A DNA stretch of 64,000 nucleotides from Candidatus Nitrosocosmicus franklandus (GTDB lineage: Archaea > Thermoproteota > Nitrososphaeria > Nitrososphaerales > Nitrososphaeraceae), in NCBI RefSeq assembly GCF_900696045.1, contig NZ_LR216287.1, forward strand, positions 992,001-1,056,000. The letters run 5' to 3'. Below the pieces are notes generated by a model. That model worked only from the letters and a program-made list of their open reading frames with translations. It did no database searches and was not told the origin of the DNA. This document shows positions 1-64,000 of this stretch, in pieces. How positions within the stretch are numbered: the stretch's first letter is position 1; every line of letters starts with the position of its first letter. A program made the position numbers and the translations under genes.

Positions 1-6
1 GATAGT

Positions 7-792
7 TTAACTAACATGAACAGCTCCTATTCTTATATTAATATCCCATTTCACAAGTTTTTTATTCTCCCGTTTACCCCATAATTTTTCCAAGTCAGTC
101 ATGATCAGATCTATTGGATTGAACTTTTTTTCTACACTAAACCTTTTTACAGCAGACCAAGTTTGCATATAGCTAACAAGTTCATCCAGGTTCCAATTTA
201 CAGTCATCTCAAACTTTGGGGTCATGATCTCTTTGAATGGAAAAGAAATTGTCTTGTAATCTTCTTTGACATAAATCGTTTCTTTAGGCCAATATTTTCC
301 AAGGATATCTCCTCCTACATTTAACTTTGCACTAATCGTATCAATGTGATTGTCAATCTTATGCATACCATAAGACCAGATAGCCAAAATTCCATTATTC
401 TTACTTACACGGGTTACCTCCTTGTAGAATTTATCTAAGTCAAACCAATGAGCTGCCTGAGCAACAGTTATCAGGTCGATACTACCATCTTCTAAATTTG
501 CCCTTTCAGCAGGAAACATTTCATAGTGAATGTTAGACCTCGGGAATCTATAGGCAAGTTGCTCCTTACTTGCGTCGCTTGCAATCACATTCTTAAAGTA
601 TTTACAAAGTCCAACTGCGGCTTGTCCATTACCAGTAGCACAATCCCATGCTTTATCTTTGCCAGGGGTGATGTCATCCAAATATTTGTAAAGAATATCA
701 GGATAGGTAGGCCTAGAAAATGAATATTCCTTAGATGTTGACGAGAAATGGTCCACAGCGTTGCTCATAATTCTATTCTTGTTTATTCCCAA
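7..792 (-). CDS. Class I SAM-dependent methyltransferase
   Basis: A 261-residue Rossmann-fold methyltransferase. Motif I is WDCATGNGQ at residues 49-57, followed by the acidic end of strand 2 (ASDAS, about 71-75) and a DLITVAQAAHW motif near 106-116. That last motif is typical of the Methyltransf_11 group resembling trans-aconitate methyltransferases. The substrate cannot be read from the sequence. A second Met at residue 9 (MSNAV) is an equally good start and would remove an unconserved leader. The gene stands alone at the window edge, and its length is normal for the family. Methyltransferase: sure. Substrate: unknown. Confidence 0.85.
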   Translation of the reverse strand: MGINKNRIMSNAVDHFSSTSKEYSFSRPTYPDILYKYLDDITPGKDKAWDCATGNGQAAVGLCKYFKNVIASDASKEQLAYRFPRSNIHYEMFPAERANLEDGSIDLITVAQAAHWFDLDKFYKEVTRVSKNNGILAIWSYGMHKIDNHIDTISAKLNVGGDILGKYWPKETIYVKEDYKTISFPFKEIMTPKFEMTVNWNLDELVSYMQTWSAVKRFSVEKKFNPIDLIMTDLEKLWGKRENKKLVKWDINIRIGAVHVS

Positions 793-883
793 GAACTTTA
801 TTCAGTATTAAATCTTCCCGACAGAATATTCAAATTGGCAATATTAGTTTCTTTAAATTAAAAAATATTACAAGTAGATAAGC

Positions 884-1237
884 TTACCTTCCAAAGTATT
901 CCTTAACATTTGGTTGGTAAAGATAGTAAATAACTATTCCATTAAGAACGATTAAGAATAGCGATCCAACATGTCCTATTACAATTGATCCTATACCTAC
1001 TAGAATCGCTATGCCACACAGTACGAGCGTGATAATCCAAGCCCAGTTTGCTCCTATCCACAAGCCATATGCAACAGCAAAATAAGCCAATCCGATTACG
1101 AAGAAAACTCCGGCGACCAATATCCCAAGTAACGGTATCAAAGCTAAAACAGTTATTCCACTCAATAATGATCCTACTCCTCCAATAGCAAGAAGTACAG
1201 CAATTATTGTTACACCAAATGGCCTGTAATTTTGCAT
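884..1237 (-). CDS. Small multi-pass membrane protein, unknown function
   Basis: A 117-residue, almost wholly hydrophobic protein with about four membrane segments (residues 7-30, 32-57, 60-86 and 88-107). It begins with a short polar stretch (MQNYRPFGVT) and ends with a polar tail (YQPNVKEYFGR). The pattern of an RPxGVT start plus a YLYQPxVKxYF end is common in small archaeal membrane proteins of unknown role. A second long frame on the same strand is a shadow: its translation is Cys/Trp-rich and not protein-like. No catalytic residues are visible. Confidence 0.7.
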   Translation of the reverse strand: MQNYRPFGVTIIAVLLAIGGVGSLLSGITVLALIPLLGILVAGVFFVIGLAYFAVAYGLWIGANWAWIITLVLCGIAILVGIGSIVIGHVGSLFLIVLNGIVIYYLYQPNVKEYFGR

Positions 1238-1287
1238 TCATTATGATTAATGATAATTACCTTTTAAACTTGTTCACTTTGATACAG

Positions 1288-1953
1288 GGCTCTGTTCATT
1301 TAACGATAAGCCTATAGCTTGAAGATGTCCTATTTCTTTTATGATTAGCAGAAACAGAACACCTTCAAGGTATGTGTATTATGGCTTACATTTGTACTTT
1401 TCAGGTTTATCTTTAAGAAAAGCCTCGGAAAGATTATCTCAGATATACAAGAGAAATCACGTTTCCATTTGGAATTGGATTCAAAAGTACAAGCCTCAAA
1501 AGCTAAGTCAACTAGAAGAAGAGTTCTAGAGTATATAATAGATGAGACCATGTTGAATGTGGGATCAGAGTTTGTCTGGCTCTGGGTTGCAACTGAACCC
1601 GAAAACAGGCAAATTCTCGCACTGTCTATCTCTAAAGAAAGAAACATGTTTGTTGCAGAAAGATATCTTTCTAATTTGATCAAAGTTCATGGAAAGCACC
1701 CAGTTTCTACAGATGGTGGGACTTGGTATCCCATGGCTTGTCAGTTTCTCAAACTCGATCACCATATTCATTCCTCTTACGAGAAAAGTCTGATTGAAAG
1801 AAAGATGCAATATATCAAGGATAGAACCGAAAGTTTCGATGACTATTTTCCTTGCAGAGTAAAGAATTGTAAGTTGAAGCATGTACACAATTGGTTGCGG
1901 TTATTTATTGACTATCATAACAATGAAATAAAACATGTTAACTGAACAGAGCC
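1288..1953 (+). mobile_element. IS6-like insertion sequence, copy A
   Basis: A 666-bp element with terminal inverted repeats GGCTCTGTTCA (1288-1298) and TGAACAGAGCC (1943-1953). It is flanked by the 8-bp direct repeat TGATACAG at 1280-1287 and 1954-1961. An 8-bp target duplication is characteristic of the IS6 family. It is nearly identical at the ends to the copy at 7640-8306. Its transposase frame is broken, so it probably depends on another copy to move. Confidence 0.9.
1341..1945 (+). pseudogene. IS6-like transposase, frameshifted
   Basis: A DDE transposase in two frames. Residues up to IQKYKPQKL are read from 1341 and stop at 1529. The catalytic part continues in another frame to 1945 with the DET, TDGGTWY and ERKMQYIKDRTES motifs. 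Compared with the intact copy at 7648-8253 (606 bp), this frame is 605 bp, so one base is missing near 1500-1510, just after the A-run in CCTCAAAAG. Programmed slippage is possible, but the intact sister copy makes a plain deletion more likely. Confidence 0.85.
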
Positions 1954-2123
1954 TGATACAGGGTATCATATTTTTATCATGATAGAAAACATTACTTGTC
2001 GCATTATAAATTTACAATTCATTATTTTGACTACTTTAAATATCAAGCAATATGGTGAGAGAGTGCTAGCACGATTTTATTACATCTTCACAGTTTAAGT
2101 TAATTCTAGTAGTTGAGTTTAAG

Positions 2124-3070
2124 AACCTATCCCAAAATTCGATAGAAATATAGCTCCTTATCTGTCTTGGTAAACCGTGATCTGTGTCCAGACTAAGGAA
2201 GACAAAGCAAAACACACCCTTCCTACTATCAGAAGGATTCCCGATGAATTATGGGACGAGTTTAAGAAGATACTGCCTAAAGAAAAGCCTCCAAAAACTG
2301 TGGGTAGACCGATTATTCCATATAAACAAGTACTGGATGGGATCCTTTACGTTCTTAGAACGGGGTGCCAATGGAAGATGCTTCCAAAAGAATATGGTTC
2401 AGGTTCTACCTGTCACAGGAGATTTCAGGAGTGGAATAAACTGGATGTATTTAAAAATGCATGGATCAAACTATTGAAAGATTATGATGATAAAATTGGT
2501 CTCAACTGGACGTGGCAATCCATAGACAGTATATCCATAAAGTCATCTTTAGGGGGGCCAAGACTGGAAATAATCCCACAGACAGGAGCAAACTAGGCAC
2601 AAAAAGACACATTTTGACAGAGAAGAAAGGTATTCCTCTATCGGTTGTAATTTCACCTGCTAGCACTCACGACATCAATCTGGTAACAGATGTAGTCGAT
2701 AATACAGTAATAAAAAGACCAAAATCATTATCCAGATCGAGACGACGACGACGACGATTACAACATCTGTGTCTTGATAAGGGATACAAATCTGCAGAGG
2801 AAGAACAGGAATTAATCAAACGAGGATATGTTCTGCACATTCCAATCAAGAAGAAAAAAGGGAAGAAAGGTGAAATTGGCAAAGAAATATCAATGCCAAA
2901 CCGTAAGAAATATTCTTCCAAGAGATGGGTTGTAGAGAGAACGAATTCATGGCATAACAGGTTTAGGAAACTCTTCACACGATATGAAAAGAAGGATGAA
3001 AACTATCTTGGTCTAGCACAGTTCTCTTGTAGTATAATCATCTATAGAAAGTTAATTTTGGGATAGGCTC
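2124..3070 (+). mobile_element. IS5-family (IS427-like) insertion sequence
   Basis: A 947-bp element whose ends form inverted repeats: CCTATCCCAAAATT near 2127-2140 and AATTTTGGGATAGG near 3054-3067. The trinucleotide TAA at 2121-2123 and 3071-3073 looks like a 3-bp target duplication, which fits the IS427 group. It holds two overlapping transposase frames and lies about 160 bp downstream of the IS6-like copy A. A lone end-like sequence is also present near 42317. Confidence 0.85.
2177..3066 (+). CDS. IS5-family transposase in two overlapping frames
   Basis: The first frame (GTG at 2177 to 2596) carries the N-terminal DUF4096-like domain (IPDELWDEF, VLRTGCQWKMLP) and the first catalytic Asp in IDSISIKSS. 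The second frame, read to 3066, carries TDRSKLGTKRH, the second Asp region SPASTHD and the VVERTNSWHNRFR glutamate motif. The switch falls on a run of six G at 2552-2557. A -1 slip there joins the frames to give SSLGGAKTGNNP, so one fused protein of about 296 residues can be made. Two-frame transposases are known in the IS427 group, so this may be programmed. A single-base loss from a G7 run would look the same. Confidence 0.8.
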
Positions 3071-3073
3071 TAA

Positions 3074-3626
3074 ATCAGTTCCATGATGCCTGCCACAATA
3101 TCAACCAATATCTATAAAAATTGTAAATTTGTTTAGCCGGTTGTGAATTACAATAAGGCTATCGATTGTTTAAATATCCAGATTTTAGATCTTTGAACAT
3201 GCAAGAGATTCAGGCTTTCTTTCAAGAAATCTAAATCTAGGAGCAATATGCTACTCGCTCAAATTTATGGTGAATCCCTAAATCAAGATGTTGTAAGACA
3301 TACAAGATATGATTTAACCCGCATAGTCAAATCTCCATAAATATACTATAGGAACAGTGCAAATGCAGAAACTTTACTCGTCAGGAAAAACTTTATGACA
3401 AATTCATCTAGTTGTATGATCTTTCTCACGTTTGACGTCATGGGTTACTTAAAAAATAAGATAAAAAAAGTCAATTTACCAGAAAACAAGGGGCTATAGA
3501 GTAGTCATGCAAGTTATTAATCTACTATGTTACAAGAAGGCTGTTTTGCTTGCATTATCCAACTAGTGTATGCAAGATCTATGGACAATGCAAGATACTG
3601 TAAAAAATGTCCAGGCTTTAACAGTA
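3074..3626. other. Spacer, no convincing gene
   Basis: No frame here is persuasive. The best is a 30-codon frame at 3248-3340 on the plus strand, starting MLLAQIYGES, with no recognisable homology. Confidence 0.4.
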
Positions 3627-3944
3627 ATGGTAGTTGACGATTATTGACGATTATTAGGAACTTGCGCATTCCTTCAAGAGACTGCTGTATTTGTCTGGTT
3701 ATACCCCATCTATTTTACAGAACCTAGACTAGAACTCACACATTTCAAAAACAAACCCCAAAAGTATTGTCTAGTTATCGCAGACCTAATAATGCCATCT
3801 GAAGGGAATAGAGTGGCCAATAATTTAAGAAATCAAAGTACATTTGTCAAAATTGTTTTGATTATGGGATTTAGTAATGATGAAAACCTTAAGGATCTGG
3901 ATTCTATTGAAACAAATATATCAAAGTACTTCTCAAGCCCATAA
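3627..3944 (+). pseudogene. Response-regulator receiver domain remnant
   Basis: One reading frame gives TVMVVDDY, a TGA stop (3645-3647), then a continuous stretch containing KYCLVIADLIMPSEGN and VKIVLIMGFSNDEN before TAA at 3942-3944. The first block matches the acidic pocket of CheY-like receivers, the second the phosphoacceptor strand (xDxxMP), and the third the strand before the conserved Thr/Ser. The segment between blocks one and two no longer resembles a receiver. A 10-bp tandem duplication (TTGACGATTA twice) lies exactly at the break. The remnant has no output domain. Confidence 0.7.
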
Positions 3945-4140
3945 CGTTAGATAAATTGCCATAGTATTGGTATGAATCGTTTTATTCTAAGGTATCAACC
4001 AAATATCAAAAAACCACTTTCAATACCCAATAACATCAATACCATCATGATAAATTTTATAAATTCGACTATCAGAATCATAAAATTTATTTGTCAAATT
4101 GAATAAGAATCAAAATATTTGATGGTTAGAATTTAGATTA

Positions 4141-4153
4141 AATATTTTTATAC
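4141..4153 (+). promoter_or_regulatory. Box A promoter of the Trp/Cys-rich secreted protein
   Basis: The sequence AATATTTTTATAC is centred about 28 bases before the GTG at 4175. This matches an archaeal TATA box driving a leaderless transcript and supports that start. Confidence 0.5.
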
Positions 4154-4174
4154 AAGTCGAATATTACAGAATAT

Positions 4175-4603
4175 GTGAAAATTACTTTTGAATTGTTTGT
4201 AGTAACACTTGCTGCAACTTCATTGATTATGGCACCAATGCTGTTGATGAGCAACTCTGCGAATGCAGCAACCTCAACGCATTATTGCAGAGACTATCCT
4301 GGAAAGTCACAGGATTGGATAAATGGGTGTCAGCAAGGGTGGTGGGATCACAATCATTGTTACGCATATAATCCAGATGGAGAATCAAATGCTTTTGCTG
4401 CCGGTTACAAGGTCGGTTGGAATAAAGGTTTATGTAAATCCTCTCCACATTACTGCACTGAATATCAAGGAAAATCTAGTAGTTGGAAATTTGGTTGTCA
4501 AAATGGTTGGTGGGATCATGATCATTGTCAAAGCTATAACCCAGAATCAGGACAATATGCTTACGGATATGCAGTAGGCTGGGCAAAAGGTTATTGTAAG
4601 TGA
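4175..4603 (+). CDS. Secreted protein with two Trp/Cys-rich repeats
   Basis: A 142-residue protein starting at GTG. A signal peptide covers residues 1 to about 32, ending SANAATS. The mature part is two similar units of about 50 residues (about 37-88 and 93-142). Each has the order HYC-x-[DE]-Y-x-GKS, W-x-x-GCQ-x-GWWDH-[ND]-HC, YNP and GWxKGxC, so four Cys per unit could form two disulfides. The His/Asp cluster around WWDHxHC could bind metal. I do not recognise the family. The start is supported by the box A about 28 bases upstream and the lack of a Shine-Dalgarno sequence. Confidence 0.75.
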   Translation: MKITFELFVVTLAATSLIMAPMLLMSNSANAATSTHYCRDYPGKSQDWINGCQQGWWDHNHCYAYNPDGESNAFAAGYKVGWNKGLCKSSPHYCTEYQGKSSSWKFGCQNGWWDHDHCQSYNPESGQYAYGYAVGWAKGYCK

Positions 4604-4731
4604 AAAGAGTTGAGTGCAACTTATTCTTTTTTCTTACATATAGAACTTGTAATAATTCAATAAAATCTTTCGAAAAGGAACAAGAATAATGAAGGGTTCA
4701 CTAAACAGGGTGTCACCACGATTGATTCTTA

Positions 4732-5532
4732 TCAAGTAACCCCATACCCATATTCTAGCTTTTGACCAAGAAGCATGTTGGTGTAAGCAAAATTGTTATT
4801 CATAATGGCATCGACATATCTTCCGAACATGGATCTTTCGATACACGAACCATGCATTGGATAAACCATATTTGGATCAAGTTCAACAAGTCTCTTTGTA
4901 GTTTTGCGTACTGGATCCTCACTTGCGAATATACCAACCGCCCGATAAAGTGAAATCATTGCTTCTGACAGATCATCTGATATTACCGGTTTGTTCATAC
5001 CAGGCTGTATAAATAAATCAGAGGTAAACAGAGATTTTGTGTTTTCCTCAAAAATCATCATACTATCCCAATGATGAACATGAGGAGTCATAATGAATCT
5101 TAATGATTTTTTTCCTGTTTTTAGGACCTCGCCATCCCAAAAGGAAATATGGTCTACGGGTATATTATACCACCCAGTAAGATTCAGTTTAGAGCTGAGG
5201 TCACTACAAATAAGTCTAGCTTTAGGACTCTGCAGGAATTGCATCCCTCCCCATTCGTCACTTTCAAAGTGAAGGAATGCAACATACTCGAGTTTATCTA
5301 AAGGAATTACTTCCTTTACCTTATTCTCTATTTTTGGATACATACCCATCGGTCCAGTGTGGATTAAGGCGGGCCTAGCATCATCAATTAAGAACTGATT
5401 AAAAGTTATTCCATAGGTATCAACTAAACCACAAATTCGATAGATCCCATCACTTATTTCAGATATAAACACATCCACATCTTTTGGATTCAATATTGTT
5501 TTACTAACTTCAGGCATACATTCTATTGCCAT
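4732..5532 (-). CDS. Metallo-beta-lactamase-fold protein, flavodiiron (ODP)-like
   Basis: A 266-residue protein resembling the diiron domain of flavodiiron proteins but lacking the flavodoxin part. Visible ligand candidates are H88-x-E90-x-D92 in HFESDEWGG, the HVHHWDS block at 151-157, D172 in TSDLF and H227 in MHGSC. This is the spacing seen in oxygen-binding diiron proteins. The usual His after HxExD is Glu-Trp here, so the second metal site may be altered. It could act as an oxidase or sensor, or serve another hydrolytic role. No partner gene is adjacent. Confidence 0.8.
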   Translation of the reverse strand: MAIECMPEVSKTILNPKDVDVFISEISDGIYRICGLVDTYGITFNQFLIDDARPALIHTGPMGMYPKIENKVKEVIPLDKLEYVAFLHFESDEWGGMQFLQSPKARLICSDLSSKLNLTGWYNIPVDHISFWDGEVLKTGKKSLRFIMTPHVHHWDSMMIFEENTKSLFTSDLFIQPGMNKPVISDDLSEAMISLYRAVGIFASEDPVRKTTKRLVELDPNMVYPMHGSCIERSMFGRYVDAIMNNNFAYTNMLLGQKLEYGYGVT

Positions 5533-5774
5533 AGGAGCTAAAAAAGCTTTAATTCTGAAAAAACTTTTGAATTTAAATCGAAATAGTTTGTTTTTTGCTC
5601 GAATATTAATTACGATTCTTACAGGCGTATGTTGGGTTGATAATATAACTACCCGAAAATATAATATTTAGATATTAAAAATCTGAACCGTCTAAGCATA
5701 ACACAATTTATTGTCTAAAAAACCTGTTTTTGAATCAGTGGGCCACAAAGTAAACATCACTGCAAATAAAAAGA

Positions 5775-6050
5775 TTATTCATCTTTTAAACCGATATTGG
5801 TAATCTTATCAGCATATTTTTTATACAACTGATCGATTACTCTAATCCTTTGTGTATGTTTACATTTCTTGGGGTTTCCAGCAGAATACAAGTATCCTTT
5901 ACATGTGCAAAACCAATGATTGGTATCTTTAAGTTTATTTACCTTGTACCTCTCTCCTGTAGAAGCTGATTTCACATAATAGATATCCTCTTTATCATCA
6001 TACTCTACTGATTTAGTGAAATCATTTCGCTTTACATAATTAGAATTCAT
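5775..6050 (-). CDS. SWIM zinc-finger protein
   Basis: A 91-residue protein from the ATG at 6050 (MNSNYVKRND). The frame opens further upstream to 6167, but that part has no domain character. The core is YYVKSASTGERYKV followed by WFCTCKGYLYS...KKCKH, that is CxC-x(n)-CxH, the SWIM zinc-binding signature. Such small SWIM proteins are common in Nitrososphaeria. They probably bind nucleic acid or protein; a specific role is not visible. Confidence 0.75.
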   Translation of the reverse strand: MNSNYVKRNDFTKSVEYDDKEDIYYVKSASTGERYKVNKLKDTNHWFCTCKGYLYSAGNPKKCKHTQRIRVIDQLYKKYADKITNIGLKDE

Positions 6051-6343
6051 TTTTTCAAAATTCCTTAATGTTAATACGCATAAAGAACATATTAATCTAT
6101 TAGACATTTGAAATATCCTACGGACAGTGTTAACATGAAGTATCAGGTATCGATACTTTGATTTCAAATTCCATTTTGATTATAAGGAGAAGATACAGTT
6201 TTCAATTGTATGATAGCTACGGTCCCAGCGACAATTGAATTCTAGTCGCGTTTAGGAAAACCGCAAAAAGTTTGATCAATGATTTCCTAGAGAAAAGTCA
6301 TCACAATTTATCATTTAACAACTTTTAATCAAGCGAACCTCGA

Positions 6344-6532
6344 TCAAGCATTTAATTCCTCATCTTGAGTTTCTAGACTTGAATCCGTAATATTCTCTGA
6401 TCCTACTCCATCTGAGTCAAATGTTCTCTGATTTTCCAAAGATGTAGAGGATTGTTCAATTTTTGATAATTTTTTCTTATTTGAACTCCTTGAAGCTTCT
6501 ATAGTTTCATCTATTTTCTGTTGTTCGGGCAT
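6344..6532 (-). CDS. Small hydrophilic hypothetical protein
   Basis: A 62-residue, highly polar, Ser/Glu-rich and probably unstructured protein from the internal ATG at 6532 (MPEQQKIDET). The frame can start at 6583, but the extra 17 residues are hydrophobic and read like promoter DNA. No domain is visible and the gene stands alone. It may be a real small gene or chance; its composition resembles coding DNA. Confidence 0.4.
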   Translation of the reverse strand: MPEQQKIDETIEASRSSNKKKLSKIEQSSTSLENQRTFDSDGVGSENITDSSLETQDEELNA

Positions 6533-6741
6533 AACACCTGTAGTAGACCAAATAATATAAAACATATCAAAAATAATTGGCATCTAACAGATTGAGCTAT
6601 AAAGTATTAGTAGTATTGATAGTAGCATAACCATACAATCCAAATTTCAAAATAAGGAGATAACCTCAAGACACATGATCTAAACATTTTCATCCAAACA
6701 TTTTACACACTAACGGTAATGAAAAAAATAAACTACATCGT

Positions 6742-7113
6742 TTAGTTATCTAACCCCACTCCAACAACATCAAACTTCACCCCACAAAAAGGACAGAATT
6801 TTATTTGTTCAACTATGGGATTCTTACTGTTTTCGAAATGATAAAAAAGTTTTCTCCTTACCTCAAATACTCTTGGGTTTTTATCTAGATATAATTCTTC
6901 ATTTGAAAATTCTTTGAACCCTTCACAACAAAACATCTGTTTTTTACCCTTTACAGCAGGAGCTGACATCCCCTCAGATTTCTCATTAACACCACACCAG
7001 TCACAACTAATCAAATATACCTTATCGTTTTTATCAAACCATAAATAGGACTTTTCATTGCCACATTTTTCACAGGATACAGTTAAATTCTCATAAAACT
7101 CGTAGTCATTCAT
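6742..7113 (-). CDS. Zinc-ribbon protein, unknown function
   Basis: A 123-residue soluble protein with three CxxC pairs: CEKCG (about 14-18), CDWCG (about 33-37) and CPFCG near the C terminus. A CC pair sits in between (MFCCEG). The layout suggests one or two zinc ribbons around a mixed alpha/beta core. No family was recognised. The start at 7113 is the only ATG before the first CxxC pair. Confidence 0.65.
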   Translation of the reverse strand: MNDYEFYENLTVSCEKCGNEKSYLWFDKNDKVYLISCDWCGVNEKSEGMSAPAVKGKKQMFCCEGFKEFSNEELYLDKNPRVFEVRRKLFYHFENSKNPIVEQIKFCPFCGVKFDVVGVGLDN

Positions 7114-7277
7114 CCGTTTTTAACCCCCCTAATTATTAAACGACCTCATAATTAATATCCTTCATTGTATACATCAACAAAAAATCGAGACAATATAGAT
7201 AGCATTGATCACATCTTTTAATTGTCCGCTACATGTTAGATAAGAAATTTTTATGAAAATTAAAAAAAATCTGATTA

Positions 7278-7469
7278 GATATTGTTTTGTCCCTTCGTTG
7301 TTCCTTAAAGGTATATGATAGAGTTGTAAAATCATTGTCAGCGAATTTAAAGAACATGGAATAATGTGTCAAGTATTCTTTGGTTTCATCTGTTATGGAA
7401 AAGGTTCTTTCAATGCTTCATAACATTATCCAGAGCAATACAAGTAATAGTTACGAGATTGCAAGATAA
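7278..7469 (+). pseudogene. Decayed reading frame, unrecognised protein
   Basis: A 63-codon frame without a start codon, interrupted by a single TAA at 7362-7364. It reads as plausible helical protein on both sides (VYDRVVKSLSANLKNME, then CVKYSLVSSVMEKVLSML). A CAA-to-TAA change would explain the stop. A 62-codon ATG frame overlapping it at 7366-7554 has a poorer amino-acid make-up and is probably a shadow. The protein is unknown. Confidence 0.35.
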
Positions 7470-7639
7470 AGTCGCGATGATTAAAATGAAATCACTTAGT
7501 GATTTAAAGATACCTCTTACCACAACTAAGCATAGAGCAATAATGCACATATAATAATTAGAAATCAGTCATTATGATCGCAACGAGTGTATCAAATTGA
7601 TAATAATGTTAAAATCCCTGAGTGGTTGTTATAAAAGAT

Positions 7640-8306
7640 GGCTCTGTTCAGTTAACATGTTTTATTTCATTGTTATGATAGTCTACAAAGAGCCGCAGCC
7701 AATTCCGTACATGCTTTAACTTGCAGTTCTTTATTCTACAAGGAAAGTAATCATCGAAACTTTCGGTTCTATCCTTGATATATTGCATCGTTCTTTCGAT
7801 TACACTTTTCTCGTAAGAAGAATGAATATGGTGATCGAGTTTGAGAAACTGACAAGCCATGGGATACCAAGTCCCACCATCTGTAGAAACTGGGTGCTTT
7901 CCATGAACTTTGATCAAATTAGAAAGATATCTTTCTGCAACAAACATGTTTCTCTCTTTGGATATAGAAAGTGCGAGGATCTGTCTGTTTGCAGGCTCTA
8001 TCGCCACCCAAAGCCAGATGTATTCTGACCCTACCTTCAACATTGTCTCGTCTACAATATATTCTAGAATTCTTCTTCTTGATGCTTTCAATTTTTGAGG
8101 CCTGTATTTTTGAATCCAATTCCAGATGGAGACATGGTTTCTTTTATACATCTGAGACAATCTTTCCGAGGCTTTTCTTAAAGATAAACCTGAAAAGTAC
8201 AAATGTAAGCCATAATACACATACCTTGAAGGTGTTCTGTTTCTGCTAATCATAAAAGAAATAGGACATCTTCAAGCTATAGGTTTATCGTTAAATGAAC
8301 AGAGCC
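7640..8306 (-). mobile_element. IS6-like insertion sequence, copy B (intact)
   Basis: A 667-bp element with GGCTCTGTTCA at 7640-7650 and TGAACAGAGCC at 8296-8306. It is flanked by the 8-bp duplication TAAAAGAT at 7632-7639 and 8307-8314. The perfect target duplication and intact transposase point to a recent insertion, here into an amidohydrolase gene. Confidence 0.93.
7648..8253 (-). CDS. IS6-like DDE transposase
   Basis: An intact 201-residue transposase that fills the element. The N-terminal part has a helix-turn-helix look (SLRKASERLSQMYKRNHVSIWNWIQKY). The catalytic core has VDETMLK (first Asp), STDGGTWY (second Asp) and SVIERTMQYIKDRTES (Glu). The close relationship to the frames at 1341-1945 and 40841-41452 marks a local family. 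Together with the 8-bp target duplications this supports IS6, although the sequence is divergent from bacterial IS26-type members. It is probably the only copy here able to supply transposase for copy A. Confidence 0.9.
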   Translation of the reverse strand: MISRNRTPSRYVYYGLHLYFSGLSLRKASERLSQMYKRNHVSIWNWIQKYRPQKLKASRRRILEYIVDETMLKVGSEYIWLWVAIEPANRQILALSISKERNMFVAERYLSNLIKVHGKHPVSTDGGTWYPMACQFLKLDHHIHSSYEKSVIERTMQYIKDRTESFDDYFPCRIKNCKLKHVRNWLRLFVDYHNNEIKHVN

Positions 8307-9720
8307 TAAAAGATTATTTGCAAACTTTTTTACCATAATTATTGTCTTTTCTATTGGTCATTTCAATTTCAATATATTTGATATAGTTAAAGCACAAGAA
8401 ATTGAATCTTTCGATACTCACCGTAGAGAAAAAATCTTCATCAGATTTTTTACTTTCGCATCCAAACAAAATAATTTCCAGTCATAATAATACAAAAGAA
8501 ACAAACGAGATAATGATACTATATAATAGTAATATTATTAACGGTAACCTAAAATAACATACAATCATCAATAATCATAGGTAGTAATAACATTATATAT
8601 AGTGAACAGTGACAGTTTATGTAAATATGAATTTCTGAAAACACATCCCAATTCCAATTTGATGGACCTTTCTGGCAAATATGTTATGCTGGGATTATTT
8701 GATATGCATGCACATATAGCAGGTGTTAAAAAAACTCTTTTAACCAAGAACATTCAAAAGATATGTTGAACAAGCTTTTAGCTTTTGGAATTACAACAAT
8801 CAGAAATCCTCGCGGCCCTACTTAACAATCTGTTGACTGGAAAAATAATGTGTCCTCTGAAAAAGCCATGGCCCCTCAAATCTTTACGACTGGAAGGTTG
8901 TTGAGTTCACCAAACATCTCAATATCTTTTGTGGAAGCAAAAGTTAATTCAACGTTAGAGGTTGCTGAGAAGATATCTAATCAAGCAAATGAAGGAGTTG
9001 ATTTTATCAAATTATACGTTGGACTAACACCTGATTTAGTAAAGGAAGCAATAAATAAATCCCACTCGTTGGAACTTAAAGTAATCGGTCATTTATTCTC
9101 TACAAGTTGGAAAGATGCAGCCAGCCACAACATCGATTTCTTAACTCACGCTGTACCAGTGAGTCCTTCCTTACTCTCATTTCAGGATAGGGAAAGATTT
9201 ATTGAGTATGGAGATGACCCATTTAATCATTTCCTTTGGTTAGATCTAGTAAAGATTAATAGTAACGAATTAGATGAAATGATTGAATCCTTGGTCGAAA
9301 ATAATATCTATGTCGATCCTACATTGAGTGTGTATGAAGCTATGGTCAAAGATAATTTCGAAGGTAATCAACACCTATGGACCAAAGTCTTGCAGTTAAC
9401 AAAAAAATGCACGGTAGTAGAGTAAAGCTTTTGGCCGGCACCGACATTCTAAATTTTGAACTTGAAACAGGTAAGCCTACATCATGAATTGGAATTGCTC
9501 CAAGATGTAGGATACCTTTACTTGACATTATTCAGATTCCCACTAAAAATGCCGCTGAGGCCTTAGGCATTCTAACTCTACAGGAACGATTGATAAGGAC
9601 AAACAGGCAGATTTGCTGATTCTCTCATCTAATCCTCTGGAAAATATCAGTAGTATCAAGGATATCGAAATGGTAATCAATAATGGCAAAATTAGAGACA
9701 ATAGTTTGTTACCAAATTAA

Positions 9721-10334
9721 ATATTTATTACAAGAACTCATTTGTATTTAGGCTTTAACAAAGAAAAACAGATACCGGGATTTGTACAAGTTGAAAAATC
9801 ATTGTATGGATTTATTGTTAAAACAAAGTAGCATGACCTGAACCCAAATTCTATCCCCTCGTATGAATGATTATTGTTTTACTATCCTTTCTTAATGGCA
9901 AGTTAATATTTTTCGATTCATCTTATTGAAGGGGGAAAATGATACATATTTTGAATAGTCTTTTTATGTATTTCTAAAATGAAAATCAAAAATACGTCTT
10001 TTTTCCCGGGTTAGAATATTTCAAATTCAAAAGACCCGAATTAATGGTAGAAAAGGCCATACTTTAGAAGAAGCAATACAATTAGATTAATACAAGAAGC
10101 TTTTTAATCATGAATCAGTTTTAAACCATGGTGATTAGCTTGGTTGTTAAATTTAGATCAGCTGGTTTCAGGTCTTTTATTCAACTTAACGATCAGGGCA
10201 AAAGACCAGAGGCCCATCCCCTTTCATTCATCATTATTTATTACCAAATTATACACAATTTTTGAATAAGGTATTGATAAGTTGTATTATTAATGAGATA
10301 AAGATAAATGGTTAATTACCTTTTCCTACTTTAG
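9721..10334. other. Spacer before the phosphate genes
   Basis: No gene is supported. One open stretch from GTG at 10131 reads about 46 codons (VISLVVKFRSAGF...) without recognisable features. The region probably includes the DUF47 promoter. Confidence 0.4.
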
Positions 10335-10985
10335 GTGGTTTCCAACAAATGGCTTTCATGGATAAAAGGGAATGATAAAACGATTCTCCAGTTATTAGAG
10401 AAACAATCATCAAACTTAGTTGTTGCTTCAAATTATCTAGTAGAACTTGTAATAGAAAGTCAGGAAAAAAATATTTGCGAAGAAAAAGTTTCATTGATTA
10501 AAAAACTGGAACACGAAGGGGATAATATTACGCATTCATTGTTTGTTACCCTATTTCAAACATTTGTGACCACTCTAGATAGAGAGGATATTGCCGCTCT
10601 TGTCAGTGCAATAGATGAAGTACTTGATTATGCAGAAGGAATAGCTGATCGCATATTACTTTTCAACATGAGGAATCCTACTATCCATATGATAAATCTG
10701 TCAGAAATCCTACATTTAGCCACTGAAGAAATACACTTGATTACAAGAATCTTAGATCAAAAGAAAAACGTATCTGTGTTGTTACCTCATTCCAAAAACC
10801 TCAAGAAATATGAACAACAAGCCGATAGTGTATATAGAAAGGCAATAGCAGAATTATTCGAAAGAAATGATAATGCCATCGAAGTAATAAAATTCAAAGA
10901 AATATACGAGAATTTCGAGTCATCGTTGGATAAATGTCAAGACGTGGCAGATATTGTAGAGAATATTGTATTAAAGTATGGATAA
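10335..10985 (+). CDS. DUF47 (PhoU-like) protein, regulator of the PiT phosphate transporter
   Basis: A 216-residue helical protein from GTG at 10335, the usual length of the DUF47/PhoU-like family. Its landmarks are the KLEHEGDNITH motif (about 56-66), with acidic metal-binding residues, and LDREDIAALVSAIDEVLDYAEG (about 82-103). A second, similar helical bundle around KKYEQQADSVYRKA follows. The gene precedes the PiT permease by 84 bp on the same strand, the classic arrangement. The protein is cytoplasmic and probably gates or signals phosphate uptake. Confidence 0.9.
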   Translation: MVSNKWLSWIKGNDKTILQLLEKQSSNLVVASNYLVELVIESQEKNICEEKVSLIKKLEHEGDNITHSLFVTLFQTFVTTLDREDIAALVSAIDEVLDYAEGIADRILLFNMRNPTIHMINLSEILHLATEEIHLITRILDQKKNVSVLLPHSKNLKKYEQQADSVYRKAIAELFERNDNAIEVIKFKEIYENFESSLDKCQDVADIVENIVLKYG

Positions 10986-11069
10986 TAGACAATTTCATGT
11001 TTTATTAAAAATTTAAATTCAAAACACAAAAAGATATAATTCATCAACCAGTTCAGATAAAGCACATAC

Positions 11070-12080
11070 ATGGGAGAGGAATTGCTATACATAACTTTTG
11101 CAGCAGTTGTCTCTGCCCTCATCTTTGATTTCGTCAATGGTTTTCATGATGCCGCAAATGCAATAGCTACAGTGGTAGGCAGTAGAATACTAAAACCACT
11201 ACAAGCTGTGACAATCAGTTCTATTACAAATTTCGTTGGTCCTTTTATTTTTGGAACTGCCGTTGCTGCAACCATTGGAAAAGGAATTATCAACCCTGAA
11301 TTTGCTACTACTGAGGTAATTTTTGCAGGACTGATTGGAGCAATAGTGTGGAATTTGATAACATGGTATGTTGGTTTGCCTTCTTCAAGTAGTCACGCGC
11401 TAATAGGAGGATTGCTTGGTTCTGCATTGCTTTCAGGTGGAATGCAATCTGTGGTTGTAGAAGGTACTATAAAGACCATAATCTTTATAGTTGTCTCACC
11501 CACTATGGGATTTTTAACGGCATTCTTTTTGGTTATGTTCTTGATATTTATTTTTAAAAGAAAGAGAGCACAGATTGTCAATAAGATATTTGGTAGATTG
11601 CAGATATGCTCATCGATATTTTTTTCCTTAACCCATGGTGCAAACGACGGCCAAAAAACTATGGGTGTTATAACCGCCTTACTTGTAGCCGGAGGCTTCC
11701 TACAGTCTGACGAATTTACTGTACCTATTTGGGTGATATTTAGCGCAGCACTGGCTTTGGGATTAGGAACATTTTTTGGTGGATGGAGAATAGTGAAAAC
11801 AATGGCATTCAAGTTAACAGACTTGAAACCCTATCAGGGCTTTTGTGCCGAAACTGGGGGTGGAGTAATACTAGCATTAATGGCCTGGCTTGGTATACCA
11901 GTAAGTACTACTCATGCCATTTCAGGGGCAATAATGGGAGTTGGAGCATCTCGAAGATTGTCTGCCGTGAGGTGGAATATAGGAAGGAGGATCATTTTTG
12001 CTTGGATCGTAACTATTCCTGCGAGTGCTACGATAGCTGCTCTAACACTTTTTTTATTTGATTTCATTTCAAGTACTTGA
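11070..12080 (+). CDS. pit: Low-affinity inorganic phosphate transporter, PiT family
   Basis: A 336-residue integral membrane protein with about ten helices in two inverted halves. Both PiT signatures are present: DFVNGFHDAANAIATVVG (about 20-37) and SLTHGANDGQKTMGV (about 186-200). The paired SSSSHALIGG (about 105-114) and GIPVSTTHAISGA motifs repeat in the two halves. It probably symports phosphate with H+ or Na+ across the cytoplasmic membrane. It follows DUF47 on the same strand, likely in one operon. Confidence 0.95.
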   Translation: MGEELLYITFAAVVSALIFDFVNGFHDAANAIATVVGSRILKPLQAVTISSITNFVGPFIFGTAVAATIGKGIINPEFATTEVIFAGLIGAIVWNLITWYVGLPSSSSHALIGGLLGSALLSGGMQSVVVEGTIKTIIFIVVSPTMGFLTAFFLVMFLIFIFKRKRAQIVNKIFGRLQICSSIFFSLTHGANDGQKTMGVITALLVAGGFLQSDEFTVPIWVIFSAALALGLGTFFGGWRIVKTMAFKLTDLKPYQGFCAETGGGVILALMAWLGIPVSTTHAISGAIMGVGASRRLSAVRWNIGRRIIFAWIVTIPASATIAALTLFLFDFISST

Positions 12081-12395
12081 TATGATATATCCCACGTTAG
12101 GAAAATAAAGTAGTGCTATAGCTATTATACTGTAGTAGAAGAAGGCCGCTAAATATAAAAAGACATTCCTAGTAATGTTTAATCCAATTAGAAAATACAA
12201 GAAGGCAAGGCAACATGTCAACTAGATGACATATTTAACACTCGCAAGGAAAAACAAATCCAATGAAATTAGATGCATGGCCATGCATGCAAAAAATCGA
12301 ATATTTTACAAAAAATAGAAGATTAAACTCCTTGTTTTACCATATTTGAGACTTTTATATCGTCTTCGGTTGGAATGGAAAATCGATGAACTCGA
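12081..12395. other. Spacer between convergent genes
   Basis: About 315 bp between convergent genes. I see no frame or strong hairpin worth calling. Confidence 0.4.
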
Positions 12396-12770
12396 TTACT
12401 CGTATATTGTGGCAGAGAATACGGTAAAAACCGGGACATTCCAATTACCACTCGGTGATGGAGGTGGGCTAAGTAGGAACGACACTTCTGATACTACTAG
12501 ATAGTTATTTTGAAAAGAGGTCAGAAATGTATTACATAGGTTAGAATCTGAACTTAATAACACAACCATACTTGGAGGAGAATCTGTAAGTTGCATGGTT
12601 ACACTACAGCCAATGGTATTTTGAAATTGATAGTTCTCTATATTGACTACATGACCACCTAGCATTCCATGTAGCTGGGCAAAAGACGGTTCGATATGAC
12701 CTGGTACAAAAAAAACAAAAGTCAACAGAGAAGACATCAAACTAAATTTGAAAAACAAACGAGTGTTCAT
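12396..12770 (-). CDS. Secreted hypothetical protein
   Basis: A 124-residue protein with a signal peptide over about residues 1-31 (charged MNTRLFFK, hydrophobic core, SFAQ cleavage region). The mature part is beta-rich, with two Cys (about 55 and 78) that could pair and a Pro-rich loop (SPPPSPSG). No family was recognised. The neighbours on both sides are single transcription units, so it is probably expressed alone. Confidence 0.6.
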   Translation of the reverse strand: MNTRLFFKFSLMSSLLTFVFFVPGHIEPSFAQLHGMLGGHVVNIENYQFQNTIGCSVTMQLTDSPPSMVVLLSSDSNLCNTFLTSFQNNYLVVSEVSFLLSPPPSPSGNWNVPVFTVFSATIYE

Positions 12771-13026
12771 AAATACTATGACATTTAAATTGAAATATTT
12801 AAAGATATAATATAGTCAATCAAACCCAATTGAAAGGAAAATTGTGCTCCAGTTAGTATCCAAGATGTTTAATTTATTATTGAACTAGATTTGCAAGTTG
12901 ATTTCATCATAAACATAATCATTTAGTCACATCAACAGTTATATGCAATTTGACAGGTGTTATTAAAGAACTTGCATTAAAATGTTTACAGAATTAAGCT
13001 AGTTATGCAGATCAAGATTAATATCT

Positions 13027-13122
13027 ATGGCTATTATGGTTAACATTCTGGGATTAATCCTTATCGCGCCAATTGCAATAATTGTTTTACAATATATAAA
13101 TGACAATATAGATATTTATTGA
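13027..13122 (+). CDS. Possible 31-residue single-span membrane peptide
   Basis: An ATG frame of 32 codons encodes MAIMVNILGLILIAPIAIIV followed by a short polar tail. It would make one membrane helix. No Shine-Dalgarno sequence or clear box A is visible, so this may be chance. Confidence 0.3.
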   Translation: MAIMVNILGLILIAPIAIIVLQYINDNIDIY

Positions 13123-13157
13123 GATGCATTAATATAAAAAAAGGAGATAGAGTTACG

Positions 13158-13295
13158 TCAGTCCGGAATTATAGTGTCTAGTTTAGCATAGCCTTCTGGG
13201 TAATCTGAGTTCATACTTCCTTGTCTTGAACAGCATTTTCGATTCTGAAGAGCTTTTTGTTTGAGTGAAAGGGCTAGGAAATATTGATACTCAAG
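13158..13295 (-). pseudogene. Small coding-like frame without a start codon
   Basis: A 45-codon open frame on the minus strand ends KLDTIIPD. It contains ALQNRKCCSRQGSMNSDYPE, with coding-like composition and a CC pair. No start codon is in frame before the upstream TAG. It may be the C-terminal remnant of a small gene. Family unknown. Confidence 0.3.
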
Positions 13296-13331
13296 CTAAC
13301 GAATTAACAGCGTAACAACCCTTATCCAATA

Positions 13332-13973
13332 TTAATTCGCAGACTGATTCTGTAATGGCTGACTCATCATAGACATATTTCCAGAATCAATTTTTAATGC
13401 ACTCATTGTATTTTGTACCATGATAGGAATCCATTTGTCCATAAAGGCAGAATCCTGAGACATCATATTTGTAAATTCCATTTCCTTTTCAGGAGTTTGT
13501 ACTATACCATAAATCGGAGTATCACCAAAGTGATCGTTGATCTTTGATGGATCCATGGATATGGCCATAGTATTATTATTACTTATTGTCCATGTAGTTG
13601 GCACATTAGAAACAGGACCATCCCTCATAGTTACGGTTATGGATCCTTCCATAATTGTATTATTACCTTCCATTCTTACATCTTCAAGAGTTGCATTAGA
13701 AATCTGATGCATATGGTATGCAGTTCCATTTTTTAAAACCATACTAAATGTAGCATGAAAACCCGAATCTGAGAGGTTTGAAGGATTGCTATAACCCATA
13801 TAACCACCAGCTAAAATCCAGTCGTTATTCAAACTTGCAATGGGACCGTAGCCATATTCATAATCATTCATAGGTGCCAATGATGCATAAGCATCTGCTC
13901 CTGCCAAAGATAATATACATCCAGCGATCACAAATGATGTGAGAATTTTTAATGATTTTATGTGATAGATCAC
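13332..13973 (-). CDS. Secreted hypothetical protein
   Basis: A 213-residue protein with an N-terminal signal peptide (about 1-30, ending ADAYAS). A beta-rich mature domain follows: WILAGGYMGYSNP, FHATFSMVLKNGTAYHMHQISN, then TVTMRDGPVSNVPTTWTI. The C-terminal third is helical and Met-rich. Several N-x-S/T sites fit archaeal N-glycosylation. I recall no named family. The His/Met-rich patches (HMHQ and the Met-rich C terminus) might bind metal, which is speculation. Confidence 0.65.
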   Translation of the reverse strand: MIYHIKSLKILTSFVIAGCILSLAGADAYASLAPMNDYEYGYGPIASLNNDWILAGGYMGYSNPSNLSDSGFHATFSMVLKNGTAYHMHQISNATLEDVRMEGNNTIMEGSITVTMRDGPVSNVPTTWTISNNNTMAISMDPSKINDHFGDTPIYGIVQTPEKEMEFTNMMSQDSAFMDKWIPIMVQNTMSALKIDSGNMSMMSQPLQNQSAN

Positions 13974-14391
13974 ACAAATATACTATTGCACACAGTTAAT
14001 TAAGGTTTATAACCCAATGGTATTATCCAACTAAGACCTGGATATGAAATATAGATAAAGGATTGACAGATATCTTCCTAGAATACTAAATCGTGTTAGG
14101 ATCAGTAAGAACTTCCTCGGTTATGAATTTGACCGAAATTCAAGGTCACGGGATATGTAGGGCAGACATAATGACACTTGAGCTTTGCGATTTTGTTCAC
14201 AAATTAGTATACGTATATCATAGCACACACATAGCTTGTATCTTTCCACAAACATACCAGATTGAAGCTCATGCGGGATCGATAATGATTGCTTTTGTTG
14301 CTGAAAAATGAAATCTAATAACCATCAAACTTTTTGCAGTAAGAACAGAATTGCATGATATCTTTATATTCAACATTTTTTGAACTAGTTT
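13974..14391. other. Divergent promoter region
   Basis: About 418 bp between divergent secreted-protein genes. A 72-codon frame at 14093-14311 crosses it but lacks recognisable character. Confidence 0.4.
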
Positions 14392-14922
14392 ATGCTAATC
14401 AATTTAAAGATAGTTATTATACTTGGAGTCCTTCTAGTGTCAAGTAGTCTGATTTTTTGTGCTTCCACACCAACAGTGATAGCACAGTCAAATTACAACA
14501 TCAAAGTTGCAAAAACTACAGAAGCCGACTTTACCGTTACCGATGGAGCTAGTTATGTAGGCACATATTTTGAAACAACATACACGATGACTGGTACAGC
14601 AACTGATTTTATCAATGCTAAAGATACGTTAATAACATCGATACTCGATGATTTTAACAAATCCTCTACAATCGGATATGTAAAAATTAACAGTACAGTC
14701 GCTCAGGCGAATAATAATAGTATTACCGAGATTGCTAATCCATTTGCAAGTAAGGAACAAATCGATCAAAAGGTAAAATCAGTGCTAGCATATGCTTTAG
14801 ACAAGATTGAAAATCCCATAGGCATTACACCCGACATTGGAGATTCAAGACAGATCAAATGTGTATTCGGAAACGTGCTAGACGACTTTTGGTGCGACAT
14901 TCCAACATTTGTTACTAGATAA
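14392..14922 (+). CDS. Secreted hypothetical protein
   Basis: A 176-residue protein with a clear signal peptide (MLINLKIVIILGVLLVSSSL..., cleavage near VIAQS at about residue 32). The mature part alternates beta strands and a helix (INAKDTLITSILDDFNKSS). Two Cys near the C terminus (KCVFGNVLDDFWCD) probably form a disulfide. Family not recognised. It faces away from the secreted protein at 13332-13973, so the two may share a divergent promoter region. Confidence 0.65.
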   Translation: MLINLKIVIILGVLLVSSSLIFCASTPTVIAQSNYNIKVAKTTEADFTVTDGASYVGTYFETTYTMTGTATDFINAKDTLITSILDDFNKSSTIGYVKINSTVAQANNNSITEIANPFASKEQIDQKVKSVLAYALDKIENPIGITPDIGDSRQIKCVFGNVLDDFWCDIPTFVTR

Positions 14923-15420
14923 GGGAATTATAACACTATAGGATATTTCATGATCCTTTTAATTTGTTGATTGTTAGCTTTTATCACGCAGAGGGATTAT
15001 ACACTCTAAATTAATCAATTATTACTGAGAATATTATTTAATGGAATTGGTTTAACTGTATTAATAAATCTATAATTTATGAATAAATGATTCTATTCAA
15101 TTACTACATGGCATATCTGTTTATTGGGGAGGGTCATCAAATTCGATTAAAGAATTAGACTTCATTATATAATAATTCGTAAAAAAGAGGACATCATATT
15201 AGATACTGCTACACAGATCACAAAGGCACCAAAAAAAGTATAATAAAAAAACATGGATGTTTTAAAGAAATGTGTGAAAATGGGTACTACCACACTTTAC
15301 ACTAAACGTACGAAAAAATTAGTTATTTAGCAATACTCTTATGACAAGTGCATCGGGACAACTCAAGAATAACTTACCCTTTTTCTAATTTAAAGAAAAG
15401 AGATTTGGTATCATATACTG
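14923..15420. other. Spacer
   Basis: No supported gene. The only short frame is 25 codons from the ATG near 15252, too small to judge. Confidence 0.4.
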
Positions 15421-15705
15421 CTATTGTCCAAATGTATTGTACCCAGTATTTTCAGCATCTGATAAATCTCCAGAGTTACAAGAGTTTATGATACTAGCTG
15501 TAGGAGAATGGCATTGAGCATTTTGCAAAGAAGAAGAGGTTTGAGAAGTCGTTGAAGAAGAGGCTTGTTCTTCCTCACCTGTTCCAAAGAGATTGAAACC
15601 AAAAAAGGCAAAAGCACTATTATTGTCTAAAAGCATGATCGAACTCAGTGTGAAAGATGCAACAAAGGTATAAACCAACGTTTTACTAATATTTTTCTTA
15701 TTCAT
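15421..15705 (-). CDS. Small secreted Ser/Thr-rich protein
   Basis: A 94-residue protein. A signal peptide (about 1-33, ending SAFA) precedes FFGFNLFGTG, a Ser/Thr/Gln-rich linker and a short end with two Cys (QCHSPTASIINSC). It has no enzymatic features and could be a cell-surface peptide. The start ATG at 15705 gives an ideal signal sequence. Confidence 0.6.
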   Translation of the reverse strand: MNKKNISKTLVYTFVASFTLSSIMLLDNNSAFAFFGFNLFGTGEEEQASSSTTSQTSSSLQNAQCHSPTASIINSCNSGDLSDAENTGYNTFGQ

Positions 15706-16222
15706 GATTTAATATAGCTAATAAGATATATTCGAGTTAGTTCAATTGATACTGAATTAATTCCATAGTTATCTTTATTGTAATTTTCTTATGCTACAAT
15801 GATTTAATCGGTTAATGTATTGTTAGTTTATTCGACAAAATTGAATTTGAGTAAAGAATGAAGGTATTGATGTATTTGGATTGTGATGTTAATTAGGTTA
15901 CTTGGATTCGCTTAGATCAGGAGATTATTCCCAAGGATATGGAAGACTGCATAGGATAAGAAATGCTGCAAGTAGACGTGCGATAGCATTTTACATATCT
16001 ATGTTTTTGAACAAATCTGAATTGCTAGCTACTTCAAGACTTTTTTCATAATCGACAACTCGATTGTTTGTAATGATGATTATGTCGATATTAAATGCAT
16101 ATATATACTACACAGCATAGTAACAATACTCGTCACAGAAATGAATCGCTAGATCATTGCATAGATATTTAGAAGACGATAGGAAGTATCACATTTACGT
16201 AGGAAATAAAAAATATAGATAT
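15706..16222. other. Spacer with one weak coding-like frame
   Basis: A roughly 52-codon plus-strand frame around 15893-16050 (SQGYGRLHRIRNAASRRAIA) looks coding-like, but it has no ATG and no family. It may be a gene fragment. Confidence 0.3.
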
Positions 16223-16324
16223 CTAGGCAGCAATAGGTTCTTCTTCTGCACTTTTAGGTTCAGTGCGTTGTATTATCTTTTTTTCCTGTTCTTTTTTTAG
16301 GGGTAATTCATAGTCACAACACAT
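16223..16324 (-). CDS. Small 33-residue protein with an N-terminal CC pair
   Basis: The ATG at 16324 opens a 34-codon frame: MCCDYELPLKK, then a Lys/Glu-rich segment ending EEEPIAA. An archaeal box A (AGATTATAAATG, minus strand, 16344-16355) lies 20-31 bases upstream, as expected for a leaderless gene. The vicinal Cys could bind metal or be lipid-modified. Family unknown. Confidence 0.5.
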   Translation of the reverse strand: MCCDYELPLKKEQEKKIIQRTEPKSAEEEPIAA

Positions 16325-16661
16325 AAAATAATTAAGCAAACATCATTTATAATCTTAACAAGTATTTGACCAAGTTTATTTGCAAGAATCAATAACTATT
16401 ATGTGTGTATACATCTGGTTTGTACTAAATAGTTAATTTATCCAGCATCCACTCAGTCAATTGCCGAACACCTCATACCCGTTTGAATAAGCTATGAAAA
16501 ATTAGATACTATTTTGGTATTTTAGTGATATTCGAGCATTAGTAGGTAAAGTTGAATTGAACAGCATTGTCAAATGTCCAGACATCGTTACAATACACCT
16601 AAAAACCATAATATGGTTAACTTTCGTAGAAATTACCTTATGTATTAAATGTATAAAAAAA
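16325..16661. other. Spacer downstream of the Cas4-like gene
   Basis: About 337 bp. It contains the box A of the small gene at 16223-16324 and otherwise nothing I can support. Confidence 0.4.
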
Positions 16662-17486
16662 TTATTTTAAGAAGGGCTTGAAATCCACTAGTCCGGGAAT
16701 ATCCAACAAATCTATTTCATCTGCCATTTTAGCAGCCAGATCAGTTTCCCCATCAACGTTCATACACTTATCGTAAAACACACAGTGCATGCACTTGCTG
16801 TTTCTCAAATTCCTGTTGATCCGAGGAAGTATAGACACATCATTTTGGTTAAGGGCCTTTACAAAAAGATTCTTTCTTCGAATCATTTCGTTTTTTAAAA
16901 GTTCCCTAGCTATATCGTCTTTAGGCAATAAAACTGACCAGCTTTCGATGCGAGGACCTTTACCATCGAAAGGTCTGAAAAAATAATCCCCTTTTTCATC
17001 TGATTTGATCCACCTCATTTCCCTATTGCTGTACCTAATTGATATGATCCCTTTTTCTATACCGGTTATGGTCAAATAGTAAAGTAACTGTCTAAGATAC
17101 GACCTGAATCGTTGATCTGTGATATCCAATCTTACTGTACTCTGAGTATCCTTTAATTCGATTATTACATCTCTGTCCAAAATATCTGGATGTGCTATTA
17201 AACCGTCGAATTCCAGATCAGCTTGTGCTACACCCATATTGGCGAGATCTGTAATGACGAATTCACTGGACTCTCCCCTAATAAAATGATGGATAGATTC
17301 GTCTGTTATCATTTCATAGTCCGGAAATTTTCGGCCGTAATACTGTTTCCTGAGACAAGATGACGGCAGGATATCTGATACATGCACTGCCTCATCTTCC
17401 GTTCTTCTTCTTTTTTCATATCTTGCTCGAAGGGAGCTCTGCAATAAAGTTGTAAAGTCTTGATCAGAACGTATAACGATGGTCAT
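16662..17486 (-). CDS. Cas4-like PD-(D/E)XK exonuclease
   Basis: A 274-residue RecB-family nuclease of the Cas4/DUF83 type. The nuclease core shows H99-P-D101, E110-L-K112 (IIELKDT) and Q133 in LRQLLYY. Four Cys are placed as for a Cas4 iron-sulfur cluster: C44 in SSCLRKQYYG near the N terminus and C232-x2-C235-x5-C241 at the C-terminal end. Cas4 proteins make 3' overhangs and help trim CRISPR spacers; stand-alone homologues may act in repair. No cas gene or CRISPR repeat is in this window, so a repair or other DNA-processing role is likelier. The gene has long spacers on both sides. Confidence 0.85.
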   Translation of the reverse strand: MTIVIRSDQDFTTLLQSSLRARYEKRRRTEDEAVHVSDILPSSCLRKQYYGRKFPDYEMITDESIHHFIRGESSEFVITDLANMGVAQADLEFDGLIAHPDILDRDVIIELKDTQSTVRLDITDQRFRSYLRQLLYYLTITGIEKGIISIRYSNREMRWIKSDEKGDYFFRPFDGKGPRIESWSVLLPKDDIARELLKNEMIRRKNLFVKALNQNDVSILPRINRNLRNSKCMHCVFYDKCMNVDGETDLAAKMADEIDLLDIPGLVDFKPFLK

Positions 17487-18068
17487 TGCAATATCTGATG
17501 ATCTTCAATGAAAAACATGGCTATTAAACGTAATTGTCATCCTTTTCTAACACCCTTTTATACTCACCTTGGTCTATCCAAGAAAGAATTTGGAACACAA
17601 CTATACAACAGAATGGTTATATTTGTAAAGAGGAGATTATATTAGTATCACCAGACGCATTTATGTTAGGTCGAACCCTTACATATTAGAAAACACTATT
17701 TATGCAGTTCTCCTCGATTAGAATTTGAAGATATGTTGAAGTATCATAATCGATTGATTTATGAATTCATATGATTTTGATAGTCATTCTTTAAATAAAA
17801 TGTTGACAAAAGATCAGTAAAAAGGATGACCCGGGTTTCTGTTCCGTTCACCGAAGGTCATTATTGAGGTAGAGAAGAAAGGCCAAACACGGAGCTGGCC
17901 GATAACAGCTTCTCTATCACAGTATAAATATTGTATAGCTTGTAAATCACTGAAGAATATAGCAATATTTTGTTGATTACAGACAGATTCTGTTTCTTAA
18001 TTTACGACCTATTGCGAAATATGAATCGCACTTTGATATTCAGATCAATAACCTTCAAATAACTAATC
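17487..18068. other. Spacer with a G+C-richer patch
   Basis: The stretch 17827-17925 is richer in G+C than its surroundings (ACCCGGG, GGCCAAACACGGAGCTGGCC). It holds short arms that could pair (GGCC and AGCTGGCC). No protein frame persists through it. It could be a structured RNA or decayed coding DNA. Confidence 0.3.
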
Positions 18069-18255
18069 CTAGGGACTCTTCTGAAGACATCTGATTGCTA
18101 GTTGACCTAATCGATGTACATTGAATAGAATAAATACATTATCTTTGCAAATATTCTTACAGACTATGTCCCAAAGAATGAGAAATTCATCGTAATTCTT
18201 TTCTTCACTCTCGTTTCGTTCCAAATCGAGTTTAAGAAAATATTTCAATTATCAT
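18069..18255 (-). pseudogene. Small gene with a single-base insertion
   Basis: The ATG at 18255 reads MIIEIFS then stops. Removing one T from the T-run gives an uninterrupted 61-residue protein: MIIEIFLKLDLERNESEEKN and on through EFLILWDIV, FILFNVHRLGQLAI to TAG at 18069. The 187-bp length is 3n+1, consistent with one inserted base. The composition is convincingly coding-like, but no family is recognised. A sequencing error is an alternative to true decay. Confidence 0.45.
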
Positions 18256-18619
18256 GTGTACGACACAGAGTTTTTCAAACATACTTATCATATTGTACAA
18301 GTAAATCCACTTCCACCTTTGATAGTTGTTGTAGTTTGGTATTTAGACATATTGGAGATCTTGATTTACTTTAGAATACCAGTGTAATAATTTACTTAAG
18401 TTATTCAATCGAAACTTTGTTTACGTTATTAAGATACCTATACGGGGTAAAAATGACAAAAGATGCTAATTAATAATAAATCTCACTTGTAATCAAAATA
18501 ACATTAGTTCTCCCAAACATCCCGGAGAGTATCAAACCCTCCTCTGTAATAATGAAAACCGGTATCTTTTCTATTACGATTTCGATTATTAATATTAATA
18601 GATTTTGAACTCAATCCAT
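18256..18619. other. Spacer
   Basis: Contains a roughly 43-codon plus-strand frame from GTG near 18256 with a hydrophobic middle. This is not convincing given the AT content. Confidence 0.3.
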
Positions 18620-18949
18620 TTATAGAATCATCTTACAGTATACCGAACTTATTATCTTATTGGAATCGTCATTAGTATTAGGACATGACCTAGGTATTAA
18701 CTTTTCATAAATTTGCATCATCTTATCTTCAATATCCTTTTAGGAGGAAACAAGAGAATATAGATAATTAGTACTCAGAACAGTACGTTCACAACGATCA
18801 AATTCAAATTCTCCAAGTTTGATCATATCTATCTTGGCTCATGAATAAGCCTTGGTATACTCTAGATAGAGGCTATGTACCCATTCTTGCTCCTTATGTG
18901 AGGCTAGCTTAGTGTTTACATCATTAGTAAAAGTGGCAATAACTCTTTC
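18620..18949 (-). pseudogene. Decayed gene, unrecognised
   Basis: One minus-strand frame reads protein-like over about 110 codons with only two internal stops. It contains FTNDVNTKLASHKEQEWVH, then a stop, KIDMIKLGEFEFDRCERTV, a stop, and KDIEDKMMQIYEKL before the terminal TAA at 18620. It is probably a largely helical cytoplasmic protein. No start codon survives and the identity is unknown. Confidence 0.45.
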
Positions 18950-19265
18950 TTAATAATTACGACATAATATATTACTGTAAAATTCATGAAAAAATAATCA
19001 TCCACTAATTTCTTTAGCGTGGAATATAAAAAGGATTATTGTCTAGAAAATAACCTATTTGATACTATCATCATCTATTGATATTTGAGGTAGGATCTCT
19101 CGGAGAAAAGAGTTGGTTAAACATCAGGAACTTATAGTTATTTAAAAAACACAAATACGTTTACTACAAAGACTCCCTATAACACAATAAAGCAAGAAAG
19201 GATAGTTCCTCAGAGTATGCACCAATAGACAATTTAAAAGCCATTATTGGCTTTTATTCTGTTAT
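18950..19265. other. Upstream region of the deacetylase gene
   Basis: No gene seen. It ends with the hairpin at 19236-19255 just before the deacetylase start. Confidence 0.4.
19236..19255 (+). promoter_or_regulatory. Perfect hairpin just upstream of a start codon
   Basis: AAAAGCCATTATTGGCTTTT is a perfect 8-bp stem with a 4-base loop ending 11 bases before the ATG at 19266. It could regulate translation, bind a protein, or terminate an upstream transcript (a T-rich tail follows). Confidence 0.45.
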
Positions 19266-20531
19266 ATGAATATTACCCCTCTGTTAGGTCCAAACGGCAA
19301 AATACCTATTTTAATACGAGATGATGATACAAATTTTTTCACTAAAAGCAGCATGCTTGAATCAATTTACTCCCAAGCATGGAATAGTCAATTCAAAGTC
19401 GGATTATCCGTGATTCCCTATCAAAAGACAATTAATGATGTTTGTGTACCTCCTGATGTCAGGAATTGCCAAAAGCATAGTTCCATTGAAAACAACGAAG
19501 AATTGTGCAGATTTTTAAAAGAAAAAATCAAATGCAATAAGATTGAAATCATCCAACACGGGGTTACCCATGATTTAATCGATGGTAGAGGAGAGTTCAG
19601 TTATAAGATTGAGGAAAAGAAAGAGGAATTTGTGAATAGAGCTATAAGAGAGACATTTACCAATTATTATAACTCATTGAATACTCGCGAAAATGAAAAG
19701 CATATCAATATGGGATTTGAATCATATGTGAATATTGGAAGACATATAATAAGAAAATCCCTGGACATAGATCCAATTTTATTTGTTCCTCCATTTGATG
19801 ACTGTTCTATACAGAATCTAAAAAAACTCACAAACCTCGGCATGATTCCTATCTATGGACAATCAAATTATCACAGATTTTTCAGATCAGCATATGTTCC
19901 CAATTATTTTAAAAAGTATTTCGCAAAAAAGCTTTTAGAAAAATTTGCCAAAAAAGGATTTATTATTCCCCTTATAATGTCTAACGCCGATTATTGTTAT
20001 ACTGAATGTAATCAGGGAATAATGTTATATATCCCCAGGAGACTAAAAATAAATCCGATATCAAATTCTCAAATTAATGCAAATAAAGATAAAGTAACTC
20101 CACAGTCATTTGTAAAATGGATATCCAATACCATTGATTATTCTGTAGTTAAAAGGACACCCATTTGTATTTTAAACCACTATCATCATTATTTTTATGA
20201 TTGGAATCATGATTCAAGTACCAGAAAGAACTTGTTTGAACAATGGAATCAGATCCTACATTTGCTCAATAAAATGCCCTTTTCATGGAACACTACTTTC
20301 CTAGATCTATATCAGAGAATAAGAAAGATAAAAAAAATTAATGTTGCAATAACAGGTCATAAAATAACCATACAATCACCCGACGAGACCATTGACGAAA
20401 TGTCATTTAAAGTAGATAAGGCATTACAGCCAGCAAAGGGAAAAAACGTAATTAATGACGAACAGGATAAGACAATATTTACCGTTAGTCAATTAAACCC
20501 TAATTCCGAATTTGTTTTTTATTTAAAATAG
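19266..20531 (+). CDS. Polysaccharide-deacetylase-like (NodB/DUF2334-type) protein
   Basis: A 421-residue protein without a signal peptide. The N-terminal domain fits a NodB-type deacetylase barrel: IRDDDTNFF (metal/catalytic Asp, about 17-25), FKVGLSVIPYQ, then EIIQHGVTHD with candidate metal-binding His near 99-104, and LFVPPFDDC. A roughly 60-residue beta-rich C-terminal domain follows (NVAITGHKITIQSPDE...). These enzymes remove acetyl groups from sugar polymers or act in glycan modification, often at the cell surface; here it would be cytoplasmic unless exported another way. It is isolated in mostly non-coding DNA, which may indicate transfer. Confidence 0.7.
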   Translation: MNITPLLGPNGKIPILIRDDDTNFFTKSSMLESIYSQAWNSQFKVGLSVIPYQKTINDVCVPPDVRNCQKHSSIENNEELCRFLKEKIKCNKIEIIQHGVTHDLIDGRGEFSYKIEEKKEEFVNRAIRETFTNYYNSLNTRENEKHINMGFESYVNIGRHIIRKSLDIDPILFVPPFDDCSIQNLKKLTNLGMIPIYGQSNYHRFFRSAYVPNYFKKYFAKKLLEKFAKKGFIIPLIMSNADYCYTECNQGIMLYIPRRLKINPISNSQINANKDKVTPQSFVKWISNTIDYSVVKRTPICILNHYHHYFYDWNHDSSTRKNLFEQWNQILHLLNKMPFSWNTTFLDLYQRIRKIKKINVAITGHKITIQSPDETIDEMSFKVDKALQPAKGKNVINDEQDKTIFTVSQLNPNSEFVFYLK

Positions 20532-21047
20532 CTAACAAAGTTAAATATTGTTCATCATGTCGTTGGTTAATCTTGCAAACTCTTTTTACTATTTAGATTT
20601 AATACAATAATGAACCTCATTATAATACAATCATTGAATTTTCTCTATTGGCAAAACAAATGGAAAATGATGCCACATATTTTTCCTATTAATTTGTAAA
20701 ATAAAGCAAGACTATCCATAAGATAAAAAAATGTAAAAAATGTTATTTGGTATCATTACCATACTGGATTGACCATATGACAATAACTAAAACAAAAGAT
20801 TCCAGATCATTAGAATGACAATACATCTAATATGGTATCGATCGGTTGTTTGTTATCGCGCATGTCTTAATCAACAGTTATCATTTAACTATCTAACTAA
20901 CTCAGCATTTAAGACCTACTTGGAAAAACAAAAGGATATGGAAATCTAATATTTGATCTACTGTAGGTACTGGGAATATGGATTTTCCGGTCTATTGAAA
21001 CTATGAAAATATGTTCCTACTGTTAATGGGTTTTTTGTAATTGATGA
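20532..21047. other. Spacer between convergent genes
   Basis: About 516 bp of AT-rich DNA. No frame or strong structure supported. Confidence 0.4.
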
Positions 21048-21677
21048 TCAGTGCCAGGGCCCAACACCATTGTTACCACCATGACCATGGAATCCCCATG
21101 GCCCTTTCCAATGTCCAAACCCGAATGGTTTATGATTTTGTACTGCACCTTTGCCGTATCCGTATTCACTTGTAAATCCAGGGATTATGTGCCATCCTGT
21201 ACTTTGATCACTTGATTTGTTAAAAAAATCTCTAAACTGTACGCCGTCTGATTTGTATAACACGGCCCCATTTCCTGAATCAATAATCGTCTTATATGCG
21301 GTATGATTCACGGAATTTATTGAGAAGAATTTGTATACCAAATATCCTTGATCCACATCTAAATGACCACCCAACAAAATGGTATCATTATTAGCCTGTC
21401 GTGTAACGATTTCGGCCGCTTCAACAAAAGATGTTTTGAGATCATTTTCGATGGCAGCTTGTGCCTTTTCGAAGACGTTTATGGAACCATTAATTTTTGG
21501 TATTTGATCAACAAGGTCTCCTTCTCTCTCAATAGAAGATACATATGACTTCTGAAGTGCTGAAACAAATGATATTAGCGGGTTTGCCAAAATAACTCCT
21601 GTAATAGTAACTGCAGTTATGATAAGTACAGGTAGTATCACATTGGTCTTTGATTTGTCTGAATTTGATTTTGACAT
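21048..21677 (-). CDS. Membrane-anchored PepSY-like protein with Gly/His/Trp tail
   Basis: A 209-residue protein. One N-terminal membrane anchor (about 12-40) is followed by an extracytoplasmic region. That region includes a PepSY-like unit: AAEIVTRQANNDTILLGGHLDVDQGYLVYKF, then YKTIIDSGNGAVLY. The last 35 residues are rich in Gly, His, Trp and Phe (FGFGHWKGPWGFHGHGG) and could bind metal. PepSY domains often inhibit or modulate peptidases. That assignment rests on pattern only. The gene appears monocistronic. Confidence 0.6.
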   Translation of the reverse strand: MSKSNSDKSKTNVILPVLIITAVTITGVILANPLISFVSALQKSYVSSIEREGDLVDQIPKINGSINVFEKAQAAIENDLKTSFVEAAEIVTRQANNDTILLGGHLDVDQGYLVYKFFSINSVNHTAYKTIIDSGNGAVLYKSDGVQFRDFFNKSSDQSTGWHIIPGFTSEYGYGKGAVQNHKPFGFGHWKGPWGFHGHGGNNGVGPWH

Positions 21678-22033
21678 TTTGATATATTACAATGTTATTA
21701 TTATAACCATTGTTTACCTTTGATACGTAACTTAGTTACTTGATGACTCGAGTAGTTTTTGAATAGATCTCTGTTTGCTGCAGATTGTCAAGACGAAACA
21801 TATTGGAAGAATTGCTGAAAGGAATAAGAAATACCAAAAACAATGATATTATCCAGACAAGCACACCTTCATTAGAAACATTTGTAAAAAAATGAACAAG
21901 GAGATCTTTTTATCTTGAAAAAAGTCAATTAGAAATTTTATTTTAGGTATTTCCTAGTTATCATCCAAATACAAAAACATACTACGAAGAATTATTAATA
22001 ATAACAATTAATCGGATAAAAGAATAAAATAAA
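21678..22033. other. Spacer with a small coding-like frame
   Basis: A TTG frame at 21785-21895 would encode 36 residues (LSRRNILEELLKGIRNTKNN...). It has coding-like composition but no promoter or family support. Confidence 0.3.
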
Positions 22034-22498
22034 TTATTCAGATTGAGATTTGTCATCCTTTTCTAGTTCTTCGTCAATTTTCTTCTGCAATTCTTTGTAT
22101 TTTTTATATCTTTTGTCCCATTTTGAGAGAACAATCCATTGTCTAATTCCTATTCCCAGCCACACAAGTACAATTACTATTGGAATCAATGGCAGGAATC
22201 TAAACTGAGGATTGAAATCAGAGTCAGCGGTAGAATGGGGATTTGATTCGTTAGTCCAAGGCCTGTGGTCTACCCAGCTGCCATAGTTATTATTATCATC
22301 ATGAAATGGAAATCCAAAAAAAATAAAAGATAGCATAAATGCTATTGGAGGAATAATCATAATTGTAAGCAACATTATAATAAACAGTTTTTTTGTTTTG
22401 TTTAATTGATCAATTATTCCATCCATTATGAAAAAAATGCTAGAATCAGCTCTTTTATCATTACCATTATCTTCTTTCCTTTCGCCAGAGTTATTCAT
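22034..22498 (-). CDS. Two-span membrane protein in an HTH operon
   Basis: A 154-residue protein. The polar N terminus (MNNSGERKED) is followed by membrane segments at about 36-60 and 104-122. Between them is an external loop rich in Asn, Asp and Trp (NNYGSWVDHRPWTNESNPHS). A Lys/Glu-rich coiled coil at the C terminus (KKYKELQKKIDEELEKDDK) lies in the cytoplasm. Its ATG overlaps the stop of the upstream winged-helix gene (TAATG), so the two are co-translated. It may anchor or sense for that regulator. Confidence 0.7.
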   Translation of the reverse strand: MNNSGERKEDNGNDKRADSSIFFIMDGIIDQLNKTKKLFIIMLLTIMIIPPIAFMLSFIFFGFPFHDDNNNYGSWVDHRPWTNESNPHSTADSDFNPQFRFLPLIPIVIVLVWLGIGIRQWIVLSKWDKRYKKYKELQKKIDEELEKDDKSQSE

Positions 22499-22797
22499 TA
22501 ACCCATTTGCTCCCGTTCATTTCTTGGAAATAGTTCCTCATATGGAGCCAAGATCTCATTTAGAATCAACCTTCCTTTTTCTGAAATTTTGTAATTGATT
22601 ATAACTTTACTACCCCATGTTTCTTCCATTCTAATTATCAAACCTTTGTGAACCATATCATCCAAAATCTCTTTGTGTTTTACATTATTCAATCCACAAT
22701 AGCTCATGAGTTTGCTCTGATTAATTTCACTATATTCACAAAGTTTCAAGAGGATATCCTTCCTGATAAATATTCGATCTCGATATTCATGAACCAC
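22498..22797 (-). CDS. Winged-helix transcriptional regulator (HTH_45-like)
   Basis: A 99-residue protein from GTG at 22797. The winged helix is complete: ILLKLCEYSEINQSKLMSYCGLNN, then HKEILDDMVHKGLI as recognition helix and VIINYKISEKGRLILNEI as the wing and last helix. It resembles small archaeal single-domain regulators of the HTH_45 group. It overlaps the membrane-protein gene by one base and follows a 37-residue frame by 9 bases, suggesting a three-gene operon. Confidence 0.8.
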   Translation of the reverse strand: MVHEYRDRIFIRKDILLKLCEYSEINQSKLMSYCGLNNVKHKEILDDMVHKGLIIRMEETWGSKVIINYKISEKGRLILNEILAPYEELFPRNEREQMG

Positions 22798-22806
22798 AAT
22801 GACTCA

Positions 22807-22920
22807 TCAATAATACACTGCAAAGTCCTTTTCAGTTGTACTTGGGATATCTCTTTCTCCACAAGGATTGTTTTCCGGAATTAGTTCATGAAGCATATTT
22901 GGCAATTTGCATATTTTCAT
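22807..22920 (-). CDS. Small 37-residue protein heading the HTH operon
   Basis: An ATG at 22920 opens a 38-codon frame (MKICKLPNMLHELIPENNPC...). It ends 9 bases before the GTG of the winged-helix gene. It has two Cys and no membrane segment. The tight spacing and coding-like composition favour a real gene or translated leader; no family known. Confidence 0.5.
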   Translation of the reverse strand: MKICKLPNMLHELIPENNPCGERDIPSTTEKDFAVYY

Positions 22921-23830
22921 TTGGCAATACGTAGTTTATGTACAGAATCCTTAATTAAATACTTTAGGTAACAAAGTTACATCTCATAGATCTGTTATGT
23001 CTAACATACTCAGTAACAAAGTTTACACAAAATAGAACTTGACTAGATATTGAAAAATTTATGACACGAAGTCAACCCTCGACTCTACTGCTAGTGGATC
23101 GTTATTAAAAGGGCCTCGATTAATGAGGTTTTCTTAGAATCATTTGAATTTATTTGACCAGTACACCTGTACTACGATTGCTATTACCGAACAAACAAAT
23201 ATTATCAATACTTACAAATCAATAAATAAGGTAATGACAAAACCGCAAAAATTAATTTCAGATCTAGATAACAAACCAGTTTATGGATCCATAACCATAG
23301 TTGAGAATACTAACGAGTAAGTCAGGCTATAATTTAGAAATACAGGTTATTATTACTAAACTACTTTTATGAACTATAATAAAGAACATCTTATTTTTTT
23401 TATTTGGTTAATCTATTTAGAAATAATAAGAATCAAGTTCACAACTGTGTTAGGATACTGCTGGAGTTGAGGGTGCGAAGTTCTACATACTCTTTATAAA
23501 TGTAGATCGTTCTTTTCTAAAAGTACTATAAGAGTTACTATATATGAATTTGAATCAGCCAATACTAACATCATATGATTGAGAAACTATATTACAACAT
23601 TACAACCTATGGAATGTGATACTATTCTTATTTTTGTTAAAGAAAAATGTAGTAGTAACCTGATCCCGGAATCTTGAACTAGCTGTTAATTTATATTTTC
23701 TATGCTATTTCGTAACTTTAAAGAGATAGATCAAAATACACAATAATAATACAAAATATTTGTAAGGTTAATGAAAAAAAATAAGTGTCACTCTTACTTG
23801 TATTTTATTTTGTTCCCAAATAATATAACA
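22921..23830. other. Long spacer
   Basis: About 910 bp. A 28-codon frame starts near the ATG at 23234 (MTKPQKLISDLDNK). A small hairpin CCTC-GATTAAT-GAGG followed by TTTTCTT lies at about 23114-23135 and could be a terminator. Nothing else was supported. Confidence 0.35.
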
Positions 23831-24139
23831 TTAATGATAAAATCGTAGCATTATAGTTGTCAAAGTCGGATTTGGTACATCGATTATTATAGCCTTATGT
23901 AAACGTAATCGGTATTTTCTCATTTGTAAATAATTAATAATTTTTACAATTGTAGATGCATGCATTCTATAGCAATAGGCAATTATCTCAGAAGGTTTGT
24001 ATCCATCTATTATCTTGATAACTGTATCAAAATCATAAACTCCAGAATATGTCTGGTATAAACGCACTGGGCCTTTTAGCCCGAACAAATCTTCTCCCGT
24101 ATAAGGATAGTTTGTTAAACAAGCCTCGTGAATAATCAT
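23831..24139 (-). CDS. Hypothetical 102-residue protein
   Basis: The ATG at 24139 (MIIHEACLTN) is preferred over an upstream TTG because GGAGAG sits just before it, a rare Shine-Dalgarno-like site in this window. The protein is soluble and mixed alpha/beta. TVIKIIDGYKPSEIIAYCYRMHASTIVKIINYLQ resembles two helices of a DNA- or protein-binding fold. Family not recognised. Confidence 0.5.
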   Translation of the reverse strand: MIIHEACLTNYPYTGEDLFGLKGPVRLYQTYSGVYDFDTVIKIIDGYKPSEIIAYCYRMHASTIVKIINYLQMRKYRLRLHKAIIIDVPNPTLTTIMLRFYH

Positions 24140-24410
24140 ACTCTCTCCTATACCCAATTATTCAAACCTTCCTTTACGAATGTAATAACTGTAACTATAA
24201 AAAATTATCAAGAAATTATATTTTTGATTAATAATATTATCAAATGGATTATCAAGAATTGAATTGAAATAGAATATTTTATTTAAGACTAGATATAATA
24301 AATCTAAACTCATAAGGTGCCGACATCAGATTGCCGGTAGAAAAATAGACTATCTTCTTCTTGTCTTGGATATCGATTGTTATTTTTTCATTCTCTCTAT
24401 GTAAAGGAAA

Positions 24411-26537
24411 TCAACCTTTCTTTGGAATACCGAAACTAAATGTACATCCATTTTTATTTTTATTATTCATCGCCCAAATTCGTCCGCCATGTGCTTCTAT
24501 AAGCTTCCTACATAAATAAAGACCAATCCCCGCACCATAGTAAGAATCAGAAGAAAATTTGGTAAACAATCTTGAAAGTAATTCGGGTTTCAATCCCTCG
24601 CCATTATCAGTTACACTAATTACAACTATTTCTTTAGAATGTATGATTTTTTCACTTAGAGTCAAAACTATCTTTCCTCCTTTGCTTTTTGTAAATCTTA
24701 TTGAATTATCTACCAGGTTTTGAATTACCTGAGTTATCCTGAACTTGTCAGCCGTAACCACAAATTCTTTATCAAAGTTTTTATATTCGAATGAAATAGA
24801 TTTGTTATATTCTATATTGGTAATATAATCTGATATTGTTGACTTTACTAATTCATTTAAACTAAATTCTTCCTTGTTAAGATAAAGGATGTTTCCTTCT
24901 AAACGTGTGATATCTAGGATATTTTCAGATAGTCTACGTAGTCTTCTTGCGTTTGACATAATAATCTGCAACATGAAATTCTGGTCATTATTCTGAATGT
25001 CTTCCTTCAATATTTCCGTAATTCCTAGAATAGATTGCAATGGCGTACGCAACTCATGAGCTACTAGATCCATGAATCTGCTCTGCATTTTTCCATGCAC
25101 TTTAAGTTTTTCATGAGCCTCCTTTAACCTGTTATGAATTTCTGACTGCGTCCAAAGGCTATCAAAAATTGATGCTATTGTTTCCGATGTCTTACTACCA
25201 TCAATAAATATCGCCTTACCCAATGCCTCTGTAAATTTCAACTGACCATCATCTGTTACTTCCAAAATAACTGTATTTTCTCTATCAATAACCATAATTC
25301 GATTAAATGATGTAATAACCGGTTCCAAATCTCTAAAATAGATGTCAGGATACTTTGACTGGATCTTTTTTATTTCAGAACTATTTTCTTGGTCAGGCAA
25401 TGTCAAAACCCTTACCCTAATTCCTTTTGTGCCCATTCTATTCAACATCTTAAATCCTCCAGACATTTCTGTACGGAAAAATCCATTTGTAGAAGGAAGT
25501 ATGATCAAGATTTCTTTTTTTGCAAGTGTAAATAACTCGAAGAGTTTATGAAGAGATTCGGTTGAATCAGAAACTACTGCTATATTATCATCATTACCTC
25601 TTTCCATCTCTTTGATTCTGTCTTGGGCACCTATCGCAGAATTCCATAATTTTTCAAAAATCATATTATAAAAAGTTAGATTTGCTCGGTCGTCATTTAG
25701 TAACATGTTATCAAGAATAAGTTTATTTTCCTCATTTCTTTCGATAGCACAAGCAAAGTATTTATCAGATAAAGCAAAATCAAATGGCGGACGATCAGGC
25801 GTATGACGAATATCTATACCCATTTGTAAGAGGTTTTTGACCAGTCTTAACTCATTTCTGCTTTGAATTGATGTTATCCATCTAACACCTGCATGTTGTT
25901 TGGCTTTGAGTTGGGTTTGAATTTTTTCAAAATACTCTAGATAATTTTGATAACCTAATAGCATTGCCCCTATGGTTGAATAGATATAAATGAATTTGGA
26001 ATCAGTTAGAAAGTGTACTATCTGATCAGAAATTTCTACGTCTACCTTAAACCTCATCGATGGAGGGAGTATATTAAACTCATCACTCGTCTGAGTAGAT
26101 GTCTCCAAATAGGAGATAGCATTAGAGAATAAAGCATCAAAGGATTTCTTTACAATTGACAATATAGTTTTGTTCGTAGTGCTAAAAACATCATTATATC
26201 GAGAGTCCGCTGGATTAGAATTCAAACTAAAATATTCTGAATCAGAAATGGCCGATATCCCTTGAACACCTTCAAGATATTTTATTTTTGAGGCCGCACT
26301 CGAAATATGCTTAAAATCCTCAGTGTTCTTTGGAGGTGATTGAAGTATGAATCTTATCTGAACATTCCTTTCCAATAATGCTTTACAAGCATCAACAAAA
26401 CAAGAGGAATTAATAAAAAAAGACAACTTATCACTACTAATAGAAATATCAAGAATGCTGTTTACATTATTAATCAGATTTAATAAACGAGACGAGGCAT
26501 CTTTATCATTATCAACGGATTCGGTAGTTTCGCTCAT
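24411..26537 (-). CDS. Soluble sensor histidine kinase with repeated PLD/TrmB-like input modules
   Basis: A 708-residue protein with no membrane segment. The C-terminal kinase is complete: H-box MDLVAHELRTPLQ with phospho-acceptor H494, N-box QNLVDNSIRF (about 606-615), DNGEG (644-648) and GAGIGLYLC (668-676). The N-terminal 470 residues contain three similar alpha/beta segments, near 30-65, 215-250 and 325-382. Each is a hydrophobic strand followed by a helix and a strand such as MGTKGIRVRVLTL, like the phospholipase-D/TrmB effector fold. It probably senses a cytoplasmic ligand. No response regulator is adjacent. The signal is unknown. Confidence 0.85.
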   Translation of the reverse strand: MSETTESVDNDKDASSRLLNLINNVNSILDISISSDKLSFFINSSCFVDACKALLERNVQIRFILQSPPKNTEDFKHISSAASKIKYLEGVQGISAISDSEYFSLNSNPADSRYNDVFSTTNKTILSIVKKSFDALFSNAISYLETSTQTSDEFNILPPSMRFKVDVEISDQIVHFLTDSKFIYIYSTIGAMLLGYQNYLEYFEKIQTQLKAKQHAGVRWITSIQSRNELRLVKNLLQMGIDIRHTPDRPPFDFALSDKYFACAIERNEENKLILDNMLLNDDRANLTFYNMIFEKLWNSAIGAQDRIKEMERGNDDNIAVVSDSTESLHKLFELFTLAKKEILIILPSTNGFFRTEMSGGFKMLNRMGTKGIRVRVLTLPDQENSSEIKKIQSKYPDIYFRDLEPVITSFNRIMVIDRENTVILEVTDDGQLKFTEALGKAIFIDGSKTSETIASIFDSLWTQSEIHNRLKEAHEKLKVHGKMQSRFMDLVAHELRTPLQSILGITEILKEDIQNNDQNFMLQIIMSNARRLRRLSENILDITRLEGNILYLNKEEFSLNELVKSTISDYITNIEYNKSISFEYKNFDKEFVVTADKFRITQVIQNLVDNSIRFTKSKGGKIVLTLSEKIIHSKEIVVISVTDNGEGLKPELLSRLFTKFSSDSYYGAGIGLYLCRKLIEAHGGRIWAMNNKNKNGCTFSFGIPKKG

Positions 26538-26872
26538 TTAAATGACTTGTCGATATTGTAGTATTTCTAGTATTTATGACATTCTATTCCTATACAGGGT
26601 AAATTCAATATAGTTTGTAATTATTTAAATAATGTCCAGTGTTTCAAAAGGGATGTGTAATTTCTTGTTAAAGTCCTAGTATTAAATCTGTCTTGTTAAA
26701 CCCAAGCAGTGATAAATAAGTTCAAATATCAAACCTAAAATGTGAATCTAGTTTCTATGTTTTTACCATATTAAAGATTCATTTGTCGGTATTTGAGAAA
26801 AATCAATGTTTCTCTCTCACACAGTATTCTAACAAGCAAGATCTATGGAAATTTATCACGAATAGGGGAAGC
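26538..26872. other. Upstream region of the histidine kinase
   Basis: Probable promoter region of the kinase. A long open frame without an ATG runs through it into the frameshifted gene at 26873. Confidence 0.35.
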
Positions 26873-26993
26873 ATGACTGAAATTGGGTGAGCAAAAACAC
26901 CATAGTTATATCAAAGAGCACTGTTTTGAGCTTGTTTGTGAGAATAAGTATCGAGATAACATGAATCGAATCCATATAGTATATTCGAAATGA
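26873..26993 (+). pseudogene. Small gene with a single-base insertion
   Basis: The ATG at 26873 reads MTEIG then TGA. Removing one G from GGG gives MTEIGEQKHHSYIKEH and on through CFELVCENKYRDNMNR to TGA at 26991. The span is 121 bp (3n+1). A box A-like AAATTTATCACG lies about 25 bases upstream. Function unknown; the lesion may be real or a sequencing error. Confidence 0.4.
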
Positions 26994-27235
26994 AGCGTTT
27001 TTTATCAAATACATATCCATGAACTACTGATGTGTATCATTCTATGGAGTGTCCCTGGTCAATAAATAATAAGATCAATTCCTTTCCATCTCAGATTATC
27101 AAGGAGTATTATTTCATATCAAACTAGATAAAGTAAAATGACACTTACTAGTTCGCCATTTTGTATTTGATTGTTTATTATCACTATACTCTTGATCCCT
27201 TTGTTATTTTTATAGTATCAATCATGACATCTTAT

Positions 27236-27637
27236 ATGAGTAAATCTGAAAGCCCAGTAAACAAAAGTGATCTCGGCGGACTTATCCAAATCGTATTCAT
27301 CCGCGCCCCCAAGAAGAATCATCACGCCTTATCAAAGATCGGCAAGCAGACAAATGATTTTTTCAGAAAACATGGGGTAACAAAATACCTGTATCGGTTG
27401 AATTCAAGAGAAAACATGATGGATTTTGTAAATGTGTCAAAAGTCATTTCTGCCAATGATGATGAAGATGTAAATTTAGAAATATTATCCTTTAGAGACG
27501 CAAGACACTTGGAGCAAGTCATGAAAGCCATGGAAGGCGAAAAAGTTGCTAAAGAATTATATGAAGAATCTATGAAACTTATAATACCTGGATCGATAGT
27601 ATTCGGAAACTTTAGTAGGTTGATAGAAACATTATGA
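27236..27637 (+). CDS. DUF1428-like protein
   Basis: A 133-residue protein from the ATG at 27236 (MSKSESPVNK). This start is chosen because the box A-like ATTTTTATAG at 27205-27214 lies 22-31 bases upstream; ATG 27224 or earlier is possible. It shows the DUF1428 (YbaA-like) pattern of a ferredoxin-like fold: IQIVFIRAPKKNHHAL, a central VNLEILSFRDARHLEQVMKAM and a closing IPGSIVFGNFSRLIETL. The family has no established biochemical role. Confidence 0.7.
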   Translation: MSKSESPVNKSDLGGLIQIVFIRAPKKNHHALSKIGKQTNDFFRKHGVTKYLYRLNSRENMMDFVNVSKVISANDDEDVNLEILSFRDARHLEQVMKAMEGEKVAKELYEESMKLIIPGSIVFGNFSRLIETL

Positions 27638-27971
27638 AAGATATTCTATTTCCATGATTTTTGAATATATGTAGAAGCGAATAATTCATAGTTTCAAATG
27701 TTTGATACTTGTTGGATCTAAAATTATTATAGATGTACTCAAAATCAGAAAAAGATATGGTTAAGCCGAGATGAGTATTTGAGAAAGAAGGATCAATTTT
27801 CCCTTAGAAGTATCATAATCATTACTTCATTGGGTATATAGAGTTTGCATCGAAGAGACAGAGAAAATAAAAATGTAATTTGAGCATTTCCTGTTTTGTT
27901 GGTACCATCCGAACTCATCGTTCTTCCATAAAAAAATGTTGCGGAGCAGTTATGCGCTCTCTCATTATATC
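27638..27971. other. Spacer between convergent genes
   Basis: About 334 bp; nothing supported. Confidence 0.4.
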
Positions 27972-28538
27972 TTATTCTATTTTGATTTCCTTTCCACGTG
28001 ATTTTATCTGGTTCTTTAATTTTAATCTTAACTCTAGTATACCATTTGAGTAACTGGCCTTTGTGAAGGAATTATCTATTTCCATATTCAATGGTATCTC
28101 TGTATGATACTTTTTTCGATCTTTTTCTCCATGTATAGTAATGAGATCCTCTGCTATATTCACTTTGATATTTTCCTTCGATAGCCCAGGCATTTCTGCG
28201 GTAATTACCAGAGAATTGTTCTTTTCATCCACTATTGTATCTAGTAATGGTTGCCTGACACTTGATGACTCCACGAGTCCTCGAGTTCGGGGTTTAACAT
28301 TTCCCAATTCCCTTACACGGGGCTTTCCATCCGGACCGATTGTTATTTGATAACCATAATAGTATGGAAAGGTTGCTGTTTCTCTGAACGCGTTAACATT
28401 AGTAGTATTTATACCTCTTGCAGTGTTAAAGATTCGATTCATCATCTCCTCTGCTTGGGCAAACTCCCTATCCACAGGGTCAAAAAAGTTTCTAAATGAG
28501 TTTCTTCTTATCATATTACGATCCCAATAGTCAAACAT
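27972..28538 (-). CDS. Small heat-shock protein (Hsp20/alpha-crystallin family)
   Basis: A 188-residue chaperone. A long N-terminal arm (FRNFFDPVDREFAQAEEMMNRIF) precedes the alpha-crystallin domain at about 95-182. That domain includes NNSLVITAEMPGLSKENIKVNI, then LITIHGEK and the G-I-L motif NGILELRLKLKN. The C-terminal tail is short (IKSRGKEIKIE), with I-x-I near the end. It binds unfolding proteins in the cytoplasm as an oligomer. No heat-shock operator was identified upstream. Confidence 0.92.
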   Translation of the reverse strand: MFDYWDRNMIRRNSFRNFFDPVDREFAQAEEMMNRIFNTARGINTTNVNAFRETATFPYYYGYQITIGPDGKPRVRELGNVKPRTRGLVESSSVRQPLLDTIVDEKNNSLVITAEMPGLSKENIKVNIAEDLITIHGEKDRKKYHTEIPLNMEIDNSFTKASYSNGILELRLKLKNQIKSRGKEIKIE

Positions 28539-28969
28539 TCACATCACCTAGACAATATGTAATATTTATTACGCATATATTTTTTTCTAACATTTTGCAA
28601 TTAATAAAACTAGATATATAGCAAGGATGTACACTATCTAATTAAAGACGATATTAAAGTATTATATCCATGATTCAAAGAAACTAAGTGCAAACATTGT
28701 GAGATACTGAAACACTTTTCTTTGTGACAGATTTAAGAATCGATATATATACTAAAATATAGCCAACAAAGACCAGCATGTCAACTATTTTTTTAATATT
28801 ATTATTTTCTGTAATTGGTAAACAATAATAGAAATTATTCTTCTTATTCATAGTGATTATTGTTGTTATTCCTACTTGAACTTCGACAATATATTTAGCA
28901 ACGAATAATCTGATAATTTGGGTATAAGTATCATAAAAAGTTAAATAGTGATGTAGAATTGGGAACATC
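28539..28969. other. Divergent promoter region
   Basis: About 431 bp between the Hsp20 and secreted-protein genes. It probably holds both promoters. A long minus-strand frame overlapping the next gene is a shadow. Confidence 0.4.
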
Positions 28970-29746
28970 ATGGAAAACAGATTAACGTTAATGATGCTTA
29001 CCATAGTTCTAACCATAATGTTACCTATCAACTCCATATCTGCATCAACCAAAAATGAAGTTATTTCGAATCAAGACAAGGTTGATTTGGATACTAATGG
29101 TTTAGCATATAATTCGAATTCAAGGCCATTTAATTTATCCTATGCAAACTGGACCGAAAAATGGTGGCAATGGACTTATTCTATTCCATGGAACAAGAAT
29201 CCATCCTATGACGATACCGGAGAATTTTGTCAGGAAAATCAAGATGGACCGGTGTGGTTTCTAACTCAAGGATTTGATCATCCGGTCGAACGGACTTGCA
29301 ATATACCTCAAAATACTGCACTTTTAATCCCTCTACTAAATTCCGAATGTTCGTTTGCTGAATTCAAAGAACTAAAAACGGAAGAAGAATTAAGAGAATG
29401 TGCTAGAAATATGCAAGATTTTGTCACTGGAGCAAAAGCATCTTTGAACAATATTACTTTACCTAATGGAATAAACTATCGCATCCAAACAGATCTATTT
29501 AACTTTACATTACCTCAAAATAACATATTAAATGTAGCCGCTCAGTCAACCCAAGCCGTTGCAGATGGAAATTGGCTTTTTCTAAAACCATTGCCTCCAG
29601 GTAAATACGAATTAAAAGTAAAAGGCGAAATAGATTCCACAACCTCTAAAAATGAAACAGGTGCCAGTAGTAGCGGCAATAATAATAATTATAATGGTCC
29701 AATTGGTTGGAATTACACTACCACATACAAACTATTGGTTAACTAA
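28970..29746 (+). CDS. Secreted Trp-rich protein, unknown function
   Basis: A 258-residue protein with a signal peptide (about 1-25, ending SISAS). The mature part starts with the conserved-looking YANWTEKWWQWTYSIPWNKNP, followed by DDTGEFCQENQDGPVWFLTQG. Four Cys (about 83, 109, 122 and 144) could form disulfides. A beta-rich C-terminal half follows (LKPLPPGKYELKVKG) with a Ser/Asn-rich loop. Secreted proteins with this WWxW...TGxxCxxxQxGxVWFL layout occur in archaea and bacteria without known function. Confidence 0.7.
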   Translation: MENRLTLMMLTIVLTIMLPINSISASTKNEVISNQDKVDLDTNGLAYNSNSRPFNLSYANWTEKWWQWTYSIPWNKNPSYDDTGEFCQENQDGPVWFLTQGFDHPVERTCNIPQNTALLIPLLNSECSFAEFKELKTEEELRECARNMQDFVTGAKASLNNITLPNGINYRIQTDLFNFTLPQNNILNVAAQSTQAVADGNWLFLKPLPPGKYELKVKGEIDSTTSKNETGASSSGNNNNYNGPIGWNYTTTYKLLVN

Positions 29747-30168
29747 TAAATGATTCCGATCGGTTTACTATATTCACGAGGCAGTCAAGTGACACAAATT
29801 TTCCTACTTTTAAGGGATGTAATATACTAATACTTTTTTCGAATTGACATAACAAACGCAAATTAAATAGCAGGCACATACTAAACTTAGTTCTAACCAT
29901 TGTATTCAATCTCCGGTAACAAAATCGTTAGCTATTTGTCAAGCTGCAGGAAAACCAGGGTAAACAAAAATAATTTCACAATATCAAACAATATGGCAAT
30001 GCAACTGGAAAACAAGGGCGTGAGAGAACGACACTAGGATCAACTCGGGCGAACTAAATCAATGTTTTTTGAAAGGCCCCTCAAGAATCTCATCAGTCCA
30101 GATTTGGACACTATATATTCATAGTAAAAAAACGTATGAATTTGTGAACGTAATTAAATTTCAATTAT
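29747..30168. other. Spacer
   Basis: About 422 bp; only frames of 20 codons or fewer. Nothing supported. Confidence 0.35.
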
Positions 30169-30298
30169 ATGTACGCTAAGGGTGTAGAATTATCAGCAGC
30201 AAAAACTCGATAACATTAGAAAGAAAGTCAAAGCACTCACAAGAATAGAAGAGAAATTAGTTCAAATTGACACAAAAGCTGTATGGTGCGGATTCTAA
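30169..30298 (+). pseudogene. Small helical gene with a single-base insertion
   Basis: The ATG at 30169 reads MYAKGVELSAAKTR then stops. Dropping one A from AAAAA gives LSAAKLDNIRKKVKAL and on to a coiled coil TRIEEKLVQIDTK, ending CGF at 30298. The 130-bp length is 3n+1. Function unknown. Confidence 0.35.
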
Positions 30299-30480
30299 TC
30301 AATTGAACAAGTTTTTCTAATCCTTTTTGCCCTAGTTATAGTAAATACATGTCAGAATATTATATAATAGAAAACGAAATAGTAATTTTCAATTTCTTTA
30401 ATACCCATCAAAGAACAAAACATAAGGTTACCAAGATATGTCTGCATATCAATAAGTTTATCACTCCTACTCCTAACTTT

Positions 30481-31494
30481 CTACTGGTTATTAATAATAT
30501 CCGATAGTCGGGTTACAATATCCACAAATTGCCTTCTGTCAGGACTAGAATTGGTAAAAACGATCTCAGTGAATCCAATATCTAGATATGGCTTTAGTTT
30601 CTTAATTCCTTCCTCCTCATTAGATATAATGAATAATTTTTTTTCCAAAGAATCATCATCTATAACTTGACCATTTTCTTCAATCTTTCTTGGGTCATGT
30701 ACATCAACGTCAAAGAATGCTTTAATCATAGAACCTCTCCAAAACCTAATTGACTCTATTGCCTTTTCTTTATCTTTATCATATGAAGCAGGAATAAATA
30801 ATATCTTTTCTAACTGCTCGTAGTTTTTTTGAGATTTGGCACATCCTTTTTTTACAGCGGGAAAGAGAATATCTTTTATCTTATTCGTATCTAATTCATT
30901 AGTTACAAATCCATCTCCTTCTTCACCTGCTAATTGAGCAGATTGTTTCCCTAGTCCCGCGACGTAAATAGGAATTAAATATGAAGGTTTGGTATATAAT
31001 TTAGAATCTTTAACAAAATAGTATTCCCCGTTGTAAGTGACCCAATCTTCTGTCCACAATTTTTTTATTATCTTGATCGATTCTTTTAATCTCTCAAATT
31101 TTTCTTTGTTTGTCGGCCATCTATTTCCTGCAGGCACTTCATTTAATGCTTCTCCTCTGCCTACACCCAAAAACACTCTTTGTGGAAACATAAAGGCCAA
31201 TGTTGCAAATACCTGTGCAACTATGGCAGGATGGTATCTTAGAATCGGAGCGGTCACTCCTGTACCAATAGCCAACTTTGTAGTTCTGGCCAAGGCTGCG
31301 CCCATCCATGGCCAGGCGGCTCCACCAGATGCCCCGGTATTCCACCAAGGCATATAATGGTCACTTGTCCAACATCGTTGGATATCTTTTGTGTCCAAAT
31401 ATGCAACATCATCTAACAAGTCTAGAGGATTAATCTGTTCATGAGCTGCTTGAATGCTTAACTTCGTCTTTATCTCCTCTGTTGATTTTGACAC
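30481..31494 (-). CDS. LLM-class F420-dependent oxidoreductase (FGD-like)
   Basis: A 337-residue bacterial-luciferase-family barrel. It closely follows the F420-dependent glucose-6-phosphate dehydrogenase pattern: WTSDHYMPWWNTGASGGAAWPW, then AIGTGVTAPILRYHPAIVAQ, FPQRVFLGVGRGEALNE and PIYVAGLGKQSAQLAGEEGDGF. The N terminus (MSKSTEEIKTKLSIQAAHEQINP) matches strand 1 and helix 1 of the barrel. It would transfer hydride between F420 and an unknown substrate in the cytoplasm. Glucose-6-phosphate itself cannot be assumed. Confidence 0.88.
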   Translation of the reverse strand: MSKSTEEIKTKLSIQAAHEQINPLDLLDDVAYLDTKDIQRCWTSDHYMPWWNTGASGGAAWPWMGAALARTTKLAIGTGVTAPILRYHPAIVAQVFATLAFMFPQRVFLGVGRGEALNEVPAGNRWPTNKEKFERLKESIKIIKKLWTEDWVTYNGEYYFVKDSKLYTKPSYLIPIYVAGLGKQSAQLAGEEGDGFVTNELDTNKIKDILFPAVKKGCAKSQKNYEQLEKILFIPASYDKDKEKAIESIRFWRGSMIKAFFDVDVHDPRKIEENGQVIDDDSLEKKLFIISNEEEGIKKLKPYLDIGFTEIVFTNSSPDRRQFVDIVTRLSDIINNQ

Positions 31495-31802
31495 AAATAT
31501 TTTGGTATAATATCTTTTATTAGGCTAACAGTTATCTTATCGGATCATCTTTTTGTGGCATATTATTTTACAAACAAAAATGATTTTGGCGACGTTACTT
31601 ATTTATAATAAGTAGTTTCTTTGAATAACAACAGAATGTTATAAATTAAACAAAATAGCGAGTATGAATAATTAATTTAATTATCAGGCTGCAAATAAAC
31701 AGTTTCTATTTAAGGTATCTCAACGATAAAGTACATCCATAAACATCATTTCAAATTTGTTATATGTGATGAGTATTTATTCTAAAAAATAGAGATTAAA
31801 TT
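31495..31802. other. Spacer, upstream of the F420 enzyme gene
   Basis: About 308 bp between two minus-strand genes; nothing beyond a probable promoter. Confidence 0.4.
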
Positions 31803-32009
31803 CTAGTAGTCTTTTACTTCTTCTTTGAACTTTTCCTTATTGTATTCTGTACCCATATCCTTATCAGGATCTTTTATCTTATTTCCCATTGCCTTGGCAC
31901 CAGCCTTGATCTTGTCCGCAGCTTCGTCTAATGCACTTTCGGTATTATTAGCAGCGTTGTGAACATCATCTTGAAGATCATCTTTTCTATTAAGTGGTTT
32001 TTCCGACAT
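31803..32009 (-). CDS. Small hydrophilic helical protein, stress type
   Basis: A 68-residue protein of charged and Ala-rich helix: DLQDDVHNAANNTESALDEAADKIKAGAKAMGNKI. It resembles CsbD/LEA-like small stress proteins in composition, but no signature proves the family. It is cytoplasmic. It lies 67 bp from the thermonuclease gene upstream on the same strand and could be read through from it. Confidence 0.6.
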   Translation of the reverse strand: MSEKPLNRKDDLQDDVHNAANNTESALDEAADKIKAGAKAMGNKIKDPDKDMGTEYNKEKFKEEVKDY

Positions 32010-32076
32010 TGTAATTGTAGTATAACATTCTTTATATCATATATCAAAAAGAGATATCGACCGTCATTACTGGTAG

Positions 32077-32760
32077 CTACCCTTCACAGCCTATGCCATC
32101 TCCATCTGCATCAAGATTATGTGGATCATCATCCCCTACTGGTATATTTTTCTCATCAAAATCCTTACAATCAAGGTCTCTGCTAGTATCACTAAGATCA
32201 AATCTATAGACGTTGCTATTATCTGATTCTACAGGATCTTCCTTTTCGGTTCCATTATCATCACCACTATCACTTCTACTGTTTGAACAGCCATGCTCTC
32301 GTGCCCAATTTGTATTCGCAAATTCAGATATATCACAAAAGTCTTCATAGATATCAGCCAAATTATTATCGAGTATGGCTTCATTTACATTGATTCCTTC
32401 ACAATAGACCACGGCAACGGTTCGGCCATAAGTCAATCCTTGGTTGTTATCTGGATCTACTTCTACATTTTTATTCAGACATTGTTCGGTAACGAAGCTT
32501 TTTGCCTCATTGAATCCAGGTTCATTCCTTTCTGGAGCATCTATTAACGCAAGTCTTATTGTTATTACATCTCCTTCTTGTGTAGACACATCAAGAGTAT
32601 CACCATCAATAACTTTTGTCGCAATACCATCAAAATTTATTGATGAAGTGGTTACAGAATCAGAATTGGCAGAAGTAGGCCAGACCGGGTTTGAAAAGTT
32701 AAATGTTCCTAATACAACCAGAAAAGCAAATATTTTCGTGCAATATAAGAAATTAAGCAA
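32077..32760 (-). CDS. Secreted thermonuclease (SNase family) with excalibur domain
   Basis: A 227-residue protein. A signal peptide or anchor covers about 1-30. The staphylococcal-nuclease domain spans about 43-155, with D52-G-D54-T, R69 and D74-A-P-E77 (IRLALIDAPE) and R113 in YGRTVAVVYC; these match the catalytic Asp, Arg, Glu and Arg of SNase. A polar linker leads to a C-terminal excalibur motif (about 196-226, DLDCKDF...DADGDGIGCE), a calcium-binding cell-surface module. It probably degrades extracellular DNA or RNA in a Ca-dependent way. The gene follows another excalibur protein by about 100 bp. Confidence 0.9.
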   Translation of the reverse strand: MLNFLYCTKIFAFLVVLGTFNFSNPVWPTSANSDSVTTSSINFDGIATKVIDGDTLDVSTQEGDVITIRLALIDAPERNEPGFNEAKSFVTEQCLNKNVEVDPDNNQGLTYGRTVAVVYCEGINVNEAILDNNLADIYEDFCDISEFANTNWAREHGCSNSRSDSGDDNGTEKEDPVESDNSNVYRFDLSDTSRDLDCKDFDEKNIPVGDDDPHNLDADGDGIGCEG

Positions 32761-32861
32761 TAATGAGAATTATTTTAATTGATATATAAATATAAAAAAA
32801 TAGATATTATAGTCTAAATTCTATTTTTGTTTATAGATTCATAGTATAGTTATCGCTAATG

Positions 32862-34361
32862 CTAATTATTTTCATCATTCTCAGAGTTGTCATCTTGTCC
32901 TTCACCGTCATTATCGTTGCCATCATTATTTTCTTTACTCTGGTTTTCATTTGAATTCTCTTCGCCATTATTATCGTTGCCATTACCATTTGCTATTTCT
33001 GGTGATTGTTCGTTACTTGCCCCACTGCCATCAGGATCTGTTTGTTCTGAATTATTAGTTGATGATTCACCCGCTGTTCCAACAATTCCGGTTCCATCGA
33101 TTCCATTCACATCCGCTTGTGTAGTTCCGTTGTCGGTCTTTGGTTCTTCTACCTCATCATTGTTAGTTTGATTATTACTTCCTCCTTCATTTTCACAGCC
33201 TATGCCATCGCCATCTGCATCAAAGTTGTTTGGATCATTATCCCCTACAGGAAAGTTTCTTTCATCAATGTCTTCGCAATCCAAGTCATCGCCATTATTG
33301 TTAAGGTCCTCGGCTTCACAGCCTATGCCATCGCCATCTGCATCAAAGTTGTTTGGATCATTATCCCCTACAGGAAAGTTTCTTTCATCAATGTCTTCGC
33401 AATCCAAGTCATCGCCATTATTATCATTGTTGCGTGACCCAGAGTTACCATTATTGTTATCATCGTCATCATCGTCATTATTGTCATTAGATCCTTGGCC
33501 ATTACTGGTCAAAGGCAATAGAGGAGCATAGGGAGCAACCGATTCGCCTGTGAAAAATTGTTCGGTTGTAAACCCACCACTACCAAATACGAATTTAGGA
33601 TTCAAAGGAGGACTCATGGAACTTTGAACAGAATCTACATTAAGTGAATAAAAAGCACCTTGGGATTTGGTTTTATTATCTGTAATTGTAATATCAAAGG
33701 GCACCATTTGATTGCTTGGAAGATTACCTATATCAAGTCCAAAACTTTGAGTTCCAACTACACCTAGACTAGAATTATCATAAAACGTTGCAACAAGATT
33801 GATGAATTGTTCTGGAGCTTGGCCTTTATTAATTATATTACCCGTTATATGCGGGTTTCCAACGTTGTCAACATATGAACTGCTACCATTCAAAACAAGG
33901 TTTGCAGGCTTTTCAGCTAATGCAGATTCAGATGTGACAGAAAACTCCATAAAGTCAAATGTACCCAAGATTTGTTGAGGATTTTGTATTACTATATCAA
34001 ATGGAGATAACTCACCAGATCTTAAAGTTTCGATTGAGGAGAGTGCAGAGTAATTACCAACAATAGAGTTGGTTGCTAGATTAGATAAAATTGCTGTTAT
34101 TATGATGTTAGTCTGAGGTTGGGTTGATGTATTGTTTACTTCACCTATAATATGAAAACTTCCAAACTCATCTGTATAGGTTGATGTACTGGTAATTTGA
34201 ATCACGCTAGTATTATCACCAGAAAGTTGAGCAATTGCAGAGCCCATATATGATATATCAACTCCATGATAAGGGACGGTTGACGAAAACATTGTAGGCA
34301 GAGACATCGTCAATATTAAAATGATTGAAAAGAATTGCAACATTTTAGAAGTTATACGCAA
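32862..34361 (-). CDS. Secreted FxLYD-like protein with two identical excalibur repeats and an acidic tail
   Basis: A 499-residue surface protein. A signal peptide (about 1-46) precedes two Ig-like FxLYD-type units near 55-145 and 158-245: SYVDNVGNPHITGNIINKG matches TYTDEFGSFHIIGEVNNTS. Next come an Asp/Asn-rich linker (290-316), two excalibur motifs with period 41 (about 317-349 and 358-390) and a roughly 110-residue Asn/Asp/Glu/Ser tail. Excalibur motifs (DxDxDGxGCE) bind calcium in secreted proteins. The same motif in the next gene suggests a shared surface location or joint expression. The function is otherwise unknown. Confidence 0.82.
   Translation of the reverse strand: MRITSKMLQFFSIILILTMSLPTMFSSTVPYHGVDISYMGSAIAQLSGDNTSVIQITSTSTYTDEFGSFHIIGEVNNTSTQPQTNIIITAILSNLATNSIVGNYSALSSIETLRSGELSPFDIVIQNPQQILGTFDFMEFSVTSESALAEKPANLVLNGSSSYVDNVGNPHITGNIINKGQAPEQFINLVATFYDNSSLGVVGTQSFGLDIGNLPSNQMVPFDITITDNKTKSQGAFYSLNVDSVQSSMSPPLNPKFVFGSGGFTTEQFFTGESVAPYAPLLPLTSNGQGSNDNNDDDDDDNNNGNSGSRNNDNNGDDLDCEDIDERNFPVGDNDPNNFDADGDGIGCEAEDLNNNGDDLDCEDIDERNFPVGDNDPNNFDADGDGIGCENEGGSNNQTNNDEVEEPKTDNGTTQADVNGIDGTGIVGTAGESSTNNSEQTDPDGSGASNEQSPEIANGNGNDNNGEENSNENQSKENNDGNDNDGEGQDDNSENDENN
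33193..33422 (-). repeat. Exact 107-bp tandem repeat encoding the excalibur motif
   Basis: 33193-33299 and 33316-33422 are identical base for base, offset by 123 bp (41 codons). Silent positions have not diverged, so the duplication or a gene conversion is recent. Confidence 0.95.
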
Positions 34362-34945
34362 TGATGAAATATTGATATAATGAAATTATAAATCTTTTCA
34401 TAAGAATCAGGTAAAGAATATATGAACACTTAAGTTAAAACAATTGAAAATCTTCTTTTACATAATAACACGAGTGACAGTTTCTCATTTATGGTTTGTG
34501 AAAGACTTGATTATTTTTAGTATGGATTAGTTTGAAAGGGCATGATACTACTCAACGTGACTGGTTATACCTGTAATACTCGAGTCCATACCCAGATTGA
34601 CAAATTCCCCTTCTCAAAGTTTTTAAATTATTAAGATTGTTGAGCCAGGGCATATAGAAATACAGTGCACGGATTAATTATACATAAAATAATTCGATAA
34701 TAGTGAAAAAATCAATTCATTTCCTATCGATTCATAATATGGAATTACTATAAAGTAGATCAGCTTGAACGGATGTATTTACTATGTTAGGATTAATAAT
34801 ATAACAACATGTCTAGAATTTGTGAAAAATGTATTGTGATTGGCAAGAAACTCTACAAATGTTGCATCGGACAAACCCTTCCGAAATTCCAAACGCTTGT
34901 ACACGGAATCGGCTCAGTTGATGTCATTCTTAAATTAGCAACCTA
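34362..34945. other. Spacer containing the tail of a decayed lipase gene
   Basis: About 584 bp. A minus-strand frame near 34790-34913 (ADSVYKRLEFRKGLSDATF...) may belong to the decayed gene next to it, in a different frame. Otherwise nothing. Confidence 0.3.
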
Positions 34946-35149
34946 CTAATACCGAATCATTAATTTCTCAATTGAAGTTCCTATCACCATATCAATTTAA
35001 TTTGTGGTAGAGTTTTTAGGATTGGATGAATATTCTTCTTATATTTTTGCTAAAATTGCTCTGTAATCTTATGCTTCATATACTCCTAATTCTCCACCTC
35101 CTTTAAATGCGAGTACTCCTTGTCTAGGCGGTACTACCGTAGTAAGCAT
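34946..35149 (-). pseudogene. Patatin-like phospholipase remnant
   Basis: A single minus-strand frame carries both patatin landmarks in the right order. RQGVLAFKGGGELGVYEA is the glycine-rich oxyanion hole, and IDMVIGTSIEKLM is the GxSxG nucleophile block with its last Gly changed to Glu. They are about 30 codons apart, with three in-frame TAA stops between and two TAG after. All stops could arise from point changes. This is an N-terminal fragment of a dead cytoplasmic lipase. Confidence 0.75.
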
Positions 35150-35241
35150 GATTGTATCCCATGAGAATATCAATACTCCATCATCTCATATGGTTTGTTG
35201 AAATAATAATTTGGTTTATAGTGCTTAGTAAAAAAAATAAA

Positions 35242-35805
35242 TTAGACTCCTATATTCTCTGGTTTTCTTCCACCACGACCATGTCCTGAAATTCCCGCTG
35301 AAATGATTTGAATACCAGTAATTAGCAAGGCTATTCCAATCAAGATACCTGCAAATATTAGTCCTATTGCGGGCATAGCTATCACTATAATTGCTAGCAA
35401 GATGGATAAAATACCAACACCCAAACTGAATGATTTTGACCACTTACTTCCTTGTTTATCTCTTATTCCGTGAACTATTCGCGAGATTCCATCCACTAAC
35501 AGAGCGACACCCAAAAGCAGCACTATAAATATTCCTGTACCCACTGGATAAGCTAATGCAATTAATGAGAGAATAATTACTATTATTCCTAGACCAATAC
35601 TTGCAAACCGGGATTTGCCTGACATAAATATACCACTTATTACTTTTTCAATTCCTGCGAAAAGCAAAAGAAATGCCAGAAAGAATACAACAGAAATCGC
35701 ACCGAAAATGGGGTTAATCAAAACCATTATCGATAAGACCAAAATAATTACCCCCAATCCGATCTGAACTGCACGAAGCCAGTTAGGGGATTTCTCAATG
35801 TTCAA
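35242..35805 (-). CDS. HdeD-family (DUF308) membrane protein
   Basis: A 187-residue protein with six membrane helices in three hairpins, typical of DUF308/HdeD: SPNWLRAVQIGLGVIILVLS, then FAGIEKVISGIF, LLVDGISRIVHGIRDK and a C-terminal GGRKPENIGV tail. A paralogue lies at 44222-44794, with the same ISRIVHGI motif. HdeD in bacteria helps acid resistance; the archaeal role is not established. It appears to be expressed alone. Confidence 0.85.
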   Translation of the reverse strand: MNIEKSPNWLRAVQIGLGVIILVLSIMVLINPIFGAISVVFFLAFLLLFAGIEKVISGIFMSGKSRFASIGLGIIVIILSLIALAYPVGTGIFIVLLLGVALLVDGISRIVHGIRDKQGSKWSKSFSLGVGILSILLAIIVIAMPAIGLIFAGILIGIALLITGIQIISAGISGHGRGGRKPENIGV

Positions 35806-36283
35806 ATAAAAAACCCCCTAATGAAATAGAATATGATTTTTGACATATTTTGGCTGTAATTGAAATATTTTTCAATTTTCTAATATAGTACATAATGAGC
35901 ATCTTATAAGACTACCTAAATAATAAATATTCCTAAATGTGAATAGTCACGATTTCATACAGATGAACGATTCTTGACTAAAGATATAATTCTTAATTGT
36001 TCTAACTATATTGTAAACAATATACTTTCTTTTAATTATTAAAAAACTCCTTTGGCGGTGATATCATACTAAAACCATTTAAGGAAAGTTAATTTTCAAT
36101 TTATGAAGGTTAGGATCTAAATCACTTTACCAATATGATCTTGGTTTGAGGTTCTTCAAATTAAAAAGTTAAGTTCTTCTTATGTTGCCACTTGGGTTAA
36201 TGCTCAAATATAGCTATTTTTAACTAGAGCAGTTCTTATAATGCAGTGTAGAGAGGATAGTTAATGGAGTTGCTAAAAAAGCA
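35806..36283. other. Spacer
   Basis: About 478 bp. One minus-strand frame with several stops (KWQHKKNLTF, FEEPQTKIILVK) might be decayed coding DNA but is too weak to call. Confidence 0.3.
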
Positions 36284-36481
36284 TCAAAAACAACAGCCGC
36301 CTATAGTAGACATAGTGGCAGGTTCAGGGGTTACGGTTTGACATGGTATGGTTTCTGTTTTCCAAAGATTGTAACTTATTGACTCAATTTTCATGAGATT
36401 GTTTTTGCTTGTCATCGAAGTAATCCAAATCGTAAAAATGATTAAAAGAGAATGAAGAGAAAGTATACGATAACTCTTCAT
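36284..36481 (-). CDS. Small exported or membrane peptide, uncertain
   Basis: A 65-residue frame with a hydrophobic N terminus (ILSLHSLLIIFTIWITS) and a CC pair near the end (TIGGCCF). TATAAAAG stands about 45 bases before the ATG on the coding strand. Family unknown; moderate chance of being real. Confidence 0.4.
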   Translation of the reverse strand: MKSYRILSLHSLLIIFTIWITSMTSKNNLMKIESISYNLWKTETIPCQTVTPEPATMSTIGGCCF

Positions 36482-37144
36482 TTTCCATAGAAATCATAAT
36501 TTCATCATTACCGATTTTAGTCCTTTTATATCAACAGATTGGTTAGGCACATATAGCAGTAATGACTGATTTTTCTCAAGTATTTAGATGAACTCAAGTT
36601 AAACTGGCCAGAATTGACCAGAAAATGAAAAGATAGGGATAAAAGAAAAGCGAATTAAAAGTAGACGAAAAGAAAAATAAAATTCATCAGTTTGTTATTG
36701 GTAAAGAGGAAGGTTTTTGAAAGTACCGCGCATGGTTCAAATATGAGAAAGGTAAATTCACTATAAATCGCAAGCTTTGAAGGACGAAGCAAACGTACAA
36801 CTTCGAATATTTTCTCTAGAAACAAAAGATGTTCAGATGTTCTCTTAAAGTCGAACTTGAGTTAACAGAGCCTGTACTAGATTATTTATACACATAGAGT
36901 ACTAAAACAGATAAACTCCATTTCATAGAACGTTTGAGAACCCAACCTATACTTTACTTATTATCCCCGAGAGGAATATATATAATAAGATGCCGATATT
37001 CTGGTTTTAGATATTTTAACTAGAATTGTAGCAGCATAACATTTTCAGTATCGTAAAATATAAAAATTAATCATTATTTTAGGATCTAAAACATCAATAA
37101 TTTAAAAGGTAATATATTATTAATTATATTATTAAATAAGAAGT
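36482..37144. other. Spacer before the MarR gene
   Basis: About 663 bp. It contains an isolated IS6-like end at 36856-36872 and very AT-rich repeats (ATTATTAATTATATTATT) just before the MarR start, a plausible operator region. Confidence 0.4.
36856..36872. repeat. Solo IS6-like terminal repeat
   Basis: CTTGAGTTAACAGAGCC matches the end of the element at 40829-41505 (CTTAAGTTAACAGGGCC) in 15 of 17 positions. No partner end is nearby, so it is a relic or chance. Confidence 0.45.
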
Positions 37145-37651
37145 ATGGCAAAGGCAGCTAGCAAACGTAAGGAGAGAATCCAATTGCTAAACTATCTTTC
37201 TAGAGATATAAGTACGAGAACAATATTCTTTCATCAGTGGATAGCAAATTATCTTGGACTGAGCGAGATCGACCATAAATGTCTTGACATAGTATTGAGA
37301 TCAGAAAAACCCCTAACAGGGAATCAGCTTGCATATGAAACAAGCCTAACGGCTGGAGCGATAACCGGCATAGTTGATAGATTAGAGAAGGCAGGATATG
37401 TGTATAGACAAAGAGATAAACAAGATAGACGCCTAGTCTATGTTATCCCCTTCAGGGAAAAGGCGTTAATGGAAATAGGTCCTCTATTTGAAATATTGCA
37501 GAAGGGTATGGATAAAATATTCTCAGATTATGACGACAAGGAATTAGACCTGATAACAGATTATCTATCAAAAACCGTTAAGGTACTTGAAGACGCTACA
37601 ATACACGTACGTTCAATGGTGGAGTCAAAAAGGTTTAAACAAAAAACTTGA
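37145..37651 (+). CDS. MarR-family transcriptional regulator
   Basis: A 168-residue winged-helix repressor. It has the family layout: dimer helices at both ends, LSEIDHKCLDIVLRSEKPLTGNQLAYETSLTAGAITGIVDRLEKAGYVYRQRDKQDRRLVYV (about 38-100), and the conserved D-x-R-D-R-R wing. It stands 85 bp upstream of a three-gene operon on the same strand. It probably controls that operon and itself, in response to small aromatic or toxic compounds as is usual for MarR. The AT-rich repeats before both promoters may be the operators. Confidence 0.9.
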   Translation: MAKAASKRKERIQLLNYLSRDISTRTIFFHQWIANYLGLSEIDHKCLDIVLRSEKPLTGNQLAYETSLTAGAITGIVDRLEKAGYVYRQRDKQDRRLVYVIPFREKALMEIGPLFEILQKGMDKIFSDYDDKELDLITDYLSKTVKVLEDATIHVRSMVESKRFKQKT

Positions 37652-37707
37652 AAATTGAATACTCAGGCCCAAACATTAACCAATTAAATTATTTAGTAAT
37701 TAAAACA

Positions 37708-37716
37708 TTTATATAA
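37708..37716 (+). promoter_or_regulatory. Box A promoter of the SnoaL operon
   Basis: TTTATATAA lies 21-29 bases before the ATG at 37737, within an ATTAATTAAC-rich stretch that resembles the sequence before the MarR gene. This is consistent with a leaderless start under MarR control. Confidence 0.45.
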
Positions 37717-37736
37717 TTAATTAACTATAATATCAT

Positions 37737-38105
37737 ATGGAAAAACAATTATTAAAAAATAAGAAGATACAAGTTGTATTTGAAAGAAAGAGACATCAAG
37801 ATGCATACATTGCTGAAACCACCAAGACTAAATACACGAGCAATGGCTTTTTTGACATGTTTTCAGCAGATATAAACGAGGTATACAATTGGTTTGGCAA
37901 TTTTAAAGTATCAGAACTAGCTTTTACTATTAACAGCATTGTAAATACCCAGGATTTTACAAGACTATTCGTTGGCAGAAACGACGAACAAGGATTAAAG
38001 GTAGTTTTAAAACCAAATGAAGATCATTATTTAAATAAGAACATAGAATGGATAAATAGCAAGTTATGTAGTAAAGAAAATCCAATGAATATAACAAAGG
38101 AGTGA
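37737..38105 (+). CDS. Hypothetical protein, first gene of the SnoaL operon
   Basis: A 122-residue soluble protein (KKIQVVFERKRHQDAYIAETTKTKYTSN..., NWFGNFKVSELAFTINSIVN). No family recognised and no membrane segments. Its TGA overlaps the GTG of the next gene, so it is translationally coupled to the SnoaL-like proteins and probably serves the same pathway. Confidence 0.7.
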   Translation: MEKQLLKNKKIQVVFERKRHQDAYIAETTKTKYTSNGFFDMFSADINEVYNWFGNFKVSELAFTINSIVNTQDFTRLFVGRNDEQGLKVVLKPNEDHYLNKNIEWINSKLCSKENPMNITKE

Positions 38106-38698
38106 GCATAATGACAAATGTCAACATGCATAGTAATAATGACAATGTATGCGAATCTAAGATAGGAGAACAATTATCCAACATACAAAAAGTAAGACAA
38201 TTGATCAAGATACTTAATACAGGAAATTTGGAAAATGTAGAGAATTTAATACATGACGAGTATTTCAATCATGAATCTCATATCGATGCATCCTCTATGC
38301 AGAGCCTTCCAGAAAACATCTCTCAACAGATTGAAAAGCGAAACAAGCTCATGGGTCCCAGCGAGTTCATTGACACGGTAAAATCATTACGAAATGCATT
38401 TACTGATCTTACATATGACGAAAAAGAAATCCACTCAGACAATAACACAGTCATAGGACGTTACACCGTCAGTGGAAAACATACTGGACAGTTTTTTATA
38501 TTCCCCCCCACAGGTCACAATTTTAGATATGAGGCGGTTCATATCTATAGATTTCAGGATGGTAAGATCAGGGAACACAAAGCCGTACGTGATGATTTGT
38601 CTTTTATGTACCAACTTGGATTCATAGTTCCAACATCACAATATGAATCATTATTTAGACTGTGGAAGGGAGTTAGTAAGCGCAGAGATGACGTATAA
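38102..38698 (+). CDS. SnoaL-like ester cyclase family protein
   Basis: A 198-residue protein. It starts at GTG 38102, overlapping the previous stop by four bases, or at ATG 38111. The SnoaL/NTF2-like fold is clear: KVRQLIKILNTGNLENVENLIHDEYFNHE, GPSEFIDTVKSLRNAFTDL, then RYTVSGKHTGQFFIFPPTGHNF and FQDGKIREHKAVRDD. Such proteins cyclise polyketides or hydrolyse/isomerise small organic molecules. Here a detoxifying role under MarR is a guess. The 3' end overlaps the next gene by 11 bases. Confidence 0.82.
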   Translation: MSIMTNVNMHSNNDNVCESKIGEQLSNIQKVRQLIKILNTGNLENVENLIHDEYFNHESHIDASSMQSLPENISQQIEKRNKLMGPSEFIDTVKSLRNAFTDLTYDEKEIHSDNNTVIGRYTVSGKHTGQFFIFPPTGHNFRYEAVHIYRFQDGKIREHKAVRDDLSFMYQLGFIVPTSQYESLFRLWKGVSKRRDDV

Positions 38699-39164
38699 CG
38701 TGAATAATATGTCTAACAACGACGAACTTGCATTGCAGTCTCTATATAGAAAAAAAATCGAAGGATGGAATGAAGGAAACGGTCGAAAGTTTGCAGAACC
38801 ATACACGGAAGATGCAGATTTTATCGGATTTGATGGTACCTACTTGTTTGGTCGTAGAGAGATTGCAGAATTTCATCAAATGCTTTTTGACAGGTTTCTA
38901 AGAGGAACTCGTTTAATAGCAAAAATTAAGAGCATTAGATTTCCGGTCTCGAATGTTGCTATCATAGTTGGAATAAGTGGAACAATCGAGGCCAATCAGA
39001 AAAGAATTAACCCTGATAGAAATTCTATACATACAATAGTTGCTATAAATAATGAACATGATGGAAAATGGGGCTTTACTACCTTCCAAAATACTAGAGC
39101 AACATATATTGGACGGCCTGAAAAAGTTTCACAATTGACTAAGGAGATCGAACAAATAGAATAA
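38688..39164 (+). CDS. DUF4440/SnoaL-like protein
   Basis: A 158-residue protein from ATG 38688 (MTYNVNN); ATG 38709 (MSNNDEL) is the next choice. It is an NTF2-like fold of the SgcJ/EcaC type: LQSLYRKKIEGWNEGNGRKFAEPYTEDADFIGFDG, then GRREIAEFHQMLFDRFLRGT. The overlap with the ester-cyclase gene means co-translation. A third NTF2-like protein lies at 40425-40802. The ligand is unknown. Confidence 0.82.
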   Translation: MTYNVNNMSNNDELALQSLYRKKIEGWNEGNGRKFAEPYTEDADFIGFDGTYLFGRREIAEFHQMLFDRFLRGTRLIAKIKSIRFPVSNVAIIVGISGTIEANQKRINPDRNSIHTIVAINNEHDGKWGFTTFQNTRATYIGRPEKVSQLTKEIEQIE

Positions 39165-39364
39165 ATAACCTACAGGTCGATTCAAATACCTGTAGAGAAT
39201 ATGCAACAATTACAAACATATCCTATGTTTTGTAGTTAATCTTCATATCCATTCGAATCTGAATAGACATGTTCTAATTTCCGTGAAACAATAATATGAT
39301 CACTAGATCAATATCGAAGATGATCTAATTAGGTAAGCTTGCGAAATCAAATGATATCCTTCTT

Positions 39365-39622
39365 TCAAATTTCCTTTACTTTATGAGAGATTAAATCTAT
39401 ATCGCTGTCAGAAAATTTGAATCTGTCAACAAGTTTATGATTCTCTAAAAGATAAAAAGATAATTTCTTGTTTTGCAGTACAGGAGGTTCGACACTTGAA
39501 AATTCATCGATGAATTTTTCTCCAATGGAGGGATAGCCAAATGACATCCCCGCTATATTACGATACTTCCTATGATCATGACAGTCCTTCGGACTTGTGG
39601 GAGCCAATAAAGTAGCCAGCAA
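39365..39622 (-). CDS. Hypothetical protein, possibly a gene remnant
   Basis: A frame of 85 codons starting at TTG. The part after Met 26 (MSFGYPSIGEKFIDEF... SFYLLENHKLVDRFKFSDSDIDLISHKVKEI) looks like real protein; the first 25 residues do not. It may be the C-terminal end of a longer gene whose upstream part decayed. Family unknown. Confidence 0.35.
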   Translation of the reverse strand: MLATLLAPTSPKDCHDHRKYRNIAGMSFGYPSIGEKFIDEFSSVEPPVLQNKKLSFYLLENHKLVDRFKFSDSDIDLISHKVKEI

Positions 39623-39650
39623 GAATAGTTATCTACCTCGGCATCAAATC

Positions 39651-39815
39651 CTAATATTGATACTTTCCACTTTTAGTAATTATTCCTACCCATTCAACCG
39701 ATGATGAGTCATGGGTAAGAACTATTTCCGTGCGTTTAGTATGACCAGAGGTAAAGAGATATAGTTGAATTCGCTTTGTATGTTCTCCCCCATACAATTC
39801 CACTTGACGCACCAT
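39651..39815 (-). CDS. Small 54-residue hypothetical protein
   Basis: The ATG at 39815 opens MVRQVELYGGEHTKRIQLYL, continuing TSGHTKRTEIVLTHDSSSVEWVGIITKSG to TAG at 39651. The alternating beta pattern with W suggests a compact beta domain. The coding-like composition supports it; no family known. It may be a fragment, as the downstream frame at 39365-39622 is on the same strand. Confidence 0.45.
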   Translation of the reverse strand: MVRQVELYGGEHTKRIQLYLFTSGHTKRTEIVLTHDSSSVEWVGIITKSGKYQY

Positions 39816-40424
39816 GAACTCTGGTGGAAGATAGGATAATTATGTGGTAATGATATTTTGTTCTAAGCTAGAATTTGTGATAAAGGTGAAGATTGACGAT
39901 GAGCTTTCCAAACAAGTCTTTGCAATTATAATTGTATCATGAAGAAACTTCAATTGTCTAAAAGTTTCCCTGGGAGTAGCTGGCGACTTTATAACAAGAT
40001 AAACTCTGTCATCCTAGTCGTTTCAGAAGATAAAATGTTAGTTTATCTTTGTTCTTGCAGGAAAAAAGAACGCCAGATAGACTTTCAAATTAAGTTATTT
40101 AAAAAGCTCTTGATATTTAATCAGCCTGATAAGTACAACTCATCTGCATAGAATTGCACTTTGTGACTATATTTTATTTTAAGATATAATAAAGTCTCAA
40201 AAGAAGCATACAAGTCCAGTATAAGGACAGGAATCAGCAATAGAACGGAGATAACGAACTAAATAGATTAGTCAGTTGTGTTATTTTATAGATTTTAGGA
40301 AAGATGGTATCCATTGAAATGCAGAAACACGTTGTCACTAGACTGATGATTTATAGAAGAACGACTATCACCTTTTACCATGAAAACAAGTTTAATTTAC
40401 TGAGTTGTGAAATAAATAGGGAAC
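39816..40424. other. Spacer
   Basis: About 609 bp. A 70-codon plus-strand frame at 39939-40151 is Lys-rich and featureless and is not supported as a gene. Confidence 0.35.
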
Positions 40425-40802
40425 ATGTCCAAATTTTCTACTCCTGAAGATTTGCTCAATTCTCAAGTGAAGGAAGTCAATAAAGGAAATATAGACTTCT
40501 TGATGACATTATACGAAAACGACGTCTGCTTTGCAAATCAACCAGGTCAAGTTGTTAAAGATAAAGAACTCATCTGTAAGGCATTCCATGAATTGATTAA
40601 CAAGGGAATTAAACTAGATGCAAGAGCTAAAAGGGTTTATTATGTGGACAATCTGGCTCTTTTAATAACGGAATGGTCTCTTAATGGTAGAGAGTCAGAC
40701 GGTACGCCTATCAATCATACAGGTAATGGTACAATTGTTTTTCGTCGCCAGCCTGATAACACATGGTTAATGGTCATAGAGAACCCCTGGGGAACGAACT
40801 AA
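40425..40802 (+). CDS. DUF4440/SnoaL-like (NTF2-fold) protein
   Basis: A 125-residue protein: TPEDLLNSQVKEVNKGNIDFLMTLYENDVCFANQPGQVVKDKELICKAF, then LLITEWSLNGRESDGTPINHTGNGTIVFRRQPDNTWLMVIENPWG. This is the standard YybH-type DUF4440 pattern with cone-shaped pocket residues Trp and Asn. It is expressed alone. It shares its fold with the two operon proteins at 38102-39164 but is not close in sequence. Confidence 0.82.
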   Translation: MSKFSTPEDLLNSQVKEVNKGNIDFLMTLYENDVCFANQPGQVVKDKELICKAFHELINKGIKLDARAKRVYYVDNLALLITEWSLNGRESDGTPINHTGNGTIVFRRQPDNTWLMVIENPWGTN

Positions 40803-40828
40803 TTTTTGAAAACAAGAAGTATTATTTC

Positions 40829-41505
40829 GGCCCTGTTAACTTAAGTGTAAATCACATACTTATTATGATAATCTAAAAATAGATTCAACCAATTCTGTAC
40901 ATGCATTAGTTTACAATTCCTCATTCTGCAAGGAAAATAGTCATCGAAACTTTCGGTTCTATCCTTTATGTATTGCATCTTTCTTTCAATCAGGCTTTTC
41001 TCTAATGAAGAATGAAGATGATGATCGAGTTTTAGGAATCGACACGCTTGAGGATACCATGTCCCGCCATCTGTAGAAACTGGATGTTTTCCATGTATCT
41101 TAATCAAACTATAAAGGAACCTCTCTGCAACAAAGATGTTTCTCTCTTTAGAGATGGATAGTGCGAGAATTTGCCTGTTTTCTGGTTCAATTGTAACCCA
41201 CAACCAAATGTACTCGGGTCCAACTTTAATTAATGTCTCGTCTACGATAAATTCTGAAATCCTTTTACTTTTTGATAATATCTTTCTAGGATGGTGTTTC
41301 TGAATCCACTTCCAGATTGCAACGTGGCTTCGTCTGATTTTATGTAAGAAAAACATGGCTTTGGAAACACTTCTAGTTGACAGTCCAAGAAAGTACAAAT
41401 ACAAAGCACGACTAATGTCTAACGAAGATGTTCTGTTTCTTTTAACAAACATATCTGAAATAGGACATCTTCAAGCTATAGATTTTTCGTCAAGTTAACA
41501 GTGCC
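40829..41505 (-). mobile_element. IS6-like insertion sequence, copy C (divergent)
   Basis: A 677-bp element with ends GGCCCTGTTAAC (40829-40840) and GTTAACAGTGCC (41494-41505). The flanks are ATTATTTC (40821-40828) and ATCATTTC (41506-41513), an 8-bp target duplication with one mismatch. It is clearly related to copies A and B, but more diverged and probably older. Confidence 0.88.
40841..41452 (-). CDS. IS6-like DDE transposase, divergent subtype
   Basis: A 203-residue intact frame with the same catalytic triad context as the other copies: VDETLIKVG, VSTDGGTWYP and SLIERKMQYIKDRTESFDDYFPC. The N terminus differs (MFVKRNRTSSLDISRAL) and the C terminus ends YVIYT. The core is strongly conserved, so it may still be active. 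Most differences lie outside the catalytic region. Confidence 0.88.
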   Translation of the reverse strand: MFVKRNRTSSLDISRALYLYFLGLSTRSVSKAMFFLHKIRRSHVAIWKWIQKHHPRKILSKSKRISEFIVDETLIKVGPEYIWLWVTIEPENRQILALSISKERNIFVAERFLYSLIKIHGKHPVSTDGGTWYPQACRFLKLDHHLHSSLEKSLIERKMQYIKDRTESFDDYFPCRMRNCKLMHVQNWLNLFLDYHNKYVIYT

Positions 41506-41926
41506 ATCATTTCTGATTTGTTGATTCATAGTAAACGTGGCTCTTATGGTTTAGGAAAAGTAACTTTTGGAACTGAATTTATGTCGTTCTCACTCTAACT
41601 AATTTTTTAAATAAGGTACATTAAATTTCAGTATTTGTAATATAAAAACATCTAATCCAAATACAATAGGAAGACTTGCTCATTATTGACGATATAGCCA
41701 ACCTACTGCATCAAGTTGTATTACTAACGTTCCTAGTGTATAGCATACGATATATTTAGGATCGTTCATGGATGATATTCTAAACTTACTTTTTTATTAA
41801 CAAAACAGACTATAGATTCAATGATTAGATTGATTGTTAATATCGGATTGGATTGGATTGGATTGCTGATGTCTGTTATTTTGATAGTTTGATTACCCCA
41901 TTCGAACACAGTCATTATTTATATAC
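41506..41926. other. Spacer with a short tandem repeat
   Basis: About 421 bp, containing GGATT repeated four times at 41845-41864 and no gene. Confidence 0.4.
41845..41864. repeat. GGATT tandem repeat, four units
   Basis: A perfect 5-bp microsatellite in non-coding DNA between copy C and the PRC-barrel gene. Confidence 0.9.
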
Positions 41927-42187
41927 TTAGAATGTATCCTCAATGGAAGTGGCAGGATCATCATAGTATTTGTTTTCAGCTTCTTGCTCTGAAACATTAA
42001 ATCGAACTACATAGCCATCAAAACTTTCCACTTTACCTTGTGGAATACAAAACTTCTCCTTTTCAACTATTCCTCTTTCAACAATAACATTGCCATTAGA
42101 TATATCTTGGACCTCTCCAAAATCAGCATCGAAAAGTCCCCTTGCCTCTTTATTAATTGCATCATTCCAATCGATATCTGAAATCAT
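41927..42187 (-). CDS. PRC-barrel-like protein
   Basis: An 86-residue protein: IDWNDAINKEARGLFDADFGEVQDISNGNVIVERGIVEKEKFCIPQGKVESFDGYVVRFNVSEQEAENKY. The G-x-VxDxxxNxVxVxxG strand pattern with Ile-Pro before the last strand is that of PRC-barrel domains. These small domains act in RNA processing or stress. Single-gene unit. Confidence 0.75.
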   Translation of the reverse strand: MISDIDWNDAINKEARGLFDADFGEVQDISNGNVIVERGIVEKEKFCIPQGKVESFDGYVVRFNVSEQEAENKYYDDPATSIEDTF

Positions 42188-43529
42188 GGTTCAATTTAAT
42201 AAACATAATATATAAAGGGTAACAATTTTGTAACTTCAAATGGTAATTGTAATCCAATCAAATATATCAACAAAAAATATCCCATATTATTCCAACTTGA
42301 TAATATGATTTTAGACGACCTATCCCAAAATCCAATCAACATTTGACCATGTGTTGCACGCATATATACCCAAACCTTAGTGATCCAGAAGTATTCTGCC
42401 CGTTAGAAATAATTATTCACATAATTTTAAATCATGCTGATACCACAAATTCAGAAAAAAATTATGTCAAGACAGAAACCGATTTACAACTACAACGATT
42501 CTTTTAATATCAAATTAAGCATAGGTATGAGAGATGTCAAGATCACATGTGTTTGAGTAATGTTCCTAGCTAATTTTGCAGAAGGACAAAGCATCGGTAA
42601 ATCCTTTTATACCCTGCGCTATTATCCAGTACGCTTTGTTTTTATATTAATGAATGATTTGTTATGTTTGTATCAGTATAATGGTTGTTCATTATCAATG
42701 CTATTTCCGGTACTAATCCAACTTCCTAAACTAATTCAGTATTTTTCCTTACTCGCATAGAATTTAATAAACCCATTAAATGAGGCACCAGCATCCCCCA
42801 TAAGTAATATGAAGGAGGAAATTATGCATATCTTCCTAGCAAGTTATGCATATTACAGATAGTCTGAGGTTTACTGATTGGAACGTGTAGTACTACCTTA
42901 ACGCGTGAGTGTAGTACAATGAACTTTAGTGCGATCGCACATAACAATTAGCTGTAAATCCCAGTGAGATGAAAATCAAACGGATATACTGTGATACTGT
43001 AAGAAACGAGTATTTGAGATTTTGATCATTTATAAATGTTTCGTGGTATAGATATATTAAGGATAATTCATTAAACGATTGTGTCGCATGCGATACATTT
43101 ATTTCGTGCTTGAAAAGTATATAAAAAATTATTAATTTTCCAGTGAGAGAAAGCTTTGCAATCTTTTGATTGCTGAAGCATATATTATATCATACATTAA
43201 TAAGAATATAAATAAAACAAATATTTTGGTTCAGTCAAGTTTATTTGAACAATATCTTACAATTGTTCTGATATCAATCTGTTAATCTACCAGCCATTAA
43301 CCGAATAGAGCTATACGATAGCAATAGTTTTCGGTTAGAATAAGGGAGTTCTGATAATAATAGGCATATACGGCAAGAAAAACATTTTAAGACAGACAAA
43401 ATTGAAATTCGATGTTAAAGAACATAAATTCGATGTTGAAAAATACCGTAAATCTATATTCAATATCTAATAATAATTTTGGAGATAGATCGATATTTTA
43501 TGATATAGGAAATAGGAAATAGAAAAAAT
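42188..43529. other. Long spacer with an IS5-like end
   Basis: About 1.34 kb. It holds an isolated IS5-type end at 42317-42332. A 66-codon frame at 42560-42760 has a hydrophobic, low-quality composition. No gene supported; the rest shows no strong structure. Confidence 0.4.
42317..42332. repeat. Solo IS5-like terminal repeat
   Basis: GACCTATCCCAAAATC matches the left end of the IS at 2124-3070 (GAACCTATCCCAAAATT) over 13 consecutive bases. The rest of the element is absent. Confidence 0.45.
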
Positions 43530-44012
43530 CTAACTCTGAGCTGCTGCGCTGCTACCACTGTTTATTTGGCTTTGAATGTTGATGTTGTTGCCAGAGTCCA
43601 CCGTATCTCTACCGGATACTGCCAAGCTGTTCTGCTCGTTTGATTGAGATTGGCTAATGATTTGTTCTGCAGAATTACCACCTTTTCCATTATCATCATC
43701 ATCACCACCACCCTGTTGTGCTAATGCGTTGTTGCCAGTATTCTTTTGGTTCTGGAAGCTAAGGTTATTACATGACACAAATGTTCCACTTCCAGATATA
43801 CAGAGTGCGTTTTAGACAGAAGCTTGTGATTGAGATATTGTTTGCTGAGCTACATTTCATTTTTTCTTCTTTTTAGTTGCAAATGCATCATTATCCAGAG
43901 CCACCGATGGGCTGGTGATTAATGCCAAAGCGACCACTATTGCGATCGATGCGACAATGAATTTGCTTTTGTTTTTGTTGTGAATATTTTTTGTTTTGTA
44001 CATACCAGTCAT
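43530..44012 (-). pseudogene. Asn/Gln-rich secreted protein with two nonsense codons
   Basis: From ATG 44012 a single frame of 161 codons runs to the TAG at 43530 with only two internal stops: TGA at 43857-43859 and TAA at 43812-43814. The signal peptide is good (KSKFIVASIAIVVALALITS... ALDNDAFA). The mature part is Gln/Asn/Ser-rich (NVAQQTISQSQASV, NNLSFQNQKNTGNNALAQQ, GGGDDDDNGKGG, INSGSSAAAQS). Both stops could be C-to-T or similar point changes from Gln/Arg codons. With no frameshift this is either a young pseudogene or readthrough. The downstream ATG at 43778 would give a protein with no signal. Confidence 0.8.
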
Positions 44013-44221
44013 TCTTTAGAAAAAATATGTGGAATTTGCTAACTAGTTGCAATACTCTAATATTCTATCAATTTTAGAATTGTTAATGTAAAGATTGAAA
44101 GTATAAGAATCCAACATCCAATAGTACTGCTGTGTAGAATTTATTTCGATAAAGATATTTTAACCGGATTTTAAGAAAGAAGAAAATAATTTCTGCAAAA
44201 ATTCTTGGCCTAAAAAAAAGA

Positions 44222-44794
44222 TTATGGTTGTTTGAATCCTTCGGTGTATGTTATCCTCCTACCTGTTACTCCGGCTACAATGATTTGAATTCCAATAACT
44301 AGTAGTGCTATTGAGATTAATAGGCCTGCTACCACAGCTCCAAGTAATGGGGAGGCAAAAATAAGTATGGATACACCAATACCAAAGATACCTGCAGCAA
44401 TGCTAAAAGCCCGTGATCCTTTACCCACAGTTTTGTCACTTATACCATGAACTATTCTCGATATTCCATCAAATAACAGGGCGACGGAAATCAATATGAC
44501 AACAAATAGTGCGGCATCAATTGGAAAAGCCAATGCTATAATTGCAACTATCAATACAAGAATTCCTAATCCAATTGTGCTCCATCTAGATGAACCAGAT
44601 AATGGTGCAAAAATTCCAACCAATATTCGTTCAATCCCTGTAAAGAATAAAATTATGGCCAAAATATACACAACAGAGATAAAAGCAAACGCAGGAAAGA
44701 ATAATGCAATAATGGAAAGTATTAGTGCAATAATTCCTAAACCTATTTGCAGTGCTCTCATCCAACTAGGCGATTTTGATTCAGATACGGTCAT
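44222..44794 (-). CDS. HdeD-family (DUF308) membrane protein, second paralogue
   Basis: A 190-residue, six-helix membrane protein closely matching the gene at 35242-35805: SPSWMRALQIGLGIIALILS, ERILVGIFAPLSGSSRW, LLFDGISRIVHGISDK. The family is linked to acid or envelope stress in bacteria; no such evidence exists here. The two copies 9 kb apart suggest a duplication before or after insertion of intervening DNA. It appears monocistronic. Confidence 0.85.
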   Translation of the reverse strand: MTVSESKSPSWMRALQIGLGIIALILSIIALFFPAFAFISVVYILAIILFFTGIERILVGIFAPLSGSSRWSTIGLGILVLIVAIIALAFPIDAALFVVILISVALLFDGISRIVHGISDKTVGKGSRAFSIAAGIFGIGVSILIFASPLLGAVVAGLLISIALLVIGIQIIVAGVTGRRITYTEGFKQP

Positions 44795-45389
44795 ACTACG
44801 AAGAAGAGAACATGTGTATTTAAGGTTTATTTGTCAGGTAACAAGTTAGATTTACTTTATTTAATTATTTGGAATAATTGTAACAGTTTAAGGATTAACA
44901 AAAAAGGTTGACGATAGCACTCAAATATATTGAAGGAAAGATTGGATAATATTTGAATATATTTGAGGATTCTGACATTATTAAAAATAGTTTGTAAATA
45001 CATAATCTCTTCATAGAACTCAAATTATTTTTAAACAATGGATTAAATCGTGATTGATATGAATATTTGTGGGTGTGAATTGCAAACCTGATCAGGTTAG
45101 CTCGACATGGAATGTGGCAAAAACGTTAAAATTCAGATTCACCAAATTATCATTATCATTGTGAGTATCATTAAGTTCAACATGGTGAGAATAGGGTAAG
45201 TTTGTATAAGCAACAAATTGTTATCGTCAGTGTGGACAACTCTACGATAAATAAAGAAAATTACTCGATAGCCTTTGTTCAAAAAAAATCAAATCAGCTG
45301 CGTTTGTATTTGATTCTAATGGCAAATCATCCCAAGTATCATGTATTAACCTAGTCTTGCTGAATATGGAGGCTTGTCAAAATAAGGAT
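44795..45389. other. Spacer with a weak open stretch
   Basis: A plus-strand frame of about 64 codons without an ATG (IVIVSVDNSTINKENYSIAF...) ends near 45354. It may be decayed coding DNA. Confidence 0.3.
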
Positions 45390-45644
45390 CTAGGATGCCC
45401 TATCATTAGTATCAAGACTCTTCGTGTAGAAGTCAATTTTATCTTCTAATATCTTATGCTCATTCCTGATATTATTAAGCGAAATAGAATCTTGTCGATT
45501 GTGCTTACGAACTCCTATCACAGGTCCGCTGCAATAATCACATATATCTAAAATTACGTCATAGTAAACCTCTTTCTGTTTGTCAAGCGTAACTATTTTT
45601 AATGGCATAATTACGATCGGTGTGTTACATATACGACACTTCAT
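45390..45644 (-). CDS. Small zinc-ribbon protein
   Basis: An 84-residue protein with two Cys pairs, MKCRICN at the start and DICDYCSG at about 34-41, making one zinc-binding site. A charged helix follows (NNIRNEHKILEDKIDFYTKSL). It is probably cytoplasmic and could bind nucleic acid or protein. No family assigned. Confidence 0.65.
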   Translation of the reverse strand: MKCRICNTPIVIMPLKIVTLDKQKEVYYDVILDICDYCSGPVIGVRKHNRQDSISLNNIRNEHKILEDKIDFYTKSLDTNDRAS

Positions 45645-46450
45645 ACATACTAAATAGTGATTACTGCTAATAAACCACTATAAGTACAGAATATTTCAGG
45701 TTACAATTACTTTGATTTCTATTATTACGTCTTTCAAATAATAATACCTACCATATAGACTGCGTATCAAGTTGCTGTCCATCCTATGATCAACATTTAG
45801 CAAGAATATTCGATTCAGTTGGCAGGGCAAAAGGTAAGAAGTAATACTGCTACCACCTAAGAAACTACACAAAGGAAAGAACTGTTAAATAAATATCAGT
45901 AATAAATTTCTTTGTTGGGATCAATATTCTATAGATCGTATTATTCTAATCCTGTATGCAGTTCATACCAAAATCCGAGACATATACTTGAGTAGATTGG
46001 AGACATCTAAAGCCCTTAAAACGCATCCAACCATAATACGTTAATTATTATATCAGCCCCTTTTTAAGAAAAAATTAACAATCGTAGGTAGATGGCTTTA
46101 TTCGTAAACAATCTCCAGCGTAAATAATAAATTGTCAACTCTCTCTGGCAGTTAATATATAGTTTATCTTAACAGAGTATCGGTTTACTCTTGAAAAAAA
46201 TCCTTTTTTAGTAACCAAAGTTTATAATAACTGAAACGTATTTTCTAGAGCATGGTATTACAAAATCCTCAGATTCTATTGTATTAGATTATGAGCCGAT
46301 TTAAATCCATAACTAAGGGATTATATTATGGGGAGAGACATCATTTGACTGCATTAATTAGAATCAGGCGGACGGGGATCAGAAATAGTAAATACAAATA
46401 GAACTCCCTTATATCTAGGGGCTGCAGCATGTACCGGTATTGCAGGGATT
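45645..46450. other. Long spacer
   Basis: About 806 bp. Its 3' end (from about 46357) is open in frame with the next gene and encodes a likely membrane helix. Nothing else supported. Confidence 0.4.
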
Positions 46451-46756
46451 TTGCATCTTATGTTTGTTCCAAGCTCTATTCCTGCAGGTATCCAATATAC
46501 GGCGATATTTTTGATTTCGGGCCTGGCACAGCTTTTTTGGGTTTTACCAATGGCAAGAAGATGGGGCAGGATTTGGTATGTTATCGGATTTGCGGGTACG
46601 GCTGTGTTAGTGGGATTAACTGGTTATGTGATTATAGAATCGATTAAGAATCCACAGATAACGCCGCCGGGTGTACTTGAACTGGCAATTATGATAGAAA
46701 TATTCCAGATATTATACGTCATAATCACTGGAATAGTCATATTTGCTAGAAGATAG
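46451..46756 (+). CDS. Multi-span membrane protein with an unclear start
   Basis: A 101-residue frame starting at TTG 46451, with three membrane helices (QYTAIFLISGLAQLFWVLP, WYVIGFAGTAVLVGLTGYVII, AIMIEIFQILYVIITGIVIF). The same frame is open upstream to about 46357 and encodes NTNRTPLYLGAAACTGIAGI, which looks like a genuine first helix. No ATG, GTG or TTG precedes that part. Either the true start was lost by mutation, or a rare start codon is used. Function unknown. Confidence 0.6.
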   Translation: MHLMFVPSSIPAGIQYTAIFLISGLAQLFWVLPMARRWGRIWYVIGFAGTAVLVGLTGYVIIESIKNPQITPPGVLELAIMIEIFQILYVIITGIVIFARR

Positions 46757-47428
46757 TATTTGCGTATCACAAGCTGGACCAACTGATAGAATAAACATGC
46801 AAGATTGAGTTTGCAATCGTTATAATCGGTTACTTACCATCTGAAGCTTTTTTGTATAAACCAGTTGTGTTAAGGATACTTTTCCTTATATAGTATATAC
46901 AACTAATTAGCATGATTTTAAATTCCTTATTTTAGCACCGGTAGGATACTTACACGCGAACACCATTCAAGAATAATGGACATTAAACAATTTGAAAACA
47001 AATCTCTGGAAATCGTTTGAATTATGAAAAAATAATAGTATTAAGATCATGCACATAAACAATAATTTTGATGTTTAATCTTTAATGATAATTCTGCTTT
47101 TCGCATTTATTTTTTTAAAAATACATACAAGTTCTTATGCCATTGTTCTTGTTTCTTCTTTACATTTTTTAGTCATCTTTTAACTGAAAAAATATTTTTC
47201 TCAAGCATCCATTCAACAATATATATAGATGCATCGTCAAGTCTAAAGCATATACCATTCTATGTTTAACAGATAAAATAGTAAATTACACAAGATAATT
47301 GAAGATACTGTTTTTTCTACACTATTTTTTATAAATGAACATAAATGTTTGGATTAAAACACCTAGTGACTAGTAAAGTGGAAAACAATAGTGGTAAACA
47401 CATATACGTGCTACATAATCGGATAACT
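46757..47428. other. Spacer
   Basis: About 672 bp. TTTTTTATAAATG near 47323-47335 resembles a box A for the downstream gene. Nothing else supported. Confidence 0.4.
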
Positions 47429-47797
47429 ATGTCTGAATATATACGTATTAGAGCCCTATTTACCATTGAAAAAGACAATGTTGAACAATATAAAGAGCTA
47501 ATGAAAGAAATGAGCAATATGGTTGAGACCCATGAACCAACTACATTAGTATATGAGGTTTATTTTAACGAAGATGGGACAAAATGTATGGTTCACGAGA
47601 CATATGTAGATTCTACTGCGGTATTAGCCCATAACTTCAGCACTGCTTCAAAAACAATTCTTCCCAGAATATTCAAAATATCAAAATTGGTTTCTCTGGA
47701 TGTTTATGGTAATCCCAATAGTGAATTAAAAAAGCTGTTAAAAAGATTTAATTCACAGATATTTACCTTGTATACCGGATTCGATAGGAAAAATTGA
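47429..47797 (+). CDS. Antibiotic-biosynthesis-monooxygenase-like (quinol monooxygenase type) protein
   Basis: A 122-residue ABM-fold protein from ATG 47429 (MSEYIRIRALF). An upstream ATG at 47345 adds 28 residues that fit no domain. The ferredoxin-like fold shows in RALFTIEKDNVEQYKELMKEMSNMVETHEPTTLVYEVYFNEDGTKCMVHETYVDSTAVLAH. These small dimers often act as monooxygenases on quinols or remain uncharacterised. Stands alone. Confidence 0.7.
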   Translation: MSEYIRIRALFTIEKDNVEQYKELMKEMSNMVETHEPTTLVYEVYFNEDGTKCMVHETYVDSTAVLAHNFSTASKTILPRIFKISKLVSLDVYGNPNSELKKLLKRFNSQIFTLYTGFDRKN

Positions 47798-48652
47798 AAA
47801 GATTTTATCAATATTATGTTTTGACGAATTTCATCAAGAATATTGCATAAACACCAATAGATACTAATTAATTAAAACAATATGAATTACACTGATTATA
47901 TAGATGAATCAACAATTATCCTATTCCAATTGTCTGGAATTTTTTCTGCATACAGAACAGAAGATCTTTACCATATCTGATGCCAATAGAATTTGAGTAA
48001 ATACTTTGGCAATGAAACCTATAGCAAATATTATATTTCCATCTACTAGAATATTACTTATACTGGATATTTTACCATGAGAATAGAACTAGGTGTTTTC
48101 AGCATATGTAGTCCTAAGTATATTGCAACATTTATTTGTTTACATCTATAAGTGTTTCAATAAACGATCTTAGTACATCTGTTATTTTAAATGGTTACGA
48201 ATTAAGATTTTTAGTGTCCTGTATAAATTTAGAAGAGTTTGATAATAAGGTTTGAGAACGTTGCCCAGTTGTATCTAAATATAAGATTATAATTCACAAG
48301 CCATATAGTGATTTGACATGATCGTATTCAAAATAATAATCACAAAAAATGAATATAGCCTTTTTAGCGCACGATCTTAAAGTGCATTTGGATTAAAAAG
48401 CATACTAAAGTTTCTCCTTAATTATTTCGATTAAGCGAAATAATCTTTGATTCGGATTGTCTGATTCATTATTCAAATTAATCCTCTAGCATTAATACTA
48501 ATAATAGTAATAATCATAATATATACATTTTGTGAGTTGTATTCACATATGCAACAATAGATCTCCAATAAAGAAACTGTATTTTAATTTGTTTAGATCG
48601 TCTACTTCTCAAAGTATAAATAAGATCATTTAATATTAATAGAACGACAAGA
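47798..48652. other. Long spacer
   Basis: About 855 bp. It contains the hairpin at 48421-48444 and AAAGTATAAATAAG near 48610-48623, a good box A for the hydrolase gene. Only short frames (about 30 codons near 47882-48000) occur. Confidence 0.4.
48421..48444. terminator. Hairpin with a 9-bp stem
   Basis: ATTATTTCG - ATTAAG - CGAAATAAT, a perfect 9-bp stem followed by CTTTG. It lies in a long spacer, so whether it terminates transcription is uncertain. Confidence 0.35.
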
Positions 48653-49645
48653 TTGAAGTTAAGAAGTCAACTTATGGGGTATTTACTAGTGGTAATAATA
48701 TTACTGAATATCATGATAATTACTCAAATATTTATTATGTTACCGGCATACAGTAGCATAAATCAGGATTCTCATAATCCATTCTTAGCTGCCCCTTCGT
48801 TTAAGGCAAAAGCAACTATTTTAGACAACATGTCATCAAATTATGTTACTTTATCGGATATGATTATGGCCTATAAACAAATGGGTAATCCAGATGGCAG
48901 ACCGATTATGCTGATAACAGGAGCCAGTTCTACAATGGATATGTGGAATCCATTGTTGTTGGAGGCCCTGATCTCGGCAAACTACAAAGTTATAATTTTT
49001 GAGAATCGAGGAGTTGGCGAATCTACTGCAGGGATAAAAGAGCTGTCCATTAATCAATTCGTAAACGACACCGTAGGTCTCCTTAATGCATTGGAGATAA
49101 ACAAAACCGATATCTTGGGTTGGTCTATGGGAGGGTTTATTGCACAGCAACTAGCAGTAACAAATCCACAGCTAGTTGCAAATCTTATTTTGTATGCTAC
49201 AAGTTGTGGAGGTTCGAATGACAGGCCAACTCCCCCTGAAATAGTAGCGATTAACAAGAATGCATCTATGTCTCAGTCACAAAAAATGCAAAAACTTGCA
49301 CCCATGTTCTTTGCTCCTCCTAGTTGGTATGATGCCCACCCAGATTTCACTACCTACTTTCCTATTCCTAAGGAATATCCAATTCCACGACAAATTCACA
49401 TACAACAATTAGATGCCTCATCAACTTGGGCGGGCACATGTGATGATCTTTCAACCATCACCAAACCTACATTGATCATAGTTGGAGCAAACGATGATCC
49501 AGCACCAGATTCTTTGACCTTAGCGGAGAAAATTCCAGGATCATGGCTTGTTCGTATAGAAGAGGCAGGGCATGCTTTAATGTACCAACATCCCAACGAA
49601 TTCAATAAGGTATTGCTAACCTTTCTAGACATTAATAGGGAATAG
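48653..49645 (+). CDS. Exported alpha/beta hydrolase
   Basis: A 330-residue protein. TTG 48653 gives a signal peptide with a charged start (MKLRSQLMGYLLVVIILLNI). ATG 48674 is a shorter option that still keeps the hydrophobic core. The hydrolase fold follows: LITGASSTMDMW (oxyanion loop), then the nucleophile elbow GWSMGG with S158, D281/D282 in GANDDPAPD and H307 in EAGHAL, the catalytic triad. It is probably an extracytoplasmic esterase or lactonase; substrate unknown. A box A lies about 30-43 bases before the TTG. Confidence 0.85.
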   Translation: MKLRSQLMGYLLVVIILLNIMIITQIFIMLPAYSSINQDSHNPFLAAPSFKAKATILDNMSSNYVTLSDMIMAYKQMGNPDGRPIMLITGASSTMDMWNPLLLEALISANYKVIIFENRGVGESTAGIKELSINQFVNDTVGLLNALEINKTDILGWSMGGFIAQQLAVTNPQLVANLILYATSCGGSNDRPTPPEIVAINKNASMSQSQKMQKLAPMFFAPPSWYDAHPDFTTYFPIPKEYPIPRQIHIQQLDASSTWAGTCDDLSTITKPTLIIVGANDDPAPDSLTLAEKIPGSWLVRIEEAGHALMYQHPNEFNKVLLTFLDINRE

Positions 49646-49876
49646 CAGGCTAGAAATAACTATCACATACTCAACAAATTATAGAGCATAACGATTTTGT
49701 ATATGACTAGTTATTCATCGCCAGTGTTTGAAACAACATTGAGCGCAGTAGGAACGCAACCAAATTAAATTCTTGATGGTTACAAAACTTCAAAACCAAT
49801 AACGGTAATTTAATAGTAGCAAAAACTAAGAAGAAAAGGTTTTTTGAGTTAGGGTTCGCAGCGTCTGACGGTCTCC

Positions 49877-50464
49877 TCAGGTAGAATATAATTTTTTGAC
49901 CTCTGCAGACCTTTTTACCCAGTCAGGGGGTAATCGATTGGCTAGAACGGCTTCAAGTCGATCTAGATAGGCATGCCAACCAGGAGCGAAAGCTAATGCC
50001 GTTGATTTCGTGAGGTAGCTGTGAGTTACAATAAGTATTGAATCTAAGTCGTCATTCTGCTTGATTTCCCAACGGATAACCGATTTCGGTTCCCCATTAG
50101 GAAACATTTGGTTAGGAGCAATAAACCATTCATATTCAAATACACTATAACGTTCATACACAAGAACTTTTCCAGTAACACGGGATCCGGACACAGTGTT
50201 TATAAGTTCAATAGTTCCGTCTTTGTAACCATTGAACGTTCCTTCGTAATTAGGTAACCATTTGAATACTTCATTTTTATCCGTAATTGTCTCCCAGATC
50301 CGTTCCTTTGAATGCTTAATGTTTCTTTCGAACTTTATCATTCCATACTGTTCTTCAATATATACTGTTCCCTTAGATTCGGTATTTCTTATCTCACTAT
50401 TTTGTTTCTCAGTAGTAGACAATTTCTGTAGGACTTTTCTATTTGTTGTTTCAATCTCTTTCAT
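49877..50464 (-). CDS. SRPBCC (AHSA1-like) domain protein
   Basis: A 195-residue soluble protein. After a polar N terminus, the START/Bet v1-like fold reads IKFERNIKHSKERIWETITDKNEVFKWLPNYEGTFN, then WFIAPNQMFPNGEPKSVIRWEIKQ and the long C-terminal helix AFAPGWHAYLDRLEAVLANRLPPDW. This matches the Hsp90-activator-homologue group, which binds hydrophobic ligands. It diverges from the Lrp-type regulator at 50559 with 94 bp between, so that regulator may control it. Confidence 0.85.
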   Translation of the reverse strand: MKEIETTNRKVLQKLSTTEKQNSEIRNTESKGTVYIEEQYGMIKFERNIKHSKERIWETITDKNEVFKWLPNYEGTFNGYKDGTIELINTVSGSRVTGKVLVYERYSVFEYEWFIAPNQMFPNGEPKSVIRWEIKQNDDLDSILIVTHSYLTKSTALAFAPGWHAYLDRLEAVLANRLPPDWVKRSAEVKKLYST

Positions 50465-50558
50465 AACCTAATATAATCTATTAAGATACTTATCTTTGGT
50501 GGAAGCATAACTCCCAAAATCGGACAACTTTATAAAGAGATATCGCAATATTTAGATA

Positions 50559-51530
50559 ATGAATGAGGACGAAGGAACAGCGGTTCTTGATAGAACTGAT
50601 CTTACTATCCTTTCAACATTAGCTAGAGACAGCAGATCCTCTTATAACAGCATAGGCTCGAGGGTTGACCTTACATCAAAAAGTGTAAAGGCGCGAGTCA
50701 AAAAGATGATACATAAGCGAGTCATAGAAAAGTTTGTAGTTAGGGTTAATCCAGCGGTTTTTGAATTTAAGGTATTTATTGTACTCGTAAGAACGAGTAA
50801 TGGAATAAATAAAGACGATGTCATTAGGCGTATTAAACAACTTAGCGACATTGCATATTATGTGCATCATATGGGAAGGACTTGTGTGGCGGCTTTAATC
50901 ATCAAAAAACCACTTGACGATATATTTGTTCGATCGCTAAATCGTCACTTGCTGCCAGCAACTATTGTGAGTAGCTTTGTTTTAGAAAGCCGCGTCAAAC
51001 CAATTTACCTAAGTGAAACAGATTTGAGAATAATAAAGTGTTTGGTACTATCTGGTGCAAGGACGGAAATAGCAGATATTGCCAAAGAAGTTGGTATATC
51101 GGAAAAGACAACAGCTAGACGACTTGCAAGGATGAAGGATGCAAACATGTTAGATTTCTCAATCCAGTGTAGTCCACCTGTAATGATAGGATATATTCAA
51201 TTCGCTATTCCTATTATCACCACAAAATCTCATCGTCAAAGAGTACTGGAGCGGATGTATTCCGAATTTCAGGAGAATATTTTATACAGCCCTAGTGTAA
51301 TTGATTCGGAAGATAGACTGACTTTTGTACTATTTAGTGAAAATGTATTTACGATTGATTCGATTTTATCCAAGGTAAGTTCTTTTGAAGGGGTTAAAAG
51401 TGCGGATGTATATATTCTTACAAAATGGCAATATTACGATGATTGGATAATAAGAGAAATTAACAACAGGATTTCACTACGACAACCACTTTTATATGGA
51501 TCTATTAAAATTAATAATGTCATAAATTAA
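50559..51530 (+). CDS. Lrp/AsnC-type regulator with two HTH domains
   Basis: A 323-residue protein with two Lrp-type helix-turn-helix units. The first (about 10-57) reads LDRTDLTILSTLARDSRSSYNSIGSRVDLTSKSVKARVKKM. The second (about 152-198) reads LSETDLRIIKCLVLSGARTEIADIAKEVGISEKTTARRLARM. Each is followed by a ferredoxin-like segment (KVFIVLVRTSNG and IQFAIPIITTKS) resembling the RAM domain. Such double-HTH regulators are typical of Thaumarchaeota. It is divergent to the SRPBCC gene. Confidence 0.88.
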   Translation: MNEDEGTAVLDRTDLTILSTLARDSRSSYNSIGSRVDLTSKSVKARVKKMIHKRVIEKFVVRVNPAVFEFKVFIVLVRTSNGINKDDVIRRIKQLSDIAYYVHHMGRTCVAALIIKKPLDDIFVRSLNRHLLPATIVSSFVLESRVKPIYLSETDLRIIKCLVLSGARTEIADIAKEVGISEKTTARRLARMKDANMLDFSIQCSPPVMIGYIQFAIPIITTKSHRQRVLERMYSEFQENILYSPSVIDSEDRLTFVLFSENVFTIDSILSKVSSFEGVKSADVYILTKWQYYDDWIIREINNRISLRQPLLYGSIKINNVIN

Positions 51531-51650
51531 GAGGTTTTCAACCATTCAGATTTAGCTTTTTATAATAATATTGATAAAGTAATAAAACGGATATGCAATA
51601 GTTTTATTTAACTGAAACTTTAGATTTAAAAAAGATAGAACGTTCTGAAC

Positions 51651-51696
51651 TAGCTTTGAGCTGCTACGTTGTTACCAAGATTTTCTTTGTTTACGA
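51651..51696 (-). pseudogene. Tiny C-terminal relic related to the Asn/Gln-rich secreted protein
   Basis: The minus strand reads NKENLGNNVAAQS followed by TAG, similar to the INSGSSAAAQS end of the gene at 43530. DNA around GAGCTGCTACG also resembles it. Only about 15 codons, so homology is tentative. Confidence 0.25.
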
Positions 51697-51728
51697 AGTT
51701 TCTTCCATATTCAAGTATTTTTAGTGTA

Positions 51729-51931
51729 ATGTATTTTTGCTTTATTGATACTTTTGATGACATAGAAAAAATAAAGGGATTTGTTAACTACTCGCAAAAC
51801 TCTATAAAGTACTTTTTAGTTCTAAACCAAGAAATCCCAAACTAGTAGAATCCTATGACATTGAACAGAAAGACGAATTCATCGCTTTGATAAATCATAT
51901 TTCTGCTTATTATCAGATAGTTTGGAAATAA
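51729..51931 (+). pseudogene. Small gene with a single-base deletion
   Basis: The ATG at 51729 gives MYFCFIDTFDDIEKIKGFVN, then NSIKYFLV. The sense then continues in another frame as SKPRNPKLVESYDIEQKDEF and ALINHISAYYQIVWK to TAA at 51929. The span of 203 bp (3n+2) fits one lost base near 51820-51830. Probably a soluble protein; family unknown. Confidence 0.4.
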
Positions 51932-52178
51932 GTTAGGAACATGCATGGTGTGAGAGGTCAAGTCTCAGTGGGTAATAGGATTTTACTTAAGTTGATGATT
52001 TTGATAAAATATGCCTTTTAATCCCTAATATTAGGGGTTTACAGAGGGTATTTAAATAGGCATGTTGACAGTTTGTAGATAATACTTGGGAATTGAGGTA
52101 TCAAATTTGCCTTGGTTGAATATGTCTATACAATACTGCTGTTAGACATTTAAAACCCATGTTCTAAATCAAGTTTAT

Positions 52179-52460
52179 ATGGATTTTGAATTTTCACCCA
52201 AATGGCTTGCTGTGCTTTTTGTCATAGCTGGTGTAGTGGTAGTTTTTATGCTTATGGGCGGTTCATTAACACAACTATTTAGTTCGAGTACACAAGAGAG
52301 CGTTCTGGTTCAAATAAAGCAAGGAAATACATGTGTGATAGAAGCCTCAGATGGAATTCCACGTACTATAGACAATTGTCCATATCAACTAGGTGACAAT
52401 ATCACAATAAGTTACAAGCAGGGATTGCCCTCATTGGAAGGTCATCAACTTGCACAGTAA
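52179..52460 (+). CDS. Small membrane-anchored protein
   Basis: A 93-residue protein with one N-terminal helix (LAVLFVIAGVVVVFMLMGGS) and an extracytoplasmic beta-rich domain with two Cys (about 51 and 67). NTCVIEASDGIPRTIDNCPYQLGDNITISYKQG suggests a small disulfide-linked fold. A box A-like CATTTAAAACC lies about 25-35 bases upstream. A perfect 19-bp hairpin follows 67 bp after the stop. Family unknown. Confidence 0.65.
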   Translation: MDFEFSPKWLAVLFVIAGVVVVFMLMGGSLTQLFSSSTQESVLVQIKQGNTCVIEASDGIPRTIDNCPYQLGDNITISYKQGLPSLEGHQLAQ

Positions 52461-52526
52461 TTAGAAACCGGCAGAATTTATTTTTCCTTTCCCCAGAAGA
52501 TACTTTCTCAATGAGGATTTTCAATT

Positions 52527-52570
52527 TCAGTACTGTGATCCTTTTCAATCAAAAAGGATCACAGTACTGA
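52527..52570. terminator. Perfect 19-bp stem, 6-base loop hairpin
   Basis: The left arm 52527-52545 (TCAGTACTGTGATCCTTTT) and right arm 52552-52570 are exact reverse complements around the loop CAATCA. The right arm is followed by TTTG. It stands 67 bp after the stop of the gene at 52179. It is far longer than needed for a terminator and could be a small mobile relic or a protein- or RNA-level signal. Confidence 0.7.
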
Positions 52571-52726
52571 TTTGATTAGGATTGTAGAATCTTTGTTGTA
52601 TAGACTATTTCTTTTTCACATCGTGAGACAAAAAGGAAAATAAAAAGAGAAGAAATCATCTCAAATTCTAAACTAACAATATCAACAGTACACGAGATAA
52701 CCTTTGCAAGATGTCAATGAATAGAC

Positions 52727-53086
52727 TCACCACTTTTCATATGTTGGAGTATGATCATGATGCTGTTGTCTAGCAAGCGAATAATTACTAGGATTAAAAT
52801 AAACTGACTCACCATCATTTAGAAATGGACAACCACTGGGAGCTTAAATTTAATGCCGTTTCCCTCATATTTCATATTTCTAGTAAGGTGGATATCTCGA
52901 TCAATCAAAGTTGTTGATGAGCATACAAGTAGATCCAGCACATAGCTTTGAATTTGAAGGCTGGGAGGCTGGTAGATCAGCATTTCCATCATCGTAAACA
53001 AAGGAGTATTTATCCCTACCCACTAATTCTTCTCTATAGCAACAAATCAAATAATCAAACAAAAATGAACGGTTAATAAGTAACAA
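52727..53086 (-). pseudogene. Decayed secreted-type protein gene in three frames
   Basis: Successive protein-like blocks on the minus strand change frame. The first is REELVGRDKYSFVYDDGN continuing DLPASQPSNSKLCAGSTCML; the next is DRDIHLTRNMKYEGNGIKFKL; the last is GCPFLNDGESVYFNPSNYSL to TYEKW and TGA at 52727. The Cys and beta patterns suggest a compact extracellular domain. Two indels would explain the breaks. The protein family is unknown. Confidence 0.5.
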
Positions 53087-53257
53087 AAAATGTAAACATA
53101 GGTTTTTCTGAACTATGTGTCAGAAGTCCTGTATTGTGAATCCATATTATAGTTCAGATACAAAGTTGATAATTAAAAGATCTCAATTCCTTCATGTCCT
53201 AAACCTGTTCCTCATCATATTATAAAGGAGATTTTGTATGCTTAGATAATAACAGCA

Positions 53258-53295
53258 TCAGCATGATCATTCATCATCAGCATGATCATTCATCA
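53258..53295. repeat. 19-bp tandem repeat after the propeller gene
   Basis: TCAGCATGATCATTCATCA occurs twice head to tail at 53258-53276 and 53277-53295. Each copy contains the palindrome ATGATCAT. It lies 37 bp after the propeller stop and may be part of its 3' end signal. Confidence 0.85.
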
Positions 53296-53331
53296 TCATC
53301 GTAATAGCATTGCAATAGTATCATTTCATCA

Positions 53332-55134
53332 TCATTTAATTTCTAGATCCACTATTCTTGAAACAGTAATTTCTTTACCATACTTAGCGCTAACCGTTAA
53401 AGTGTAGTTTCCTGGAGTTGAATCCGGAGTTGGACTCACATTTAGCGTTGTCTTTAACTGTGGTGATGGCCCGATTTCACCTGATGGCTTATTTTTGACA
53501 GGTATCGAGTCTTGACTGAAGCTACTTGTTAGATTGTCTAATTTGCCGCTCTTAGTGATTGATGATGTTACATCCGTTGTTATATACACTGTATCGTTGA
53601 TATCATTTGTAGAAGTAGTATCGTTACTATTGGTTATAGTCGAATTGATAACCTTACCAAAGTTTACCGGATTCTCGTAAATATAAATGTCTATAGAATC
53701 GCTCTTGTTGTTTTTACTGTCTAATATTATCTTATCCTTTGAAATCTCTAATGTTATTGGTATCTGATCTAGTCTATCTTTCGTAATTACACCTAGTTTA
53801 TTTTCAGTCCATTCAGTAAACCAAATTGACCCGTTGTTATCAAACGTAAATCTAAGAGGATTTGAAGAATTTACCCACAAGGGGTTTTGAGATGGAATAT
53901 AATATTCCACTAGTGTTTTATTCATAGGATCAAAAGATGCGATAGCGTTACCATAATGTTCGTTAAACCATATTTTTCCATCTCTATACTCGTTATAGTA
54001 TGGCAATGTCGTCAAATTACCAGTAGCAGAAGGATTGGAAGTAGCATATTGTTTTATCTCCCCTGTATTCGGATTTAATGAGAAGAAAAGATTTGTAATA
54101 TGGTTGTTAGCCCAAAGAAGTCCTTTTTCGTCCTCAGCAATACTGAATGGAACACTATGGGTATAGGTCACATCATGAATGGTTAGTGCTTGTGCTGTCA
54201 CATCATATCCAATAATATGTCCTCCTTCGGGAAAGATGGCAGTTGAAAACCATAGCGTCTCGTTTTTCTCAGTAGGAGAAGGATTAGTAGTATCAGTGTC
54301 ATTATAATTGTCATTGGTATTAGTATTACTAAAGCCAAAACCATTCGATATTGGTCCCATAGTTTGAAAGTCAATTTGTCGTGACATATCTAATTCTGAA
54401 ATACCCTCTGTTGTATTGGTTATCACCTTGGAAGGCTCAATAAATCCAAGTCTATTGCCAAAAAATTGGGTAAACCATACGTTGCCATTAGAATCAAAAG
54501 TAATTGATTGTGGATATCCCCCTTCTTCTAATAATCTGTAATTTTCAAACTTTTCTTCTTTTACAAAATACTTCCAAATAGAATTACTGAGTTCATCTGT
54601 AAACCACAGATCACCATTTCTATCAAATTTCATATTCCATATCATAGAGCCCATGATTCTAGTTTGTTCTGGCCAATTTGGTATTTTTATAATATCATCA
54701 AATTCTGATGTTGTGGTATTAAATACCAACAAACTACCCAGTTTTCCAGAGGCGATCCAGATATTATTATCCTTATCTACAGCAAGACCCACAGGCTGAC
54801 TACACTGAACAGGAATAACAAATTCTGTAACATACAGATTAGAATTCGTAGCATTATTTCCACAAAATCTCATTTTATCCTCAGAAGACATCGTCGCATT
54901 TGTAGATGCTTCGTGGTGCATTTCTGACATATGTTCTGAATGAGATGTTTGAGTCGTGGGTGTTGTTGCGTAGGCAAATAACGGATCAATTATGGCTTGC
55001 GAACTGTTATAAATAGAGAAATTAATTAATCCAAATGTTACTACACCACAAATAATAAATACTACTACAATAGCAAATTTCGTCAAAATCATTATACTTG
55101 AAAGACTGTCTTCAACATTAATATTTATTCTCAT
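53332..55134 (-). CDS. Membrane-anchored streptogramin-lyase-like beta-propeller protein
   Basis: A 600-residue protein with one N-terminal membrane helix (about 14-38), a His/Met-rich linker (HSEHMSEMHHEAS) and a Vgb/NHL-type propeller at about 105-450. Repeated blades read GLAVDKDNNIWIASGKLGSL, FDRNGDLWFTDELSNSIWKY, FDSNGNVWFTQFFGNRLGF and FDNNGSIWFTEWTENKLGV. The C-terminal 150 residues form a beta domain ending TPGNYTLTVSAKYG, like Ig/NEW3 folds. Many related genes occur in Thaumarchaeota, with no shown lyase activity. It faces the outside of the cell, and the His/Met linker may bind copper. Confidence 0.85.
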   Translation of the reverse strand: MRININVEDSLSSIMILTKFAIVVVFIICGVVTFGLINFSIYNSSQAIIDPLFAYATTPTTQTSHSEHMSEMHHEASTNATMSSEDKMRFCGNNATNSNLYVTEFVIPVQCSQPVGLAVDKDNNIWIASGKLGSLLVFNTTTSEFDDIIKIPNWPEQTRIMGSMIWNMKFDRNGDLWFTDELSNSIWKYFVKEEKFENYRLLEEGGYPQSITFDSNGNVWFTQFFGNRLGFIEPSKVITNTTEGISELDMSRQIDFQTMGPISNGFGFSNTNTNDNYNDTDTTNPSPTEKNETLWFSTAIFPEGGHIIGYDVTAQALTIHDVTYTHSVPFSIAEDEKGLLWANNHITNLFFSLNPNTGEIKQYATSNPSATGNLTTLPYYNEYRDGKIWFNEHYGNAIASFDPMNKTLVEYYIPSQNPLWVNSSNPLRFTFDNNGSIWFTEWTENKLGVITKDRLDQIPITLEISKDKIILDSKNNKSDSIDIYIYENPVNFGKVINSTITNSNDTTSTNDINDTVYITTDVTSSITKSGKLDNLTSSFSQDSIPVKNKPSGEIGPSPQLKTTLNVSPTPDSTPGNYTLTVSAKYGKEITVSRIVDLEIK

Positions 55135-55450
55135 GTAACTCTAGAATACAAGGAAAGGTGATCAGTACAAAATGCTCACCTGTAGAAGAGATACTAGTTG
55201 GAAGAAGATTCCTAATGATTCTTTAATACACCGATGTAGGCTAAAATCAATTCACCTAACTATAAAGGTCCTATAAAACTAGCGCCATGATAAGTCAAGT
55301 TAGAGAATTCCAAATTCTGTCAGACTAAGATTAAGATACGAGCCACTACCTTTCTGATTGATCACTATGAGAAAAAAGGATTTTTATCAAGAATGAGTCT
55401 TTGTTTGTAAAGTCTAAATCTTATAATAACTCGAATTTCCATATAGTAAT
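55135..55450. other. Divergent promoter region
   Basis: About 316 bp between divergent genes. ATCTTATAATAAC near 55419-55430 is a good box A for the small HTH gene. Confidence 0.4.
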
Positions 55451-55615
55451 TTGATTCAAGATAGGAAATATACAAAGAAAAAGCAAGAGGTATTAAAATT
55501 CATAAAAAAACACAAGGGAGTAGATCATTCGTCTATCTTAAATGAAGTGAATGTTGATTATGATACTTTAATGAAGATCATCTCTGACTTGCGCAGAGAA
55601 GGGCATTTAGATTAA
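55451..55615 (+). CDS. Small winged-helix-like protein
   Basis: A 54-residue frame from TTG 55451: LIQDRKYTKKKQEVLKFIKK, then HSSILNEVNVDYDTLMKIISDLRREGHLD. Three helices with the last as recognition helix fit an HTH core. A box A about 21-32 bases upstream supports a leaderless TTG start. Function unknown; regulatory role likely. Confidence 0.55.
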   Translation: MIQDRKYTKKKQEVLKFIKKHKGVDHSSILNEVNVDYDTLMKIISDLRREGHLD

Positions 55616-55990
55616 GGCTAAAAGAATAGACCTTCAATATCGTCAGAGAAAAATGAATTTTGATAATTCAATAATCTAGTGAAAATAATTGAATCAATTC
55701 ACTAAAATTTTAAAAGAATGACAGTTTAAATGAAACAAACTATATTAGAATTAAGATCAAAGTAATTGTATAAAGAACGCAATTGGTCAGGAAAATTTCA
55801 GGTTTTGAATCTTTCTAAACGTTACTATCAAGAAACAAAATAAATCTTAAACATTTAGAAATTGAGTATCGATTCCTATGAATGTTCCTTCTGATGCCTC
55901 CGGCCTACAGAGTCCACGTAGTAAATTTGATTTTGTATGCATTGAATTTGGGTTTGCTCGAGTCAATTACACTAATTCCGGCCCAAATAG
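55616..55990. other. Spacer with a short ATG frame
   Basis: An ATG frame at 55878-56000 (40 residues, MNVPSDASGLQSPRSKFDFV...) is possible. No promoter or family support. Confidence 0.3.
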
Positions 55991-56215
55991 ATACTGTTAA
56001 TCGTAGTAGTATCGTATGAACATAATAAATTTAAGCCAAATGCATTGACATCTAGACAAGGTCATGATCCCAAACATAGAACACTAGATATCAAATATTT
56101 TTATCGATACATTGATGAATCATACTACATTTACCTACAAACAGCAAATCACTATCTCATAGGGCATAAAGATATGGATAATTCCCAAATAGATTATAAG
56201 CAGATGGAGTCATGA
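55991..56215 (+). pseudogene. Open 74-codon frame without an ATG
   Basis: The frame after TAG at 55988 runs 74 codons to TGA at 56213. It is strongly protein-like: SYEHNKFKPNALTSRQGHDP, then IKYFYRYIDESYYIYLQTAN and GHKDMDNSQIDYKQMES. Only a TTG in the middle could start it. Most likely the 3' part of a truncated or frameshifted gene. Identity unknown. Confidence 0.4.
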
Positions 56216-56598
56216 TATAAATTTGAGATAGTTATGGCACTAACTTTTGGTTATCAACAACAGTGGATCTTGGTACCTGACTAAATAAATCAAGATATTC
56301 CTTTCTTAAGGTTTTATAGGCGCTTAAAAAAAATTTAGATTACGAAATTTAATCCTCGGTCCTGAAAAGAAAAATGGAGAAGACAATACTAGCTGACGAT
56401 TAGTTGTGGAATAAGATGAGGATTATTTAGGTACAAGTTGATAACATCAATATTTAGTACTCATAATCAAGTATACAATTAAAATTTTGACAATAACCTT
56501 GAGAATATCAATAATAACAATACTAGCTATTACTCTATTTCTAACAAGAGAAGGAATTTGGAAGATATCCTTAATTCGAGGTAAAATACTTTCAGTAT
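56216..56598. other. Spacer before the DUF1059 gene
   Basis: About 383 bp; nothing supported. Confidence 0.4.
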
Positions 56599-56793
56599 AT
56601 GACACTTAGCATTAACTGCAAGGATGCGGGCGATCCTGTATGTACCCATACAATGTATGGAGAAACAGAAGAAGAGCTATTTGAAAATGCAAAGAAGCAT
56701 GGGATAGAAGTTCACGGCTATACGGAAGAGTCGTTTAATGAAGAGATGTCCAAAAATCTAGAGCATTTTAGAAAAGCAATAAGAAGTACTTGA
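56599..56793 (+). CDS. DUF1059 protein
   Basis: A 64-residue protein matching the DUF1059 pattern along its whole length. It reads SINCKDAGDPVCTHTMYGETEEELFENAKKHGIEVHGYTEESFNEEM, that is C...C near the start and a helix with H-x-x-x-x-H. It is a small cytoplasmic protein, common in archaea, of unknown role. The two Cys and nearby His could bind metal. Monocistronic. Confidence 0.85.
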   Translation: MTLSINCKDAGDPVCTHTMYGETEEELFENAKKHGIEVHGYTEESFNEEMSKNLEHFRKAIRST

Positions 56794-57012
56794 ATTTTCT
56801 TAATCCCTTATTTTTTTGTTTACTCGAATTGTTTAGATTTGTATAAAAAACGTAATGACTAAATAGCGGTAAAAAACGTCCATTCTGTGATCTTATAATT
56901 TGATAACATTCTATTGTGATATATAAATAGATAGATAGATAGTAATTATATAGAAAATCGTCTAATAAATCTTAACGTTCCTTGACATAGTTATTTTGAT
57001 ACGAGATGTTTA

Positions 57013-57384
57013 TTACTCATGCTTTTTCGCATAGTCCCCCATACCAGTAAAATCTATTGAAACACATGGCTCGTCTCCCACCACCCAAGCATCATGTCCT
57101 GGCGGTACTACTGCGGTATCTCCAGGTCCGCCTTCAATTTCAGTACCATCATCCATTCTGACCTTCATTCTTCCAGAAATAATGACCGATGTATGTGGAG
57201 CTTGGCAGCTATCTGTATTAACTAATGGTTTTACACACGTACTCCAACTCCATCCTGGTTCGAGTGTTGCTCTACCGATTATCACATTCCCCAGATTTAC
57301 AATCTCTACTTTTCCTTTTTCAAATGTTCTTACTTCATCAGGAGATTCAAAACTTTTTGCCAAAATTTTTGTTGTTGTTGACAT
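57013..57384 (-). CDS. Cupin-domain protein
   Basis: A 123-residue single cupin. Motif 1 region is PGWSWSTCVKPLVNTDSCQAPHTSVIISGRMKV and motif 2 is GPGDTAVVPPGHDAWV. The usual metal His pair is reduced: only APHTS, E (in EIEGGPGD) and GHD are evident. It may bind a small ligand or metal. The family spans sugar isomerases, dioxygenases and binding proteins, so no substrate is named. It stands alone between DUF1059 and the DM13 gene. Confidence 0.8.
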   Translation of the reverse strand: MSTTTKILAKSFESPDEVRTFEKGKVEIVNLGNVIIGRATLEPGWSWSTCVKPLVNTDSCQAPHTSVIISGRMKVRMDDGTEIEGGPGDTAVVPPGHDAWVVGDEPCVSIDFTGMGDYAKKHE

Positions 57385-57623
57385 TTATTTTCAAATTTAG
57401 ATTGTATTATTTTGATTATAAGCATTGTTCCAAATCCGGTCCAATTCTACTCCAAATTAATGAATAAAACCAAATAATTGAGTTCCATACTAGATTTCTA
57501 ATAAAGTAACAAGAATTAGATCAAATCCTAATACGTCCCTCATGTCAAAAAGTAAGATAAGAAAAACAAAAATTTTGACTTGGCATATAATTTAATTGGT
57601 TATATTTTCTATTGGTTACATTT

Positions 57624-58277
57624 TTATTCCTGATGTTTGAGGTCGGCACTACCAAATAGAACTGAAAATGCCTTGCACCATATCAATACAGTATCGTATT
57701 TTGACAAGTCAGTCCCTAGTGGAATGTTGTAATTTTGATTTCCATTATTGGCTTTAAGTTTCCCAAGATTGACGAAATCGTGTGAGTTATTGTCAGTTGA
57801 CAGGTACACATATAGATCGGGTCCGTTAGTTACCTTTAAATTCTCCAGTCTAAGGATACTTGCAGCATTCTCCTCAAGAGGTATTATTTTCGCTATACCT
57901 TCAGCATTATGAATTCCATCGTTAGCTCCTATAAACGATCCTGAAATTGATGAATAGTTTAGTTCAGATGAACCTGAAATCTCATCCATGGATTCATTAA
58001 TGGCTATAATATTACCATTCTCTGAATTGGCATACTGACTCATCAATTCATTCTTCTGGAAGGTGTTCATATTTTGTGCGACTTTGACCCTCGCCTCTTC
58101 ACTCATCACACTAAAATTTTCAAAAGAGACCAACGCCACAGAATTTGGAGGAAAGGGTTCATTTATTTCTGTAGATATAAACAATGGCGAAACTAGGTAC
58201 ACTGTTACCACAGACGCAATTAGGATTACAACAAGATATGAAATTTTTTTAAGTTTTTTGTTTCCCGTGTTTTTCAC
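57624..58277 (-). CDS. Membrane-anchored DM13-domain protein
   Basis: A 217-residue protein. One N-terminal anchor (about 10-34) precedes a linker and a DM13 domain (about 112-212). The domain reads SGSFIGANDGIHNAEGIAKI, LRLENLKVTNGPDLYVYLS and YDTVLIWCKAFSVLFGSADL; the conserved Cys is C201. DM13 domains are proposed to take part in electron transfer to secreted proteins through that Cys. It lies 192 bp after the redoxin gene on the same strand, consistent with a shared extracytoplasmic redox role. Confidence 0.88.
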   Translation of the reverse strand: MKNTGNKKLKKISYLVVILIASVVTVYLVSPLFISTEINEPFPPNSVALVSFENFSVMSEEARVKVAQNMNTFQKNELMSQYANSENGNIIAINESMDEISGSSELNYSSISGSFIGANDGIHNAEGIAKIIPLEENAASILRLENLKVTNGPDLYVYLSTDNNSHDFVNLGKLKANNGNQNYNIPLGTDLSKYDTVLIWCKAFSVLFGSADLKHQE

Positions 58278-58469
58278 AAAAAGATAATTCTAATCAAAGG
58301 TTATAAGCAATTTTCCATATTATATCCAGATCTATTCCATGTGTAATGTTCTGATGATCCCTCTTTCTTTCTAAGATTCAACAAATGATTTTGAACGGTC
58401 ACGATTCTTCAAAAAGTATTAAAAATATTTCGATAGATTCATGTACAGGTTAAAAAAATAGTTGGTGTT

Positions 58470-59807
58470 TTAGCCAAAGGTAAATGTATAGAGTTTGAAC
58501 CCACTCCCTTCTATGTCGAGTATTATAGATCTTGGTTGATAGTCATCATAAAGACCAACATTATATAATCGCTGTTGGTCCACAATGACATTCCCGTTCT
58601 CATCTAGATCAAGAGCACGGTTTGTGCTGTCCATGTTTAGTCCCTTATATTCAACTATGTTGTTCTTTTCGGCACTCTCGCTATTGTTTTTGATACCGTT
58701 ATCAATATCGGTTTTGTTATTGAATTCTTTGATACCCAATTTTTGTCCGTCACCCGATGCAACAATGTTAATCGACTTAGCATAGTACGTAAGGATGACT
58801 TTACCTTTATCACCGACCAGCTCCACATTATCAGCATTATTTTTCCAAGTTCCATCCAAATATACCAAATTCGGTATGAAAGAGCTGTTGCCACCACTAC
58901 TTGTATCCAACTTATAAGATACATTCTTATTCGGTTGAAATCCCTCACTGTTTCCCAATGGGGATCTTGCATTTTGATATCCCAGGTAAATTTCTGGTGT
59001 CATATTTTGGCTAAAGTCTACATGTTTAAGTCTCTGCGAAATTGGCGATGCAGATTCGTTTGTCAACTTCCCTTTATCAAGATCAAATGAAATCTCAGTC
59101 TTGTTTTCTAAAGCGGCTTTTTCTGCAAGCAGCGTTTGTATTGTCTTTTCGGTTTCATTATATCCACCTTCTCCAATGTGATCTTCGCGGATATATCCTT
59201 GGGAATCTATTAGATAGTGTCTTGGCCAATAATTGTTTTTGTAAGCATTCCATGTCTTATGATCACTATCAAGGACTATAGGGTATTTAATTCCAAACTC
59301 GTTTACCGCATTCTGGACATTTTGAATGTTTTTCTCAAAGTCAAATTCTGGAGAATGCACACCCAAAATTACAAAACCCTGATCTCCGTATCTATCATAC
59401 CATTCATTTAGATATGGGATAGTTCTAATACAATTTATGCATGTGTAAGTCCAAAAGTCAAACAGAACTACACTTCCTCGCAGATCTGCAAGTGTTATGG
59501 GTTTGCCGTTTTCAGTATTGATGTAGGCAGTAATCCCTTGTAGTTCAGGGGCAAGTGGGTAGTTACTTTTGTCAATCTCAGTAAAAGCGGTTTTGTTTAA
59601 CTTTACTGTTATAATGTTTCCAGTCTTAGTAGACAGATTATCTACGGAATCTTCTAATTGTTTTTGTTGAAGATAACTTTGAGAAGGACTACTGAAATAA
59701 TTAAAATAAATTCCAAACCCAACAATTAATGAAATGACAGCAACTGCTGTCAAGATTGCACTTAGATTATCTCTATTTAAGGACCTTGTGATTTTACCTT
59801 GCGTCAA
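58470..59807 (-). CDS. TlpA/DipZ-like membrane-anchored redoxin
   Basis: A 445-residue protein. A signal anchor (about 15-37) precedes a thioredoxin-fold domain (about 85-230). The active site is C123-I-N-C126 in FWTYTCINCIRTIPYL, with the cis-Pro loop WPRHYLID (P195). A roughly 200-residue C-terminal domain (LGYQNARSPLGNSEG..., LEGSGFKLYTFTFG) resembles the carbohydrate-binding-like end of DipZ. It receives electrons from CcdA (34 bp upstream in the operon) and reduces extracytoplasmic disulfides, or acts as a peroxidase-type protein. Spacing and order match split DipZ. Confidence 0.9.
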   Translation of the reverse strand: MTQGKITRSLNRDNLSAILTAVAVISLIVGFGIYFNYFSSPSQSYLQQKQLEDSVDNLSTKTGNIITVKLNKTAFTEIDKSNYPLAPELQGITAYINTENGKPITLADLRGSVVLFDFWTYTCINCIRTIPYLNEWYDRYGDQGFVILGVHSPEFDFEKNIQNVQNAVNEFGIKYPIVLDSDHKTWNAYKNNYWPRHYLIDSQGYIREDHIGEGGYNETEKTIQTLLAEKAALENKTEISFDLDKGKLTNESASPISQRLKHVDFSQNMTPEIYLGYQNARSPLGNSEGFQPNKNVSYKLDTSSGGNSSFIPNLVYLDGTWKNNADNVELVGDKGKVILTYYAKSINIVASGDGQKLGIKEFNNKTDIDNGIKNNSESAEKNNIVEYKGLNMDSTNRALDLDENGNVIVDQQRLYNVGLYDDYQPRSIILDIEGSGFKLYTFTFG

Positions 59808-59841
59808 AATATTATCAACCTCATTTTGCTCCTCTTTTTCA

Positions 59842-60675
59842 TCAACTTACAATAAGCTGTTCTACGAAAGGGATGTTGACTACGAGTAAGGATAATTGAT
59901 CAAAAAAGATCAGTATTCCAACTATTATCAATATGCTTCCCATAACTAGATTAAAGTATTTTAGATGTCTTGTTATTTTTCTTATTGCTCCAGTTGCACG
60001 TGAAAAAAATGCGCCAGTAATTAGAAAGGGAATTCCAAGGCCTAGAGAATAGGCAAGTAATAGGTTGTATGCAGTACCCGGATTTGTGGCTGCTAATGTA
60101 AAGGCGCTACCCAGTATGGGCCCTACACATGGGGTCCATCCCGCTGCAAAAGCAACTCCAAATACAAATGACGTTATATAACTAGTTTTGAACTTGGGAA
60201 TTTTCGTGAATTTCTTTTCAATGTTGAGACGAGTAATCTTGAGAGAAAGAATAAGATAAGCTCCAAAAGCAGCAATAATGACTCCACCTACATATGATAA
60301 ATATTGTTGAAAATCACTTCCGATTGAAGTGGCAAGAACGCTGTTTAGTACTACACCCAATACTGAAAAAACCAGGGAGAATCCCAAGACGAAGTAAATG
60401 GTATTAATGAAAATATTTATGCGAGCCTTTTTTGAAACGTAAATTAATTGATTACTAATACCATTTAGATTACTACTAGTTTCTTCACTATTACCCTGTA
60501 TTCCATGTATCCCACCTTGATTGCCATCCCTACTATTATTATTATTCATAGTCTCTCTTATTGCGGAGCTGGAAAGGTAAGACAAAAATCCAGGTATGAT
60601 TGGCAAAATGCATGGTGATAGAAAAGAACCAAGACCTGCAAGAGCTGAAATTAATATTCCCGTTTCTATTGCCAA
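59842..60675 (-). CDS. ccdA: CcdA/DsbD-type membrane thiol transporter
   Basis: A 277-residue protein with six membrane helices. The catalytic Cys are C22 in GLGSFLSPCILPIIPGF and C183 in AAGWTPCVGPILGS. An unusual polar, Asn/Gly/Ser-rich loop (about 40-78) separates helices 1 and 2. CcdA carries electrons from cytoplasmic thioredoxin across the membrane. It sits directly upstream of its probable partner, the redoxin, with a 34-bp gap. Confidence 0.93.
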   Translation of the reverse strand: MAIETGILISALAGLGSFLSPCILPIIPGFLSYLSSSAIRETMNNNNSRDGNQGGIHGIQGNSEETSSNLNGISNQLIYVSKKARINIFINTIYFVLGFSLVFSVLGVVLNSVLATSIGSDFQQYLSYVGGVIIAAFGAYLILSLKITRLNIEKKFTKIPKFKTSYITSFVFGVAFAAGWTPCVGPILGSAFTLAATNPGTAYNLLLAYSLGLGIPFLITGAFFSRATGAIRKITRHLKYFNLVMGSILIIVGILIFFDQLSLLVVNIPFVEQLIVS

Positions 60676-60954
60676 TCTAGTGTCACCACCTTCTCTTCTC
60701 TTTTTGCAAAGCGAGTTTTTGTACTATTAGTTACCAACGTTAAAGCAATAACACAAGTCAAAAAGCTTTTGTCCATAGAAACGCTAGTCATAATATGCAT
60801 TAATAGTTATTTCCAGATCTATTCCAGATCTATTCCAAATGCTGAATTGAATTCCTTATTAAATAATGATTCAAGTGAAAATCAAAAGACGATACAAGTG
60901 GATCGTTTTTTCTAGCAGACAAGTAGTAAAATGGTTGAATGTTGAACTTGATAT

Positions 60955-61242
60955 TTATTCAAGAGTTATCTTGAGAAATATGGCTAAGCCAGCCATCTCA
61001 GCAATGGAAATAGCGAGTAGATAGGGCACAAGAAGATCCGAAAATAACATCGACATGGTAATATACGAATAAACGGAAATTAGGCTGTTTATCATAAGCA
61101 AGCTACAAAAGAAGATCAAACCCAGGGTAAAGTTGGCTTTGCTGGTCTGATACATTCTAGCAAATGTATAGATCAAAGCACCTAACAACCCCAAATTTAC
61201 CATATTAATAAGTGCGTTGACTGTCCCCATCCAAATATCCAT
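60955..61242 (-). CDS. Small multi-span membrane protein
   Basis: A 95-residue protein with three membrane helices (VNALINMVNLGLLGALIYTF, FTLGLIFFCSLLMINSLISV, LVPYLLAISIAEMAGLAIFL). It lies 81 bp after the ArsR-like gene on the same strand and 279 bp before ccdA, so it may be co-transcribed with the regulator. It has no catalytic motif. Similar small membrane proteins next to such regulators are common in archaea, with no known role. Confidence 0.65.
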   Translation of the reverse strand: MDIWMGTVNALINMVNLGLLGALIYTFARMYQTSKANFTLGLIFFCSLLMINSLISVYSYITMSMLFSDLLVPYLLAISIAEMAGLAIFLKITLE

Positions 61243-61323
61243 TTTAACTATATCGCATCTAACTTCAAAGTAAGCATTTATTTACTTATTTCCATATTTG
61301 TTCCACATCTACACAAAACTTGT

Positions 61324-61632
61324 TTATTTCGTTTTTTTTGATTGGTGAATTTTATCTACTACTTCTCTGAATGCTCCCATGTTAACCTCTAAATAATTTG
61401 ATATAAAATACAAAATACCATACTTTTCACCTTCTTTTGTAACTAAATTATTTTTTTCCAATACGTGCATATGATGCTGGATGGCTTTGTAATCGATTTT
61501 GATTATATCAGACAACTGATTGATATTGTATGGTTGCTCTATTAGCAATTCTATTATAGATATTCTATTCATTCCTCCTCTTGACCCAGCAAATAAGAAC
61601 CAAAACAATTTCTTCGCATTAGGGTCAGTCAT
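61324..61632 (-). CDS. ArsR-type winged-helix regulator
   Basis: A 102-residue protein from ATG 61632 (MTDPNAKKLFWF). The frame extends to 61764, but those 44 residues are hydrophobic and un-domain-like. The winged helix is clear: GGMNRISIIELLIEQPYNINQLSDIIKIDYKAIQHHMHVLEKNNLV. It lacks the CxC metal-binding motif of ArsR itself. It may control the membrane gene and the redox module that follow. Confidence 0.8.
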   Translation of the reverse strand: MTDPNAKKLFWFLFAGSRGGMNRISIIELLIEQPYNINQLSDIIKIDYKAIQHHMHVLEKNNLVTKEGEKYGILYFISNYLEVNMGAFREVVDKIHQSKKTK

Positions 61633-62000
61633 CATCCATCTATTTGTGTATCCAATTAATAGACAATCTAGATAATAAGTTTGACATGTTTTCTGTCTGG
61701 ATCCAAGGACAGGTATTAAATCTACTAAAACTAGGATCATCCACCTAGTAATAAGGCCCCACATTCCAAGATTATAGTGAATTCGTTGATCCGCTCCTGC
61801 GTAATAGTGTATATCATCTATTCATTTACCATGATTCTTAGTAAATGTATGAGCATGTGGAGTAAATCAAACTCCTTGTAATGGAGTGGGTAAAAGCTAT
61901 TTAGTGAGGAGGGATCGTTTCAAGGGATATCAAATAAGAGAATAAATTATCGCAAAATAGCAAAGGGTATAAAAATCAATGACTTGATAAACTCACTAAT
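61633..62000. other. Divergent promoter region
   Basis: About 368 bp between the ArsR-like and methyltransferase genes; nothing else supported. Confidence 0.4.
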
Positions 62001-62879
62001 ATGTCTAATTCAAAATCCGATCAAATTAAGCAAGCCCAACGTCAAAGTTGGGATAGTGTGGCTTTTGGATGGCAAAAATGGTGGAAAACGTTTGAAAACG
62101 GAGCACAAGTGGTAAGTGACAAGTTAGTTAGCCTTGGAGATGTAAAACCCGGCTCAAAGGTATTGGATATAGCAACAGGTATAGGCGAACCGGCTATTAC
62201 CGCTGCTCATCGTGTTGGCAATGACGGTTATGTATTGGCTACAGATCTGTCACCCCAAATGCTGTACATAGCTAAAGAACGCGCCAAATCTCTAAAATTA
62301 GATAATAGAATGGAATTTAAAGAGGGAGACGCAGAAACAATTGTTTTAAACCCATCGGAATTTGATGTAGCTCTTTGTAGATGGGGATTGATGTTTCTTC
62401 CAAATCTGGATTTAGGACTCTCAAACATCCATAAATCCCTAGTAGAAGGCGGACGGTTTGCCACAGCAGTTTGGTCTACCCCCAATAAAGTACCACAACT
62501 CTCTATTCCCATGAATATAGCCAGACGTGAAACTAATGCTCCGGCTCCCCCACCAGGAACTCTAGGCCCTTTTAGTTTGGCCGACGATAAAATACTTTTC
62601 AGCGCTTTTGAAAAAGCTGGGTTCAGAAATATTCAGATAGAAAAAGTCAATGTAACTTTTCGATTTGATACAGCAGAAGACTTTACAAAATTCACTCAAG
62701 ACATTGCAGCGCCTATCAACGTCCTATTGAAGGACGAGACTAAGGAGCGTACCGAACAAATATGGAATATGATAACACAAGAGGTTTCAAAATTTGCAAC
62801 TATTAGTAACAACAGTATGGAGAAAAAAGGACTTGTGAGTATTGATAATGAAGCCATATGTATAGTTGGTACAAAGTAA
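62001..62879 (+). CDS. UbiE-like class I methyltransferase
   Basis: A 292-residue methyltransferase. Motif I is VLDIATGIGEPAITAAH (about 55-71), then ATDLSPQML for motif post-I, EFKEGDAETI and FDVALCRWGLMFLPNLD. This matches the UbiE/CoQ5-type group, longer than usual owing to a C-terminal extension (TFRFDTAEDFTKFTQDIAAP). Likely substrates are quinones, lipids or small metabolites; none can be named. It is not close to the methyltransferase at 7-792. The gene stands alone. Confidence 0.88.
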   Translation: MSNSKSDQIKQAQRQSWDSVAFGWQKWWKTFENGAQVVSDKLVSLGDVKPGSKVLDIATGIGEPAITAAHRVGNDGYVLATDLSPQMLYIAKERAKSLKLDNRMEFKEGDAETIVLNPSEFDVALCRWGLMFLPNLDLGLSNIHKSLVEGGRFATAVWSTPNKVPQLSIPMNIARRETNAPAPPPGTLGPFSLADDKILFSAFEKAGFRNIQIEKVNVTFRFDTAEDFTKFTQDIAAPINVLLKDETKERTEQIWNMITQEVSKFATISNNSMEKKGLVSIDNEAICIVGTK

Positions 62880-63321
62880 ATGGTAATTTATGGTAGTATC
62901 TATCACTCGAATTGATATGATCACTTATTAAATTATTTATTTCCTATTTGTATCAAGTAGCTTCAGGTCCAAATCATTAAAAAAGCCTATCCTAATTGAT
63001 TGGTAACAGTTTTTAATCGTTGAGAATTGGCAAGGATAGATAGAATCCCAAGATTGATTTACAATATTTTTCCATATTAGTTATATTATTTCCTTGTTTT
63101 TCTATAACATGGTAAATTCTTATGATATATATCTCCAAGTGGACAAAAATTGGCCATGGATAGATAATGTAAGAAATGTTGTTCAAGTTGTAAATACGTA
63201 TAATCCATCTATCTGTTTAGTCAGCAAATGGTTGAACAATAAAATCAAGACATATTTTCTATCTATAGCCCCTATCGAAAAATATATCTTATTTATGTTA
63301 TGGGGTATACTTATAAACACA
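62880..63321. other. Spacer, partly open in frame with the next gene
   Basis: From ATG 63109 the frame is open for 71 codons into the dehydrogenase start at 63322. AAATATATCTTATTTATG near 63279-63296 looks like a box A for the shorter start. Confidence 0.4.
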
Positions 63322-64000
63322 ATGAGATTTAGAATTGATTTCAATAATAATGATGATACAAGGACACGCGATGAAAAATCAAATAGAATTTTTGTAATCT
63401 CGTTCGTTTTAGCTTTAGCATTTGGATTTCTCTACACACATCAGATCCCCATTGCGATATCACAGTCGGTTAATGATCAAAATTTGAATGTGGAAGTGTT
63501 TGTTGAGGGTTTAGATTCACCTACCAGCATGGCCTTTTTAGATAAAAATAGCATCCTGGTTTTAGAAAAGAATGGACAGGTAAGATTAGTTTCTAATGAT
63601 CAATTGCAGCCCCAACCAGTTTTAGAGATACCTGTTGATTTCCAAAATGAAAGAGGGTTACTAGGTATTGCTGTACAAGAGAATACAGAAAGTGACAACA
63701 ACTCAGGTCAAGCTAGTAATACAAAAAATATTTTTCTTTATTATACTGGAGTTGATCAAGACAGTGACGAATTAAAGAACCTAGTTTATAAATACACTTG
63801 GAATGGTCAAGCGCTAGAAAACCCGACACTCATGTTGGATCTTCCTGCGATACCAGGACCCAACCATGACGGTGGAAAATTGATGATTGGTCCAGATAAT
63901 CATCTTTATGGTATCATAGGCGATCTGAATCATGATGGTATGTTACAAAACTTTCCTGATGGTCCTAACCCCGACGATTCTGGAATCATTTTTAGAATAA
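63322..64000 (+). CDS. PQQ-type sugar dehydrogenase (GSDH family), cut by window end
   Basis: The first 226 codons of a secreted six-bladed propeller of the glucose/sorbosone dehydrogenase family. After a membrane or signal segment (about 27-43) come VEVFVEGLDSPTSMAFLD, then DFQNERGLLGIAV, GPNHDGGKLMIGPDNHLYGI and GDLNHDG. The NERGLLGIA and NHDGG blocks are hallmarks of this family. It may oxidise sugars outside the cell with PQQ, though many archaeal homologues are untested. Start 63322 is favoured by a box A about 26-43 bases upstream. ATG 63109 is an in-frame alternative. Confidence 0.85.
   Translation, partial: MRFRIDFNNNDDTRTRDEKSNRIFVISFVLALAFGFLYTHQIPIAISQSVNDQNLNVEVFVEGLDSPTSMAFLDKNSILVLEKNGQVRLVSNDQLQPQPVLEIPVDFQNERGLLGIAVQENTESDNNSGQASNTKNIFLYYTGVDQDSDELKNLVYKYTWNGQALENPTLMLDLPAIPGPNHDGGKLMIGPDNHLYGIIGDLNHDGMLQNFPDGPNPDDSGIIFRI

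Follow-up and report, generated by a model that had tools for sequence, protein, structure and literature searches.

A perfect, single-copy 19-bp hairpin between convergent genes of Candidatus Nitrosocosmicus franklandus is probably a mutational product without demonstrated function

Two genes of Candidatus Nitrosocosmicus franklandus face each other across a spacer that contains an exact inverted repeat with a U-rich tract on either side. The locus lies in the window, by which we mean the whole stretch of 64,000 nucleotides of contig NZ_LR216287.1 that was analysed. Its features are given below, with identities to the orthologous site of the related genome G006.

52179..52460, plus strand: gene of a small protein of 93 aa with a hydrophobic N-terminal stretch, the upstream convergent partner
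52477..52491, plus strand: U-rich tract TTTATTTTTCCTTTC, which probably terminates the 93-aa gene in the archaeal manner, judged from its sequence and from PMC8716108
52527..52545, plus strand: left arm of the perfect inverted repeat, TCAGTACTGTGATCCTTTT; 16/19 identical in G006
52546..52551, plus strand: loop of 6 nt; 6/6 identical in G006
52552..52570, plus strand: right arm; 10/19 identical in G006 without gaps, 12/18 with gaps
52630..52646, minus strand: U-rich tract (A-rich on the plus strand), candidate transcript end for the opposite gene
53332..55134, minus strand: gene of a 600-aa beta-propeller protein, virginiamycin B lyase-like (Pfam Vgb_lyase, E 5e-27), the downstream convergent partner

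The 93-aa protein had no Pfam family above the cut-off. Its family is multicopy in the genus, with 42 matches of varied closeness in 14 of 15 genomes, some of these being fragments of a single broken copy; this genome holds four, one with three internal stop codons. The same convergent gene order was found in G006 (locus L017) and at locus L101. Seven more loci were tested, of which two show places already included, and there the facing beta-propeller gene was not found within the stretch examined. In the spacer that follows the beta-propeller gene, at 53256-53298, a 19-bp unit CATCAGCATGATCATTCAT is repeated exactly, 2.3 times.

The inverted repeat at 52527-52570 begins 66 nt past the stop codon of the 93-aa gene, and about 760 bp separate it from the end of the facing gene. 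Its arms (52527-52545 and 52552-52570) are complementary at 19 of 19 positions around a 6-nt loop, confirming the perfect 19-bp repeat that an earlier note on this DNA had claimed. The same note had called it unusually long and exact, and the statistics bear this out. The window's list of inverted repeats of at least 14 nt whose arms are separated by no more than 100 nt has 22 entries, and this was the only exact pair among them. We further surveyed 464 kb of the 2.84-Mb genome, namely the window and 20 evenly spaced stretches of 20 kb, for exact hairpins with a stem of at least 11 bp and a loop of 3-20 nt. Eleven were found, the longest being the present one and the runner-up having 14 bp; twice that length of first-order Markov sequence (928 kb) gave five, none above 13 bp. 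Folded as RNA, positions 52510-52590 reached −33.3 kcal/mol against a shuffle mean of −13.7 (sd 2.7, n = 200; z −7.3), and none of the 200 shuffles was as stable. The 19-bp hairpin is thus real and statistically remarkable.

It is also single-copy, as was found by the genome search for further copies of the arm that the earlier note had advised. Fifteen bp of the arm matched exactly at this site alone, once per arm. With up to three mismatches allowed, 80 sites were found for this 15-mer, i.e. the two of the element itself, two with two mismatches and 76 with three; the reversed control pattern gave 46 in the same search. Part of the excess over the control is a single 15-mer, TCAATAGTTTGATCC, present at eight places that correspond to the eight copies of a transposase-like segment. 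Outside this site, the 19-bp arm was not found with fewer than three mismatches in 15 genomes of the genus (the own genome and 14 relatives), nor did viral contigs contain an exact match. The hairpin is therefore not a repeat family.

The transposase-like segment, 301 bp long, has eight genome copies at 99-100% identity and one further match at 70%. In the window it lies within two overlapping reading frames at 2177-3066 on the plus strand, which we take to resemble an IS5-type transposase; this element was probably active recently.

Among 61 genomes and the set of 15 genomes, the own genome aside, G006 was the sole relative aligning across the whole hairpin (E 5.6e-9, the next best of the 61 reaching E 0.007 over 26 nt). 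The alignment has about 80% identity over 516 columns and spans the gene end and the hairpin, the latter without any inserted or missing block. A second G006 match (63 nt, C1:70819-70881, 75%, E 2.6e-4) to 52546-52612, which takes in the loop and the right arm, was discounted as a copy: BLAST of that G006 locus at E ≤ 0.01 did not recover the weak match to 52546-52612, and no exact stem longer than 6 bp was found around it.

At the orthologous site the two arms have fared differently. Left arm and loop together are identical at 22 of 25 positions, whereas the right arm has 9 differences in 19 positions when BLAST aligns it without gaps, or 6 in 18 in a global alignment with 1-nt gaps. For the ungapped excess, Fisher's test gave p 0.016 against left arm plus loop (9/19 versus 3/25), p 0.016 against the flanks and p 0.08 against the left arm alone (9/19 versus 3/19). 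For the gapped one it gave p 0.13 against left arm plus loop (6/18 versus 3/25) and p 0.22 against the flanks, so that the asymmetry depends on the alignment chosen. The right arm of the window is closer to the reverse complement of the G006 left arm (16/19) than to the G006 right arm itself (10/19 ungapped, 12/18 gapped).

The G006 ortholog is itself an imperfect hairpin. Its arms form 11 Watson-Crick and three G-T pairs out of 19 without gaps, a total matched by 44 of the 14982 19-mers found at that locus, and 13 Watson-Crick and two G-T pairs out of 18 with gaps, equalled by 7 of 14982. Given the positions that had changed, this residual pairing was only mildly unexpected in the gapped alignment (0.025 with G-T pairs, 0.15 for Watson-Crick pairs). 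Two stem pairs differ on both sides and are nevertheless paired in both genomes (G-C to A-T and C-G to T-A). As RNA, the G006 fold was unremarkable (z 0.94 with flanks; z −0.17 for the bare 44 nt, where part of the stem forms).

We lean towards an explanation in which an old quasi-palindrome had its right arm rewritten from the left one by template switching in the lineage of the window. An imperfect inverted repeat was probably present already in the common ancestor with G006; during replication, a template switch inside the hairpin probably then used the left arm as the template for the right one, and a single such event would account for all nine ungapped right-arm differences. Template switching is reported both to create such hairpins and to perfect or repair them (PMC8794818). 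The present case resembles known quasipalindrome mutations in that a close, imperfect inverted repeat would have become perfect, with changes that cluster in one arm in the ungapped alignment: the arms are exact reverse complements at 19/19, and the orthologous site of the relative is an imperfect palindrome (14/19 pairs including G-T without gaps, 15/18 with gaps). It differs from them in its archaeal host and in that a comparison of only two species does not establish a direction or a single event. A second paper (PMC7202029) reportedly likewise describes template switching as making or perfecting hairpins. The asymmetry test is somewhat more favorable to template switching in the ungapped alignment, where in turn the pairing of the G006 arms is somewhat weaker.

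Decay in G006 of an older perfect hairpin fits the data nearly as well, because there is no aligning outgroup and the arm asymmetry varies with the alignment. With G006 as the sole aligning relative, and G012 similar only over the start of the region, the perfect state cannot be polarised. The pairs changed on both sides would also be expected from the decay of a shared hairpin or from selection on structure. The other hairpins of the survey gave a divided answer. Four of the ten were sought in G006, six, including a 13-bp one in coding sequence, being outside this comparison. For two, the ortholog covered nearly all of the query; a third had none in G006, and for the fourth the sole match, of 32 nt, lay away from the hairpin. 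In the 14-bp hairpin of L090 one arm was nearly unchanged and the other more changed, a pattern in favor of template switching; the 13-bp hairpin of L087 was slightly altered without strong asymmetry, which counts against it.

Whether the hairpin serves the ends of the flanking transcripts has to be judged together with the two U-rich tracts. The plus-strand tract lies 17-31 nt past the stop codon of the 93-aa gene, ahead of the hairpin. It is retained in G006 and occurs in similar form in G012, whose similarity covers just the beginning of the downstream region, the tract included (local alignment score 39 to G006, reached by 0 of 300 shuffles, and 29 to the window, reached by 1 of 300); the copy of the gene in G005 has no comparable tract. 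The minus-strand tract at 52630-52646 is an 86% inverted copy of the plus-strand one over 14 nt and is kept in G006. According to PMC8716108, most archaeal terminators are U-tracts with no strict need for a hairpin, and a thaumarchaeal aCPSF1 ortholog cooperates with U-tracts in like manner. The neighboring tracts fit this type of terminator, with the difference that here a hairpin stands beyond the tract. As the retained tract precedes it, the hairpin is unlikely to be the main terminator, and little RNA would be expected over it between the two tracts. It does share with bacterial intrinsic terminators an intergenic stem-loop followed by three T and further T, and it passes a loose terminator scan. 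It departs from them in its 19-bp stem with G-C in seven of 19 pairs, its weak T tail TTTGATTAGG, its archaeal host and the better U-tract upstream. The doubt that the earlier note had cast on a simple terminator is upheld. That note had also held that a single copy with plain termination in the loop or tail would reduce the repeat to a terminator: the copy is indeed single, the termination half could be addressed by sequence, and the outcome speaks mostly against the more exciting readings.

A functional RNA hairpin, acting on both convergent transcripts as a 3'-end stabilizer or as a bidirectional aid to pausing or termination despite the weak tail, appears doubtful. The very stable fold, the convergent setting and the two pairs changed on both sides with pairing kept would be in line with it, and among the six terminator-like sites of 44001-64000 this was the only stem longer than 7 bp. 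However, these six sites do not exceed the 8.6 found in shuffles, the U-tract comes before the hairpin, and the fold in G006 is unremarkable although both genes have stayed in place there. The 260-nt stretches that follow other genus copies of the 93-aa gene were likewise free of exact stems longer than 9 bp (loop 3-11), among the regions listed, several of which are duplicate loci. Rfam gave no family at gathering score; its 12 matches at E ≤ 1, 11 of them on the hairpin, were all to microRNA models and far below that score, which we take to be what any long hairpin gives. The structured RNA element that had been suggested is possible but finds no support in Rfam or in the nearest relative.

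It seems improbable that the palindrome is bound, as double-stranded DNA, by a dimeric regulator or another palindrome-binding protein. The dyad is perfect and intergenic, and a gene with AsnC-type helix-turn-helix domains (50559-51530) ends about 1 kb upstream; on the other hand, the site occurs once, far from both gene starts, its dyad is inexact in G006, and the usual operator is shorter than 19-bp arms. Decidedly improbable is a combined scenario in which a single template switch newly made the hairpin, which then came to serve the convergent genes as a bidirectional RNA 3'-end element. Perfect inverted repeats are typical of mini-transposons, IS ends and recombination sites, and the genome does harbor the eight-copy transposase-like segment. 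A relic of this kind, as the earlier note had envisaged, is nevertheless most improbable and already largely refuted: no other site of the genome came within one mismatch over 15 bp, the 14 relatives and the viral contigs lack the arm at the thresholds given above, the absence of an inserted block relative to G006 leaves no empty site, and the nearly abutting arms offer no room for an element body. As to a recombination site, we found neither a second one nor any other support. As far as tested, the hairpin is not mobile.

All in all, the hairpin is most likely a largely ordinary feature: a copying slip would have turned a short inverted repeat into a perfect one. Its place between the two U-rich tracts, which probably end both facing transcripts, may explain why it persists. 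Papers on template-switch mutation reportedly, judging from a search listing, concern mainly E. coli, yeast and primates. Our literature search combining archaea and quasipalindrome returned nothing about archaea, judged by titles, and a further one, on template switching at inverted repeats in this archaeal group, had no hits. If template switching did perfect this hairpin, it would thus be a possible archaeal example of that mutation process; if the hairpin has since been recruited as RNA, a new RNA structure would have arisen in one step. Mainly, our data advise caution: finding a long, exact hairpin in an archaeal spacer does not by itself mean that a terminator, a transposon or an RNA gene is present.
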